Below, in pieces: positions 1-64,000 of a DNA stretch of 64,000 nt. This stretch comes from Diphasiastrum complanatum (taxonomy: Eukaryota; Streptophyta; Lycopodiopsida; Lycopodiales; Lycopodiaceae): positions 68,803,349-68,867,348 of the forward strand of contig CM055099.1 in the NCBI GenBank assembly GCA_029204225.1, given 5' to 3'. The notes beneath the pieces were generated by a model. That model had not been told where the DNA came from, made no database searches, and saw only the letters and a list, made by a program, of their open reading frames with translations. Within the stretch, counting starts at the first letter, position 1. Each line of letters opens with the position of its first letter. The translations under genes and the position numbers were made by a program.

Positions 1-155
1 ACCCTATCAACATCCTACACCTAGATGCTTGACTATGAAATTCTATGATACCCCTATATCAAACATTTTGATTTACTTTACAATTCTCCACACGTGGCAA
101 CATCCTCCACACATGTGAGATTCACTTACAAACTTCTATCATAAAAAATATCAAG
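1..155. other. Unassigned AT-rich leader with CACGTG-type motifs
   Basis: No gene is visible. The stretch contains CCACACGTGGCA and CCACACATGTGAG, variants of the G-box palindrome that recurs in the copia LTRs of this window. It may therefore be LTR-derived or upstream copia sequence, but it is too short to assign. Confidence 0.3.
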
Positions 156-1951
156 TTGGATTTTTGCCAATTTCTCACACTTTTTGATGAGTCACAATTT
201 GCTAAGAGCTTTTCAAATGGATCTAACCCATTGTGCATTGAAGATCTTGACAAATCCAAAGAGGATCTTGACAAACCCGAGGAGGATCATGACAAACCTG
301 AGGATGGAGATATGGATCTGAGTCAAAAGGGGTCGAGAAGATCATCAAGGAACAAGGCCGAGCCCTCAAGGCTCACCTATGTGGACAAGGGAAAGCAAAA
401 GGAAGACTCTACACCTTCTACCTCTTACTCCTTCTTAGCTACATTGCTTGAAGAACCATCATCTTTTGAAGAATCATATAAATCTAAAGTTTGGAGAGAT
501 GCAATGCAAGTAGAGTATGATGCATTAGAAGAAAATCATACATGGAATCTTGTAAATCTTCCAAGAGGGAAGAAACTACTTGCAAGTAAGTGGATTTATA
601 GAATAAAGTACAATCAAGATGGATCTATTAGTAAGTACAAAGCTAGGCTTGTTGCTAAGGGATTTCTTCAAATAAAAGCATTGGATTATGAAGAAACATT
701 TGCAACTGTAGCTAAGCTTGTAACTATTAGATTAATCATTTGCATTGCTACTTTGTTCAAGTGGGATCTCTACCAAATGGATGTGACAAATGCCTTCTTG
801 AATGGCTTCTCAGAAGAGGAAATCTACATGATGCAACCCGAGGGCTTCATCAAGGTTGGTGAGGAGCAAAAGGTGTGCTACTTAAGGAAGAGCCTATATG
901 GCTTGAAGCAAGCACCTAGAGCTTGGTACTCTAGGTTGCATGATTTTCTCTATTCCCTTGGCTTTGTACTAAGTGCTATGAACCTTCTTTATATTTCAAA
1001 TGTAATGAAGGAAAGATCATCATTTTGGTTCTTTATGTTGATGGCATCATTATGATAGGAAATGATGATGATGGCATAGGCAAAGTAAAAGTTGATTTAT
1101 CTAGTGAGTTCAAGATGGTAGATCTAGGCTTCCTAAAGTTTATACTTGGGATAGAAGTGTCTAGAAGTAGCAATTGTACTTTCATAAGTCAATCTAAGTA
1201 TGCTACTTCCATTCTTGAAAGATTTGGTATGAAAGATTGTAAGGGGATTGACACCCCTATGGAGCATGTTGTGAAAGCAACTAATGAAGGTGATGAAGCA
1301 TCCTTTGAGGACATCACCCTCTTTAGGAAGCTTATAGGCTCTCTAATCTATTTGACCATAACTAGACCTGACTTAAGTTTTTGTGTAAGCAAATTGAGTC
1401 AAAGTATGCAAGCTCCTTTAGTTCATCATTGGAAAAGTGCCAAGAGAGTACTTAGATATGTTTCTAGTACTAGATTTTTTAGCATACTTTATGAAGGATC
1501 TAACTTGCACTTGAGAGCCTACTTGGATTCAGATTTTGCAGGTGACAAGATGGATAGGAAGTCCATTAGTGCATTTGCAACATTTCTTTGTGGAGGAGTG
1601 ATATCTTGGCTTTCCAAAAAGCAAGATGCAATCTCACTATCTTCTTGTGAAGCCGAGTACAAGGCATTGACTTCAACAACCAAAGAGTTCTTATGGCTAA
1701 GAAGACTCTTGATGGAACTACATGTGCTAGAGGCCGAGGAGATCCCTTACATATTTTGTGACAATCAAGCTTCTCAACAAATTGCTTCAAATCCTATCTT
1801 CCATGTTAGAACAAAGCATATTGAGATAGCTCACCACTTTGTGAGGGAGAAGGTACAATCCAAGGAGGTGCAACTACATCATGTACCATCATCTGAATGC
1901 ATAGCTGATATCTTAACCAAGCCATTGTCCAAAGATCCATTTTTAAGTTAA
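156..1951 (+). pseudogene. Ty1/copia Pol fragment: reverse transcriptase and RNase H, frameshifted
   Basis: This is the 3' half of a copia polyprotein in two overlapping frames (156-1055 and 1025-1951). The first frame holds an acidic integrase/RT linker and then a typical copia RT (W-x-x-AM...E, KWIYRIKYN, KARLVAKGF, DVTNAFLNG, SLYGLKQAPRAW). The second begins in the RT catalytic block, which reads LYVDGIIMIG where YVDD is expected, so the second catalytic aspartate is lost. It continues into RNase H (DSDFAGD, CEAEYKAL, CDNQASQ, RTKHIEIAHHFVREKV, ADILTKPLSKD). The frame change at about 990-1025 and the damaged catalytic motif make it non-functional. Integrase, protease and gag are absent to the left. 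A polypurine tract and LTR follow directly. Confidence 0.93.
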
Positions 1952-2002
1952 GATATGCTCTTGGAATTGTAGATAGATGTACAATAGATTTGCCAAGTTA
2001 GA

Positions 2003-2810
2003 AGTGAGGAGGAGTGTTGAAATTGTCATTTCTCACTTGACATTGATTTGTGTAAATATTGATCAAACATTAGAATAATGTGATGATCTGATTTCACACG
2101 TGTGGAGTCTGTTCCCATGTGTGAAAGGATGTATCTTTCATGTTTGTATATATCCAAATTGATTTTGTATCATTCTAGTTAGTGTGAACATGATATGACT
2201 AGTTTTTAGTCAAGTTGACTAATCACCTACAAATTAGCTTTTCCTTGCATGTGCATGAGTAAATGCTCCCACATGGCAAGTGGATGTTCACACGTGTGTA
2301 TAGAGTACTAGAATATAAGAGTTGACCATTTTCCTTAGATCCTATTTTGTAGGAAATATTCCTATATTCTAGGAGACTAGCTTTTTGGATTTTAGTCATA
2401 TTCTAGAAGGTCAACTATTGGATAAGGAATGGATAGATCTGAGTGATGTGGCACTCTTCACACGTGTGAAGACCTGCTGGACTGTACCAGACTCATGGCT
2501 GTACTTGATCCATAAAAGGATCATCATTTTGCTAAGAAGATTGATGGGACTTTTTCACTCTACACTTTTATGAGGTTTCTAGTCATTTGTCTTGTGATTT
2601 TTATGTATGATTGCTATCTAGTATCATTGTACTTGTTGTTTCAGGTGCAGGCCATAATGTGGACAGTACTCCACACGTGTGAATCCTCCTCCACTAAAAA
2701 AGGATCTGTTGATCCATTGCTCTTGCTTAAATCCAAGTGTAGTGAATCTAGATCAAGATCTAATGTGTAGAACTTGATAGATTCATTGATTAGGCAACCA
2801 ATAACTCTCT
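2003..2810 (+). mobile_element. Copia polypurine tract and 3' LTR (right end uncertain)
   Basis: A purine run (GAGGAGGAG, about 2006-2014) follows the RNase H stop and is directly followed by an LTR beginning TGTTGAAATT at 2015. The LTR carries several CACACGTGTG palindromes (near 2096, 2289, 2459 and 2671). No CA end inversely matching the start was found, so the right limit is approximate. The LTR is either decayed or cut. Confidence 0.65.
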
Positions 2811-2876
2811 ATGATTGTAAAGTACAATCATTATTGTCCTAAAAATTGTAAAATTTATCATTGAATGGAATAGGCC

Positions 2877-3110
2877 AGAATCACACAACAATTAGTCCTA
2901 CTGGTGTGTAACATGAATAAGAACCTATGACCAATGTCGCAGACCCAAGTGCTAGAATCTCATGGGATTGCACAATCCTTTTGTACCCACTTTTTCTATT
3001 GAGAATCACACAACAATTAGTCCTAATGGTGTGTAAAGTGAATGAGAACTATGACCTATGTTGGACCCAAGTGCTAGGATCTCTTGGGATATAGGAGCCA
3101 TTTTTGGTAA
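2877..3110. repeat. Tandem duplication of about 125 bp
   Basis: AGAATCACACAACAATTAGT begins at 2877 and again at 3002. Each is followed by the same text (GGTGTGTAA, AGAAC, CTATGAC, GACCCAAGTGCTAG, ATCTC.TGGGAT). The second copy is slightly shorter and about 10% diverged. No coding potential is visible. Confidence 0.85.
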
Positions 3111-3791
3111 TTTCTACATTGTTGAGGGATCTCCAAGATTCCAACCCTAACTTAATAGGGATGAAAGATCCAACAAAATTAGCATTAGGGATATGTTTAG
3201 GGCTGCTCATACCTGCTCAAACTCGTGATGGATCATGTATATATAGGTGATGATCTCTCACTAGAATCAATCAAGCAAACTCATGATTTTCCTCTTATAT
3301 TGGTGCAATTGCTCTCTATGTTCATAATTCTTTGGGTTTTTGTGATTTCTAATCATTATAGGATTGAATGCAGTTTGGTGTACAGTGCTCAGACTGTGGG
3401 AGGTCGTACATTCAATGTCCATAGGATTGATTTGACAATGAAAAATCAGCATGCACCAGTAGAAAATAAGGATCTCTAAAACACATTGTTGAGAATAATG
3501 ATTGTGAGTGCACTAGCAATGAATCGCCTACTCACAGTCTTGAGATCATGATGGACAAAAATGTGCCCATTATCTTCTACTTCATCTTATTATAATATCT
3601 CCTAAAACATGTTGCCTTGGTTTAAAAAAATTTGTACTTGTGAGAGCTACCTAATAAAGAACAATAAATCAGTGCTTTTAGGCTATATTTTCCATGGTAG
3701 AATTAAAAAAAATCATGAACCTGTTAGATCAAATGTCAAATTGAGATGATAAATTGTTGATAAAGCTAGCTCACATTATGGACCTGAGTCC
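3111..3791. other. Intergenic sequence, no gene recognised
   Basis: The open frames here are short (longest 84 codons at 3225-3479) and resemble no family I know. The stretch may be old retroelement sequence. I see no RNA gene. Confidence 0.4.
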
Positions 3792-3824
3792 TGTTAGAAA
3801 TCCATAAATCATAACATGAATAGA

Positions 3825-3895
3825 CAGACTAGGATTCGAACCCAGGACCTCTTTCGTACTTGATGGGATGCTCTACCACTGAGCTATATGCCCTG
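3825..3895 (-). other. tRNA-like Pol III promoter core within TRIM 3' LTR
   Basis: On the minus strand the LTR contains TAGCTCAGTGGTAGAGC (A box, D-arm like, about 3871-3887) and GGGTTCGAATCC (B box, T-arm like, about 3832-3843), spaced about as in a tRNA gene. Acceptor and anticodon stems are imperfect and no clean anticodon loop forms. It therefore looks like a tRNA-derived internal promoter and not a functional tRNA. The D- and T-arm text is closest to tRNAs of the AGCTCAGTGGTAGAGC type. Confidence 0.75.
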
Positions 3896-4084
3896 TTTGA
3901 TAGTTCTCTCTAGAGTGTGGGTTGATATTCCAACACCCCCCCTCAAGCCACACTTGGTTGGGGTCCTAGATGTCACCTGTCCCACAACTTGGGCCACCTA
4001 ACCATGGCTTTGACACCATGAACTGTTAGGTCTAACTTGGCTCTGATACCATGTTAGAAATCCATAAATCATAATATGGATGGA

Positions 4085-4155
4085 CAGACTAGGATTTGAA
4101 CCCAAGACCTCCCTCATACCGAATGGGATGCTCTGCCACTGAGCTATCCACCCTG
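4085..4155 (-). other. tRNA-like Pol III promoter core within TRIM 5' LTR
   Basis: This is the second copy of the tRNA-like centre, with A-box text TAGCTCAGTGGCAGAGC and B-box text GGGTTCAAATCC on the minus strand. It keeps both boxes despite differing from the other LTR at several positions. Retention of both boxes suggests, but does not prove, that they matter for element transcription. Confidence 0.72.
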
Positions 4156-4195
4156 TTTGATAGTTCTCTCTAGAGTGTGGGTTGATATTCCAACA

Positions 4196-4314
4196 CCCCC
4201 CCTCAAGCTACACTTGGTTGGGGTCCTAGCTGTCACCTGCTGCCTCAAAACTTGGGCCACCTAACCATGGCTTTGACACCATGAACTGTTAGGTCTAACT
4301 TGGCTCTGATACCA
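4196..4314 (-). mobile_element. Second TRIM internal unit (PBS to PPT) without its own 5' LTR
   Basis: This unit is nearly the same as the TRIM internal part at 3936-4051. It has a C-run (minus-strand polypurine tract) at 4196-4202 and GGCTCTGATACCA (minus-strand tRNA-Met primer-binding site) at 4302-4314. Where a TRIM LTR should begin at 4315, an unrelated copia LTR begins instead, with no intervening base. Confidence 0.8.
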
Positions 4315-5020
4315 TGTGAAGTTTTTATCACGTGTGAACTTCACCACACACCTTACAAGATCTTTATGAGGTGTTGTGATTGCACAATAAAATCCAAGAC
4401 AAGAACACAATGGCATACAACAGACTGAAAAAACTAACTCCTTACTATGAGAGATAGCTATCAGCAAATATTCTAAGTGCTCATTATGGGAAAAACAACC
4501 TGCTCTTGGGTAGAGAGAGAAAATCAACACATAAAACTCGGGTAGAGAGAGAATGAGCCCAAAACACCAAAATCTCACTATTCACAATATGGCAAGACAA
4601 GCCAAAATTTCCCTACATCAATGAGGCTCGAGTTCCTATAGTGGAGTTGCATGGAAAGTCCACTTCATTCAATTAACTCAACTATCATAGATCCACATGT
4701 AAAACTACATGCATGGATATTGCATGTACTACATGTCAACTTTCAAAATTACCTAGACATGTGTAGATCATGTAAACTACTTTGTGTGTTGCATGCACTG
4801 ATTGCATGTTGCTTGCATGCACTCCAAATGACTTTGCATGTAATCTAAACTTTTGCATGACATCAAGATTGAACATACCTAACTTAAACTCGTCGACCTA
4901 TTCTAGAAAGTTATGTGCTAAATTCACATACCTTTATGTACAATAAAATATACAATGGAAATAAGATAGGCATGGCCCCCAAACTCGAGATAGGAAGATA
5001 TAATTTCACTAATCTTCACA
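4315..5020 (-). mobile_element. Copia 3' LTR, 706 bp
   Basis: The LTR is bounded by inverted ends TGTGAAG...CTTCACA on the plus strand. On its 5' side (minus strand) a polypurine tract (AAGGAGGAG, complement at 5021-5029) and copia RNase H precede it, which marks it as a 3' LTR. It contains a CACGTGTGAA motif near its outer end. Its outer end is fused exactly to the TRIM primer-binding site, so no target duplication is seen here. Confidence 0.82.
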
Positions 5021-5754
5021 CTCCTCCTTAAAATATATGTTTCTATCCAACGTAGACTTTGAAAATAGGCCAAGGTTAGACCTCATCTTGATAAAAACAT
5101 TCTTGAGCAATGGCTTGGTGAGAAGATCTACAACACAATTTGAAGATCCAACATGCTCCAATGAGATCTCTCTCTCAATAACTTTTTCTTTTACAAAATG
5201 ATGAGCTACCTCAATGTGTTTGCTCCTTGCATGGAACACAGGATTGTTTGCAAGAGCCTGAGCCGAGATGTTATCATTCTTGATAATTAGAAGGTCTTCA
5301 TCTCCATAACACTTTAGCTCCAAGACTAGCTTTTTGATCCATAAAACTTCCTTTAATAGCACTAGGATCATCCTTCTTCCTAGTCTCTAAAGGTACATGC
5401 ACATAGCATAAATAGCCAAAGATCCTAAGATGATCTACCTTAGGCTTTTTCTTATACAACATCTCAAATGGTGTTCTTCCTTCTATTGCAAGATTAGGAA
5501 GTCTATTACAAAGATAATTTGCACATGCAATTGCTTCTCCCCAAAAACTTTTAGGTAGAGATGCTTCTAGCCTAAGGGCTTTTGCACATTCACACAAAGT
5601 TCTATTTTTTCTTTTAGCAACTCCATTTTGCTGAGGAGTATAAGAACAAGAAAATTCTCTTTGCATTTTTTCTTTCTCACAAAAGTCTTTAAACTTCTTA
5701 GAGGTATATTCACCTCCACTATCACTTCTCAAAGCTTTCAACTTGAAAGAAAAT
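5009..5754 (-). pseudogene. Copia integrase C-half fused by deletion to RNase H
   Basis: On the minus strand the integrase core runs from LRSDSGGEYTSKKF through CSYTPQQNGVAKRKNRT, LPKSFWGEA, YLCNRLPN and FGYLCYVHVP. It then passes abruptly, near 5350, into the RNase H tail (KEVLWIKKLVLEL, RSKHIEVAHHFVKEKV, DLLTKPL). The whole RT and the first part of RNase H are missing. The integrase starts in mid-domain at about 5754, where an LTR half abuts it. The missing N-terminal half of an equivalent integrase is found on the opposite strand ending at 11015. The gene is inactive. Confidence 0.88.
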
Positions 5755-6215
5755 AACAAATACAACAAAAGCATGAGAGGAGGAGAAATAGAGTTAGAGA
5801 GCAAGGACATTCACAAGTCCATTCCATAAGAGAACCAATCTGCTTGTATTGAAATGAAGATGAAGACATGATTTACAAACTCGAGTTGGCCCCTCTTTAT
5901 AGTGGAGAGGAGGCCTTGGCCTCAAAATCCTATTGGCCCATTCAAATCTAAAAAGAGTGGAAAACTTTTGCATTGATTAGAGGACCCAATTTGACATTGA
6001 AATTTGGTGGGAACCGCTATTATATTCACTAACTTGACATTTAGGCCCTGCGACATTAAAAGTCTCACAAAAAGGCCTAAAGTCCTTTTATTGACTTTCT
6101 ACGTAATCAAATAACTATGTGATCATCGGGTTGGACTTACACACGTAGGGTGCCAAATCCCTCTCACTTATTAGCTAGGGTTAGGGTTGTCTTGGGATCT
6201 GCAAACCCTCCAACA
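5755..6215 (-). mobile_element. 5' half of an LTR (second LTR family), cut at 5755
   Basis: It starts on the minus strand at 6215 with TGTTGGAGGG and matches 12817-13264 over its length, including the TTATAGTGGAGAGGA promoter-like segment. It stops at the point corresponding to about 12817 and abuts copia integrase. The missing 3' half of such an LTR lies at 11018-11299 on the plus strand. A purine-rich tract (GGTGGGGGATAC on the minus strand, about 6216-6227) lies directly upstream, so it was a 3' LTR. Confidence 0.85.
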
Positions 6216-6232
6216 GTATCCCCCACCAAAAC

Positions 6233-7360
6233 TGGTGGTGGTCCCACGACACCTCGCAAGATTTATCCTGCATCCGAAGCTCTAAGTTCGAGACTTTGAC
6301 ATCCCAAATCTCAGTGTCTGACCTTGAGGCAAGACAAACCACGTAACGGTGATCACTGGCCATGGTGGGTACTCAGAGCTTCTGCACAAGTTGAGCATTC
6401 AAAAAATTGTAAGTACTACCTGAATCAAATAGCACATTCACGTCTTTCCCTAAAATATTGCCTCTCACACGAAACAATTCATTAGGCTTAAAAGAGATTG
6501 CACTAAAGTTACAAGTACAATCACAATTATTTAACAAATTGGCTTCCAATTTACCTGCCTGTAAATCCATAGTCATGAAACTTGACGACTTTGCTTTCCG
6601 TTTCTGGCACTGTTTGGCACGGTGCCCGGGTTTATTGCAGAGAAAACACAGATTCCTGTTTAAGCACCGCCAATGGTGCTTTGTCTTTTACCACCAATTT
6701 TTTCTTATTCTTCTTCTTCTTTGACTGTTGGTACGCTTCTGCTTCCAACTCGTCAAAAAAATGCTTCTTACGCTTGTTAGATTTTTCTTGCCTAGGTTTC
6801 GAGGCTGTTTGGCCGTGCACGCTTTTCCGTGAAGCAACAACTGTACTATCATAGGCTTTCGCCACACGGATTGCATACTTTAGTGAGTTAAGGATATTTC
6901 GTTTGCATTCATTTTGATGGTCAGCGGGCAGTCCGACAATAAATTGCCACTATGCTAACTTATGATCAAAAAGTGGCACCTTGGCCAAAGAGTCCAGGAA
7001 CTTTTGGACATAACCGTCTAGTTCTCGGTTGCCCATTTTACAGTTGGTAAACCGAATATACAGCTCGGAATCGTCTATCGTGACAAAAGCTTTCCGGAAG
7101 GTTTCTGAGGAGAGTAAAGTGCTCATCGAAGCTTCTCAAAATGGCATATTGCTGATCATTCGCCTAACTCCAAAACAGGTACCAATTGGTGAAAAGAACG
7201 TTTGCCCACCTCAGTATGGGTATATCTGAGGTGGATCTTGCTTCAGAAAACTCGACGAACAATTCTAACACAATTTGTGCAAAAAGTGACCAGAAAAGTA
7301 ATTTTCCAAGTCATTCTCCCATAAAGATCTGACTACTTTATGATCTGATGACATTTATGA
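6233..7360 (-). pseudogene. Ty3/gypsy Gag-protease remnant
   Basis: Minus-strand frames show a basic Gag tail (KKKKNKKK region, 6632-6865), a zinc knuckle (C-F/L-CNKPGHRAKQC, about 6600-6660) and a retroviral-type aspartic protease (VLFDSGSTYNFLNAQLV, 6373-6576) with the catalytic DSG. No RT, RNase H or integrase follows before the polypurine tract and LTR, so most of pol has been deleted. Frameshifts and stops separate the parts. A repressor-like reading of the lysine-rich stretch is not supported. Confidence 0.7.
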
Positions 7361-7565
7361 CTTTTGCTTATCAATATTTCCATTCATTTTTTTTTTCATA
7401 CTGTCTTTTCCGAAAGAAATTAACAATTAAGTAGTGAAAACAATAAATTGAAAACAAATAAAAATAAAAAATCATTTGGATCATACTTGCTAAACTGGCG
7501 GAGCAGGCTGCCAAAACTTGCGTAATCGGCTGCCCAACAATATCTTGAGTAGTCATCAATGAAGG
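7361..7565. other. AT-rich junction between gypsy and copia remnants
   Basis: No family signature is visible. The stretch separates the gypsy Gag remnant from a copia pre-integrase fragment, and the exact junction could not be placed. Confidence 0.3.
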
Positions 7566-8449
7566 TTAAAAAGAACCTCCATTAGATTTGGTGCTAGCAA
7601 TGTGCACATCCGAGTGTATGAGTTCAAGAGGATGAGATGATTTTGTGATGGAGTTAGGAAACACCTTCTTATGTGCCTTGGATAAAGCACAAGCTTCACA
7701 AACCTTGTCTTCCTTCCCAATAGACCTTGGTAGGCCTAAAGCATACTCCTCCTTGATCATAGCCTCCATCTTGTTGAATGTTGATCCTTTGCATTTGGAC
7801 TTCCCTTTTCCTTTGGTGAAGAGAGCTTGGTCATCTCCACCTTGGATGGAAAGTCTATCCATCCTCTCTTGCATTTGGCTCCATCTTGACTCCTCGGCCA
7901 TGAGTGTGCCTTGGAGCTCTTCAAGTATGGGTAGCTTGTCCATAATTGCATATCTCTGAACCAGATTGTCAAATTCAAAGCTTAGTCCATTCAATATGAG
8001 TTGAACAAGCTCTTCATCCTTGATAGGATCACATATGAAGGCTAGCTCTTTGTTCAATTCCTTCACTCTTAAGACAAAAGTATGTGCAATTCTCCTTTCT
8101 TTTTGATAGCTTCTATAGATTTGATTCTTCAAAGCTAACATCCTAGTTTGGTTCTTGGATTCATAGAACTTTGCAAAGTCTCCCAAGCATCTTGAGCCGA
8201 AGTGCAATCTCCTACCTCTCTTAAGAGTTCATTTGCAACATTCATTTTTATACAATGTAGTGCAATATTGCACCTCTTGTTGTATTTGGCTTTTTCTTGA
8301 GCTTGAATAGGTTCATCCTCCTTACCATTTACAATCTCCATTAGATCTTGCATGATCATGATGGATTCCATTCTAACTTTCCATATGGAATAGTTAGTTT
8401 TGTTGAGCCTCTCATTGGTATCCAAAAGATATGCATTTAAAGATGCCAT
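7566..8449 (-). pseudogene. Copia Gag fused to pre-integrase zinc-finger region
   Basis: The minus strand starts with MASLNAYLLDTNERLNKTNYSIWKVRMES, the typical copia Gag N-terminus (UBN2-type). It continues in a second frame from about 8207 (NQTRMLALKNQIY, VLRVKELNKELA, LVQLILNGL) and then passes into CEACALSKAHKKVFPNS and HPLELIHSDVH of the pre-integrase/integrase border. The zinc knuckle and protease are missing, and a frameshift lies near 8150-8200. The ATG at 8449 is the natural Gag start because the conserved N-terminus begins there. Confidence 0.87.
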
Positions 8450-9104
8450 CTATTCTCCTAATCAAGGACTTGACACAAATGAAGATTACTTCTATTGCTT
8501 TGATTGACGATCTACCTTATCCCACTTCTTAGGGACCTGAAAAGGCTTCCTATAAAAATCTAAGAATGATCTTTAACAAAATCAAATCATAGAATTCTAG
8601 AAACAATGCACTTGCTTGACTGAAGTAGACAATACTAGTAGAATTGCCCCTCTTTCTATAAAGAACATAAAAGCTTCCAAATGATCTGATCAAGAGTGAA
8701 TTTTAACAACCTAATATCCTTCCAAAACCACTTGCAAAAGATCTAAATGGAACTTAATGAGGATGCAACACAATCTACTATCCAATCACAAGCAAAAATT
8801 GATCAAAATTGATGAAAATTTGATCTAATTTGATGCATAAATCAAGGACTGAATCTAAATCACTTTAGGAGGTGTTCTCTACACCTTCGAACAGCCTTGA
8901 AGTGTCTCCAAATCTCTGATTTTCTCTCTCTTTGAATGTTAGAAGCCTCCTCTATGAAATCACCTCCAAAACTCGCTTAGAAATCAATGCTTGGAGCAAG
9001 CACAAGATCGTTCGCGACATTAACACTATTAATGCCACGACAAGATGCATAATGCAAGCTAACCATCCAACAAACATGCTGCAAACTGAAAAATTGGCGT
9101 AGCT
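8450..9104 (-). other. Retroelement untranslated leader between PBS and Gag
   Basis: No coding sequence is visible in these ~655 bp. Position, directly downstream (minus strand) of a primer-binding site and upstream of the copia Gag start, identifies it as a 5' leader. Confidence 0.5.
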
Positions 9105-9560
9105 CCCCGGCAATGGCGCCAAAATTGTAGTGGGTTTCTGTCCTTGCCTATCCTCAACCCAAGATTGAATCAATCTAGCATCAAGGAGATGAAGTTAGTT
9201 GTCACGCGTAGGTTCGTTCCCATGAGAGCGATAGCATATTTCAGATTTCAACATGATTGAAAGATCCAGATCTAATTCTAATATCCATTTACCCTAAGCA
9301 TTAACACTACTCCATTAACACTAAGATCCACAATAAAGATAGCTTACTCTTTTTCTCTCTCCCTTTCTCTCTCATAAAAAGTATAAGAACATGCAATCCC
9401 AGTAACAATAAGATCTGATAATTGATAAATCCAAAGAAAGCATGAAAGATGGAGGAAAAGTGATAGAGAAGGAAACTTGAGTTGGTCCCTTTTTATAGTA
9501 GAGAGGAGGACCTTGGCCTCTGAATCCTATTGCTTGCTATTTCAATCTCGGATCTAACAA
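9105..9560 (-). mobile_element. LTR fragment of the second family with tRNA-Asp-type primer-binding site
   Basis: On the minus strand the LTR ends ...CACTACA at 9126 and is followed by TTTTGGCGCCATTGCCGGGG. This is the primer-binding-site text usual for tRNA-Asp-primed plant Ty3/gypsy elements. The LTR matches 12511-12990 and 11018-11299 with moderate divergence, and homology fades near 9550. It is unusual that copia-type Gag sequence follows this primer-binding site. Confidence 0.72.
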
Positions 9561-9914
9561 TGATGATGTTGATCCAACCTATGAAATCTAGCAACACTTT
9601 TAGATTGCTTACACTTAGAAATCAAATTTTTCTAAGTTATCAAAGAGTAGATGAGAGTGCTTCATCTTATGTATCATCAGAAGTATTCTAGATCGTGGCT
9701 AATATGCCACTCTTGTAGTTCGCGAATTAGTTGTAGATGCTTACTCTTTCTAATTTGTAAGTTACAAGAATGCGACATGAAATTGTTCGCGAACTATATA
9801 CTTTCTAATTGATGCACATTACAGTAAGTCTAATGCTAGTAAGCAAGACAAGACGTCAGAAGACAAAAAATACAGAATACGAATCCGCCTGCGTGTAAGA
9901 TAATTTTGTAATAG
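9561..9914. other. Unassigned 350 bp between LTR fragment and copia Gag
   Basis: No gene or repeat was recognised. TTCGCGAA occurs twice (about 9719 and 9790). The stretch may be the decayed remainder of the LTR. Confidence 0.3.
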
Positions 9915-11015
9915 AGAGTAAATGATCTTCATCAAGAATTAGCTGGTATTGCTGATGCTCTTAGGAACACTGAACTTGTTCAAGTAGTCCTTAATGGACT
10001 TAGAGAAGAGTATGACAATGCCAAAGAGAGTGGTGAGGATCAATCCTCACAAACTGAAACATCCAGTGGCAAGAAGAAACTGTCAAAGATCAAATGTTTC
10101 TTTTGTGGCAAGAAGGGCCACTATGCATCAAACTGTTTCAAGAAGAAGAACGAATCCAAGCAAGCTAACCTTACTAATGAGGAAGAGTGTGAGGGTAGTG
10201 AAAGAGTTGATTCTTTAATGATGTCTAGTTTTTCATCTTTTCCTTTCAAGAATGAAAAAATCTGGTGGATAGATAGTGGGGCTAGTTCCCATATGTCTAG
10301 TTCTAGAAACTCTTTCACAAGTCTCATGCCATATCTAGGTGAAAAAAGATCAATCTATACCACTAATGACGTAGAGTGTAGAACTGAAGGAATAGGAAGT
10401 ATTCCACTGCATGCATCATCATCAAAATCTTTTTGTTTGCATGATGTACTTTATGTACCTAGACTAACCAAGAATCTCATTAGTGTAGGACAATTGTTTG
10501 ATAGTGGATTGGATGTCAAATTTAGTGTTGACAAATGTATAATCTCAAGAGAAAATGAAGTGGTTGCTAGAGGATCTAGGATTGGAAAGTTGTACAAACT
10601 AGATTCAAGGGAGAGCGCTAACATTTCAGACAATGCTTATGAGACCAAGGTTCATCAGGAGGATTTGTGGCATAAAAGATTGGGACATCCCAATTTCAAA
10701 GCCATGCAATCTATGGTCAAGGAAGGAAAAGTTGTTGGACTACCAAAGACACTGTCAAAGGGGCTTCAACCTTGTGAAGCTTGTGTTGTGGCAAAATCAC
10801 ATAGAAGACTTTTTCCAAGATCAAGCATCAAAACACAACATCCATTTGAACTCGTGCACTCTGACGTTCATTTCTCTTCAACCAAAAGCAAAGGAGGAGC
10901 AAATTGCTTTGTTTCTTTTGTAGATGATTATACAAGATATTCTTGGATCTACATGCTATTTTCTAAAGCCATGGTTTATGATGTTTTCCTTACTTTCAAA
11001 GCTTATGTAGTCTAA
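9915..11015 (+). pseudogene. Copia Gag C-terminus, protease and integrase N-half in one frame
   Basis: A single open frame without an initiating Gag N-terminus covers the Gag C-terminal part (LVQVVLNGL, 9975 on), a zinc knuckle (CFFCGKKGHYASNC, about 10095-10136) and aspartic protease (WWIDSGASSHMS, about 10261-10296; DVLYVPRLTKNLISVGQL). It continues with the GAG-pre-integrase HHCC finger (LWHKRLGHPNFKAM, CEACVVAKSHRR) and the first part of the integrase core (HSDVHFSS, FVDDYTRYSWIY, VFLTFKAYV). It then ends abruptly and abuts the 3' half of an LTR. The continuation of such an integrase is on the minus strand at 5754. It is a truncated relic. Confidence 0.92.
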
Positions 11016-11017
11016 AT

Positions 11018-11299
11018 TTTATTGGGATTGTATGTGAGAGACAAAGGGGGAGAGAGGAAGCAAGTAACTATCTTATTGTGGATCGTAGTGTTAATTGATT
11101 TAGTGTTAATGGACGTTAGTGTTAATTTGTAGTGTTAACAGATGTTAGAGTTAATTTCGGATCATCTATGCATGATGGATTTGTTTTATGCTATCGCTCT
11201 CACGGGATCGAACCTCTGCGTGACGACTAACTTCATCTCCTTGATGCTTGTGTGCTTGGATCTTGAGTTGAGGATAGGACAAGAAATAAAGCCAATACA
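11018..11299 (+). mobile_element. 3' half of an LTR (second family), cut at 11018
   Basis: From TTATTGGGATTGTATGTGAG to AAATAAAGCCAATACA it matches, in opposite orientation, 12511-12790. It contains the repeated word AGTGTTAAT four to five times. It begins where the half LTR at 5755-6215 stops, with no overlap, so the two fragments are complementary halves. A weakened primer-binding-site-like stretch (TGTTGGCAAGGGGA) follows at about 11305. Confidence 0.85.
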
Positions 11300-12239
11300 T
11301 AGGATGTTGGCAAGGGGAAAGGGTAATATAGTAGGAATTTTCAATGTTGTATTTGGAAAATAGGTAGGTGTGGTGATAGGAAAATTGGATGGAGAAATTA
11401 GTGCAAATCTTGAAAAAGCATTGGAAGATGAAGGCATATTCATATGATGGGTGGGTACATTAAATTGTGGAATGGAGAATATAGGAGAAGTAGGAAGCAT
11501 AGAAGAGGTGAGAATAGATGAAGAGGAAGATATGGTAGTACCAAAAGTAGTCAAAACTGGATCCATGTCCCTGAACATATGTCAACCTTTTCATTAAAAT
11601 ACTTCATTTCAATATGCTTTGCCTCCTTATAATCTAAATTTTCTCTGCCTATGATCTAAAATACTAGTAACCCATTGTTTTTTTTTTGAAAAATAAAGTG
11701 GACTCTTCTAATTCACAACATAGAAATAAAGCATAATAGTAACAACACTCACAACAACAATAATTTACTTATAACTTCCATGTTTCTATGCTTCAACATT
11801 AAATATCATAATGATTCTAATACAAGTAGGTAAGCCATATAGATCTTCTCAACAATCTTCTCATTAGGAAAGAACTCTCAAGAATAGTCTCAATAGAGAT
11901 GGGCAAATAGATATCTCTCAAAATAGGAATTCCATAATGATAAGGTACTCATGAAATTTGCCATTCTCAACCACATATGATCTTGAACATTCTTACTACA
12001 ACATTTTTGTTCTCATGCACAATTACATTCTTAGAGTCATAATTTTGTTCTTTTTCTTTTGCATTATCTCTTGCATTGTTTATAGAAATGTGCAAATGAC
12101 ATATGTTTACCTTGCATGGCATAATAATCGATAATAGTGTGTTCCCTACATGTCAAGTGGAAGGTGGTTTTTCTGTTGCCCATAGTTTCTACCTTTGCAA
12201 TACATACAATTATCACTTTGATCATAATATACCTAAATT
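11300..12239. other. Retroelement-like sequence without recognisable gene
   Basis: A minus-strand frame (11578 to about 11300) is rich in Ser, Pro and Thr and could be a gypsy Gag N-terminus, but no diagnostic motif is present. The rest is AT-rich and non-coding. Confidence 0.3.
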
Positions 12240-12470
12240 TAAAAAACAACACCTAAATCTAAAATACATCACCTATATTCAGAATGCAACACCTAAATCT
12301 AAATGCAACACTTAAATCTAGAATGATAATCTAAATCCAAAATGCAACACCTAAATCTAGCATGTAGCACCTAAATCTAGAATGATCACCTGAATCTAGA
12401 ATGAAACACCTAAATCTAGAATGATCACCTATGCAGCACCTAAATCTAGAATGTCCAAACATGCTACAAT
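12240..12470. repeat. Minisatellite, unit about 20 bp (CACCTAAATCTAGAATG)
   Basis: About ten imperfect copies of CACCTAAATCTAGAATGNN are visible, with some units shortened. The array lies just inside the primer-binding site of the LTR at 12511-13264, a position where plant gypsy elements often carry tandem repeats. Confidence 0.85.
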
Positions 12471-12483
12471 CTGAGAAATTGAC

Positions 12484-13264
12484 GTAGCTCCCCGGAAAGG
12501 GTGCCAAAATTATAGCGGTTTTATTTCCTATCCTATCCTCAACCCAAGATCCAAGCACACAAGCATCAAGGAGATGAAGTTAGTCATCACACAGAGGTTT
12601 GATCCGTGAGAGCAATAGCATAAAACAAATCCAACATTCATAGATGGTCCAAAATTACCTCTAACATTCGTTAACACTGCAAATTAACACTAGCATCCAT
12701 TAACACTAAATCAATTAACACTACAATCCACAATAAAATAGTTACTTGCTTCCTCTCTCTCTCTCCCTTTCTCTCTCACATACAATCCCAATAACATTCA
12801 GATCTAACAATTAACAAATACAACATAAGCATGAGAGCAGGAGGAATAGAGTTAGAGAGCAAGGACATTCACAAATCCATTCCATAAGACTAATCTGCTT
12901 GTATTGAAATAAAGATGAAAACATGATTTACAAACTTGAGTTGGCCCCTCTTTATAGTGGAGAGGATGGCCTTGGCCTCAAAATCCTATTGGCCCATTCG
13001 AATTTAAAAAGAGTGGGAAACCCTTGCATTAATTAGAGTACCCAATTTGAAATTGAAATTTGGCCCTATTTTATTCACTAACTTGACATCTAGGCCCTGC
13101 AACATTAAAAGTCTCGCAAAAAGGCCTAAAGTCCTTTTCTTGACTTTCTAATTAATCAAATAACTATGTGAACATCGGGTTGGACTTACACGTGCAAGGT
13201 GCCAAATCCCTCTCACTTATTAGCAAGGGTTAGGGTTGCCTTGGGATTTGCAAACCCTCCAACA
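12484..13264 (-). mobile_element. LTR of the second family (754 bp) with decayed primer-binding site
   Basis: On the minus strand it starts TGTTGGAGGG at 13264, ends ...CCGCTATA at 12511, and is followed by TTTTGGCACCCTTTCCGGGG, a mutated tRNA-Asp-type primer-binding site. It is the only complete copy of this LTR family here and serves as the reference for the split halves at 5755-6215 and 11018-11299. It has CT-rich text and AGTGTTAAT repeats in its 3' half and a TATA-like TTATAGTGG context. Confidence 0.8.
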
Positions 13265-14571
13265 TCCTACTGTTTCCTTTATTCTTGAGAAGACTCATCT
13301 CATCAAAGTCTTGGAATTCCAAGAACCCAAATTAATGAGATTAGCAAAAAAATATTGGAAATAACTATTCACTAATATTAAGTTTGATGATGGTGGGTTT
13401 CCATATGAAAATATTCACCATAATGGAAAGATTTGACAGAGTGGTCATGAAGACCATATTATGTATTGGCCAAAGAATCAATTTATATTCACATTAGCAA
13501 GGAGACATAGAAAAGTTACAAAGAAAATGTGGTCTCCACTTTTAATGGAAAGATAACAACTACATCTAGATTGAAAGTATTACTCATGCCCCTCTCAAAG
13601 CTTTATGTTATCTTATCCACGATAAACTACTATGTATTCATGCTTCATTTGGTTTACTGCATATCCACTAGTTAGAAAGAATTGATGTTTGGTTCTGTAC
13701 AAAAGCACTTGCATTCCTCAAAGAATGGAGTATTGTAATCTCCAATGTTATAAGGAATGGATTCTTGGAAATAAAGAAAAACAATGAATTCCAAATGTGC
13801 ACTACACCCTACCCACTTGTTGCTATGAATCAAGCCTTAACTTTTAACCTACAATTTGTTCAAGAAAAAAGAACTTAAGAAGAAAGGAATAATAATGTAA
13901 GAAAAACAAAAAAAAAACAACAAAAAAAAAAAAAAAAAACGACCAAAGAAAAGGAAAAGGAAAAAGAGAATAAAAGATATGTATATTTGTCAGAGAGTGA
14001 AGAAGAAGATGATGATGAGGTGAAAACAGCTCCATGATCTAAATGAAGGAACCCTCTCTAGCTCCATCATCTCAAGAAAGAAAATTAAAAGAATCAACAA
14101 TACAACATCAGCCACTTAAGAAAGTGTCACCTCCTTTGTTGAAAAACATGCCAAGTAAATCTATCCCAAGAGATTATTGAAAAAGTAAAAGAGAAAAATG
14201 AAAAAATAAAGTTGATAGATATTCCAAAAATCCATGATGTAAACAAGATTTAGGAAAATCTTGTCAAGTAGATCAAAGAGATTAAAGATGAGAGAACAAA
14301 GCCAAAGAAAATGATATTCATCAATTATATCATCTAAAGATGCTGCAAATTCTCAACTCAAACAGAATTTGGAGTATAAACAACAACTGGTAAAAAGATA
14401 TAGTGTACATCTCACTCTTCTATCTCCCACCTCTTCTCCACATACTATACATGAGAAACATGTGACTTTACCTATTGCTGATGTATTTGCATCGGGGCCT
14501 ATTCCTCTTAATGATGTTGCTACTTCTATTGGTCCTATTACTACCATTGAGACTTCTACAGATCTTGTTAT
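13265..14571. other. Unassigned 1.3 kb, probably old retroelement sequence
   Basis: The stretch contains an A-run (13900-13940), a Glu/Asp-rich coding-like segment (13990-14030) and a Ser/Thr-rich plus-strand frame (14369-14632). None matches a family I know. Confidence 0.3.
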
Positions 14572-15269
14572 TGTCAAAGTACAGTACTTTGGACCCTACT
14601 TGAGCCTATTAGTGACTCATAAGAGGGATTGATTGACTGATTATCAAATGAATGCAAACTAGACAACAAAAATTGAGATCTATATTGGCAATTCTACACA
14701 CATCAAGCAAGAGCAATCTCAAATCATTAATCAAAGTGAAGATCCAGTCCCCACACGTGTGGTACGACCTTCAGTACGTCCTGTAGGCAGTAAATGAAGT
14801 TTAGAACACTTAGAACATCCAAATGGAAACAAAGCACATAGTGTAGAGAGTAGAGTTTGCCAATGAGCTCTCAAAAATAATCCAAGGCATTACCATGGAG
14901 AGATAATGATACATAGAAGACCTTTTTCCCACCTCAACTTAGGTGAAGATCCAGCATGTAATAAGGAAGATGAGTGAGGCTTTTTTCCCTAATTTGCCAT
15001 TCTAGTCCTAATTTGCCATTCTAGCCTAACCTTTGATTTTTGCCATGTTGGTGCTAGATTGATCAACCTACTCCATAAATCTAGGAATTTGGTCCTATAA
15101 TGTAGGAATCATTACCAAACAAACTTGACCAACTCTATGAAACATGATCTAACCTAATCTAGTGTAGATTCACACGTGTCACCATAGCCTCACATGTGTG
15201 GGACCCACCTATATACATATTTACATGGTTTAATTTAGCTAGATTTGCCAATTTTGACATTTTTTCACA
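14572..15269 (-). mobile_element. Copia LTR (698 bp), same family as the complete element at 18586-23143
   Basis: The plus strand starts TGTCAAAGTACAGTACTTTGG and ends TTTTTCACA. It matches the LTRs at 18586-19275 and 22443-23143 over its length, including the CACACGTGTG(G) and CACATGTGTGGGACCCAC motifs. The adjacent CTCCTCCTCA (15270-15279) is the complement of the polypurine tract, so this is the 3' LTR of the RNase H fragment to its right. Confidence 0.82.
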
Positions 15270-16187
15270 CTCCTCCTCAAATCTAGCTTTGGAAACTATG
15301 ATACACTTATCAATTACTCCAAGCAAAGATCTTAGCTTAACAAATGAATCCTTGGGGAAGGATTTAGTGAACAAATCGGCTAAGCAACTCGATGAAGACA
15401 CATGTTGGAGTTTGATTTATTTGGCTTGCACCTTCTCCCTCACAAAATGATGAGCAATCTTGATATGCTTGCTCCTTGCATGGAATGTAGGACTGGTTGC
15501 AAGTGATTGGGCTGACTAGCTATCACAATAGATCATAGGTACCTCCTCGGCCTCCGTAACATGAAGCTCCACCAATAGCCTTTTGAGCCATAAGACCTCC
15601 TTGCATGTTGATGTCAAGGCCTTATACTCGGATTTCGTTGAAGACGATGAAATAGTATCTTGCTTATTTGAAAGCCATGACATTACTCCATCACAAAGAA
15701 ATGCAGCAAATGCACTAGTAGGTTTTTGATCCACTTTGTCACCTGCAAAATCCGAGTCACTATAGGCTCTTAAGCCAAGAATGGTCCCTTTGTAGAGTAT
15801 GCCAAAATTCCTAGTTGATGAGATATATCTTAGGACTCTTTTGGCCATCTTCCAATGTGACACAAGAGGACATGGCATATATTGGCTTAACTTTCCAACA
15901 CTATAACTAAATCAAGTCTAGTTATAGTCAAACAAGGTAAGGAGCCTATCAGCCTTCTATAGAGAGTGATGTCCTCAAGGGAAGCTTCATCACCACTTAC
16001 AGCTGCTTTACATTTTGCTCCATTGGAGTCTTAATGCCTTTAAAATTCTTCATTCCAAATCTATCTAGGATGGATGTTGCACATTTAGATTGACATATGA
16101 AGCTAAAATCCAATCCTCTTATGACTTCTATTCCAAGAATGAAGTCCAATAGGCCGAGATCAACCCTCCTAAACTCTTTAGATAGAA
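15270..16187 (-). pseudogene. Copia RT end and RNase H (duplication copy 1)
   Basis: Minus-strand frames give the RT thumb/connection (RRVDLGLLDFILGIEV, KNCKGIKTPMEQ), then PCPLVSHWKMAKRVLRYISSTRNF, DSDFAGDKVDQKP, STKSEYKAL, KEVLWLKRLLVELHV and SSSCLADLFTKS. Stops and frameshifts are present. The sequence is cut at about 16187, where LTR-like debris of another element begins. The whole segment recurs at 24637-25560. Confidence 0.88.
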
Positions 16188-17546
16188 CGAGATGGGGTAC
16201 GGGACGTCAAAACATTTCGTGGGAGTCCACTGCACCTCTCCACCACATTCGTTCAAGGCCAGAGAGTGACTGGCTAGAAACAGGGCTTCCCCGCAGGGCA
16301 ATAGAAGTGCTTGACTATTTCGCCTACTTGGACACAATACGAAAGGGCACTATTGTGCTTGTATGAAAATGTCACATTGGAAGTATGTACATAGGTCTTC
16401 GCATAGTGACAGACGGCTCGTCCATCGGAGGTCTATAACTAATTTTTGAATCCTTCTTTTCGGCACCAAAATTCATGCCCTGTTAGGGCACCAAAAACTG
16501 AGTGTTGGGCCCAAACTTATCGCAAGCGGCCAAGATTGGGGGTACGGGACGTCGGAACAGTTCATGGGAGTCCACTACACCTCTCCACCACGTCCGTTCA
16601 GGACCAGAGAGTGATTGGCTAAAAGCATGGGTCACATTTGGTGTTTGACACTATCATCTCTAAAACGGTTTAACTTCCATGAGTCGTATGGACAATTGTT
16701 TCTAGTAGTGTAGAGTGATGCCATAGGCAAATATTCATCACCGTAGTTCTCTACTTGTATTGACAAACGACACTTGATTCAGACTGTTGGGCGATCCGAT
16801 ATGTTCTCCATTGCAAAATGTCTAACTATGTCTACTCCATTTGTTGCTTTTGTAAAAAGTAATGCCATATGTGTGATTTCTTGAGAAGGAAGCCAAATGG
16901 GGTTGGCAAACCTACAAAGTGATTTGAAAACTAGGATATGAACTTGTCAAAGCTCGTTGCCCAACATTCTTGTCAGTGCACGTGCAAACCCTGGGATTGG
17001 TGCCAATGTTCTGCAAGCCACAGGTCACCTTCTGCAAAATATTTTATATGATTTCATATTAATGAATGGGTAAAGACTTTGCAATGTGTTTGTGGACACC
17101 TCATCATGTCACCCTATGAAATAGCAATTTAATAGCTAATATTCACAACCTCTTAACTACAAATATAATTGTGTAACACCAAACACTACTAACTTGTCCA
17201 GAGTTAGTTCAAAATTTTAGCTAATTAAAAAATGATGTCAACAATTCTCTTTGTTCAATTGAAGCCGAATAGAAATCTACTTAGAACAAAATCGGGTGCA
17301 TGATAGGGAATTAGATTTATGCTCACAAAATTTGGTACAAGTTGTGAGCCTTGTGTGATGAAAGACTAGACACACTTATGTTGTAAGTCAATGCATTTTT
17401 TGACCTGGTTTGGAAATTTTGTCATTTTGCTATTGTGGGTGTCAAAATCATCGTTTGCAATTTTTAACTTGTGGCATTCAGCTCATCCATCTGTTATGTT
17501 TTAGCATGATCTAAATGAAAGAAGTTTACATGTGTACTTTGTTGGG
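16188..17546. repeat. LTR-like debris with internal direct repeat (duplication copy 1)
   Basis: The words GGGGTACGGGACGTC and GGGAGTCCACT.CACCTCTCCACCAC recur at about 16190 and 16545, so a ~100-bp unit is present twice about 350 bp apart. A minus-strand TTTTGGTGCCGAAAAG resembles a primer-binding-site context. The segment 16725-17352 has no counterpart in the second copy at 26085. No coding region was recognised. Confidence 0.6.
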
Positions 17547-17549
17547 GAA

Positions 17550-18580
17550 CACTACAAAAAAATAGACTCCCAAACTAATTTGTATATAGGTCTTGCTAAA
17601 TCCGCAAAGAACAAAATAAATATTTGATAGTAATTTGCATGACCGATAGACACATAGACTCCTCGAATTGTTCTTGGCAGTGATAACTCCACAATGACTT
17701 TGATTTTGGAATAATCCGTAGCAATGCCATGTCTTGATATCACATGTCCAAGGACAACTCCATGAGTGAGCCAAATTTGACATTTTTTCTAGATTTAAGG
17801 AGATTTGGTATTTGTGACAACGTTCAAATACTTTTTCCAAACAATCCAAATGGTCTGTATCGGCACTATGGACTCCAAGATCATCTGAGTAGATTTCCAG
17901 GAATTTATGCAAGTAGCCTTTGAAGGCAAATTGCATGACAGTTTGAAATGAACTAGGTGCGTTGCAAAGTCCAAACGACATAACTTTATAAGCATAAGTT
18001 TTCCATTCTATTACAAAAGTTGTTTCATGGCGATCCACAGGTGCGATATTAACTTGGTTGTAACCACTAAATCCATCCAAAAAACTGTAAGCTTTCGCCA
18101 TAAAGGTAACGAAAATTGATCATTTCTCATCACTTTGTTCAAAGCTTTGAGATTCACGCAAATTCTCATATTTCCATTCTTCTTAGGAACGACGACAATT
18201 GGCGAAATCCATTCCGTATGTTCGATTTCATAAATAAAGTCAGATTCAAGTAGTCTTTGTAGCTCTTTTTTTATGAGATCTGTAACGTTTGGATTACAGC
18301 GATAAAATTTTGTGACCTTTGGAACTACATCAGGCATTAAGGGTATCATATGCTCAGTAACCGAGGTAGGAATTCCTTTGAGATCCTTGTACGTCCAAGC
18401 AAAACAATCTTGGTACTTGATCATTAACTTCCTTAATGCTTGAAATTGTTCGGGAGTAGGTTGCGCTCAAACTTGAACAATTTTCTCTGGCCCTCCTGGT
18501 TCAACAAGATTCTTGGTCCATCATAAATCTCCTTTGTTTCTGATACTTGCACTTCTGGTTCACGATGAGCCTTGGGTAAC
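17550..18580 (-). pseudogene. Ty3/gypsy reverse transcriptase fragment
   Basis: Minus-strand frames 18424-18011 and 18101-17526 give YQDCFAWTYKDLKGI, ELQRLLESDFIYEI, WISPIVVVPKKNGNMRICV and LKALNKV. A frame change follows, then SFLDGFSGYNQVNIAP, YKVMSFGLCNAPSSFQ and IYSDDLGVHS (catalytic YxDD form) and RPIYKL. The order and spacing are those of gypsy RT. The upstream part reaches the left target-duplication copy of the copia element at 18581-18585, and protease sequence of a gypsy element resumes at 23149, so the copia insertion split this element. Confidence 0.9.
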
Positions 18581-18585
18581 ATAAT

Positions 18586-19275
18586 TGTGAAAGTACTGTA
18601 CTTGTGGATCTACAAAAGATCCACAAGAGTGATTGGATGCCTGCTTAACAATCTATCAAAAAACTAGACACAAAAAAGTTGATCTAGATTGGCAATTTGA
18701 CAAACAACAAGCATTAACAATCAAAAGCATTGATAAACATTGAAATCCGAGCCCACACGTGTGTACTACAGGCTGCAGTACGGCCTTCAACCTGAGAAAC
18801 AAGTAGAAATTGATTTGGTTTCATTTGGATCACAAAAACTCAATGTACATAGTGAACTAGCTTGAGATTGCCAATGAGCTCCAAAAATTTTCTATCTTCT
18901 CACTATGGAGAGAGGGAATACATAGCAAATTCGACTTCCTTCTTGAAGTTAGGTGGATGTCCAGCATGTAATAAGGAAGTTAACTCACTCTCCTTGACCT
19001 CAAATGAAACCCTAGTCTATTTCTTAGAGTTATGCTTGGTAGGTAGCTAGTTGGTCAAATTTTCACCTTAAACTTAGGTGTAGGTCCTATAAAGTAGGGA
19101 TGACCACCAAATAGACATGACCAACTCTCTTGAATTGACCTAACCTACATCAGGATGGGTTTCCCATGTGGCATCATGGCCTCACATGTGTGGGACCCAC
19201 TTGTGTACACAATTTACACTATTCTACATGGTTTTTTATCAAGCTAGATTTGCCAATTTTTGGCAATTCTTCACA
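18586..19275 (-). repeat. 3' LTR of the complete copia element
   Basis: The ends are TGTGAAAG...TTCTTCACA. It contains CCCACACGTGTGTACTACAGG, and CACATGTGTGGGACCCAC near the inner end. Compared with the 5' LTR it lacks about 11 bp close to TGTGAAAGTACTGTACTT. Confidence 0.92.
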
Positions 19276-19485
19276 CTCCTCCTCAAATTTAGCTTGATCT
19301 ATTTACAACTCTCTTGATAGATCAATGAAAGCTTTTAGAAGTGTCTAAAAAATCCAGCTACAAAGAAGGAACTTTTGAGACTCCAATAGAGAATGATATC
19401 CATGAAGGATCTTTCACCACCTCTTAGAGGATCTCTTACAAGATGTTCCATAAATGTGTATATATACATGTAGCACACTTCAAAA

Positions 19486-20190
19486 CTAAACATCATGCCA
19501 AGCCATGGATTCCAAGGCATTTTGTGCACTTGAAGATACATCAATTAAAATATTAAGTGCATAAATAATGTTGCCAAAGACAACTTGTCTTGCTTGGTCC
19601 ATATGATTGAGCCTAGATGGCTCCATCTTGATACTCAAGGTTCTTCTTGGAGTCCTCGAGTCTTGAGCTTGCTCCTCCACTTGACTTGACTCCAAACCAT
19701 CAATGAATTGAATAAGGTGTTGATCCAAAGGTGCTTCTTCAGGTTTACAAATCTTCCACTCTTGAAAGATCACATTTCCACCATTGACAAATTCTTTGGC
19801 TGAAAACAGGTAGATTCTACAATCTCTACTTGAAGAGCAAAACACTACCATTATTCCTATCATTGAAATAGGATAATCTTTGGTCCTTACATTGGAATGA
19901 TCATTCTCAAAGCATGTGGACCCAAAGATTTCCAATACAATTGATGTTTCATCTTTTATGACACTATTCAAACTATTACAAAAATAGTTATCCAATGAAA
20001 TTGCTTTATCGACAACAAATGTAGATTTTAAAGCATCCCATTTTATTGTCTTGTCATACAAAGCAATAAACACCATGAATCTTAAAGGTAAGAAACAAGT
20101 CACCTCATGTCTACTAATACTTTCCAAAAAGTATTCAAAGATAGTAGACTCTCCAATGCTCACCACCCTTGCAAGATGCACACAGGACAA
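19486..20190 (-). pseudogene. Damaged integrase C-terminal remnant of the copia element
   Basis: The frame contains IFGSTCFENDHSNVRTKD, SSSRDCRIYLFS and NVIFQEWKICKPEE. These follow the pattern of the copia integrase C-terminal/GKGYR-like region (FGSxCF...KD...SxSRGYRxY...NVxFxEW). It continues to MEPSRLNHMDQ and ESMAWHDV, which resembles the start of the RT module, and then stops. The integrase catalytic core and RT/RNase H are absent. It is in a different frame from the protease. Confidence 0.7.
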
Positions 20191-21028
20191 TTTGCAAGCA
20201 ATTTGATGACTCGGCCATTGTCATTGAGGACTCCCTTGGAACTCTCATGCTTTGAGGCTGATCCTCAATATCTTCCTCCTTTTGATGCTCCTCCTCAATG
20301 CAAGCAAGATCACACTTTGCCAAGATCTCCTTTTGAGTGATCTCCTCATTTGCCAAGCTCATTCTTTCAAAAGCAACACTAGCTTCCAACTTAAGCAATC
20401 TTCCATGCTTAAATCCCTTTGCAATGCAAACATCATTCTTCAAGATGAAACAAACACCATGCTTAAAGTGGACATCCAAACCACTTTCTAAGAGTAAACC
20501 AACACTAAGCATATTCTTGGTGATTGATGGTACATAAAGGACATTTTCTAGATCCATGCATTTTGAGGATTCTAGATACAAAGAGATGGTGCCAACACCA
20601 TCTATCCTACACTCTTCATCATTTGCAGTAAAGACAAACTTTTTAGCATCATTGAGAGAGTGTAAGGTTGAGAAAAAGTCCTTTTCACAAGACATGTGGG
20701 AGCTAGCCCCACTGTCGATCCACCAATTGTCTCTTGAATTGCTATTGCTTGTTGGTGAGGATGTAGATGCCATCAAGAATACATCTACTTCATCCTCCTC
20801 CTCCTCCTTTGCAAGGTTTCCTTTTTTGTCCTCCTCCACTTGTGCTCTTAGCCTCTTGTAGCATTCAGATGCATAATGCCCCTTCTTTTCACAAAAGAAG
20901 CATTTTTGCTTTGACTTGTCCTTTGAACTTGATGCATCATTCTCTTCTTTGGCCTCCTTTGGATGCTTCTTCTTTCCATTGGTCTTCTTTTTGCCCTTGA
21001 ATGAGAAATTGGCTTTCTCATCACCATC
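20135..21028 (-). CDS. Copia nucleocapsid zinc knuckle and aspartic protease, downstream of an in-frame TAG
   Basis: This is in the same frame as the Gag segment, separated by one TAG (21031-21029). It reads a basic linker, the zinc knuckle CFFCEKKGHYASEC, an acidic stretch (EEEEDEVDV), the protease active site WWIDSGASSHMS, and ENVLYVPSITKNMLSVGLLL, FKHGRLLKLEA. It ends in about 75 residues of acidic sequence with no known family. No ATG is needed if expressed by readthrough of the TAG. Otherwise it is not translated. The HHCC pre-integrase finger is missing. Confidence 0.75.
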   Translation of the reverse strand, partial: DGDEKANFSFKGKKKTNGKKKHPKEAKEENDASSSKDKSKQKCFFCEKKGHYASECYKRLRAQVEEDKKGNLAKEEEEDEVDVFLMASTSSPTSNSNSRDNWWIDSGASSHMSCEKDFFSTLHSLNDAKKFVFTANDEECRIDGVGTISLYLESSKCMDLENVLYVPSITKNMLSVGLLLESGLDVHFKHGVCFILKNDVCIAKGFKHGRLLKLEASVAFERMSLANEEITQKEILAKCDLACIEEEHQKEEDIEDQPQSMRVPRESSMTMAESSNCLQIVLCASCKGGEHWRVYYL

Positions 21029-21661
21029 CTACAAAGACAAGGAACTCATCCTAGATTTTGCATGGAGCATCCTACACTCTTCAGCCACTAATACACTGTG
21101 AAGTTTTTCTATAGTTGGAAAAGTGTCTTGGATGGCAAAACTTTGGACCAAATTTGCAAAGTCATCTCCTAGACCATTAAGGACAATTTGTACAAGCTCT
21201 CCATCATGAATCTTCTCTCCAATGGAAGCCAACTCCCTATTTAGAGACTTGATTCTGAGTACATAATCCTGTGCACTCTCCTCACTTCTCCTCATGCTTT
21301 GCAAAATTTGATTTCTAAGCATAAGAACTCTAGAAGTGTTGCTAGACTCATAGATTGATTTTAAAGACTCCCAAGCCTCTTTAGCATTAATACAAGCTGA
21401 TACTTCTCTCAACAAATCATTGCTCACATTTATCTTCACACAATGAAGTGCAAGCCTAGATCTCTTCTTGTATCTAGCTAACTCTTGTGCACCTAGAGGT
21501 TCATCTTCATCTTCAATCAAGAACTCATAAAGGTCTTGGAGAACTAAGAGTGACTCCATTCTAACCTTCCAAATAGCATAATTTGTAGAATTCAACCTCT
21601 CACTAGCTTCTAGAAGGTATGCTCCAGCAGATCCCATCTTACTAGTGACTTCTACAAACAA
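21029..21661 (-). CDS. Copia Gag (capsid) of the non-autonomous element
   Basis: The frame has 210 residues. After a short N-terminus it reads GAYLLEASERLNSTNYAIWKVRMESLLVLQDLYEFL, ALHCVKINVSNDLLREVSAC, AKEAWESLK, SRVLMLRNQILQSMRRSEESAQDYVLRIKSLNRELA and LVQIVLNGLGDDF. This is the full capsid of plant copia elements. The likely start is the internal ATG at about 21637 (MGSAGAYLLEASERLN), because similarity begins there; an ATG at 21661 is in frame. An intact Gag in an element lacking pol suggests selection for Gag or simply a recent origin. Confidence 0.87.
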   Translation of the reverse strand: MFVEVTSKMGSAGAYLLEASERLNSTNYAIWKVRMESLLVLQDLYEFLIEDEDEPLGAQELARYKKRSRLALHCVKINVSNDLLREVSACINAKEAWESLKSIYESSNTSRVLMLRNQILQSMRRSEESAQDYVLRIKSLNRELASIGEKIHDGELVQIVLNGLGDDFANLVQSFAIQDTFPTIEKLHSVLVAEECRMLHAKSRMSSLSL

Positions 21662-22429
21662 GAAATAGATTTGATTGACTTGAAACTCACAAAGGTCTCA
21701 CACTTGCAGTGTTTCACTCAAATTTGATTTCTAGTCCAACAAATGGACTTATAATCACAGTTCTATCACTCTCTCACAAAGCTGAAATGAAGATAAGATG
21801 AAGTGAAAACTACTTTCAAACAAATCTTGCCAAGAAATGGATTTGATTGTCTCTAGAAACTCACTAAGGTCTCTTTCTTGTAATTTTTCACTCAAATTAG
21901 ATTTCTAATCCAACAAATGGACTTACAATCTCAGTTCTAGCACTCCCTCACAAAGTTGGAATGAAGATAAGATGATGTGAAATCTACTTACAATCAAATC
22001 TTGCCAAATTTGGCTATTTTTGGACAAAAAAATGACTTAATCTCTTTCTTCCTTCTTGGTGTACTTTCAAGACCTGTTTTTAACCTTAATAGGACTTGAA
22101 CTCAGCCTAGATTAATTAGATTCCATGAAACAAATTCAAATCTAATCAATGGCAAATGATCTTGGTAGATTATTCTAGAATCTCCACCAAAAATTACACC
22201 AATAGCTCACAAATTGAATTTTTTTGGATCAAATGAATACCATGCATTAAATGCAGGTTCAGAGGTGCCCACACATGTGGAAAGTACGGATTTGGACCCC
22301 TACCAAGTTTGGGATCAAATCTCCTCACCAAAATCAAGATTCTAGCTTGCCCTCTCAATACTAGCTTTTAGCACCAAAACTTGCTAAAAATGGATTTGCA
22401 TTAGATCAATGGCTTATGCTCTTGTACTT

Positions 22430-22442
22430 GGATCTGATACCA
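22430..22442 (-). other. Primer-binding site (tRNA-iMet type)
   Basis: TGGTATCAGATCC on the minus strand lies directly inside the 5' LTR. It differs by one base from the usual plant copia site TGGTATCAGAGCC, which is present in the TRIM of this window. Confidence 0.9.
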
Positions 22443-23143
22443 TGTGAAAGTACTGTACTTTAGGACCATAAATGGATCTACAAAAGATCCACAAGAGTGA
22501 TTGGATGCCTGCTTAACAATCTATCAAAAAACTAGACACAAAAAAGTTGATATAGATTGGCAATTTGACAAACAACAAGCATTAACAATCAAAAGCATTG
22601 ATAAACATTGAAATCCAAGCCCAAACGTGTGTACTACAGGCTGTAGTACGGCCTTCAACCTGAGAAACAAGTAGAAATTGATTTGGTTTCATTTGGATCA
22701 CAAAAACTCAATGTACATAGTGAACTAGCTTGAGATTGCCAATGAGCTCCAAAAATTTTCTATCTTCTCACTATGGAGAGAGGGAATACATAGCAAATTC
22801 GACTTCCTTCTTGAAGTTAGGTGGATTTCCAGCATGTAATAAGGAAGTTAACTCACTCTCCTTGACCTCAAATGAAACCCTAGTCTATTTCCTAGAGTTA
22901 TGCTTAGTAGGTAGCTAGTTGGTCAAATTTTCACCTTAAACTTAGGTGTAGGTCCTATAAAGTAGGGATGACCACCAAATAGACATGACCAACTCTCTTG
23001 ACTTGACCTAACCTACATTAGGATGGGTTTCCCATGTGGCATCATGGCCTCACATGTGTGGGACCCACTTGTGTACACAATTTACACTATTCTACATGGT
23101 TTTTGATCAAGCTAGATTTGCCAATTTTTGGCAATTCTTCACA
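22443..23143 (-). repeat. 5' LTR of the complete copia element
   Basis: 701 bp with TGTGAAAG...CTTCACA ends. It is followed on the plus strand by ATAAT, the target-duplication partner of 18581-18585. Confidence 0.92.
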
Positions 23144-23148
23144 ATAAT

Positions 23149-24537
23149 CACAACATCATCCAAAATATAGCATTTGAAATGCTCTGGCATATCATGTTGG
23201 ACTTCTTCTGATTGTTCCTTTTCATAAAAGTTGATCTCCGTTTAGCTTTCTTGGCAGGAATCGATCATGGAGGCAATGGCTTTTTGGAAGATGTGCTCTT
23301 CTTTGAAGGTGATGACTTCCTTAATGGTGATTTCTTGCGAGAAGTCTGACTTGAAGAATCATCTTTGATCTTCTCTTTTTCTTTATCCAATAGAGGTGGT
23401 ACATTCTTATAATCAAATTTTTGAGATAATTTTTCCTATTTCAGGATCGTATTATAATGTTGTTTAGCTTGTTTCTTTGTCATTGGTCTTGGAGCTTTTC
23501 CTTCCTTCAATATAACTACTTTTGGCGGCTTTATTGCCGGTTCGTCTAAAATATCTTGAACTCCAAATCTTTTAGGATCCATATGATTGAGGATCTGCTC
23601 ATCTGTAAGTTCTGCATCTTTATCATAAGTCAAGGCATGACTAACATGAATTAGACCATCTTCAATCGGATTTTGAATTGGATCAATTGATATCCAAGCT
23701 AAGTTCATCATATTCAATGGAAAAGTGATCGGCATATCCAAAGTTCAATCAAGTAAGAAAATTTTGCTCAATCTGGATTGATTATCTCGTTGACACATAT
23801 AGCCTACTGTACAACTATTGCAAGAGCTTGATTCCAGTTAATAATTCGGTTTCAGAGTCATAATGGATTCCCAAAGTCTTCATTTGTCGATCACAACTAT
23901 GATCTGTTGTTGATGAATCATCATTCCTTCTTTGGACTACTGGCTTGATAGTCCAAGTAATTGGATCTCTTTTGACTGCATGCTCATGATTCTCAAAAGT
24001 AGTTTTGTCGGTGACCCAGTTATGAATTACTTGCACAACTCATAACCATGGACATCCCAATAAAACTCGATATACATTTGGCGTGTCAGGTAAGTCCATT
24101 ACTATAAAAGTAATGACAAACTGCACTCCAGCTATTTTGACAAGTACATCTTCAACCATTCCTCTACGATTGATCAGCTAGCTTGATGGCAAAAGTGGCA
24201 GGCTTAAGCTTGGTAAGTCTCCATTTTGCACATAGCTTGGTTGAAATCAGGTTAACTCCTGAACCTCCATCAATCACGGCTGCTTCTTTACCAAACTATC
24301 TATGTTGTATCGGCAGGGTGATGTTTTTCTGCTCACTTTCTCAAGTTGTTCCTACATTGAGTACTCGATTCGTTTCTTCAAACTCGGCACAAAAAAGAAA
24401 CTTTTGACGGACTTGTGGTTCCATTTGAGTCAATCTTTCTGCTAATATTTCTTTCTTTTTAGGCACCAGCCTAAGAAATTCTCCCAGTGTAATATCCATT
24501 TTGCTAGACAGAATATTTACGATCAATTTTGTTTGTG
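23149..24537 (-). pseudogene. Ty3/gypsy Gag-protease region, split from its RT by the copia insertion
   Basis: The minus strand shows IDGGSGVNLISTKL (about 24290-24230, protease active site in DGG form), then VLVKIAGVQFVITFIVMDLPDTPNVY and LLGCPWL (about 24170-24050), the plant gypsy protease pattern ending with the ILGRPFL-like block. Downstream are acidic linker frames (23815-24036, 23436-23741) and a Lys-rich tract. In-frame stops occur. Together with the RT at 17550-18580 this is one interrupted gypsy element. Confidence 0.78.
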
Positions 24538-26325
24538 ACACGTGTCACCATAGCGTCACATGTGTGGGACCCACCAATATACATATTTACATAGTTTAAC
24601 TTAGCTAGATTTGCCAATTTTGACAATTTTTCACACTCTTCCTCAAATCTAGCTTTGGAAACTATGATACACTTATCAATTACTAAAAATAAAGATCTTA
24701 GCTTAACAAATGAATCCTTGGACAAGGATTTAGTGAACAAATCAGCTAAGCAACTCGATGAAGACACATGTTGGAGTTTGATTTATTTGGCTTGCACCTT
24801 CTCCCTCACAAAATGATGAGCAATCTCGATATGCTTGCTCCTTGCATGGAATGTAGGATTGGTTGCAAGTGATTGGGCTGACTGGCTATTACAACAGATC
24901 ATAGATACCTCCTTGGCCTCCATAACATGAAGCTCCAACAATAGCCTTTTGAGCCATAAGTTCTCCTTGCATGTTGATATCAAGGCCTTATACTCGGATT
25001 CTGTTGAAGACGATGAAATAGTATCTTGCTTATTTGAAAGCCATGACATTACTCCATCACAAAGAAATGTAGCAAATGCAGTAGTAGGTTTTCGATCCAC
25101 TTTGTCACCTGCAAAATTCGAGTCACTATAGGCTCTTAAGCCAAGAATGGTCCCTTTGTAGAGTATGCCAAAATTCCTAGTTGATGAGATATATCTTAGG
25201 ACTCTTTTGGCCATCTTCCAATGTGACACAAGAGGACATGGCATATATTGGCTTAACTTTCCGACACTATAACTAAATCAAGTCTAGTTATAGTCAAACA
25301 AGTTAAGGAGCCTATCAGCCTTCTATAGAGAGTGATGTCCTCAAGGGAAGCTTCATCACCACTTACAGCTGCTTTACATTTTGCTCCATTGGAATCTTAA
25401 TGCCTTTACAATTCTTCATTCCAAATCTATCTAGGATGGTTGTAGAATATTTAGATTGACATATGAAGCTCAAATCCAATCCTCTTATGACTTCTATTCC
25501 TAGAATGAAGTCCAATAGGCCAAGATCAACCCTCCTAAACTCTTTGGATAGAACGAGATGGGGGTACGAGATGTCGAAACATTTCGTGGGTGCCCACTGC
25601 ACCTCTCCACCACATCCATTCAAGGCCAGAGAGTGACTGGCTAGAAACAGGGCTTCCCCGCAAGGCAATAGAAGCGCTTGACTATTTTGCCTACTTGGAC
25701 ACAATTCGAACGGGCACTATTGTGCTTGTATGAAAATAGGAAATGTCACATTGGAAGTTTGTACATAGGTCTTCGCATAGTGACAGACGGCTCGTCCATC
25801 GGAGGTCTCTAACTAATTTTTGAATCCTTCTTTTCGGCGCCAAAATTCATGCCTTGTTAGGGCACCAAAAACTGAGTGTTGGGCCCAAACTTATCGCAAG
25901 CGGCCGAGATTGGGGGTACGAGACGTCGAAATAGTTCGTGGGAGTCCACCGCACCTCTCCACCATGTCCGTTCAGGACCAGAGAGTGACTGGCTAAAAAC
26001 AGGGCTCACATTTGGTGTTTGACACTATCGTCTCTAAAACGGTTTAACTTCCATGAGTCGGTGTGGACAATTGTTCTAGTAGTTTAGAGTGATTGTGTGA
26101 TGAAAAACTAGACACACTTATGTTGTAAGTCAATGCATTTTTTGACCTGGTTTGGAAAATTTGTCATTTTGCTATTGTGGGTGTCGAAATCATCGCTTGC
26201 AATTTTTAACTTGTGGCATTCAGCTTGTCCATCTGTTATGTTTTAGCATGATGTAAATGAAGGAAGTTTACGTGTGTACTTTGTTGGGGAACACTACTAA
26301 AAAATAGACTCCCATACTAATCAAG
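24538..26325 (-). repeat. Segmental duplication copy 2 (copia LTR end, RT-RNase H, LTR-like debris)
   Basis: The sequence matches 15170-17578 with high identity, except that 16725-17352 is absent. It contains 100 bp of copia LTR (24538-24636), a copia RT/RNase H pseudogene on the minus strand (SSSCLADLFTKS, PCPLVSHWKMAKRV, DSNFAGDKVDRKP, STESEYKAL, KHIEIAHHFVREKVQAK, RRVDLGLLDFILGIEV) and the GTACGAGACGTCGAAA direct-repeat debris. Its left edge lies inside the G-box of the LTR (ACACGTGTCACC), directly beside gypsy sequence. Confidence 0.88.
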
Positions 26326-26781
26326 AGATATAAATATTATTGTGATCGTGAATTCAAGACATGTTGGTTGATCATGATACTAATTGTCATGTGATACAAA
26401 ACATAGCACACCATGTGCCTTATTTTTTTTGTAGCTTGTCGAAACCAAAACTTGCAAAACATGCAAATGACTTACTCGCAAAATGCCAAGGCCCGAGGAG
26501 TGTTTGCTCTTGTGGTGGATCTTGAAAATGGAAGCTTATGAGCCTCTGAGAGGCTACAAGCTCACAATGCTTACCACATCTTGACAAATGCTTGGGGAGG
26601 CCAGTGCAAGCTACTTTGCATACATTGATTCCATAGCTTTGAAGTTGGGATGCCCCAACCTTTTGTGCCATAGTTCCACCTTGCTGATCTCCTCCTTTGC
26701 CACGTTAACACTCTCCTTTGCCACATTAGCATCTAATTTAAAAATCTACCTTGTTTAAATCCTTTAGCTATGCAATCATCA
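26326..26781 (-). pseudogene. Copia protease/pre-integrase remnant
   Basis: The minus strand reads CIAKGFKQGR (about 26770) and LWHKRLGHPNFKAMESM (about 26690-26640) and then decays with frameshifts. The HHCC finger identifies the copia GAG-pre-integrase region. It abuts a truncated LTR at 26782. Confidence 0.75.
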
Positions 26782-27467
26782 TTCAATTGAAGGTAAGTGT
26801 ACTTTATGGTTTCACACGTGTGAAACACTGTCTGAGTACAGACTCCAACCTAAAAATCAAGTACACATTGATAGATCCTCAAAACAATCAAAACAAATGT
26901 AGACAAATGGAGAGAATCACTCAAAATTGCTTCCAAAACCAAGATTGGTGTCTCACATTGATTATGGCCAAATGTGGCTCTATATATACAATAAGTGGGA
27001 GCTCGTGGTACTAATCATCCCTATGATCCCACATGTGTGAAGGTGCTTTGTCATATGATGATTCATCATGCAAAACTGACACTTGGACAAAACCTTCTAT
27101 TTTGAGCACTTTTGGTCCATTTTCCTTCTATATGGAGATCTACTTGGAAATCTTCTAGAAGTCAAAATTTGCCTACTTCAGCTTATTCCACACATGTGAG
27201 CTGTCCTCTACACATGGGATATGACACCTAACCAAAGGATGTGGCTCATGCAATCAATAGATTGATGACATGTGTCATATGTCTAGAAAACTAGTTTTTG
27301 GCCTTCTTAGCCACTAGAACTAGAATTAAATCATATGTACAACCTATATGGTTATGGTACATGACAAGTACACTATTTCAACATATGGGAACAGGCTCCA
27401 CACATGTGTAATCATCCTATATACATGATTTTTAGCCTCTACCAAGCTTATTTTTGCATTTTTCACA
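26782..27467 (-). mobile_element. Copia LTR, left arm of a large inverted repeat
   Basis: On the minus strand it starts TGTGAAAAATGCAAAAATAAGC at 27467 and runs to about 26782. It matches the plus-strand LTR at 29309-29996 nearly base for base for about 685 bp, including TTCACACGTGTGAAAC and CCACACATGTGA palindromes. The far end is truncated and joined to pre-integrase sequence, so the primer-binding site is lost. No polypurine tract precedes it at 27468, so it was a 5' or solo LTR. Confidence 0.88.
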
Positions 27468-29308
27468 GAGCATATTGGAAGTTTGATAAGCATTTTTTTA
27501 CAATCAAGAGGAGAAAGTCATTTATAATTCTTTTTTGGATTGGTCATAACATTGTAGATATGAATATTGTTGTTGCTTGGTGGTAGGGAGAAAATTTAAT
27601 TCCATAGTGTGCATGTTTGATGCAAGAAATGATTGTCGTAAAGGAGTGGATTAACAACAAAGATTTCTTTTGTGAATAGCTAGTTGTCTTGAGAAATTTG
27701 GTCAAGTGGTGATGGTGGTGTGATTGATTTTTGATAGTATGGCATTGCACGGCCTGTGGCGTGCGGGCGCGGGACCACTGGCGCAGGATAGCCAGTCACG
27801 CGCGCGCTTTCAGCGCTGGACCCCTGGCATAGCACGGCCAGACACGCGCGCGCTGCCAGCGTTGGAACCCTCGCGCTCGCCAGGGATCTGCTTTGGACAA
27901 TTTCTGACATATTTGCAAAGGAGAATATAATTGCTTTTTATTTCATGGAAAGAATGTTGTTAGTGAAAGTTATTCAAGTACATTACATTATTCAAGTTTT
28001 TTGTCCCAATGTTTCAAGCTTGAAGTGTTTGGAAGTTTTAAAGTAGTCCTCATATTGTTGGGTTCACAATCTTTTCATGATGTGAATTTGTCGATTTTCA
28101 GATCTTCGACTAAATAATTACTGTCCAACGTATGATAGAATTCATTTCATAATTTATTTGTCTGTTCAACATCCGCAGGCAGTTTTTGCACACAGCCATG
28201 AGTGGAAGTGGTAGTGGCACTTTTGGTATCACACGGTTTGGAGCTTCATAGAAGCTCCCTAAACCCTAACATTTAAGATGGCAGACAATGATTGTTTCTT
28301 TTATGGTCCCAAATCTCTCTAGGATTTAGACTGATGGACTAATATCTACTAAATTCTATCAAATACTTAGCATCTAAACATTTCTCTAATTTAATTCAAT
28401 CAATACAATTGGGTGTGGGATTTTGTTAGAGAGCGTCTTTTTTTCTCTCTTATAAATTCATGTGGTTAATTGCTTATGTCGATCCGAAAATTGTGAATTT
28501 AATATCAAAGCCTAAGTAGTGTCAATCAGAGACTGATTGTTGGGAGAATTGTCATTTGAACAACAAATTTGACTCAAGGCAGTGCATAGATTCTTGGAAG
28601 GAAAAGGGTTCTTCAAAATTTCCAAATTCTTGAAAAAAGATATTGGGCGTTCTTAAAAGGTTGAAATTGATTTTAAATCAATTAGAAAGCAAATGGTTAT
28701 TTCATCAAATGTATGCTCTTGAGTCATGCAAGAGCAAAAGTGATTTGTTCACTCGTAGTTTGAAAATTTGTATTGAGGAAAGCTGTAAACTCTTTATGAG
28801 AGTAAGTGAATCATCTTCTAAAGACACTTATCTCCACAATGAAGTATTTAGCCTCATTGGATCTTATATTAGCATGGTAAACAAGTATGAAGATATGATG
28901 CAAACATTTTGTTATTATAGCATACATAGTCTTGCCAATTTGGATGAGTCTAATTCTCTAGATCATGGTAACATGATGTTAGATCTTTGTGATCCTAATA
29001 AATAAAAAAGAAGTCTTTATTTTCTCATGGAGGAGCATGCACATGAAGAAGAAGCAAGCCTCAAGGTCAAGCATCTACATGAAATTTGGAAGGGATCAAT
29101 TTTGGAGGTGCTAGGATGGTGCAAAGCTCTCAAGCTCATCAAAGATGATGTCAACATCAAAGAAGCACTATCATGGATATGGTGATTTCAGATCAACATC
29201 AAGCTCATTGGCTGATCTTCACACCTTTTGAACCAGCAAAGACCAATTCAGCACATGGAGTCAAGTTCAAGATCATCATGTTTTCCATCAAGCTAGATTT
29301 TTGAGGAG
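27468..29308. other. Spacer of the LTR inverted repeat
   Basis: The spacer is mostly AT-rich. A plus-strand frame (28643-29005, 120 codons, Ser/Leu-rich) has no recognised domain. The last ~300 bp before the right LTR include GCTAGATTTTTGAGGAG, a polypurine tract, so at least the right part is the 3' end of a copia-type element without an identifiable RNase H. Confidence 0.45.
27739..27890. repeat. GC-rich, CpG-dense island with a 46-bp-period duplication
   Basis: GCCAGTCACGCGCGCGCTTT (27791) and GCCAGACACGCGCGCGCTGC (27837) are two copies of a ~34-bp unit, 46 bp apart. The island is far richer in G+C and CpG than its surroundings. Its origin is unknown. Confidence 0.7.
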
Positions 29309-30230
29309 TGTGAAAAATGCAAAAATAAGCTTGGTAGAGGATAAAAATCATGTATATAGGATGATTACACATGTGTGGAGCCTGTTACCACGTGTTAAAA
29401 TAGTGTACTTGTCATGTACCATAATCATATAGGTTGTACATATGATTTAACTCAAGTTCTAGTGGCTAAAAAGGCCAAAAACTAGTTTTCTAGACATATG
29501 ACACATGTCATCAATCTATTGATTGCATGAGCCACATCTTCTGGTTAGGTGTCATATCCCATGTGTAGAGGACAGCTCACATGTGTGGAATAAGCTGAAG
29601 TAGGCAAATTTTGACTTCTAGAAGATTTCCAAGTAGATCTCCATATAGAAGGAAAATGGACCAAAAGTGCTCAAAATAGAAGGTTTTGTCCAAGTGTCAG
29701 TTTTGCATGATGAATCATCATATGACAAAGCACCTTCACACATGTGGGATCATAGGGATGATTAGTACCACGAGCTCCCACTTATTGTATATATAGAGCC
29801 ACATTTGGCCATAATCAATGTGAGACTCCAATCTTGGTTTTGGAAGCAATTTTGAGTGATTCTCTCCATTTGTCTACATTAATTTTGATTGTTTTGAGGA
29901 TCTATCAATGTGTACTTGATTTTCAGGTTGGAGTCCGTACTCAGACATTGTTTCACACGTGTGAAACCATAAAGTACACTTACCTTCAATTAATGATTGT
30001 TCTTGTTAGGATTTTGTGTCTAGAATTGATCTAGATTGATCTTAATCTGAAGTAGATTGATAGATCAAGTAATCTGACAACCAATCCCTCTTGAGAATCA
30101 GATTAGGATCCACTCTTGGTCCTTTTTGTACTTTTTTGCACATGCTCTCCTCATTCCATGCCTCCACGTGTAATGAGCTCTCATCTTTCTTAATAGAATC
30201 TTAATCAATCAAAAGCATGAACATTCTTAT
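29309..30230 (+). mobile_element. Copia LTR, right arm of the inverted repeat (right end approximate)
   Basis: It starts TGTGAAAAATGC directly after a polypurine tract, so it is a 3' LTR. The first ~688 bp pair with 27467-26782. The remainder (AGATTGATAGATCAAG, CAACCAATCCCTCTTG) resembles the R/U5 part of the LTR at 2015. No clear CA end was found. Confidence 0.82.
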
Positions 30231-30289
30231 GAAGAAAAAGGGTCTCGCACATTTGGAATAGTTTACTAGAAATTGAATGTTTTGATGGA

Positions 30290-33200
30290 TGTTTGTGCAG
30301 CTCATCGGACGGAGAATCTAGTGATGAGGGCAGAAATGTCAATAAGGTAAGTCAATATACCATATTCTACAATGATTTTTTTGCAAGTTTACTATTATCG
30401 ATTTTTGCAAGAAACAACATAATTACAATTTTTTGTAGGCAATTATTATCAAGAACGAATGTGGTGCACGTACGTCAGATGTGACGGTGGGCAAGTGATG
30501 CGTCAAAGACGCACTGTCAATGATCACTTGTGGAAGTATGGAAGTAGAGCGGATGGTCAGACATCAAATCCAAAAGAGATTGAGATTTGCTTTAAAAGCT
30601 AACGCACTTGTTGCATTTATTATATATTTTTAAATATTATAATATCTAGGTAACCATTGACTCTTTTAAATGACACATTCTCTGTCAGTTTGTTTAGACA
30701 CACCATTGAATGTTATTACATGGTCTTGATCCATCCGTATTAAATTCGAAGCAAAGAAAAGTCTTGATACAAATGAGGGAACAAAGAATGAAACAAATAG
30801 AAGAAGGCGCTAGTGGATTGCTGCAAACATCTGATGAGGAAGACGTTGCAGTTGAAGATAATGATAATGAGGTACTGCACGATGAAGTAATGCATGACTT
30901 GTTTGAATCATATTTCACAACCAACAATGAACATGCACACTCAACGGGTGGAGAGAACATGGATGAAAGTGAAGAGTTGCATGACGATGAAAACGAGAGA
31001 TTACTACACAAAGAAGCCGACACTATTTTGTATCCAAGAGCATCTTTTTCTTGACTGGCAACAACAGTTCTCTTTCTAAACTTACAAGTCATGTACAAAT
31101 GGAGTTCTAACAGTGTTAAGTCATTGTTCAGGTAAGCATAAACCATAAATGCATTATACTGTTTGTTAGAATTTAGGGTTATGCATTCATTTTTACAAAC
31201 ACAATATTATTTTGCAGTTTATTACAAAAAATACTTCCAAAAGACAATGTGATGCCAGGAACGCAGAAAGAAGCTCAAAACATGTTGAGCAAGCTTGGAA
31301 TGGATTATGAAAAGATTTATGCATGTCCAAATGACCACATTTTATATAGGGGTGTGCATTAAGAAAAAGATCAATGTCCAACATGTGGCACACCACGATA
31401 CAGAACAGACGTTCAAGGATCGAGTGTGCCACAAAAAGTGTTACGTCATTTTTCAGTCATTCCACAAGTACAACGTTTGTTTTGATGCAGGTCCTTGGCA
31501 CAACTAGTAGATTGGCATGCTAAGAATCGATCTACGGAAACATATTAATGAGCAATGGTCCGAGTTCAAAAATGAACCTCGTCATTTACAATTTGGTTTA
31601 GCAATGGATGGCATAAATCCTTTCGGTGTTCGAGCCTCAACATGGTCCACGTGGCCAATTGTTCATGCTAATTATAATATTCCTCCATGGCTAAGTATAA
31701 AGACGGGACGTTTGTTTCTAACTCTATCGGTTCCAGGAAAATACAACTCAAACCATTGATTGAAAAATTGTCCAAGCTTTGGAATGGTGTCAATGCGTAT
31801 GACATCTCATGGCCTTTGTAAGAAAGAAATTTCACTCTTCGTGGAATTCTAATGTGGACAATGCATGATTATCTCGGTTTGAGTGAATGTTCAGGTATGA
31901 TTAATCTTCGTTTGGATTGTTAATAATAATCATTTGTTCTCGCGACATATTACATCTCATAAATATATTCAAACTTTCTAATGCAATCATAACATCTGAA
32001 TATAAAGCATGCTACATATGTGGGCCAAATTTGGAAAGCCGTCATAGTACAAATTTGTTGAGGAAAGTTTTGTATAAAATTCATCGAAATACCTACCAAT
32101 CGTATTCATCATTTTCAGACAAACCAAAGGCGCTTGTTGGGGAAGACCGAAAGATGGCCCTCTAATCACACCTCCACCCATCCAAATGAGTGTAAAAGAT
32201 TGGTACGATGAGTGGATCAAACAACATGATGTGAACGTTTCTTGGGATAAGTCAATTCCAAGCATGAAGGATTGTCAATATTTCAACGATTACCCTATTG
32301 GAATAGTCTCTTAGTCAATCACCTCTTGGATCCTATGCATATATACAAAAACATGGGTGAATCTATATGGAAACATATAATTGGTGCAAAGGACAGTGTT
32401 GTAGCACGTCAAGACTTGGAGGTGGCTAAGGTGAAGAGACCTTATTGGATTCAAAATGATGAAAGTGGGATGACAAGTACTCCTAGTGTGCCATGGATTC
32501 TAAAAAAGGGAGAGCTCTCACATGTAAAAAATGTCATAAGACAAATAAGAACTCCAACTGGCTATGCACATTCCTTGTGCAACTCTTTCACCAAAGATGA
32601 CAAATTAAGTGGATTGAAATCTCGTGATTGGCTAAAGATACTGTAATTGATTCTTCCGATTGCTATTTGAGGTTGCTTAGGAGACAATTTACGAAGTATT
32701 TTGTACAAATTCACATCAATTGTCAGGTATTTACAAAACTCTTTCGTGACTAGGGACATTAAAAAAAACATGACAATACAAAATGAATGCGTCCCGTTAT
32801 TTGTAATTAATATTTTATGTAATGTTTATCTTGTAGGTGGATCACCTCAAAGGAGATCAAATGAAGTGAAATGCTTTCGAAACAACAAGTAATGATTGAA
32901 ATCGTGTGCTTGCTAGAAAGAGATTTTCCAACTTCTTTCATGGATATACAAGTTCATGTACTTGTGCATTTGGCTAATGAAATTCCCATTGTCAGGCCAG
33001 TGCACACTAGGTGGAAGTTCTACCTTGAGCGTTTTATGAAAGTTCTAAAAGACTTTGTGAGACAAAAGTCAAGGTTAGAAGGTAGCATCGCAGAAGGTTG
33101 GCTTGTTCAAGAATCATTGTTTTACACCACATAATATTTCTCGCAAATACACCCTAGCATGCCAAAGTTATGGCATGTTGAAGAGGACGAGCGCGTTAAA

Positions 33201-34550
33201 GGTGAATTACCTCAAGGAAAAGGAGTCGTAAGAAAAATGTCAGTGTTGTTACGTGAAAAAATTGGCACGTTCATTTTATACAATTGTGAAAGAATGGACA
33301 AGTGGATTTAGAAGTATGAAGAAGCCAAAAAGGAGAGAAGTCTGGCCTTGAGACGAAACAGGAGAAGGAATAGGACGGTGACTCACCATTTGCATGAGAA
33401 TGACGAGCCATTAGAACAATTACCTTCTCAATGCACATGTGAATGGATCTACGATACTCTCAAAAAAGCAACGAAAAATGGTGAACACATGACAGAACAA
33501 GAGTGGGAATTCGCTCGCAATTCTTCATGGCAAGTAAGTAATGTTTCAATTTGAAAACGGTAATATAAATTTGTTTATTATATTTTCTAGTTCAAAATCC
33601 TAAACCCTAAAGTGTTCAAGATATGTTGTGCTAATTTTCAAGATATGTTGTGCCAGTAAAAAACAGACAATGCCATGTGGGCATACGGATATGGCTTTCA
33701 TGTTGAGGACATTGACACCAAACGACGCGCATTTGATTGCGGCATAATGACAAACTTTCAACTTGAGAGTCGATCTAGTGCAAATGACACAAACATCATT
33801 TCAGGTGGCCTAGACTATGTCGGCACACTTCAACATATTTATGAGGTCGACTATGAAATAATGGAAAATACTTGATCTTTGATGTGAAATGGTTCAAAGT
33901 TAATTATCGTGGAAACAATGCTACGATTAGAAAGGATGTGTCGAGATTCTTTGCAATCGACTCGACAAAAGTAATACTCATGAATTCATACGACACGTTT
34001 GTATTGCCACGACATTGTGAACATGTATAACTACCTTGCAAATTGCACTATATTTTATGTGACTTTTTTGTTCGATCGCTTTGAACACAAATTTTGATCA
34101 CATTGTGCCTTGATTTTATTTGTCTATTGTAGATCATATTTCATCCGGATCGATTATCCCCTTAGTGGTTATGTGTCGTCCAACTCAATACAAGATCACG
34201 ACGTGCATCATATATGTCAAACGGCTTGCATGAGGAACCGAAAATTGAGCCAAAACCCTTGATCGAGCAAGAAATCCAAGTTTCATTTGATGCTGAAATC
34301 ACTAAAAAAGAAATCGCAAATGAAAATATGAACATAGAAAGGCAATCGCCGATGAGAATGCCACGTTTCGATGAAGAATGGCCAAAGGAAGAAAGTGACG
34401 ATGAAGATGATCATAGTTCTTATACTCATAGGCGAAGAAATTTACGATTGCACTTAGAATTAGATTCAGATGAGTGTATGGACTTAGATAATGACGAGAA
34501 TAAGGCACTATTTGATGAGCAATGTAATGAGAATATTGACTTATAGTATT
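30290..34550 (+). pseudogene. CACTA (En/Spm) transposase relic: TNP2-like, DUF4218- and DUF4216-like parts
   Basis: Plus-strand pieces in several frames follow the CACTA transposase order. There is an N-terminal segment (MRQRRTVNDHLWKYG, about 30508), an acidic exon (30710-31054), LPKDNVMPGTQKEAQNML and YEKIYACPNDHILYRGVH (31225-31365), CPTCGTPRYRTD and PQKVLRHFSVIPQVQRLF (31375-31490). These are followed by LQFGLAMDGINPFGVRAST (31590-31645), NYNIPPWLSIKTG, and LLDPMHIYKNMGESIWKHIIG (32330-32385), which belong to the TNP2 core. Then come KLSGLKSRDW...CLLERDFPTSFMDIQVHVLVHLANEI (32600-33000, DUF4218) and FDVKWFKVNYRGNNA (33875-33920, DUF4216). An acidic C-terminal frame ends at 34546. Some gaps may be introns, but stops and frame changes indicate decay. 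Confidence 0.88.
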
Positions 34551-34639
34551 GACTCACAATTCAAATGTTATTACAAGACTGCTTGCACTAGTATCACAAA
34601 GATTGTGTGCATACTATTGGCATGACCTCAAGTTTCAAC

Positions 34640-34800
34640 TTTGAGTATTCAAGTATGTACTGTGGACCTAAGTTGCACCCCCTTATGGAACATTGCATTT
34701 CGGAACGGATCCGGGTTCCAAAAAGCTGCATTCCAGAACAAAAGGGTCATGCGTTCCGGAACGCTATTGGATTCCGGAACCTGGCTAGTTGGATTGTGTT
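34640..34800. repeat. Cluster of TTCCGGAAC-type words
   Basis: TTTCGGAACGG, GGGTTCC, ATTCCAGAAC, GTTCCGGAACG and ATTCCGGAACC occur within about 100 bp in both orientations. They may be transposase-binding subterminal repeats of a DNA transposon, but no terminal repeat was identified beside them. Confidence 0.45.
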
Positions 34801-35490
34801 TGAAGTTGACTGAATGTTAGTTGATGGGTTGTGGACCCGAGCAAACCCATTAAGTTGTTTTTTGGATAGATAAGAGGAATAGCACATAATATATTTTGAT
34901 GGACTTGGATATGATATTAGGGTTTTCTCACTCCTACACTCAACCAAATCAAACCTCATTAGCCTCAACCAAACCTCATTAGCCTCACCGATTAATAAGA
35001 AATACCAATGATGATTTAATAAGAGTTACCCTCAAATCTCTTTTTTTGTCACACACTCTTCATATCTCTATCACCAAAGAGGATTGTGAGGAGAAAGGGA
35101 GTTTTCAATTGAGGAGCAAAGGAGCTAATGAGCGATTTTCAAGAGGAGGAGCTATCATCGTTGTTGATTGTGAGAAGCATAGGGGGTGCTAGCTAAGGGG
35201 TAGAGTAGATGATGTTATGCGGGCTCTCAAGAAACACACACACACATGCAAGGTGCGTCGACCCCTTGAGTATTGCGAAGAAAATTGAGCATGAAATTTC
35301 AACCACGTATGATTAAGTGAACTGAACACTTAGGAGATTGTGAGATACCTTTTTAGCTATATATACCAACACACGTCTTAAACTACTGAATGAGGCAAAA
35401 TGGACCGCCATGGCTTACCATGAACGTATGTTAGACTACAAAGACTAGGACCTATGGCTTTGATATTTGATGATCGTAGATATGAGACGA
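34801..35490. other. No gene recognised
   Basis: The stretch is AT-rich with a short CA repeat (35232-35246) and no coding or RNA signature. It sits between CACTA transposase remains and a copia LTR and could be either CACTA interior or older sequence. Confidence 0.3.
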
Positions 35491-36432
35491 TGTTGTCATA
35501 AAAATGGTGCTCATGAGCGCAGCGGAAGCTCGGTTGCTCAGAGCGTAGGCGTGTAGGAACGAAAACACAATAATTAGCAGCATAAATATTCAATTAGAAG
35601 AATTCATAAAGATTGCGCAAATAAACGACGCAGTAGTGAGACAAAAATTGCACTCTGATAAATATCAACAGTGAGTACAATGGCTTGAAGTAATAACTTC
35701 AGCTTGCTGAGCGTGATAACGGTGGCTACAGATAACTCTAATTGAAAGAGAAATTCAATTAACTCTTACATAGCTTGATTCAACTAATATATATATTTAC
35801 AAGTGTTGAGAGAAAATATCTTACAAGCCTTTAAGGCTATTTACGCCAGTCTATGTATATGTACAAAGTTGGTAACCGCTTCACCGCCTTTTGGATATTT
35901 GGTTGTCCAGCTATTTTTAGGGTTGTTGATACATTTGGCGACGTCGGTTTGCCAATGTAGAAAAATGCGAAAAAGCAGAAAAACTCGAAGGTGCCTTTAG
36001 ACTGAAGGTGTGTAAATCCTGAAGATGCCCTTAGTTTTAAGATAGCGAAAAAGACGAAGGTGCCTTAGTTTAAGGTAGCGAAAAAGACGAAGGTGCCTTA
36101 GTTTTAAGACAGCGAAAAAGACAAAGGTGTCTTAAAATAGTTTTAAGACATTCTGGATTTTTGTCGCATTTTTCGCAAAGAGGCAAAAAAGACAAAGGTG
36201 GTCCAGAAATGGTTTCCAAGTCATTCTGGCCAGTGTGTTGCATTTTTGGTGAAGGCACGAAAAAAGGCCGAAGAAGGCGGAAAAGCATAAGGTGCCTTAA
36301 ATCGTTTTAAGGCATAAATGGGAAAAACTTAAAAGGGAAAAATGTGAAGCTTCAAAATCATATTGTTGGCCTTCTGTTTTCAAGATGCTCATTACTTAAT
36401 GATTTTTAAGACTGAGCATAAGAAATCTAACA
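35491..36432 (-). mobile_element. Copia LTR (942 bp) of a third family, with internal tandem repeats
   Basis: The plus-strand ends are TGTTGTCAT...ATCTAACA, directly followed by CTCCCCCTTA (36433-36442), the complement of a polypurine tract. Between 36030 and 36135 the unit GCGAAAAAGACGAAGGTGCC repeats three to four times with a period of about 42-45 bp. It is the 3' LTR of the deleted element to its right. Confidence 0.75.
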
Positions 36433-37128
36433 CTCCCCCTTAATGAGGATATTGAAAAACTTGATCTTCAGATTTAACATATCGTTAAATATGAGATGTT
36501 GCTCCTTTGATAGAGCCTTTGTGAAGTAATCTGCTGCCATATAGTTTGTTCTGCAAAAAACCAGTTCTACTTCCTTGTTGTGCACTTTCTCTCTAAGGTA
36601 ATGATACTTGATTTTTATATGTTTGCTTCGAGAGTGAATATTCGAGTCTGCTGAGTTTGAAATAAAACTATTTACTATCAAAAATGTGTTGATCTTCTGG
36701 AACTAGGCTCTGGGTGACTGTTTCAGCCCGTAGAGCGCCTTGTAAATTCTGCATACAAGACTCGAAACACTATCTGCTTTAGACATTCTAAGGTTGAAGA
36801 ATTTCTTCCTCAGATGGAGCTTGGATGTAACGTCTCTAATGTTGTAGAGAGTTGCTAGGATGTCCCATGCATCCTTAGCTGTCTGAGCAACACGTATGTG
36901 GCTGATCTGAGTATCCTTGATGTTGAGGGTGATCATGGCAAATGCTTTGCCATCTCTTAGTCTCCACTTGGTAATGATGGCTGCATCACCTCCTGGTTTG
37001 AGCTTTGTGCCATCAATGATGTCCCACAGTTCTTTGGCTAGAAGTATAACCTTCATCTTGAATTTCCAGAGATGGTAGTTATCTCCATCGCGTTTGTCAA
37101 TGAGAGATGAACTGGATGACGGATCCAT
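36433..37128 (-). pseudogene. Miniaturised copia: Gag N-part fused to a scrap of RT and to the RNase H tail
   Basis: On the minus strand from 37128 it reads MDPSSSSSLIDKRDGDNYHLWKFKMKVIL and continues as copia Gag (TAKDAWDILATLYN, LHLRKKFFNLRM). It changes within one codon into YKALYGLKQSPRA, the RT motif, near 36740. After a second break, RSKHIKIKYHYLREKV, CRTNYMAADYFTKALSKEQH gives the RNase H end. Two deletions removed protease, integrase and most of RT and RNase H while the Gag-RT junction stayed in frame. Confidence 0.88.
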
Positions 37129-37231
37129 TTTGGTTGGACTAGATCGTTGGTAGAAACAACGATTGTCTAAATATTGTTGGCTGCGCGTTTGCTAGAAAGT
37201 CGTCTTGATAGAAACAAGACTGATAATCCAC
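37129..37231 (-). other. Leader upstream of the miniaturised copia Gag
   Basis: Non-coding sequence lies upstream (minus strand) of the Gag ATG. A 5' LTR and primer-binding site could not be found before the simple repeats begin, so the 5' end is lost or too decayed. Confidence 0.35.
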
Positions 37232-37760
<529 letters not shown>

Positions 37761-37809
37761 ACATGTAGAATCAGCTAACTAAATTAACAAATAAAAACCT
37801 CCAAAATCT

Positions 37810-37890
37810 GAATCTCCAAGCTCCAAGCTCCAAGCAACAAGCTCCAAGCTCCCCAAGCTCCAACTCCAAGCTCCCCAAGCTCCTCAAGAA
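37810..37890. repeat. CTCCAAG heptamer repeat
   Basis: CTCCAAG and CCCCAAG units are repeated about ten times next to the CACTA terminus. Confidence 0.85.
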
Positions 37891-37894
37891 ATAC

Positions 37895-38277
37895 GAACAT
37901 AGTGTCGGGATCCGACATCCGTAGGGTCCGTTAGATTCCGACATAATTTTTAGAAGCCAAAACGTCCAATCATCGACACAGATTGCTGATTTGGCTGTCG
38001 GAATCCGACATACCTAGATATATGTCAGATTCCGACATCCAACTAGGATGCCAGATCAACGAAAGGATGTCAGAATCCGCGTCACATATTTAATCTGTCG
38101 AATTCCAACATCCAATTTAAAACTATATTCCTGCCAGCTACCGGAGGCAACCGTAGTTTTTTTCTACGGGGGTGCGAGAGAGATGTCGGATACCGACATG
38201 TCGGATTCTGACAATTTATGGGATTTCTTGACCTCCGTCGCAACCACATGTCGGAATGAGCGCATTTTTTAGTAGTG
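37895..38277 (-). mobile_element. CACTA element terminus with palindromic subterminal repeats
   Basis: It ends ATTTTTTAGTAGTG at 38264-38277, i.e. CACTACTAAAAAAT inward. Eight to ten copies of TGTCGGAATCCGACA-like sequence lie in the last 380 bp in both orientations (for example near 37905, 37998, 38025, 38066, 38182, 38196 and 38250). Dense short subterminal repeats beside a CACTA end are the signature of En/Spm elements, where they bind the second element protein. The partner terminus is not certain. Confidence 0.85.
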
Positions 38278-38599
38278 CAAGGCATACAACAAACTCACTT
38301 AGGATGAGAATTTGTGTACCCTCCAAAGCAATGGAAATCATCGTACTTTATGAGATACTTCTAAGACATGACAATGTTGTAACATTCGAAAGGAACAGTA
38401 TAGTCACTTATAGGTCTACATTTACATGGCAACAAGTTGCTTGAACAAAGTCTACTGATGCCCCGAAGTATATGAATGCCTTGGATGGTGTTTCAAACAA
38501 TCATAACATGTAAAATGCAATAAATGTCAGTCAAGATAGAATTCATGTGAAACTAAACATAAAGGAGCTTTGATTATAAGATGACTATATTGTTGAAAA
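38278..38599. other. No feature recognised
   Basis: AT-rich flank outside the CACTA end. No repeat or gene signature was seen. Confidence 0.3.
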
Positions 38600-39150
38600 A
38601 CACATTTGTTTCATGCTTAAAGCAACTAATCTAAGTGTGTGCCATTGATCCTTAGATGCAACAATTGTAATGGAATAATTAAACATGGTGAATATTGAAT
38701 ATAGAAGGAATATTGTGATAGGTCTTCCAAGTTCCTTAAGTGGCATCAATCATGTTTGTGAGTCTTGTGTTGTAAGAAAACCCAATTTACTTAAATATGA
38801 CTTTTCAGGCTTCATCATGTTAGCCAAACAAAAGATATCGTAGAGAATCTTTTGCTCCTTGTGTTGCCACAAGAAGTTCCAATTCTACCGTGTACACAAA
38901 TTTATTACTGATGATCCTAAAATTGTTCAGAGGAAATTGCAACATATTTATGAGAGGGTTTTAAAATTGAAGGGCAAATATGATTTTATAGAATCATTGT
39001 AGCCCAATAAAACTGTGAATCTTCCATTTCCTTAACAAACTATTTAGCCAGTCAACAAAAATAGAGAGAGGGATCGAGACCATCTTGTCTATTGGTATGC
39101 TCTTTATACTTCTACAAGAGACAAAGCATGACATGCCTAATTGCACTTTC
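38600..39150 (+). pseudogene. Heavily decayed copia pre-integrase/integrase fragment
   Basis: The plus strand around 38720-38800 reads GLPSSLSGINHVCESCVVRKPN, matching the spacing of the copia HHCC finger end (GLP...CxxC...GK). A possible integrase continuation (SFAPCVATRSSNS) follows at about 38850. The histidine half of the finger was not seen. Confidence 0.4.
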
Positions 39151-39529
39151 TCCTTGGTAACTAATGATTGGTGAGCTTGTTTAGCGTTTAGAAAACCTTA
39201 TGTTTGCTTTATGAACTAGGGCTCTCTTGATGCTAAAACTAAGACTATTGGCTAATGTTCACTATAATCTACTCTCTTGTATTATCTTTAGAATTGGAAA
39301 AGGCAGACAAGAATTGGAGACTTTATGTGAGATATAAAAGGTAAGATTAATGTGGACATCCACTCTTTAAAGAATCATTATAAAGCCAATTAAATGATAT
39401 AATTATTTCACAGTACGCGCACTATACATTTTTTGCAACATAGATTTAAATAATACTTGGAGATGCTATTTACAAGATTTCCAACACGGTCAAGCTTTAT
39501 TTGTGACCAATGTTTGAGCCCAAATTCCA

Positions 39530-39770
39530 TCATCTTAGAAGACACTCTAGTCCAAGTTGGTCAAGGTGGGAGACCATGCACAATATGTAAATTGTAGATC
39601 CCCATTCATAGCTAGAGGTTTTGGATGTGTGATTCGAACTAGGGTCTTCGTGCACCCACCAATTAGTCTCATCCAGCTCAACTACTATAGGGTGTTCGTG
39701 CACCCACCAATTAGTCTCATCTAGCTCAACTACTATGATAGGGAACACTCAAATGAACTTTTCACCCTAT
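39530..39770 (-). repeat. Possible tRNA-derived SINE with a duplicated A-box region
   Basis: The minus strand has TAGTTGAGCTGG (A-box-like) and TAGTTCGAATCAC (B-box-like). A 48-bp segment containing the A-box part (AGGGTGTTCGTGCACCCACC...) is present twice in tandem (about 39652-39699 and 39700-39746). No target duplication was found. Confidence 0.45.
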
Positions 39771-40399
39771 TCTTAGTCAACAATTTTTGGAGGGTTTTGG
39801 GGTGCGGTTGCATGTACCCCTCTCACCCCATCAATGAGACATCACAAAATTTTAAATAGGTTCAAGTTGCCTTTCTTTATGAATTGCAATTGCCTCAGCT
39901 ACTTATGGGGTGAGGGGGGGTTTGAAGCCTCCATGTTTTACAAATTCTCCAGCTCCTCATGTCTCATGCATATGCTACAAATTGCTCTAGTAGGCCACAT
40001 GCTTCTTTTGCAAGTTTTGTTTTTCACCTCTTTCTTCCTGGTCGAAGCCTAGAAAAGACGTGAGACCTGCGAGTGACGAGGAAGCCAACAAGGTGATTCT
40101 TCAATGGGTTGCGAATAGCGAGGGCCTTTGCACTGCCCAATCATTTGCTTTATCCAGACGTCAGGGGGTCACCTGGTAACATGAAAGGAGGCCTTTATCA
40201 GACTTTGCAACGATAAAAGAGAGGCCATTTGTTGATGAACATTTCACTTTTAAGGTTCATCCATCCATTTCACAAAATGAATATTCTAAAGTAGTTGACT
40301 TGTAATGACTGATTAGTCCAGTAATTTTTATTAGATTACTAAGTCCGAGCCTAATCTCCACTTAAGGTCTAACTAATCCACCTTAAGCAGTTTAATTAT
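39771..40399. other. Upstream region of the demethylase gene, no gene
   Basis: Short frames only. No element signature was recognised. Confidence 0.3.
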
Positions 40400-40624
40400 C
40401 TCTGAGCGGAGGCTTAAGGAGCCGCCCCGGTCACTTGTGGCCGCACACGGTCCCAGCGAGCGACTGACAGTTCAAATTTGGCGGGTTTCTTGAATATTAC
40501 CGCCACGTGTAGGCTGTGGCCAAGCAGTCACTGCTCATAGGCGGTGGATTCAAGCTGCGCTTAAGCTTAAGCGTCTAAGCTTTTGTCGAAAAGCTCTCTG
40601 CTGCATTTTTGTACTCTCTGTGTC
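40400..40624 (+). promoter_or_regulatory. Probable promoter/5' UTR of the JmjC gene
   Basis: The G+C content is locally higher than in the flanks. A G-box-type CCACGTGT lies at 40503-40510, with CT-rich text just before the ATG. No convincing TATA box was found. The assignment rests mainly on its position before exon 1. Confidence 0.4.
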
Positions 40625-43600
40625 ATGGCGATGGCGTTCGTGGAGGATGAGATGCGTCCAGGTATTTTGGCTTCGTATTTGCCTGCTTTTGCTTTTCCTT
40701 TCTGGTTCTGGATGTGCTATTTTCTATTATCTGAAATCGTAGCCCCGTTAATCTTTCACATTGTGGCTTTTGCTGCGTTGAATTCGGTGAATTCTTGTAT
40801 CAGAATGAAGGAAAATATAGCCATCTCCTTGGATCTACATGCTGTAATTCTATTCTCACATTGCGGCCAAAAGGCATCTGTAGTGTCTTTTTGGTTTCTG
40901 CTCTATCGAATGTATCTTTGTGTCTTTTAGTGTATGTAATTGGTTTTCACATGTCATCAATTTCGACATGGAGGTTAGAATACATCTATAGTAATTTTCC
41001 CATCTCCGCACTATGAAATGAATATTATTCCCACATAATGAGGTGTAGTGTATGCAATTGATTTTCACATCCAGGCTAAAACACATCTGTAGTATTTCTC
41101 CATTCTCTGCACAATCAACTGAACATTATATTCGTATGACCTACTGTAATTGCTGTTCACATTGAGGCTAAAACACGTTGCAGTATTTTTCCATTTTCTG
41201 CTTTAGCAACTCAATAAGATCTTCGTGAATTGAATGTAAGATGCATCGTTTCCTAAAGTAAGAAACATCTGTAATGTTTTCCCCATTTTCTGCACTATCA
41301 ACTGAATCCTATCTTCGTATGACCTGCTCTAATTTATTTCTTGAAAACACATCTGTAGTGTTTTTCCATTTTCTGCACTATCAACTTGATTATTTTCGTA
41401 TGACCTGCTGTAATCTATTTTCACATGATGGCTAAGATATATGTTTAATATTCTTTCATTTTCTGCGCTATCAACAGAATATTATCTTTGTATGACCTGC
41501 TGTATTTGATTTTCACATTGAGGATAAAACACATCTTTAGTATCTGTTCATTTTCTGCTCTATCAAGTAAATATTATCTTCTTATAATAGGATACATCGT
41601 TCACTGTACGTAGATGATAGTGCTTTGTTGACGCTTTAGTTCCTTGCTATGTGCTCCTTGCTGTATGCTCTTTTATATATATTTTTGCCAGATTATATTG
41701 CTAATATGCATGCACATAGAAGAATTTTTATGCTCCATTCTTCGCCACATTTCTACAGTTCAGAAATTTGAAGTCCATGCGCACTGAGATGTGGCCTAAG
41801 CTTTAATTAAGGCCTCCTTTTCACTCGAAACTTACATGCTTGGACTGTGCTGTTTTGAAGCGTGGTATTATAACAGTTTAGTACTCTTCTGAATTTGTTA
41901 GCCCTGAGCCCTCTAAAAGTGTCGAATAATACTGTATTACTGAAAAATCAGCATGTTTTGCAGATTGTCAACTCATTAAAAACCTAAAGAACTCAACATC
42001 ACAAAGGTCTGATTTCCTCTGCTGGAAGTCAGGAGTTTGAACCATTTGTTTCAATTAATTATTTTAGAAAAAAATAAGAGATTGGTTGACAATTATACAA
42101 ATTCTGATTCCTATTAGCCACTCAAAAGGACATCGAGATAAAAAAAAATGCTTCACATTGTTTTGATTCAGGCCTAATGTTAATCCAAGTTATGTTTTCA
42201 TATGTTTTCAAGTGGCTTTGGTAGGCTCTCTAACTGCAAGAGAGGAGAGCAGGTTTGTCACTGTTGTACATGAACTCTTAGAGAATATTGATTTTCTGTG
42301 TCAGACTATTCAGCGGAGCCAAGCATGTCCTACAAGACAAGTGTAGCAACCTCATTATTTTCTCAGGGAAAGGTAACTACTTCACATTTGATTTCAAGTT
42401 TTACATCTGGGTTTAGTGTTTATGTAATACTAGTTATCTAAAAACCTTTTGTGATGGTATCCTATGATAAATGTGAATCTTAATGAATCCTTTTTCTCTT
42501 TTATCTCTTTTATGTTCTCATTTGTGATTGGAGTAGAACTCTTGACCTCTAATAGAGGAAAGGAGGTTTTCACCAACGTGCCACTTATTGGGTGATAATT
42601 TTGATGAGATTTTGCGTGTTGGTTATTGCCACAAGCAGGAAGCATATAAAAATGGCACTTTTCAAATAGACGCCGAAGTTAAATTACAAGTTTTTTTGGA
42701 TGATTCACCATCAGAGTAAGTAACATTTCCACATTTCATTGTTTTTGTTGTTACTTTGTATACCAGTTTGACTTGATTTGACGCTTGGCAAAGTGTGTGA
42801 GTTTCTCTTGGTACTAATCTTTTGGGGAGTCCTCACACATTTGGTGGGTGGCATCCCAGTACTTGGCCTACATGGCCCAATGACCAATTCTCCAACAAGA
42901 TAATGGTTGTGTGGATGTTGTTCTATACATAGAAATGATGAGTCGCTTGCTAGTGCAGATTGCGGTCCACCTTTGCACATGGCAACTTGTCAACATCTGA
43001 TATGAAGCTCCAACTTAGAAGCAAGGGTGATCAGAATACACAAAGTTTGAATGTCGAGAATGAAGGTAGTGTTGAAGATGATAATGACAAGAAAAGGCTC
43101 GAAGGGAAAGAATTGACAGGGAGTTATTCAGGTAAATAGTCTCGTAGAAAAGGGTTACAACCTTTTGAATTGAGATATTGTGTGTTTGCAAAAGTGAAAA
43201 TTGAGCTTTTAAATTTGCATTGTTTGTTTTGTGAATTCTATGATATTTGAGAGTTGGATGCAGGTAATCTTGAAACTGGATCAGTTGAAAACATTGATGT
43301 CACTGCATCTCAACGGTGAGCCTTTCTTTTCTTGGCTTGAAAAAAACTTTTCCAAAGTTACTCAATGTAAACTTTTATATAAATTGTTTGGATCCTCCTC
43401 CTTGATAGGTTAGGCTTCAATAAGTTGTTATCAATTGTGTTATGTATGATAAGGGCTTTGCAATGATTTTGTTATCACTTATGTAAAAATGGTTTCATTT
43501 GGTGTGCCTAGGTAGTGCTTAGATTGATTTACAAATTTTGTCTCACTTGATGCACTTACAAGGTTTCACTTTGATCAGAATAGAAAACTCCTATAGTAAT

Positions 43601-46600
43601 TAAGGTCACTTGGAATATGAGGCTTTATTGCTAGTGGCTAATTTATCTATGGCTTGTAAATTAATGCAAAGTTGAGTTTGCTTCTTTTTATATGATGTTA
43701 CGATCCTCTAGGTAAAGGGGAGCGAGTGTACTCAAGTGTAGCGAAAAGCTAGATCATGCCTTGTTTAGGTACGAAGTTCAATCATATTGAGCTTGATCCA
43801 AATATAGCAATCGTCGTACTGGTGAGTTGTCCAGCTCTGACATATTCCCGGCATGACCAGCTACTAGGGGCCGAGGGCCAAGGTATTGGCGAGGCCAGTA
43901 TTTGGGGTGTACACCAGGGGACCAGTTGGGTCCGGTAGGTCACGGGTCATGACCCGGTGTGACTGCCTGATAGAATGTCAGTATGCGGAGTTATGACCGT
44001 ATGGACCCTAGTCGTCAGCAGGGGATAGGCCTCTGTCGGACGAGCAACTAGCTGGCAGTTGCCACCAGCTACCAACGCACTGTTTCCAGCCCAATTTGTG
44101 GATCTTCGACATATTTGCAGCCTGCAGTCCTTGCAAAATCGTGTTTTTTACCCACTATCGGGACCTGCCTACTTCATAATCGTGAGGATTATTGGAACTG
44201 AGACAGACCTGCCTCCATAAACTCGTTCAACTTGTATATCAGGGTGTTACTGCTTTCTCTTTGTTGCATTTTGCAGTTGTAATGTTCTGTTTGTTGTTAC
44301 TTCATGTTAGTAAGCCAAAAAAAAAAAGGGGTGCTATTTTCTTTTCTTGTACAATTGCTCTAATTCTCCTTGTTCCGTTTTTGTCAAATATCCCGTAAAG
44401 TTTGTCTTTCTGTATTGATATTCTCGTGTAATTTCCGCATTTTCTTATACCTTTCAGTTGTCATGCTTCCTTCCAAGTTTTGCAGTCCTATACTTTGTCT
44501 GTAATCATGGCCGACGACTAAGTGTCGTAGTCTGCTACTTTGCTCCTCATACTTCGGTGTTTACGGATTTGGGAGGGGATCCATTTCAGACCCTTGCCGA
44601 TGATTGCTCGCCTTTCCATACGTGCTTACATCTTGCTTGTTGGAGACTTTAATGCGCGCACCAGTACCAGCCAAACTCACTTTTATGAGGATGTGCTTTG
44701 CCTTCGACCCTTGGATATGTGTTATGCACGCTCGTCGGCAGATTCAGCAGCCAGTGTCACCACACATGGGAAGCAGGTTTTACTGCTGGCACAGGCACAC
44801 GGGCTCTTGTCCTCAACTGTCTTCCTCAGTGGCCGTCTTCCTCTGGGTATACATGCCATCCTTTTGGTGGCGGACACAATGTTGTTGATTATTTTATTGC
44901 ATCACCTGCTCTACTTCCCCACTTGCAATCTTTCACTATTTCTCCCTCAGTTATTTCTAACCACTCTATGTTGTACCTTTCCTTTGCCCCTCCCGTTCAC
45001 GCACCTTCTTGTCCCTCCATTCCGCCCCCCCAAACCTCCTTTTTCTCGTATACCTCCCCATAAACGCCATGACTACATTGACTGTGTCTCATGTGCACTT
45101 GCCCACTTCCGCTTTTCCTTGAATCTTTCGACCCAAGCCTCCTTTCTCACCACCTCTCTCACCACTGTTGCTGCAGTCATCTCCCCTCCCCCCCGCCTCA
45201 GCTTTGCTCATCGCAGGACACATAATAAATGGTATGACAAATCTTGCTCTTCCTTCCAAACCTATCTCAAGTACGTCCGATTCATTTTACCTTTGCTCTC
45301 TTCCCTGGTTGAAAAATAGTATCGCACATTTCCCGTTGCCTTTTGGAGGGCTTTTCTTCCTAAGTCGTGCACCATTCCTCCCATCCCTCTCCAGTCTTGG
45401 ATTGATCATGCGACCCACCTCTATACCACCCGAGACCCCCCACTCCTTTTGTCTCCCCACCCACTTCATTGTGACCTTTTCAATCCCCATATCGTTGAAG
45501 ATTTTATTCGTCAGCTCCACAACCACCGTTCGCTTGATGTCAATTTCCATTCTGCTGAACTCATCAAACCCGTGGCCCAACGTGCTTCCCCTCTTCTCGA
45601 ACATTGCTTCAATCCCTCTGTTATTGATGGTCTTCCTACGTCCTGGGCAACCAACCTCCTTCGCCCCATTTTGAAAAAAGGTGATGCAATGCAAGTTGAC
45701 AACTACCGGACCACCATGATCAGCCACACTGTCACTAAAGCCTTTGGCGCCGTCCTTCATCGCCGGCTTTCTATGGAGGCTGATTCATGTGGACTATGCT
45801 ACGAGACAGGCGGGCTTTTGTCGCGGTTATTGCACCCTTGATCATGTGCTCACCGTGCGCAACATTGTTGAGGAAGCTAAACATGCGGGCCGCAAAGTTT
45901 TTGCTTGCTTCGTCGACCTGCAGAAAGCTTTTGATTTAGTTCCCCGAGATCTTCTTTGCAGGTTACGACAACTTCATATTCCTGACTCTATGCTTGCAGT
46001 GATTATTACCTTGTATGAGAGGGTTCTAGCAAGGATTTGGCAAGGGTCTAATTTGTCTGCTCCTATCCGCAACACTATTGGTGTTAAGCAAGGTTGTCCC
46101 TTGTCCACTACTCTATTGCCCTGTATGTAGATAATTTAAAGCGCCTTATCTGTGAAGGTGGGGAAGGTTGTCCGTTTGATCACTTGATTATTCCTATCCT
46201 TCTTTATGCTGACGACATTGTTCTTCTTTCTTCTTCCCCGGCTGGTCTGCAGCGTCACTTACATGAAAGGGTTTCACACTGTCACCTGCATTGGTCCAGT
46301 TTGAGAGAGGCTGTACTTTAAATCATGTTTTTGATCCTTCTACCAGATGCCAGCTCTTTGCTACACGGGTGTCTCCAGCAGTCATGTATGGTTCTGAGAT
46401 TTGGCTACCGGGTCTTTCTCTCTGGGATTGGGCAGCTATTTCCCGTATTCAGATGAATATGTTGTCACACATGATTCGGGCCAGGTCGGCTACGCCACAT
46501 GATATTCTTTGTGTGGAGTTTGTCACCCCTCCCATGATTCTTGAGGGGTTTTTTCATATCATACGCCTTCTTCAACGCATTCATCATATTCACTCTTCTC

Positions 46601-49600
46601 ACTCGGATAGATATATTTCAGCCGCACTTTGCTCTTCTTCTACTCTTGCTGCTTCCGATACCAAGATTTCATGGTACCAGTAGGTGGTGGATTTACTACG
46701 TTCTTTGGACATCTCTGTCATAGACCTTCCAACGGGCGCTTATCGGTATATTCGTCGCCAGCTCTTTCGCCGTTACATACAGCACACATGGGGACCCAAC
46801 TCAGCTTCCCGACCGCACCACATTTATTATCAGACACACTTTCTTTCCCTTGATCCATCCGGTTTACCTCTGCTCCCGTTGTATCTCTCACAGTCACTCT
46901 CATATGGCTTGCATTACTGCATTATTGGACAACTATGCACCTCTTCCCATCAGCTTGCTGTTGAGACTGGTCGCTGCTGGAATATCCCGTGTGAGCACAG
47001 ATTATGTCGCCTCTGTTCTATGCGCGAGCTTGAAGATGAGGCACACTTTTTACTTCGATGCCTAGTTTATTATGAGATCCGTGGTCGATATTATTGTCTT
47101 ATTTTCAGTAAGATAGATCTCAAAAGTGGGTACCATCATATACGGAATGCGAAGAGGACATTCAAAAGACAGCCTTTCGAACCCGTTTTGGACATTATGA
47201 GTTCTTGGTTATGTCGTTTGGGTTAACCAACGCACCCGCCACGTTCATGATGCTCATGAATGATGTCCTGCGTGACTATATGGGCAAGTTTGCTGTCAAC
47301 TTCATTGATGACATACTAGTGTTTAGTAGGTCGGTAGGGGAGCATAAGATTCATCTCCAGACCATCTTTGGCAAGCTACAAGAGACTATCTTGTATCATG
47401 TATGCCCATGCTCAGAAGACTGAGTTGTCTAAGACTCGTGTCGAGTATCTGGGTCACGTAGTGACGACACTCTATATGTCATATTTAATCTGCAAACAGC
47501 AAGTACAGCTACCTATTGGAATGATGCATCAAATGATCCACTAGGTTTCAAGATATGATGAAAGAGAGTGTAAAAAGGACCTAAATGTTGGACCTGTAGT
47601 GGTTGACTTATAAATATTGGATACACAAGCTATAAAGTGCATTATGATCTATAATGTAGGAGACTAGACTCACTAGAGACATAAAAGATTTCCCTAAGAA
47701 GTGCAAAGGAAAAGATTTGAGTCCTAGAAAAAAATTGAAAATTCAAATTGAACCTGAACACGTTCAATTTATTATCTGCAAAGCTTTTAGGGAATTGGGA
47801 AGCATCTTTTTGTAGGAAGAATACAAATGTAAGAAAACTAAAAAATAAAGTATGGAAGAATAAAAAAGATGTAGTTTCAAAAATTGAAAGAATTTGAAAA
47901 TTTAGAATTTTACTTCAACATATCCATAAAAGGACTGTAAAGTTAATTGGAGGGACCCTTTTGTAGAAAGTTAGAAAGCCAAGGCCCAATGATATAAAAG
48001 TATCCACAAAATTCAAAAGAGTACAAAAGTAATTTGAAGCTATAAAAATTTCGAGTTTCTATTATCCTACTCCAAAGTGAAATTTTAATATTGTTTTTGG
48101 TCCTTAGCAGCAAGGGATTCAGAATTTGAGCATCCCTAATCCGAAGAAACATTTGAGCATTGTAGAGAAAGCTAGAGCAATAAGCAGGGAATTAGCGCCA
48201 TCTCTTTGAGGCCATAGAAATGCTCTTAATGAAAATGCATCTTAACTCTAGAGGGCAGTGTCCACTCTCACTTGTCCAGAAAAGTGCTCTGATGTCGTTA
48301 TGGCCGAAACAACACGAGCTGAAAGAAATATAAATTTTACTGAAAGGAGATGTCAATGTGCTAATCGTTAGAAAAATGTTATGAAAATACAAATGAAGAA
48401 ACTTGCAAAATTGAAAGCTGGATAATCATTAATAATCAGAAGTTAGAGCCAAGTCGACCCTCCAACCATTGACATAAGCATTGTGAGGCCCTACAGGCCT
48501 ATTTATTGTCTGAAGGCTTGAGTTGGGGCTGGATCTGAGTCATTTGATGAGGGCCCAATAGTAGTCCTTTTATGGATAAATGTACGTCTAATTCTGTTAG
48601 ATGAGGGAGCCTAGAACCGTATGGTCAACCAGCAAGTAATGACAAACAATGCTGTTGGGCTTATCTATTGTTAACGTTCTAAATGTAGGTCGGATTGATT
48701 TTTCAATTGGCTCATACAAACAAAAATGAGCAAGTTTGATTGTTTGCGGTTAATGTTAAAGCTACAAATGAGGATCATAACATTTGTACTCTCAAAAGAA
48801 ACTTTAATGTGGACTCAAGCATGAATTGCAATTGCATATGCTCCTTATGTGAACCATTCCTGCTTTATAACCATGCTTTCTAACTCCATTTCTCTTGTTT
48901 AGATCCTGCTAAAAAAGTGTAGCGCAGCTAGCAAATCAATCCTTAATTTGACATTATCCTACCTTGTGAAGTTAACTTATTGAAAATGTGGATGCTTTCA
49001 TCATCAGATTTGTGCTAAATGTCACCTAGTTTTTCCTGAATAGTGTTGGTGGAAAACGAAGAAGAGGTGCCAAAAGAAGGAAGAAGAGAAGGGAGACAAA
49101 GGATGTTCTTCTATCTCCTCGTGGAAGGAAGAAGAGGAAAATGACAGAAGATGTCCTTGATATTCCTCCTGGTAGGGAACGCTGCAGGAGGTCAGATGGA
49201 AAACAATGGCAGTGCAGCGGTGTTGCCCTTGAAGGTAAGGCATGGTGTGAGAAGCACTTTAATTATTATCAGGAAAAAGGCAGGAAGGATGAGGTTGGAT
49301 CGAGAGTTGGCAAGAGACGCTCAAAAAAGAAGCGAAAGCTTGATGAGCCTAAAGTGGAAGGTGTCACGGACAACAGGAATACTTCGATACTGAATAAGCA
49401 AGCAAATTTATCCCCAGGTACCAGTTTTGAAAAAGTCGTTTCTCACGAAGTTCCAACTACATGTGCAAGTGAGAAAGATTCAATAAGTTTGGATGGTGGC
49501 TCTTTTCCTACAGAGAATATAAAGAAAAAGGCTCGAAAGCCCCATCATAGAACTTCACAAAAAAATTCTGGAATCAAACAAGCCCAGGAAAATAGAAGAG

Positions 49601-52600
49601 TGGAGGAAGGGCTTGGTAATGGAGCTCCGAAAGGAGACAGGCAGCCAACAAATCTCAATGACCTAACAGGTTCATATAGTGGTTCTGTTCCAAGGGCAGT
49701 TGCAGAGAATATAAAGAAAAAGGCCCGAAAGAACCATATTGTGTCTTCACAGAAGAGTACTGTAACTGATCAAGCTCAGGAAAGTAGAGTAGATGAAAGG
49801 CTTGGTAATGGGGCTGCTAAAGGAGACAGGCGGCCGACAAAGCTCAGTGATGAAACCCCAGTTGAAGCTTTCCTTGACGTGCAAGAGGCTAAAATATCAA
49901 TGGGCAAGTTTGGCAAAGATATTTTGGTCCCAGAAGCTCCAGTGTCATTTCAGCTTCCTTTTGACAATGGTGGAAATTCAAGAAGCCCTTCTCGACCATC
50001 TGCCTCGGTATGTCCTTGGCATTGAATGCTGAGAGGTCTGACGCTACCGTTGTGTTCAACTTGTTATCCCAACCAAAATCAATGTTAATGTAAGTTGTGT
50101 ATCGCATGTATTGGTACTAAATGTAATATGTTGAGTATCATGGAACTGATCTGTAAGTACTAAGTTACCTTTGGTCTTGTAAGAAGTGAGAATCATTTCT
50201 GCGATTGCCTTTTTCCTTCCAGTTCTAGAGTGTCCTAACCAATTTTTTGATAAGTTCCTGGTGTTACGGGATAAAAGGAGCATTAACTTAAGTGCTGCGT
50301 TGTATAATTCTAGGACGAATTAACCAGCAAAAGCGGTGGCAAAAAAAAAACGAGGTCAGAGTTAAGCTTGATGTGCCATCAGTGTCAGAGGAATGACAAG
50401 GGTGCAATTATTTCCTGCCTTAAATGCAAAAGAAAGCGTTATTGTCTTTGCTGCGTTAAGAAATGGTAAATGTTCCATTGAGTTTGGCTTCTTTTATCAG
50501 GTTTGCATCTGCTGGTAATGTGAGTTGAGTCACCAGATTAGTTGAATGGTCAAGCAATCCATGGTACACTCACTTAGTCTTTGCCATTGTCAAGGTATCC
50601 TGACATAAAGAGAGATGCCTTTGCAAAAGCTTGTCCCTTCTGTCGAGGGAACTGTAACTGTAAGGCTTGTCTGCGCAGCGATGGACCTGTCATGGTAAGT
50701 TGTACCCTAAAAGCAAGATCAGAACAGCAATCCTATTTGTAAGTCTAGCTTATCATCCTACTGATTGTCATATCTCACCGGTTTTGTGTCAACTTAATTT
50801 CAGAGGCTTTTACAATTCTGACTGTGTGTGTGGTGATGATGATTTTGCAATGCAGAAGAGCTTCGAAATAAATGATTCAGAAAAGGTCAAATACCTTAGC
50901 TACCTGTTGGTCTGGATTCTTCCCTACCTAAAGGAGCTCAACAATGAGCAAAAATCAGAATTAGAACTTGAAGCAAAGCTGCAAGGTTCGATCAGAGCCT
51001 TGAGATATAATGCTCTTCCATCTTTGAAAGTGTCTACTTTTTCCAATCAGGCAGATTTCCGTCCTTTTGGACAGATCATGGCATTTCTTGCTAGTAAGCA
51101 GATATGGCCCTAACGGTTCTTTGCTTGATGTCGAGATGCATTTTGTAAAATGTAATAATCTTCCTGACTGCAGAAAGACTATATCCAGTTATTGAGAGGG
51201 CTTCAGTTCAAGCTGATGAGCGGCTAGTATGGTGAGTTTCAGTTTGCTACTAGCTTTCTTGATTTTGTTGAATTCCTTGATCCCTCAAGCTGAGAAAAAA
51301 GGAGGAAATTATATGACTAGTTTTTATGGTTATTTGCTGCTCGAGCTTGACTTATTAGCTACAGGCTGAATCTATTTGTGCTCTTACAAAGATGACTCTT
51401 TGAACCTTTTTGATAATCAAAGTGAATCAGACATCCTTACTCATTTGTGTGTGCTTATGAATCATTTAACCTGAACAGCTTCATAATTTTGACAGTAAAC
51501 TCAAGGGAGTTGGCTTAATTGGTTGGCTTGACATCCAAAGTTTCTTTGGTCTCAAGTTCGAGCCTCCCCTTGGAAACCAAGAAGCATAATTTTGACAGTA
51601 AGGTCTTATTAGAAAACTCTTTAGTCCGAATTATATAATTCACAACTTGACGACATTCTGGTTTATTTTCTATATCTTGAGTTTCTACCTTCTTTATAGG
51701 CGATATCAATTTTTTTCGTACTTTTTGGATAATCCGGTTCTGGTAAATTCTTTCTAACCTGTTTGTTCGTTTGAGTCCCTTGAGGCTGAAAAATCATAAC
51801 TACTGCTCTACGATATTCGCGGTGGTGCAGAGTTTTTAATAATTTGTTTATCGATACAGTGACAAATGCTCCACAGGCATTGTAGATTTTCACAGAAGCT
51901 GTCCAATTTGCAACTATGATCTCTGCCTCAGGTGTTGCACTGAAATACGTGAAGGATTGGAAACTGGGGGCATGCAAGTTTTTGGAGACACTGCAGCTAA
52001 AAGTATCTGTAACAAGGACATATTGGAGACGAGTGACTGTACCAATGACGATCAGAGAAAGAGAGGCTCATCAACAGATGTAGAGCAGAATAGTTTGGTG
52101 GAAATGCAGTCATCAAAGCATGCAAATCCAGAAGAGTGTTCAAGGACCCTCGCTCAGTCTTCGATCTCCAAAGTAAGTCAGGGTGGATGTATTGCATGTA
52201 TTCAAGGATGCAATGCATTTTTGAAGCTAAAAACACTCTATGACTCAGAAATGATTGCAAGAATGGAAAGGGATGTCAAGGATCTGGTTGGAGAGCTTAG
52301 CATTGATCGAGGTAAGAATAATCAGCAATGCACACTATGCCATTCCTCTGACCACGAAGTCGTCGGTTCCAGAAGTTTGCGCTTGGCTGCTCAAAGAAAG
52401 GACGCCTTTGATAACCACATTTACTGTCCTACCAGTGCTGAAATTGAAAATCAGGGGTTGAAGCATTTTCAAAGGCATTGGATACGGGGTGAGCCAGTAA
52501 TTGTCAAAGATGTTCTGAAAGCAACCACTGGGTTAAGCTGGGAGCCCATGGTCATGTGGCGGGCATTTCGGGAAACCACAAAAGGAAAAATGGTTGATGA

Positions 52601-55600
52601 GAAGAAGACGGTCATAGCTGTTGATTGTCTTGACTGGAACGAGGTAAGCAATTGGCATCATTTTTTTTGAAAAGGTCCTGCTAGTGGCTGAATGCTCTAA
52701 GTAACTCCAGGTGTCGCCAATTTCTGTTGCATTTTCAGTCTTGTAAATATCACAGTAAGGAGCAAGGGCACTAATTTAGTTTTGTTTGTAGAAAACAACA
52801 ATGGGTAACTTAAAGATGTAGGTTTAGAGGCATATGTGTTAATGGCAGCGTGTCACTTTTCTCCTGAGACCACTTTATTTTGATGGATATTGATCTCCTT
52901 TAATATCATCTCTTCTCTTGAGCGCGGACACGTTCTACTCCCTGGTGATTTCAATGCCAGGCTTTCATGTAGATACATAGCTATTCATGATATCGAGAAA
53001 GATCCATGAGCCTTTGCTGAGGAGGAGCTTGGTATTTAGAGAGGATCTGCAGACATGATGGACCCAGCTACTGCCTATGGAGCTCTTACTAGATTATGTC
53101 TAGGAGTCTCATAAGTGGTCATGTACAATGGCCTTTTCAGATGGCCTTCATCAGGTGATTTCACTTGTCCTCCACATAGTGGACATCACAACATAGTTGA
53201 CTACCTCATGGGATCCTCCATCTAAATACCTCTATGCTTGGCCCACTATCTTGCCACTTTATAGATTGTGCCATGCATTTCCATACCTTCCAAACCTTCA
53301 GAGTCCTCCCTATTCACAACACATATGGTCAGTGAGGCCATTGATAAGTTGAAGCATAATTGTGCTAGAGATGTAGAGGATCTTGAAGCCAAGCTACTTG
53401 TTGCTAACGTTTGTAGCCTCAGTTGTTGCCACTTTCCTTGATACACGGTCACTATAGGCTTTCCACTTTCTTAGTGTACTCAAATTATACATCCCATCGA
53501 CAAGATGGTGATCCCATATAAAAAACCTATTGTACTATCATGATCAGACACATCATGGCTAATTCTTATCGATCTGCTTTCCAAACATTAATAAATAGAG
53601 AGGTAGAGTCACGTTATTTACATGCTATTGGATAGGTTGGCTTTTGGGGACATCACTCTACATCTAATCATATCCTTACCCTCAGGTCCCCCCTCAGGTT
53701 ACTCATTAAGGTGGCCGAGTTTAGATGAGAGCATGTTTCTTCTTGTGTATTTCAAGTGTGCATTTGACTCAGTGCCTCAATACATGCGCATTCAAAGATT
53801 GTGGGACCTCTAGTTTTCACATGATAATATATTATCTATAATGATAGTATATGAGCAAGTGGTTGGTTGCTTTAGTTCCTCTGTGGGTATCTCTGAGCAG
53901 GTCACAAGCACTATCGGGATCAAGAAGGCTTGTGCACTCTCGCTTTGACGAACTCTAGGGAGTCCTTGCTCATCATGGTGGTTATGGGCCCAAACGTGGC
54001 GATATTTTGATATCCAATCTCATGTACGTGATGATGTGATCTTGATCTCTCCCACCAGGGAGGGCTTGCAGCAACAAATTGACACCTTACGCACATTTTG
54101 CCTGCCCGAGGTTTGGAGGTGAATGTGAAGAAGATGGTCTTCAATACATCTCGCTCCTTCATGTGGCGTTGACTCTCACTTTAGATGACCAACCTTTGGA
54201 AATTGTCTTGTCATACACATAGTTGGGGGTTCTATTTTCTGGTCCTATAATTGACATGAGAATGGCTGCCACATGCTGGTCAGGGAAGGGCCAATCCTCC
54301 CTAGTCACCATGGAGAGGTTTGTTTTAGGTGACATATATGGGACTCACAAAGTAAGTGTCGTCTTTTTGACACACTAGTTACACCATTGTTATGTATGTC
54401 GCAAAGGGTTGGTGGATCGAACTTATGATGTTGATTGGGCCCTATTCTCATGACTTCAGATTTTCATGTTATCACGCATGATTAGGAGTAAGCAATCAAT
54501 CTTACAAACATTGTTTGAGTTTGCGAACATAAAACATTGGATGCACCTTGCATCCCAAGGGTAGCTGTAGCTTGTAAGCTACCTGTCTAACTTTCATTAT
54601 GATCCTTTAACTCTATCCCAGATCTAGAGGTTGAGAGAGCTACATCTACTAAATACCATAGTGGCAGACATGGCACTTTATAAGAGGGTATTGGGAAGCT
54701 TAAATTCTGACATGTGCATCTTAGGGGTGGGTCCCTAGCACTATTGGAGTAAAGCAGGGGTGCCCAATCTCTTCTAGCTTCGTTGGCAACTCCATCAATG
54801 AGCTCAAGATGACTTTCCTTGAGATGGTGGTCAAGGTTGCAGGCTGGGCAATATATATATATCCATTTTACTCTAAGTGGACGATATTATTTGGTTTTCA
54901 AAAGAGATGTTGGATAGACATTTAGACATTCGTCACTCTTTTTTTGTCTTATGAAAGGATTGGAGGTCAATGTAAAGAAGACCAAGATTTTGGTCTTCAA
55001 TTCATGCAGAGACAGATTCTTTTGCTATATGACCTGCCATCAGAGATAGTTTCATTATATACTTATTTGGGAGTACTCATTTTGTTGCTCCCATTTTCAG
55101 CATGAGGCAGGCGCTACTAGTCGATTTGCGAAGGGTCATTCCTCTTGGTTGCTATGGAGTGGCTTCGTATCAAGGGAAATATACGAGACATGCAGAGCCA
55201 GTGTTGCCTTTGACACTTTGGTTACTCCCATTGCTATGTATGAGGTGGACACATAGTCCACTAGTTTCACAGAATATGATTGGGCCCGGCTACCCATGTT
55301 TATAGAAGCTCAAATTTGGCTTGTGATACTTACATATATTATTTATCTAGTATTGCTGATATTTGCAAAAATGGTCTTCTTGTGTTGCTCAGGAATTTTC
55401 TTCTAAGATAAGTCTGGCAATCAACCTGATAATACATTAGATATAAAAGATGTCAAATGTCTCTTGTGTTAACAGGTTGAGATCAACATACATCAATTTT
55501 TTGCTGGTTATGAAGAGGGGCGTATGCATAAAAACGGATGGCCGGAGATTTTGAAGCTGAAAGACTGGCCACCTAAAAACTTTTTTGGTGAACGACTTCC

Positions 55601-58600
55601 ACGTCATGAAGCAGAGTTTATCAATCTCCTTCCTATGCATGCATATACTCATCCACAGTCTGGACTCTTGAACATGGCGACAAAGCTTCCAAAAACAGCA
55701 TTAAAGCCTGATCTAGGTCCTAAGACATACATTGCATATGGTATTTGTGAGGAGCTTGGTCGGGGAGATTCAGTAACCAAGTTACACTGTGATATGTCTG
55801 ATGCGGTCAGTTTTAGTTTCAACTTTTATTTTTTTAAGTTTTAATGATTTTTTTTGTGCATCTACATCATATCTGTCTGTAATAAGTTGTGTAATACTAA
55901 AGATTACGCTAATGAGCAATATTTGTCCTCAAGGCAGTTTTTATTGTTACAAAGCATTTTCTCAATAGGTCTTGGACATTGTACAACAGGTCAATGTTCT
56001 CACACATACCTCAGAATCAAAGCTACCTGAATGGCAATGGAGAAAGATTGAAAAGGCAAGGCTAAAATATGAGCATGAACTGAGTTCATGTACTAAAAAG
56101 CCTCTCAGACGGTCACTGCGGTCTACACTACAAGAACCTGAAGATTATACTATCAACAACCCAAAAATCAGCCTTGTAGATACATCTTCCAACGATAGAG
56201 TAGTTTCTTCTGAACTTCCCAGGGAAAGGGTGGATGTCTCTACTTCCACAGCACCAGAAACAACAAGCAATGTTGAGAAAGTGCTAGTAGATAGTGTTTC
56301 TACTGCACAAATGGAAAGGTGCACTATAGACAATCAATATGTTCCAGGTATATTCAATGAAAGCCAGAATGCGGATTATAAGAGTGAATTAAATTCTCAT
56401 AGTGCTTTAAAGGTTCCTGATGGAAAGTTAGAGGATTGTTCACCAGAATTGCAGGCTGATGAGAATACCGAGAAAAGAACGCTTTCTGTCAGTGCTCGAT
56501 ATGGAGGTGCTTTATGGGATATATTCCGACGACAAGATGTACCAAAGCTTAAAGCTTATCTAATAAAACATAAGGATGAGTTCAAGCACATAAACAATAA
56601 GCCTGTTCGAGTGGTTAGTGCAGACTTCATATTCTTCTTCACAGCATCAAAGTATCTTCTGTTTCTCATTACTGCTGAATCTTCCCAAGCTTTTACACTA
56701 TCCCCATATCTGGGTGTGATTTGGCTGCTGGTGACAGGTGTCACACCCAATTCATGACCAAACGTTCTATTTAAATGAGGAGCATAAAAGGAAGCTGAAA
56801 GATGAGTTTCGTAAGTCACTACTCAGTTGAATGAGTGATTTGGCTTTGTATTATTTTGTATGGTTTCTGGGCAGCATGTATATTTCACAAACCTCATACC
56901 TCTGTGTGGATGTGACTCAGAAGTTGAGCCTTGGACATTTGAACAAAATATAGGAGAGGCAGTTTTTATTCCTGCAGGGTGTCCACATCAAGTAAGAAAT
57001 CTGAAGGTATGATTCGCATTGTAAATAAGGACATTAGTAATTTTCCTTTTGAGATGCCAACTATTTGCTGATTTGGACTTGACATATCGTTGAATTTTTT
57101 AGGGCACACTTGTTGATATAGCTGTTAGCAAGTCAAGTAGCGAGCTTAGAGAAATAAGGCACTTTGAAGCTTAAAATTGAGCTGGCTGCTGAAGATACTG
57201 CTTTTCCAGAAATGCAAATGGGGTCAATCTAAACTTTGATGTCCGTAGACTCTACAAAGTCTGGGAAGACTATTGTGGAGGCAAGGCCGTTTCTCATGTG
57301 CTGGGCTTAGCAAGTACACGTAATTATGGGCTCTCATGAAACAAGTTGGAAATATCGTTAAAAGACCTACACGAATGCTTTTGGTGGAGACATGTTGATC
57401 CAATTTGGCATTTTATGTGAAGAATTTGTGGCAGTGGTATTTTAGAGGTGCATGGAATGACTGTACTTTGATATTTAGGTTGTTCTCTAGATCCTATCAC
57501 GTCTTTGTAATAGATCATTTCACTCCATCTGCCCCCTACCCCTCTTCTTTTTTCTCTCATTTCAACACTTTGGAGCTAACTTACACTCTCAATGTTGAGG
57601 CTCACAAGCCGATTTGTATTCTTTGAGTCCCTAGAGTCTACAATTTAGGCAAAAATGATGGACCCAAGGCTCTAAAGTACATGGTCCAATTGACAAATAT
57701 TCATGGTGTGCACCAATGGCCCATATAGATGTCCCTATGCATGTTTTTTGGCCTAAAAGTAATTGGATGTTATTGAACTTATTACTCTCAATAAAGAAGG
57801 CATCTTGAGTAAGATTTAATATTTTTTTCTTGTGGTGAACCTAAATTCCCTCAAGTTTTTGCTCTTTTCAGAACTTTTTGTAGAGTGGTTTGTTTAACGC
57901 CTGACTAAGCTATTCCTGGAGCATGAGTCATATATCCCTAGCTATCACAAGATGGAATGCACAATTGAAATGATTTGCCAAAAGATATCAAGAATAGATG
58001 ACAATGGAATTCCTTCTAGTGCTTCTGTGCAGGAGCACTGCATCTTTGAGCCCTTCCTTGAAGAAAACCCTACCACATAAGCTCCCACACAAAGAGTTCA
58101 AAGATAGTATATATCTTTGTAGCACTCGATATCTGACCAGATAGACTCTTCTGGGAAAGTGTGCTGAATCCTGCATTTAAATTTGTTTTCGTGGTTCAAA
58201 CTTCAAAGTGAATGAATCTGGGCTCACATGTCAATATAACACAACAGGTTCCATATTCGAATCACTCATGGAACACTATACTTAGAATGTCATTTGATTT
58301 GTAGCTTTCCACGGTGACAGTTCCAGAGGGGTGAGCAGGTGTTTTTAACAAGGACATTTCTGGGTACCAGGACATTAAGCCCATCTGTTCAACTACTTTA
58401 TGTGGAAAGTACATATATATTGTTTTTGGTTTATTTTCAGACTTTTTCATTAGCAATTATACATAATATGCTGAGCTCCTCATGAGAATCTGGAGCAGGT
58501 TGTACTGGACACCTGCTTACTCTTTCTACCTGCTGTCTCATGCTATTTCATTATGTTATTGGATACTTGTGACTTGCACTAACTTCAAGTCTTTCTTTCA

Positions 58601-59369
58601 CATTTGTAAGCTTCTTTGACATAGTCCATTCATATAAGTATCACTGTGGTATTCAAAACTGCTGTGGAGTATTCTGTGGTTCTTCATGATTTTTTCTCTT
58701 TCTCGTGGTAACCTTTTAATTACTTCTATTGCATGTATATTGCTATTCTTCTATGATTCTTGTTCAAGTGTTTCATTTCTTACATTTCTTTGCTCTAAAA
58801 CGTTGATTTTATTGACACATGTTGGTGCTGCAGTCATGTATCAAGGTGGCTCTTGACTTTGTCTCTCCTGAAAACATTCAAGAATGTATCAAACTGACAA
58901 ACGAATTTCGATGTTTACCATCTGATCATCGTGCGAAGGAAGATAAGCTTGAAGTACAGTCTATTCTGTTTGTATCTCGTCATTCCTCGCTATATTTATA
59001 ACAGGCCGTGCTCAATGTTTCTGCTGATGTTCATGCCATATGGTCAATCCATAACTTTATAGATTGTAGTTATATATCTTTGATTGATTTAGGACGCTCA
59101 AAAGTTATCTTTCTTTTATACATTTTGCAGGAACCTCCAACCCATAATATAATAGCTGAGCTTGCCACCCATTACACTTATTCTAACAGATTTTATTTTT
59201 TTGTTTTAAATGACAGGTTAAGAAACTTATTTTGCATGGTACCATTGATGCAATCCATTTTCTCAAGTGCATGAAGACAAAAAAAGCCAGTTGTCTTCAG
59301 CAGAAAAAAGGCAGCTTATGCATGAAGACAAAAAAAGGTAATACTCGACCGGACTTGATGAGTCGTTGA
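40625..59369 (+). CDS. JMJ25-like: JmjC lysine-specific histone demethylase with WRC domain (KDM3/JMJ25-like), 17 exons
   Basis: Nuclear Fe(II)/2-oxoglutarate enzyme of the KDM3 type, whose plant members remove methyl groups from histone H3 lysine 9. Exons by GT/AG sites and frame: 40625-40661, 42305-42372, 42639-42715, 42959-43131, 43264-43315, 49044-50007, 50314-50465, 50595-50694, 50856-50985, 51174-51231, 51860-52643, 55476-55805, 55969-56613, 56738-56810, 56921-57006, 58834-58953, 59217-59369 (4,002 nt, about 1,333 residues). A basic tract near residue 136 ([13 protein letters not shown]) is a likely nuclear signal. The WRC domain is at about 179-215 (C-x9-C-x10-C-x2-H). RING-like Cys motifs follow at about 478-540 ([31 protein letters not shown]) and 604-631 ([20 protein letters not shown]). 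JmjC spans about 866-1280 with iron ligands H969-x-D971 (LHCDMSDAV) and H1237 ([10 protein letters not shown]). The family is firm. Substrate and the exact 3' end are inferred. Confidence 0.93.
40925..41590 (+). repeat. Intron 1 tandem array, about seven units of ~90 bp
   Basis: The unit text CATTTTCTGCACTATCAACTGAATATTATCTTCGTATGACCTGC..(shown in part) recurs. TCTGCACTATCAA-like cores lie near 41009, 41105, 41200, 41290, 41379, 41464 and 41554. Units differ by substitutions and small gaps. CACATCTGTAGTATTTTTCC is the other conserved block. Confidence 0.85.
43690..44265 (+). mobile_element. Possible gypsy-type LTR fragment in intron 5
   Basis: The segment is GC-richer than the intron. It starts near TGTTACGATCCTCTAGG and ends near CAGGGTGTTAC, with text typical of plant gypsy LTRs (ACCAGGGGACCAG, TCACGGGTCATGACCCGG). 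No coding part is adjacent, so it could be a solo LTR. The ends were not proven. Confidence 0.4.
44460..47090 (+). mobile_element. LINE (APE endonuclease + RT + C-terminal zinc motif), decayed, in intron 5
   Basis: The frames carry, in order, endonuclease VGDFNART (about 44645) and [12 protein letters not shown] with [10 protein letters not shown] (44880-44985), then RT blocks [10 protein letters not shown]...NYR (45655-45710), [15 protein letters not shown] (45800-45850) and [17 protein letters not shown] (45905-45955). These continue with [10 protein letters not shown] (46080-46105), [13 protein letters not shown] (46200-46240), AVMYGSEIW, and a final Cys/His motif [24 protein letters not shown] (46990-47065, shown in two overlapping halves CEHRLCRLC and HFLLRC). 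At least four frameshifts are needed. The order defines a non-LTR retrotransposon. The 5' ORF1 and a poly(A) tail are absent. Confidence 0.87.
47097..47475 (+). pseudogene. Ty3/gypsy RT fragment in intron 5
   Basis: The frames give [13 protein letters not shown], then [19 protein letters not shown] and [20 protein letters not shown] (FIDD catalytic box), then [17 protein letters not shown]. This is the chromovirus-like gypsy RT palm. It starts within a few bases of the LINE 3' end, with no LTR, and ends abruptly. Confidence 0.9.
51482..51601 (+). mobile_element. tRNA-derived SINE with perfect 17-bp target duplication (intron 10)
   Basis: CATAATTTTGACAGTAA occurs at 51482-51498 and 51585-51601. 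The 86 bp between contain A-box-like TGGCTTAATTGG (51511-51522), B-box-like AAGTTCGAGCC (51554-51564) and an acceptor-like GGGAG...CTCCC pairing. A short tRNA-like body with a long perfect target duplication is typical of SINE or tRNA retrotransposition by LINE machinery. Confidence 0.82.
52920..54690 (+). mobile_element. LINE copy 2 (endonuclease and RT remnants) in intron 11
   Basis: LPGDFNAR (about 52940-52965), [12 protein letters not shown] (53185-53220), NHILTLR (53650-53690), [10 protein letters not shown] (53750-53780), STIGIKKAC (53910-53935) and [19 protein letters not shown] (54035-54095) follow LINE order in shifting frames. It is more decayed than the intron 5 LINE and of a related type. 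Confidence 0.8.
54735..55310 (+). mobile_element. Third LINE RT fragment in intron 11
   Basis: [14 protein letters not shown] (54740-54785) repeats the RT block already present in the preceding fragment. It is followed by WTILFGFQK (54880), [15 protein letters not shown] (54965-55010) and YTYLGVLIL (55055-55085). The repeated motif shows a separate insertion or a local duplication. Confidence 0.75.
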
Positions 59370-59899
59370 TCTGGAGTACACATTCTGGTTAGAAGCTGTT
59401 TGAAGTTTCTGATAAAATTTCAGGTCTTCTCAATGCTCTCAAATAAGTACACAGTATGGTTTTACTTTACTGGCAAATAAATCAAGTTCTTTTAGGAGGA
59501 AATCAATATGTAAGCTTTTGCGCGTAATTTCTATCTCAAGAAAGGCACAAAAAAGACTCTTCATGGAGTCCCTTTTCAATTATAGTTTCCTGATTTGCCA
59601 TTTAGAGGGCCGAAACTCGGTTCAAAACTTCCGTTTTGAAAAGACAACTGATCTCAAACGATTGTTGTAAGAGTGATTTCCAGGATGATATCAACTGTCA
59701 ACATGTTGCTTTTACTATTTTGCTAGTTCATAAATTACCACATAACATAAATTTGATAACTTGATGAGGGTTGTATTCCTAACTTTTAGACAAGAGGTGG
59801 TTGATTGGAGTCTATGCCACGTCAACATAATAAATTTGAAATTTATAAATTTTTGTATATTGAAATTACACATAATATAAACAATCCTCTCTCATCTGT
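59370..59899. other. Sequence after the first possible stop of the JmjC gene
   Basis: This is 3' UTR if the gene ends at 59369, or intron if the terminal exon at 61538 is used. No other gene was seen. Confidence 0.4.
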
Positions 59900-60085
59900 C
59901 TTGTTTTTAAGTCTTAGCAGAAACTGTGACCAGGGAACATGTTCCCAATCATGTTCCCAAAGCTTCCTCCTTCACTTATCTAGTGTTTTAGTCTTTGCAG
60001 AAACTGTGACCAGGGAACGCGTTCCCAATCACGTTCACGCTGGGAACACGTGGCACATTTAAAAAGCCACGTTCCCTGGTAACTA
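59900..60085. repeat. Foldback cluster of GGGAACNNGTTCCC palindromes
   Basis: GCAGAAACTGTGACCAGGGAAC occurs at about 59920 and 59999 (shown in part), each followed by a palindrome (GGGAACATGTTCCC, GGGAACGCGTTCCC). The segment ACCAGGGAACGCG...CACGTTCCCTGGT (60010-60081) forms a hairpin. It may be a small MITE-like element. Confidence 0.7.
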
Positions 60086-60689
60086 TGTTTCATATTCTTC
60101 TTGTCTTTAGGTGGTTATAAAATTTACTGCTTTTACTGTACGTTCTGGGATTTTTTAATGCATCCAATGTTCTATATTACAGTTCTGTACATTCCCTCTC
60201 TCACACACACCTCATTGCAGACCATCTGAGTTAGAAATTGACTCATGTGTAATCAAAGGACTGCAATAATATGGAATAATCAATTCCAAAAAACACCAGC
60301 TGATGAACTGTAGATCAATGCAGGTACTTGGCTGCAAATAAATCCCATGACAAATGTAAAACAATTGGCTTATATTTTCTCCTTGCCTCCACATTATGTG
60401 CACAAGGAGATGGTTTGACTAATAAAGTTTCTGAACATTTTTAATTTTTGCTATTTTTTGATTTTTGATTTGTGCCGTATGTTCTACTTTAGGATATTGT
60501 GTTTAAAGGAGCATTCGAAGCTTAGTAGCTGATTATTGTAGGTTGCTGCTGTAGATATCACATCACAGTTACCAATCTTCCTCTACTTTTTACGTCCAGT
60601 TAGAAGATGTATGTCCCCAACATTTATATCCATTGGTTAACATAGATTAGAATTAAGGATCTAGCTGATCAGTTTCATGCTTCGAACTC

Positions 60690-61035
60690 TAAGCAAATGT
60701 TACATGTGTATCTTTTGTTTTTATTTTTGTTTTCTTGAAAATTGGTTAAGAAAATATCCCCAAGACACTGCCTGTGGCTGGGATACCCTGAAAATGTGCT
60801 TGTTGGGAAATCTATAACTAACTGTAGATGGGAAACTCTAAAAATGTGCCTGCTGGGAAAATGTGTAGCTTGAAAATAATGGTTTGCAAACGTAGCTTGA
60901 AATGTGATGGCCTGAAAACCTTGAAAGTTGATTTGTATCATGTATCTGTATCTAAGAAAATGTAGCTTAAGAAATGATCTGTACACTGGAAAATGATGGA
61001 TCTGTATGTGGGGAAAATGATCTGTATGCTTGAAA
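60690..61035. repeat. Degenerate short-word repeat (GGGAAAATG / GATCTGTATG)
   Basis: The words CTGGGAAA, TGAAAATG, GTAGCTTGAAA and ATCTGTATG recur many times in about 340 bp. Units are irregular and no fixed period was determined. Confidence 0.5.
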
Positions 61036-61271
61036 GACAATTTTTTTTTCTAAAGGTTTAAGTTTAGCATTCTGTATCCATGGAATGCATTACGTTCCAT
61101 ACTTATGGATCGATATGTTCCGGAAAGTTGTATATTGGATTTGTATAACTAAGAGATAGGCTAACTGACCACACAACATTAGAGCTTCTACTTGAGTATG
61201 CTCAATCATTCTTTGCCTTCTAGGTTCAGCACAGGCTTTTACTGCCTCTTCCAACCAGATGGTGATCCCAA

Positions 61272-61326
61272 AGTGGAGGTGAAGTGAGAGAGAGTGAGAC
61301 AGACACTCTCTCAGTTTACCTCCACC
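61272..61326. repeat. Inverted repeat (hairpin)
   Basis: GTGGAGGT.AA.TGAGAGAGAGTG pairs with CACTCTCTCAG...ACCTCCAC around a short loop. It could act as a transcript hairpin within the 3' part of the JmjC transcription unit. Confidence 0.65.
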
Positions 61327-61537
61327 ATGGGATGGGCATCTACGTGCACATGGCATTAAATGCCTGTGCGTTTTTCAAACCCAGGTGCTTTCTGTGGGAC
61401 AAGGTGGACAAAAAACTTTGGTTGTTTTTACTAAGTAAATTGCAGGTATTATCCTTTTTCGGTTCTCATCTTTCCGAGACTTCGACCTTCTACAGAAATT
61501 GGATTCCTTACTAATTACATTTGTTTTTGCCTTCCAG

Positions 61538-61584
61538 GTGGCAAAGATGGTGATGCTGAACATGCAAGTCTGAAGGCTGACTAG
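61538..61584 (+). other. Candidate alternative last coding exon of the JmjC gene
   Basis: CTTCCAG|GTGGCAAAG is a good acceptor. If exon 17 ends at 59337 (AAAAAAAG|GTAATA), it joins in phase and adds GGKDGDAEHASLKAD before TAG at 61582-61584. The alternative is termination at 59367-59369. Sequence alone does not decide. Confidence 0.5.
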
Positions 61585-64000
61585 TTTTTGGGACTAAAGG
61601 GCTTCAATGCAGTCAATTTGCAGGATAGGTTTTGGATTTAAATACAGGGCGATGCCCAGACAGTCGTGCTATATTTTGCTTGGACGGCCTTATTTTATAT
61701 CTTCACACAAATGCTTGAACACAATACGGTGGTACATTTGTATCATCTTTGGTTTGGCTGAAGAAATGCTGATGAAGCTTCTGAGTCCGACTTTTTGCAC
61801 TCCATCCTGTCCTTGATTCATAACTTTATTTTAATAGTCAGAACAGCTGCCTCGACTATTTTCATTTTGTTTGCCATGCGCACTGTGCGAGTTTCAACCT
61901 TAAGATAAGAGCATGTGTGCATTGATACTTGTATATACCTCATCCATGAGTTAGGTTGCTCAATTCAGAAAATTTTGAAAGAAATAGAGCAACTGAGGGA
62001 GCAGCCTTAATATATTTCTAGATTACAATTAAAGAATATGAAATTCTACTCATTAAGCAGTAGCCTTTGAGGCTTCTGTCTTTTTGTCCCTGCTAAGTTA
62101 ATCAAGAAATCCTTTTTTTGGCATAGTTCTCAGTCTGTCTGTCGGACCTCAAGAAAGTGTTGTATTGAAAGAGGGTGGCAATTGCTGTTTCATATTGTAG
62201 CAAGATGTCATCAATGAGCGAATGTTCAATATCTACAGAGGCCTGAGCATTTTGCTCAGGGATATTGAGTTGCAGGAGAAAAGCTCAGTGCCAAGTATCT
62301 GCTGTTATGAGCTTGAATGGAGTAATGTTTGTCTTCCCACAAGCTTCATTTCTCCTTCTGTCTGTTTTAGAATCTTTATGGCTTCATTGAAATGATCACA
62401 AATGATGGCTGAGCAGAAAGAACATCAATTCACACGAGATGTTCTGACACGGTGCAGACATTTTCCATACTAGGCATTGCAAAGATTGTGTTATCCAAAT
62501 TGATCCGTTAGTACTAAACTTGAAATCGATTGAAATCAAACTCTGCTGGGGTTGCTCTTTGTTTGTGATAATGATAAATGATCCCAATGGTGCACAAAAA
62601 AGTTGCACATTCATTTTCACAAGTTAACACATACCATCTTTGTTTGTGTTTTTAAGATGGAAAGAATCTATTTAAGAACGCTTGTGTTGTTGTAGTTTCA
62701 TATGAGCTATTGCCCTTTTTTTTCAGCTGTGAATTATGATGTGGAAAATTTGCTGGTTCTAATTGGAAACTTGCAAGTGCAGTTTGGTGGGAGGCGGATG
62801 GACCAGTCTTAGCATTCGATGCAATAGGAGGCATTTATTGTGAGGAAATTGCTAATTCATTGAATAGATTGATTGAAAAGAATACTTCTGATTGTAGCAG
62901 CAGTTACATAAATATTTGGAGCCATACCAAATAATATGTTGGTTGTCTATAACAAATAGTCACACACCATATCATGATCAATCAAATCCTAGCCAAGTTT
63001 TGGAAATGTTTTCCATCTAAGTTCAGAAAATTAAGACATTTTGCTAGGGACATATTTTCTATTAATTTATGAAGGGCCACTATGAAGCTTTAACGTTACA
63101 ATTGTCAGCTTAACATCACTTAAACCTCACAAATTGTTCTCTTTGGCGTTAGTTTGATCTAAGCAAAAGCAAATGAACTAACAAGGTGATTCAATGATCA
63201 CCTTCTATTGGATGGATTGCTAATGATGTGTCTTAGCTCATCTTTCTCATCGTCTATTTTGTCATTTTACTCTTCCCAATACTGAGCTACTTGTTTTGAA
63301 TATTTTTGAGGATAAGGTGAGTTTGATGAACTCAAAAGTTCTTGTCGATGTCTGATCATCAAGCGAATGATTTCGTAAAATTATTCGCACAAAATCTACT
63401 AGACTTCATGAAGGACACTTAATTGGAACTGATAGTTTCTAGGACAGGAATATGTTCAAGGATGACAAATAGCACATCTTTGGTGCAAAGTGGTTCGTTG
63501 TCATCCCGATAAGACGGTTTTGGTCTTTCGCATTTGACTAAATTGGATAAGATTGACATGCTTGAACCCTAATCTCTGTGAGGTTGATATTTGGAGCCGT
63601 GTGTTGTGGCACTCCTTCCCTACTTGGGATGTACAACGTACGTAGTGTATTATGATAGTAGTGCAAAGTATCAACAATTGCAAAAAAATAAAAAGTTTAA
63701 CCTGTTATAAAATGCCCAATGTTTTTGTCATGTCTCGAGATCTTTATACGATTGTTTTGACAATAAAACAATAAAGAATATATATTTCAAATGAAACAAT
63801 GATAAACCCTTCACTTTTTCTTTGGCATTTAATTGAACAATTTTTTTTTGTCAATGAGCTAACTATTTGATTAAGGAATGATCTTCTTTTGCATGAATTG
63901 CTTAGGATGGGCCACAATTATTTGAAGGATTTTCAGGGATATTAAATCATTGATACATCAAGAAAATGATCATGCAGAAAGTGTCTCAACAAACTTTACA
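61585..64000. other. Downstream region without recognised gene
   Basis: Possible 3' UTR for the first few hundred bp (TTATTTTAATAG near 61828). The rest has only short frames and no transposon, tRNA or repeat signature that I can support. Confidence 0.35.

Follow-up and report, generated by a model that had tools for sequence, protein, structure and literature searches.

A short non-coding retroelement of Diphasiastrum complanatum, found at positions 3792-4314 of the window (the whole 64,000-nucleotide stretch that was analysed), is best explained as a Helenus-type TRIM that is copied in trans by Ty1/copia elements sharing its initiator-tRNA-Met primer-binding site (PBS), a reading to which a probability of about 0.75 was assigned. 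Within this reading, the classification as a Helenus-type TRIM is close to certain, copying by the machinery of two Copia families (here termed q and p) is highly probable, and joining of Helenus and Copia before integration is likely, while joining by a PBS-transfer circle in particular has an even chance of being correct. As judged from the genomic sequence, modules of Helenus (H) meet those of q or p mostly at the boundary of LTR and PBS, and the composites are integrated as single units with one 5-bp target-site duplication (TSD).

The window locus consists of two units of 260-263 bp on the minus strand, each comprising a 144-bp LTR and an interior, in the order LTR-interior-LTR-interior. 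Read on the minus strand, the LTR (TGTTGG...CTAACA) is directly adjoined by the PBS TGGTATCAGAGC; after a 116-bp interior come a G-rich polypurine tract (PPT) and the next LTR. The LTRs at 3792-3935 (3' terminal in the array) and 4052-4195 (middle of the array) are direct repeats of about 90% identity. Interior 1 (3936-4051) carries the PBS at 4040-4051 and the PPT GAGGGGGGG, which adjoins the LTR at 3936; interior 2 (4196-4314) matches interior 1 at 93% and also has a PBS (4303-4314) and a PPT. The 144-bp repeats and the 116-bp interior with PBS and PPT had been recognised correctly in a first-pass annotation of the window, which overlooked the second interior and took the locus for a simple two-LTR element instead of an array fused to a Copia LTR. 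Past 4314, where a third Helenus LTR was expected, none was found; an LTR of Copia p stands there (4315-5020, minus; TGTGAAG...CTTCACA, about 706 bp), joined at the PBS to interior 2 and about 80% identical to both LTRs of the p element in L045/L057. Copia remnants upstream of this LTR (5021-5810, minus) comprise the PPT-like AAGGAGGAG and then coding ORFs, namely an RNase H-like tail at 5009-5386 (minus; read by eye, no Pfam match) and an integrase/SH3 ORF at 5298-5810 (minus; Pfam SH3_retrovirus 2.6e-11, rve 4e-4). No target duplication surrounds the window copy, in which GGACT follows the array and AGGAG precedes the Copia LTR. The window region is duplicated, since a 99.7%-identical copy of positions 2292-5754, element and flanks included, was found on the same contig at C8:56.6 Mb (the limits are the extent retrieved). 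Elsewhere in the window, ORFs at 72-1951, 9915-11015, 15516-15911, 19486-21697, and 24783-25277 read by eye as further Copia fragments, and ORFs at 49030-56757 resemble exons of a host gene for a JmjC-type histone demethylase; the ORF at 51843-52667 matched proteins named lysine-specific demethylase, with only 34-38% identity to the named angiosperm proteins among at least 120 matches, and gave no Pfam match.

Both window LTRs contain a tRNA-like sequence on the minus strand. The Rfam tRNA model (RF00005, model positions 1-71) matched at 3821-3893 in the first LTR with 41.1 bits (E 2.8e-5) and at 4081-4153 in the second with 43 bits (E 8.5e-6), and ARAGORN called a tRNA, tRNA-Thr(GGT), in the second LTR only; the tRNA-finder check proposed in the first-pass annotation was thus positive for both LTRs with Rfam and for one with ARAGORN. 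The A-box and B-box text at tRNA spacing that had been noticed in each repeat was confirmed in both LTRs and was absent from all 1000 dinucleotide shuffles of each, and in the same number of shuffles per LTR ARAGORN likewise called no tRNA. When folded alone, the tRNA-like parts did no better than shuffles (z 0.43 and -0.13).

The genome (1.745 Gb) was searched with the 523-bp stretch, yielding 84 matches from the best 40 of 1242 candidates, and with the interior alone, yielding 40 matches (best 40 of 1126 candidates). At least dozens of relatives are present in this genome. Because each search scored its best 40 out of about 1000-1900 candidates, and because a dimer served as the first query, multi-unit arrays are over-represented and frequencies are not estimates; the verified copies are multi-unit arrays and composites only. 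In the 36 loci retrieved (L009-L044), 40 array rows were annotated, from which duplicates (six: L010, L016, L022, L024, L040, L044), composite rows (eight: L011, L015 twice, L017, L021, L026, L031, L035), rows led by an LTR of p (two: L009, L034), arrays truncated at an end (seven: L014, L027, L032, L036, L037, L041, L043), and three further rows in L019 were left out of the TSD count. An exact 5-bp TSD was present in 12 of the 14 distinct simple arrays with both outer ends (GTCTG, TAATA, GAAAC, GTGGT, ACTAC, TCTTA, GTGTA, AGGGA, CTCTC, TCGAA, TTCAC, TATCA); L033 had one TSD mismatch and L020 no TSD. For GAAAC and ACTAC, the TSD was recognised by eye once a mutation in the first LTR dinucleotide was tolerated, and the chance control, in which 246 of 200000 random flank pairs matched at fixed positions, is slightly too strict for these two. 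Some arrays lack a TSD because each is half of a larger composite. The further copies for which a search had been suggested were accordingly found in the host genome as LTR-PBS-PPT-LTR units with 5-bp TSDs. Mutations were concentrated as transitions at CG sites (8.8%) and CHG sites (7.5%) versus 0.5-1.4% elsewhere, as is expected of methylated repeats. Several unplaced contigs repeat chromosome loci, with flanks alike in the retrieved sequences for C100/C5, C2402/C2, and C3283/C9, and by match pattern only for C1616/C2 and C926/C9; these are probably alternative haplotypes.

Across the family, 88 of the 99 full LTRs are distinct, and ARAGORN recognised a tRNA in 74 of these 88, comprising 54 Thr(GGT), 7 Ile(GAT), 6 Pro, 4 Thr(AGT), and 3 others, and Rfam gave 47 tRNA matches in 12 of the retrieved loci, reaching up to 53 bits. 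The A box was kept in 59 of the 88 LTRs by exact and 78 by relaxed matching, the B box in 60 and 67, respectively. Given these motifs, Pol III may be the main promoter's polymerase, a proposition on which we would place even odds, and the least certain step of the proposed replication would be its start, a transcript made by Pol III from the tRNA-like boxes. A rival view, to which we give somewhat less than an even chance, is that the tRNA-like part is a captured relic with idle boxes, Pol II transcribing the element as it does other LTR elements. The 14 LTRs without an ARAGORN tRNA favour a relic, as does conservation among the 88 LTRs, which shows no excess in the tRNA part (0.956 versus 0.984 before and 0.977 after it). 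TTTT was absent from the body of 10 of the 12 arrays examined (L025 has one TTTT in the array; the span of L019 contains other elements and is hence uninformative) and followed the B box in just 2 of the 88 LTRs, so Pol III would read into the flank; furthermore, composites bounded by LTR_H are about 5 kb, which is long for a Pol III transcript. What speaks against idle boxes is, first, a CAA motif that 76 of the 88 LTRs retain just before the start of the tRNA, a position at which plant tRNA genes start, and second, a different family in L019 (about 1030-1387, minus) with the order LTR-PBS-interior-LTR. Its LTR and interior differ from those of the first family, and the iMet PBS is the same. 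Its tRNA-like parts score 50.3 and 32.2 bits, and where BLAST aligns it to the LTR of the first family, the matches are confined to positions 49-124, essentially the tRNA-like part. This kept tRNA part is the best sign that the sequence may be retained for a reason. A further diverged tRNA-bearing copy was observed in L019 near 1625-1811 (plus). As for origin, the tRNA-like part might be a SINE that was inserted into one LTR and then copied to both, an origin put forward for Helenus generally in the available text of Kojima 2024 (PMC10886601); we regard a SINE origin as rather doubtful.

The class itself is already published. Helenus was defined in Kojima 2024 as TRIMs with tRNA-like LTRs, the only plant family in the available text of that paper (PMC10886601) being from Selaginella; the design is therefore not new, as the first-pass annotation, which knew of no well-described family of this kind, had allowed. 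The earlier proposal of a TRIM with a tRNA-derived LTR promoter, paralleling the 5S promoter of Cassandra, is supported, as the tRNA part is in both window LTRs and not in one alone, and LTR-PBS-PPT-LTR copies with TSDs exist. The element has tRNA-like LTRs with A and B boxes, short non-coding units with an iMet PBS and G-rich PPT, and a 5-bp TSD (12 of 14 arrays), and thereby fits Helenus by its structural features as described. According to the same available text, Helenus elements have the tRNA-like sequence in both LTRs, a PBS by the 5' LTR, a PPT, and in plants a 5-bp TSD, as here; Thr-type tRNA predictions are also given for some fungal and bivalve families, and tandem arrays are noted in a zebrafish family. 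The Selaginella family Helenus-1_SMo has an LTR of 120 and an interior of 85 (PMC10886601), compared with 144 and 116 here with the iMet PBS. Partners of Helenus were deduced in that text from PBS similarity and one shared interior, and composites with autonomous Copia do not appear in it.

Among related designs, Cassandra (PMC7215508, available text) shares Pol III promoter text in the LTRs, the PBS TGGTATCAGAGC, and tandem arrays with the present element; unlike here, its promoter text is 5S rRNA-derived with Pol III terminators, and its autonomous partner is stated there to be unknown. No 5S rRNA was found in the window LTRs, the Rfam gathering scan of the window having given two matches, both tRNA. 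SINEs lack LTR, PBS, and PPT and are mobilised by LINEs, whereas LTRs, PBS, PPT, and 5-bp TSDs are present here. The TA-TRIMs of Gao et al. 2016 (PMC4717578, available text) form L3I2 and longer arrays with TSDs, as does this family; their putative autonomous partners share LTR and interior with the TRIM, and the term "tRNA" is absent from the main text as available. A likeness also exists to the three-LTR insertions with one outer TSD that Sabot and Schulman 2007 (PMC1950507, available text) explained as arising during reverse transcription. An internal extra LTR and one outer TSD are present here too, and outer-LTR similarity is not above the background of a uniform family; in their case close relatives were joined through R, whereas here unrelated LTRs are joined at the PBS and both reciprocal orders occur.

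Partner q is an ordinary Copia with its own LTR of about 450 bp, and its pieces match Pfam Retrotran_gag_2, gag_pre-integrs, rve, and RVT_2. A stand-alone q was seen in L063 and L039, where two copies of LTR_q enclose a leader and pieces of gag and RT, and where a Helenus array is nested near the PPT (L063/L039, TSD TTCAC). The Copia partners in this genome probably include both q and p. Composites of H and q occur in two reciprocal orders, LTR_H-int_q-LTR_q-I_H-LTR_H and LTR_q-I_H-LTR_H-int_q-LTR_q (int and I denoting interiors), with the source switching within the PBS; in most composites, the switch is at the LTR/PBS boundary, within the PBS common to the elements and a short similar U5 end. 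Simple nested insertion was rejected as the cause of the q composites because the q module has no 5' LTR of its own and follows the Helenus LTR at the PBS. In L055 (2195-2340, minus), a degenerate Helenus LTR stands directly before a leader and a by-eye Copia gag start unlike q.

One exact TSD surrounds the whole in 12 of the 13 distinct Helenus-Copia composites (q or p) readable at both ends, which argues that Copia machinery copies Helenus. Nine of ten distinct H-bounded composites had an exact TSD. L048 (ATTAC) runs from L-I-L through a PBS into the interior of q, most of whose pol is deleted, and onward through the PPT, an LTR_q of about 450 bp, and another PBS to I-L-I-L; the others are L049/L015 (AAGCC), L059/L052 (TAAGT; 3' LTR with a deletion near its end), L090/L011 (GTGCT; deletion at the second joint), L089/L031 (ATGGT; deletion at the second joint, changed first LTR base allowed), L073/L091 (ATTGC), L085/L092 (ATATA), L077/L093 (TATCT; changed LTR start allowed), and L078/L096 (GATAC), and one mismatch was found in L084/L094 and its duplicate L083/L095 (GTATA/ATATA). 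The one q-bounded composite that could be scored (LTR_q-I_H-LTR_H-int_q-LTR_q, C4:71.31 Mb) had the exact TSD GACTG. The q-bounded 5' order also occurs at L075, L076, L080, and L088, and in L076/L099/L100 the 3' LTR_q is present, the retrieved stretch stopping inside it. Two insertions have outer ends from different LTR families, and both have an exact TSD: L053 (GTTAT) starts with the first 35 bases of LTR_q and continues with the tail of a Helenus interior and then an array, and L045 3944-9001/L057 1-1110 (TGAGT) has a Helenus array end to end with Copia p (both LTRs) and no PBS between them, so not every joint is at the PBS; the latter insertion is also on C5 (L046/L058). Internal deletions at a joint affect 3 of the 13 composites (L053, L090/L011, L089/L031).

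The junction of LTR_H, PBS, and q was seen from the LTR_H side at 25 of the 40 best-scored places; 18 of these 25 were retrieved, LTR_H being present in all 18 and a q-leader match in a short piece in 16. LTR_q-PBS-I_H was found in 32 of the 41 best-scored rows and LTR_p-PBS-I_H in 9 of 41, the window locus among them. These counts are not rates, because they come from best-of-list samples with some duplicates. At L014/L044 (junction at L014 1469, minus), a Helenus interior is preceded at the PBS by sequence ending ...GGAGCCATAGAACA, perhaps the LTR of a third partner.

The joining would take place on cDNA within the virus-like particle. Plus-strand strong-stop DNA (LTR and PBS) ends in the PBS, and its normal partner is the PBS end of its own minus strand; it might instead anneal to the PBS end of another cDNA. 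Two cDNAs swapping partners in this way would form a dimer circle int_q-LTR_q-I_H-LTR_H, and strand displacement at one LTR would open the circle and duplicate that LTR, giving either reciprocal composite. The same transfer between two Helenus cDNAs would give tandem L-I-L-I-L arrays. We tentatively extend this, at somewhat under even confidence, to the proposal that heterodimer cDNA circles arise routinely, via the shared PBS, between Helenus and an autonomous Copia whose LTRs are unrelated to its own, that these circles are opened at either LTR, and that tandem TRIM arrays generally originate by the same step. Such a circle predicts identical outer LTRs, a prediction that found no support in a family this uniform: in six composites, of which one is a duplicate, the two outer copies of LTR_H had 0-12 mismatches of 142-144 and were no closer than pairs from different loci (mean 6.0, 28 comparisons), and in nine three-LTR arrays the outer pair was not consistently the closest.

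Joining could alternatively have followed integration, if single-strand annealing or homologous recombination linked a one-LTR q circle (PBS-int_q-LTR_q) to a resident Helenus array at its PBS, or the reverse for q-bounded composites, with the TSD being that of the older resident. This would yield the same modules and TSDs as in the H- and q-bounded composites and could use the short U5-end stretch plus PBS in which LTR_H and LTR_q are alike, although that homology is very short; integrase-independent cDNA insertion at PBS/PPT homology with tandem products is described in the available text of a review (PMC12786077). For the H- and q-bounded composites, insertion of a circle into a resident copy is a serious competitor, whereas it leaves unexplained the hetero-ended, TSD-flanked L053 (GTTAT) and L045/L057 (TGAGT), whose exact TSDs point to joining before integration; overall, we consider it rather unlikely. 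Neighbouring integrated elements might instead have exchanged sequence by unequal crossing-over or gene conversion, but as the source of arrays and composites this is far less probable. Post-integration recombination is commonly invoked for LTR elements of complex or tandem structure (PMC7215508, PMC1950507, available texts), but its recombinants should lack flanking TSDs according to the latter, and these are exact in 12 of the 13 composites and in 12 of the 14 simple arrays; moreover, at the joints read, the likeness between Helenus and q is limited to the PBS and its surroundings. Descent of the composites from a single replicating composite lineage has little support, as none of the 25 commonest interior variants was confined to composites of different loci; three q-bounded interiors are equal to the majority sequence, so such a lineage may still exist.

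In the literature searched, which covered few subscription papers, neither a plant Helenus outside Selaginella nor reciprocal TRIM-Copia composites were found. Larger related elements are given for just 11 of 289 plant TRIM subfamilies in the available text of PMC4717578. Since the LTRs of Helenus are unrelated to those of its Copia partner and the PBS is common to both, each composite is a tagged recombination event: it names the partner and places the switch at the PBS, and its TSD shows that the joined product was integrated. The composites thereby make the questions of the TRIM partner and of tandem-array origin directly testable. If the circle reading is true, one of the reciprocal products is a protein-coding Copia bounded by tRNA-promoter LTRs, and plus-strand transfer at the PBS would also explain tandem TRIM arrays. 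The Helenus-Copia composites are thus physical clues to who copies the TRIM and how its tandem arrays form.
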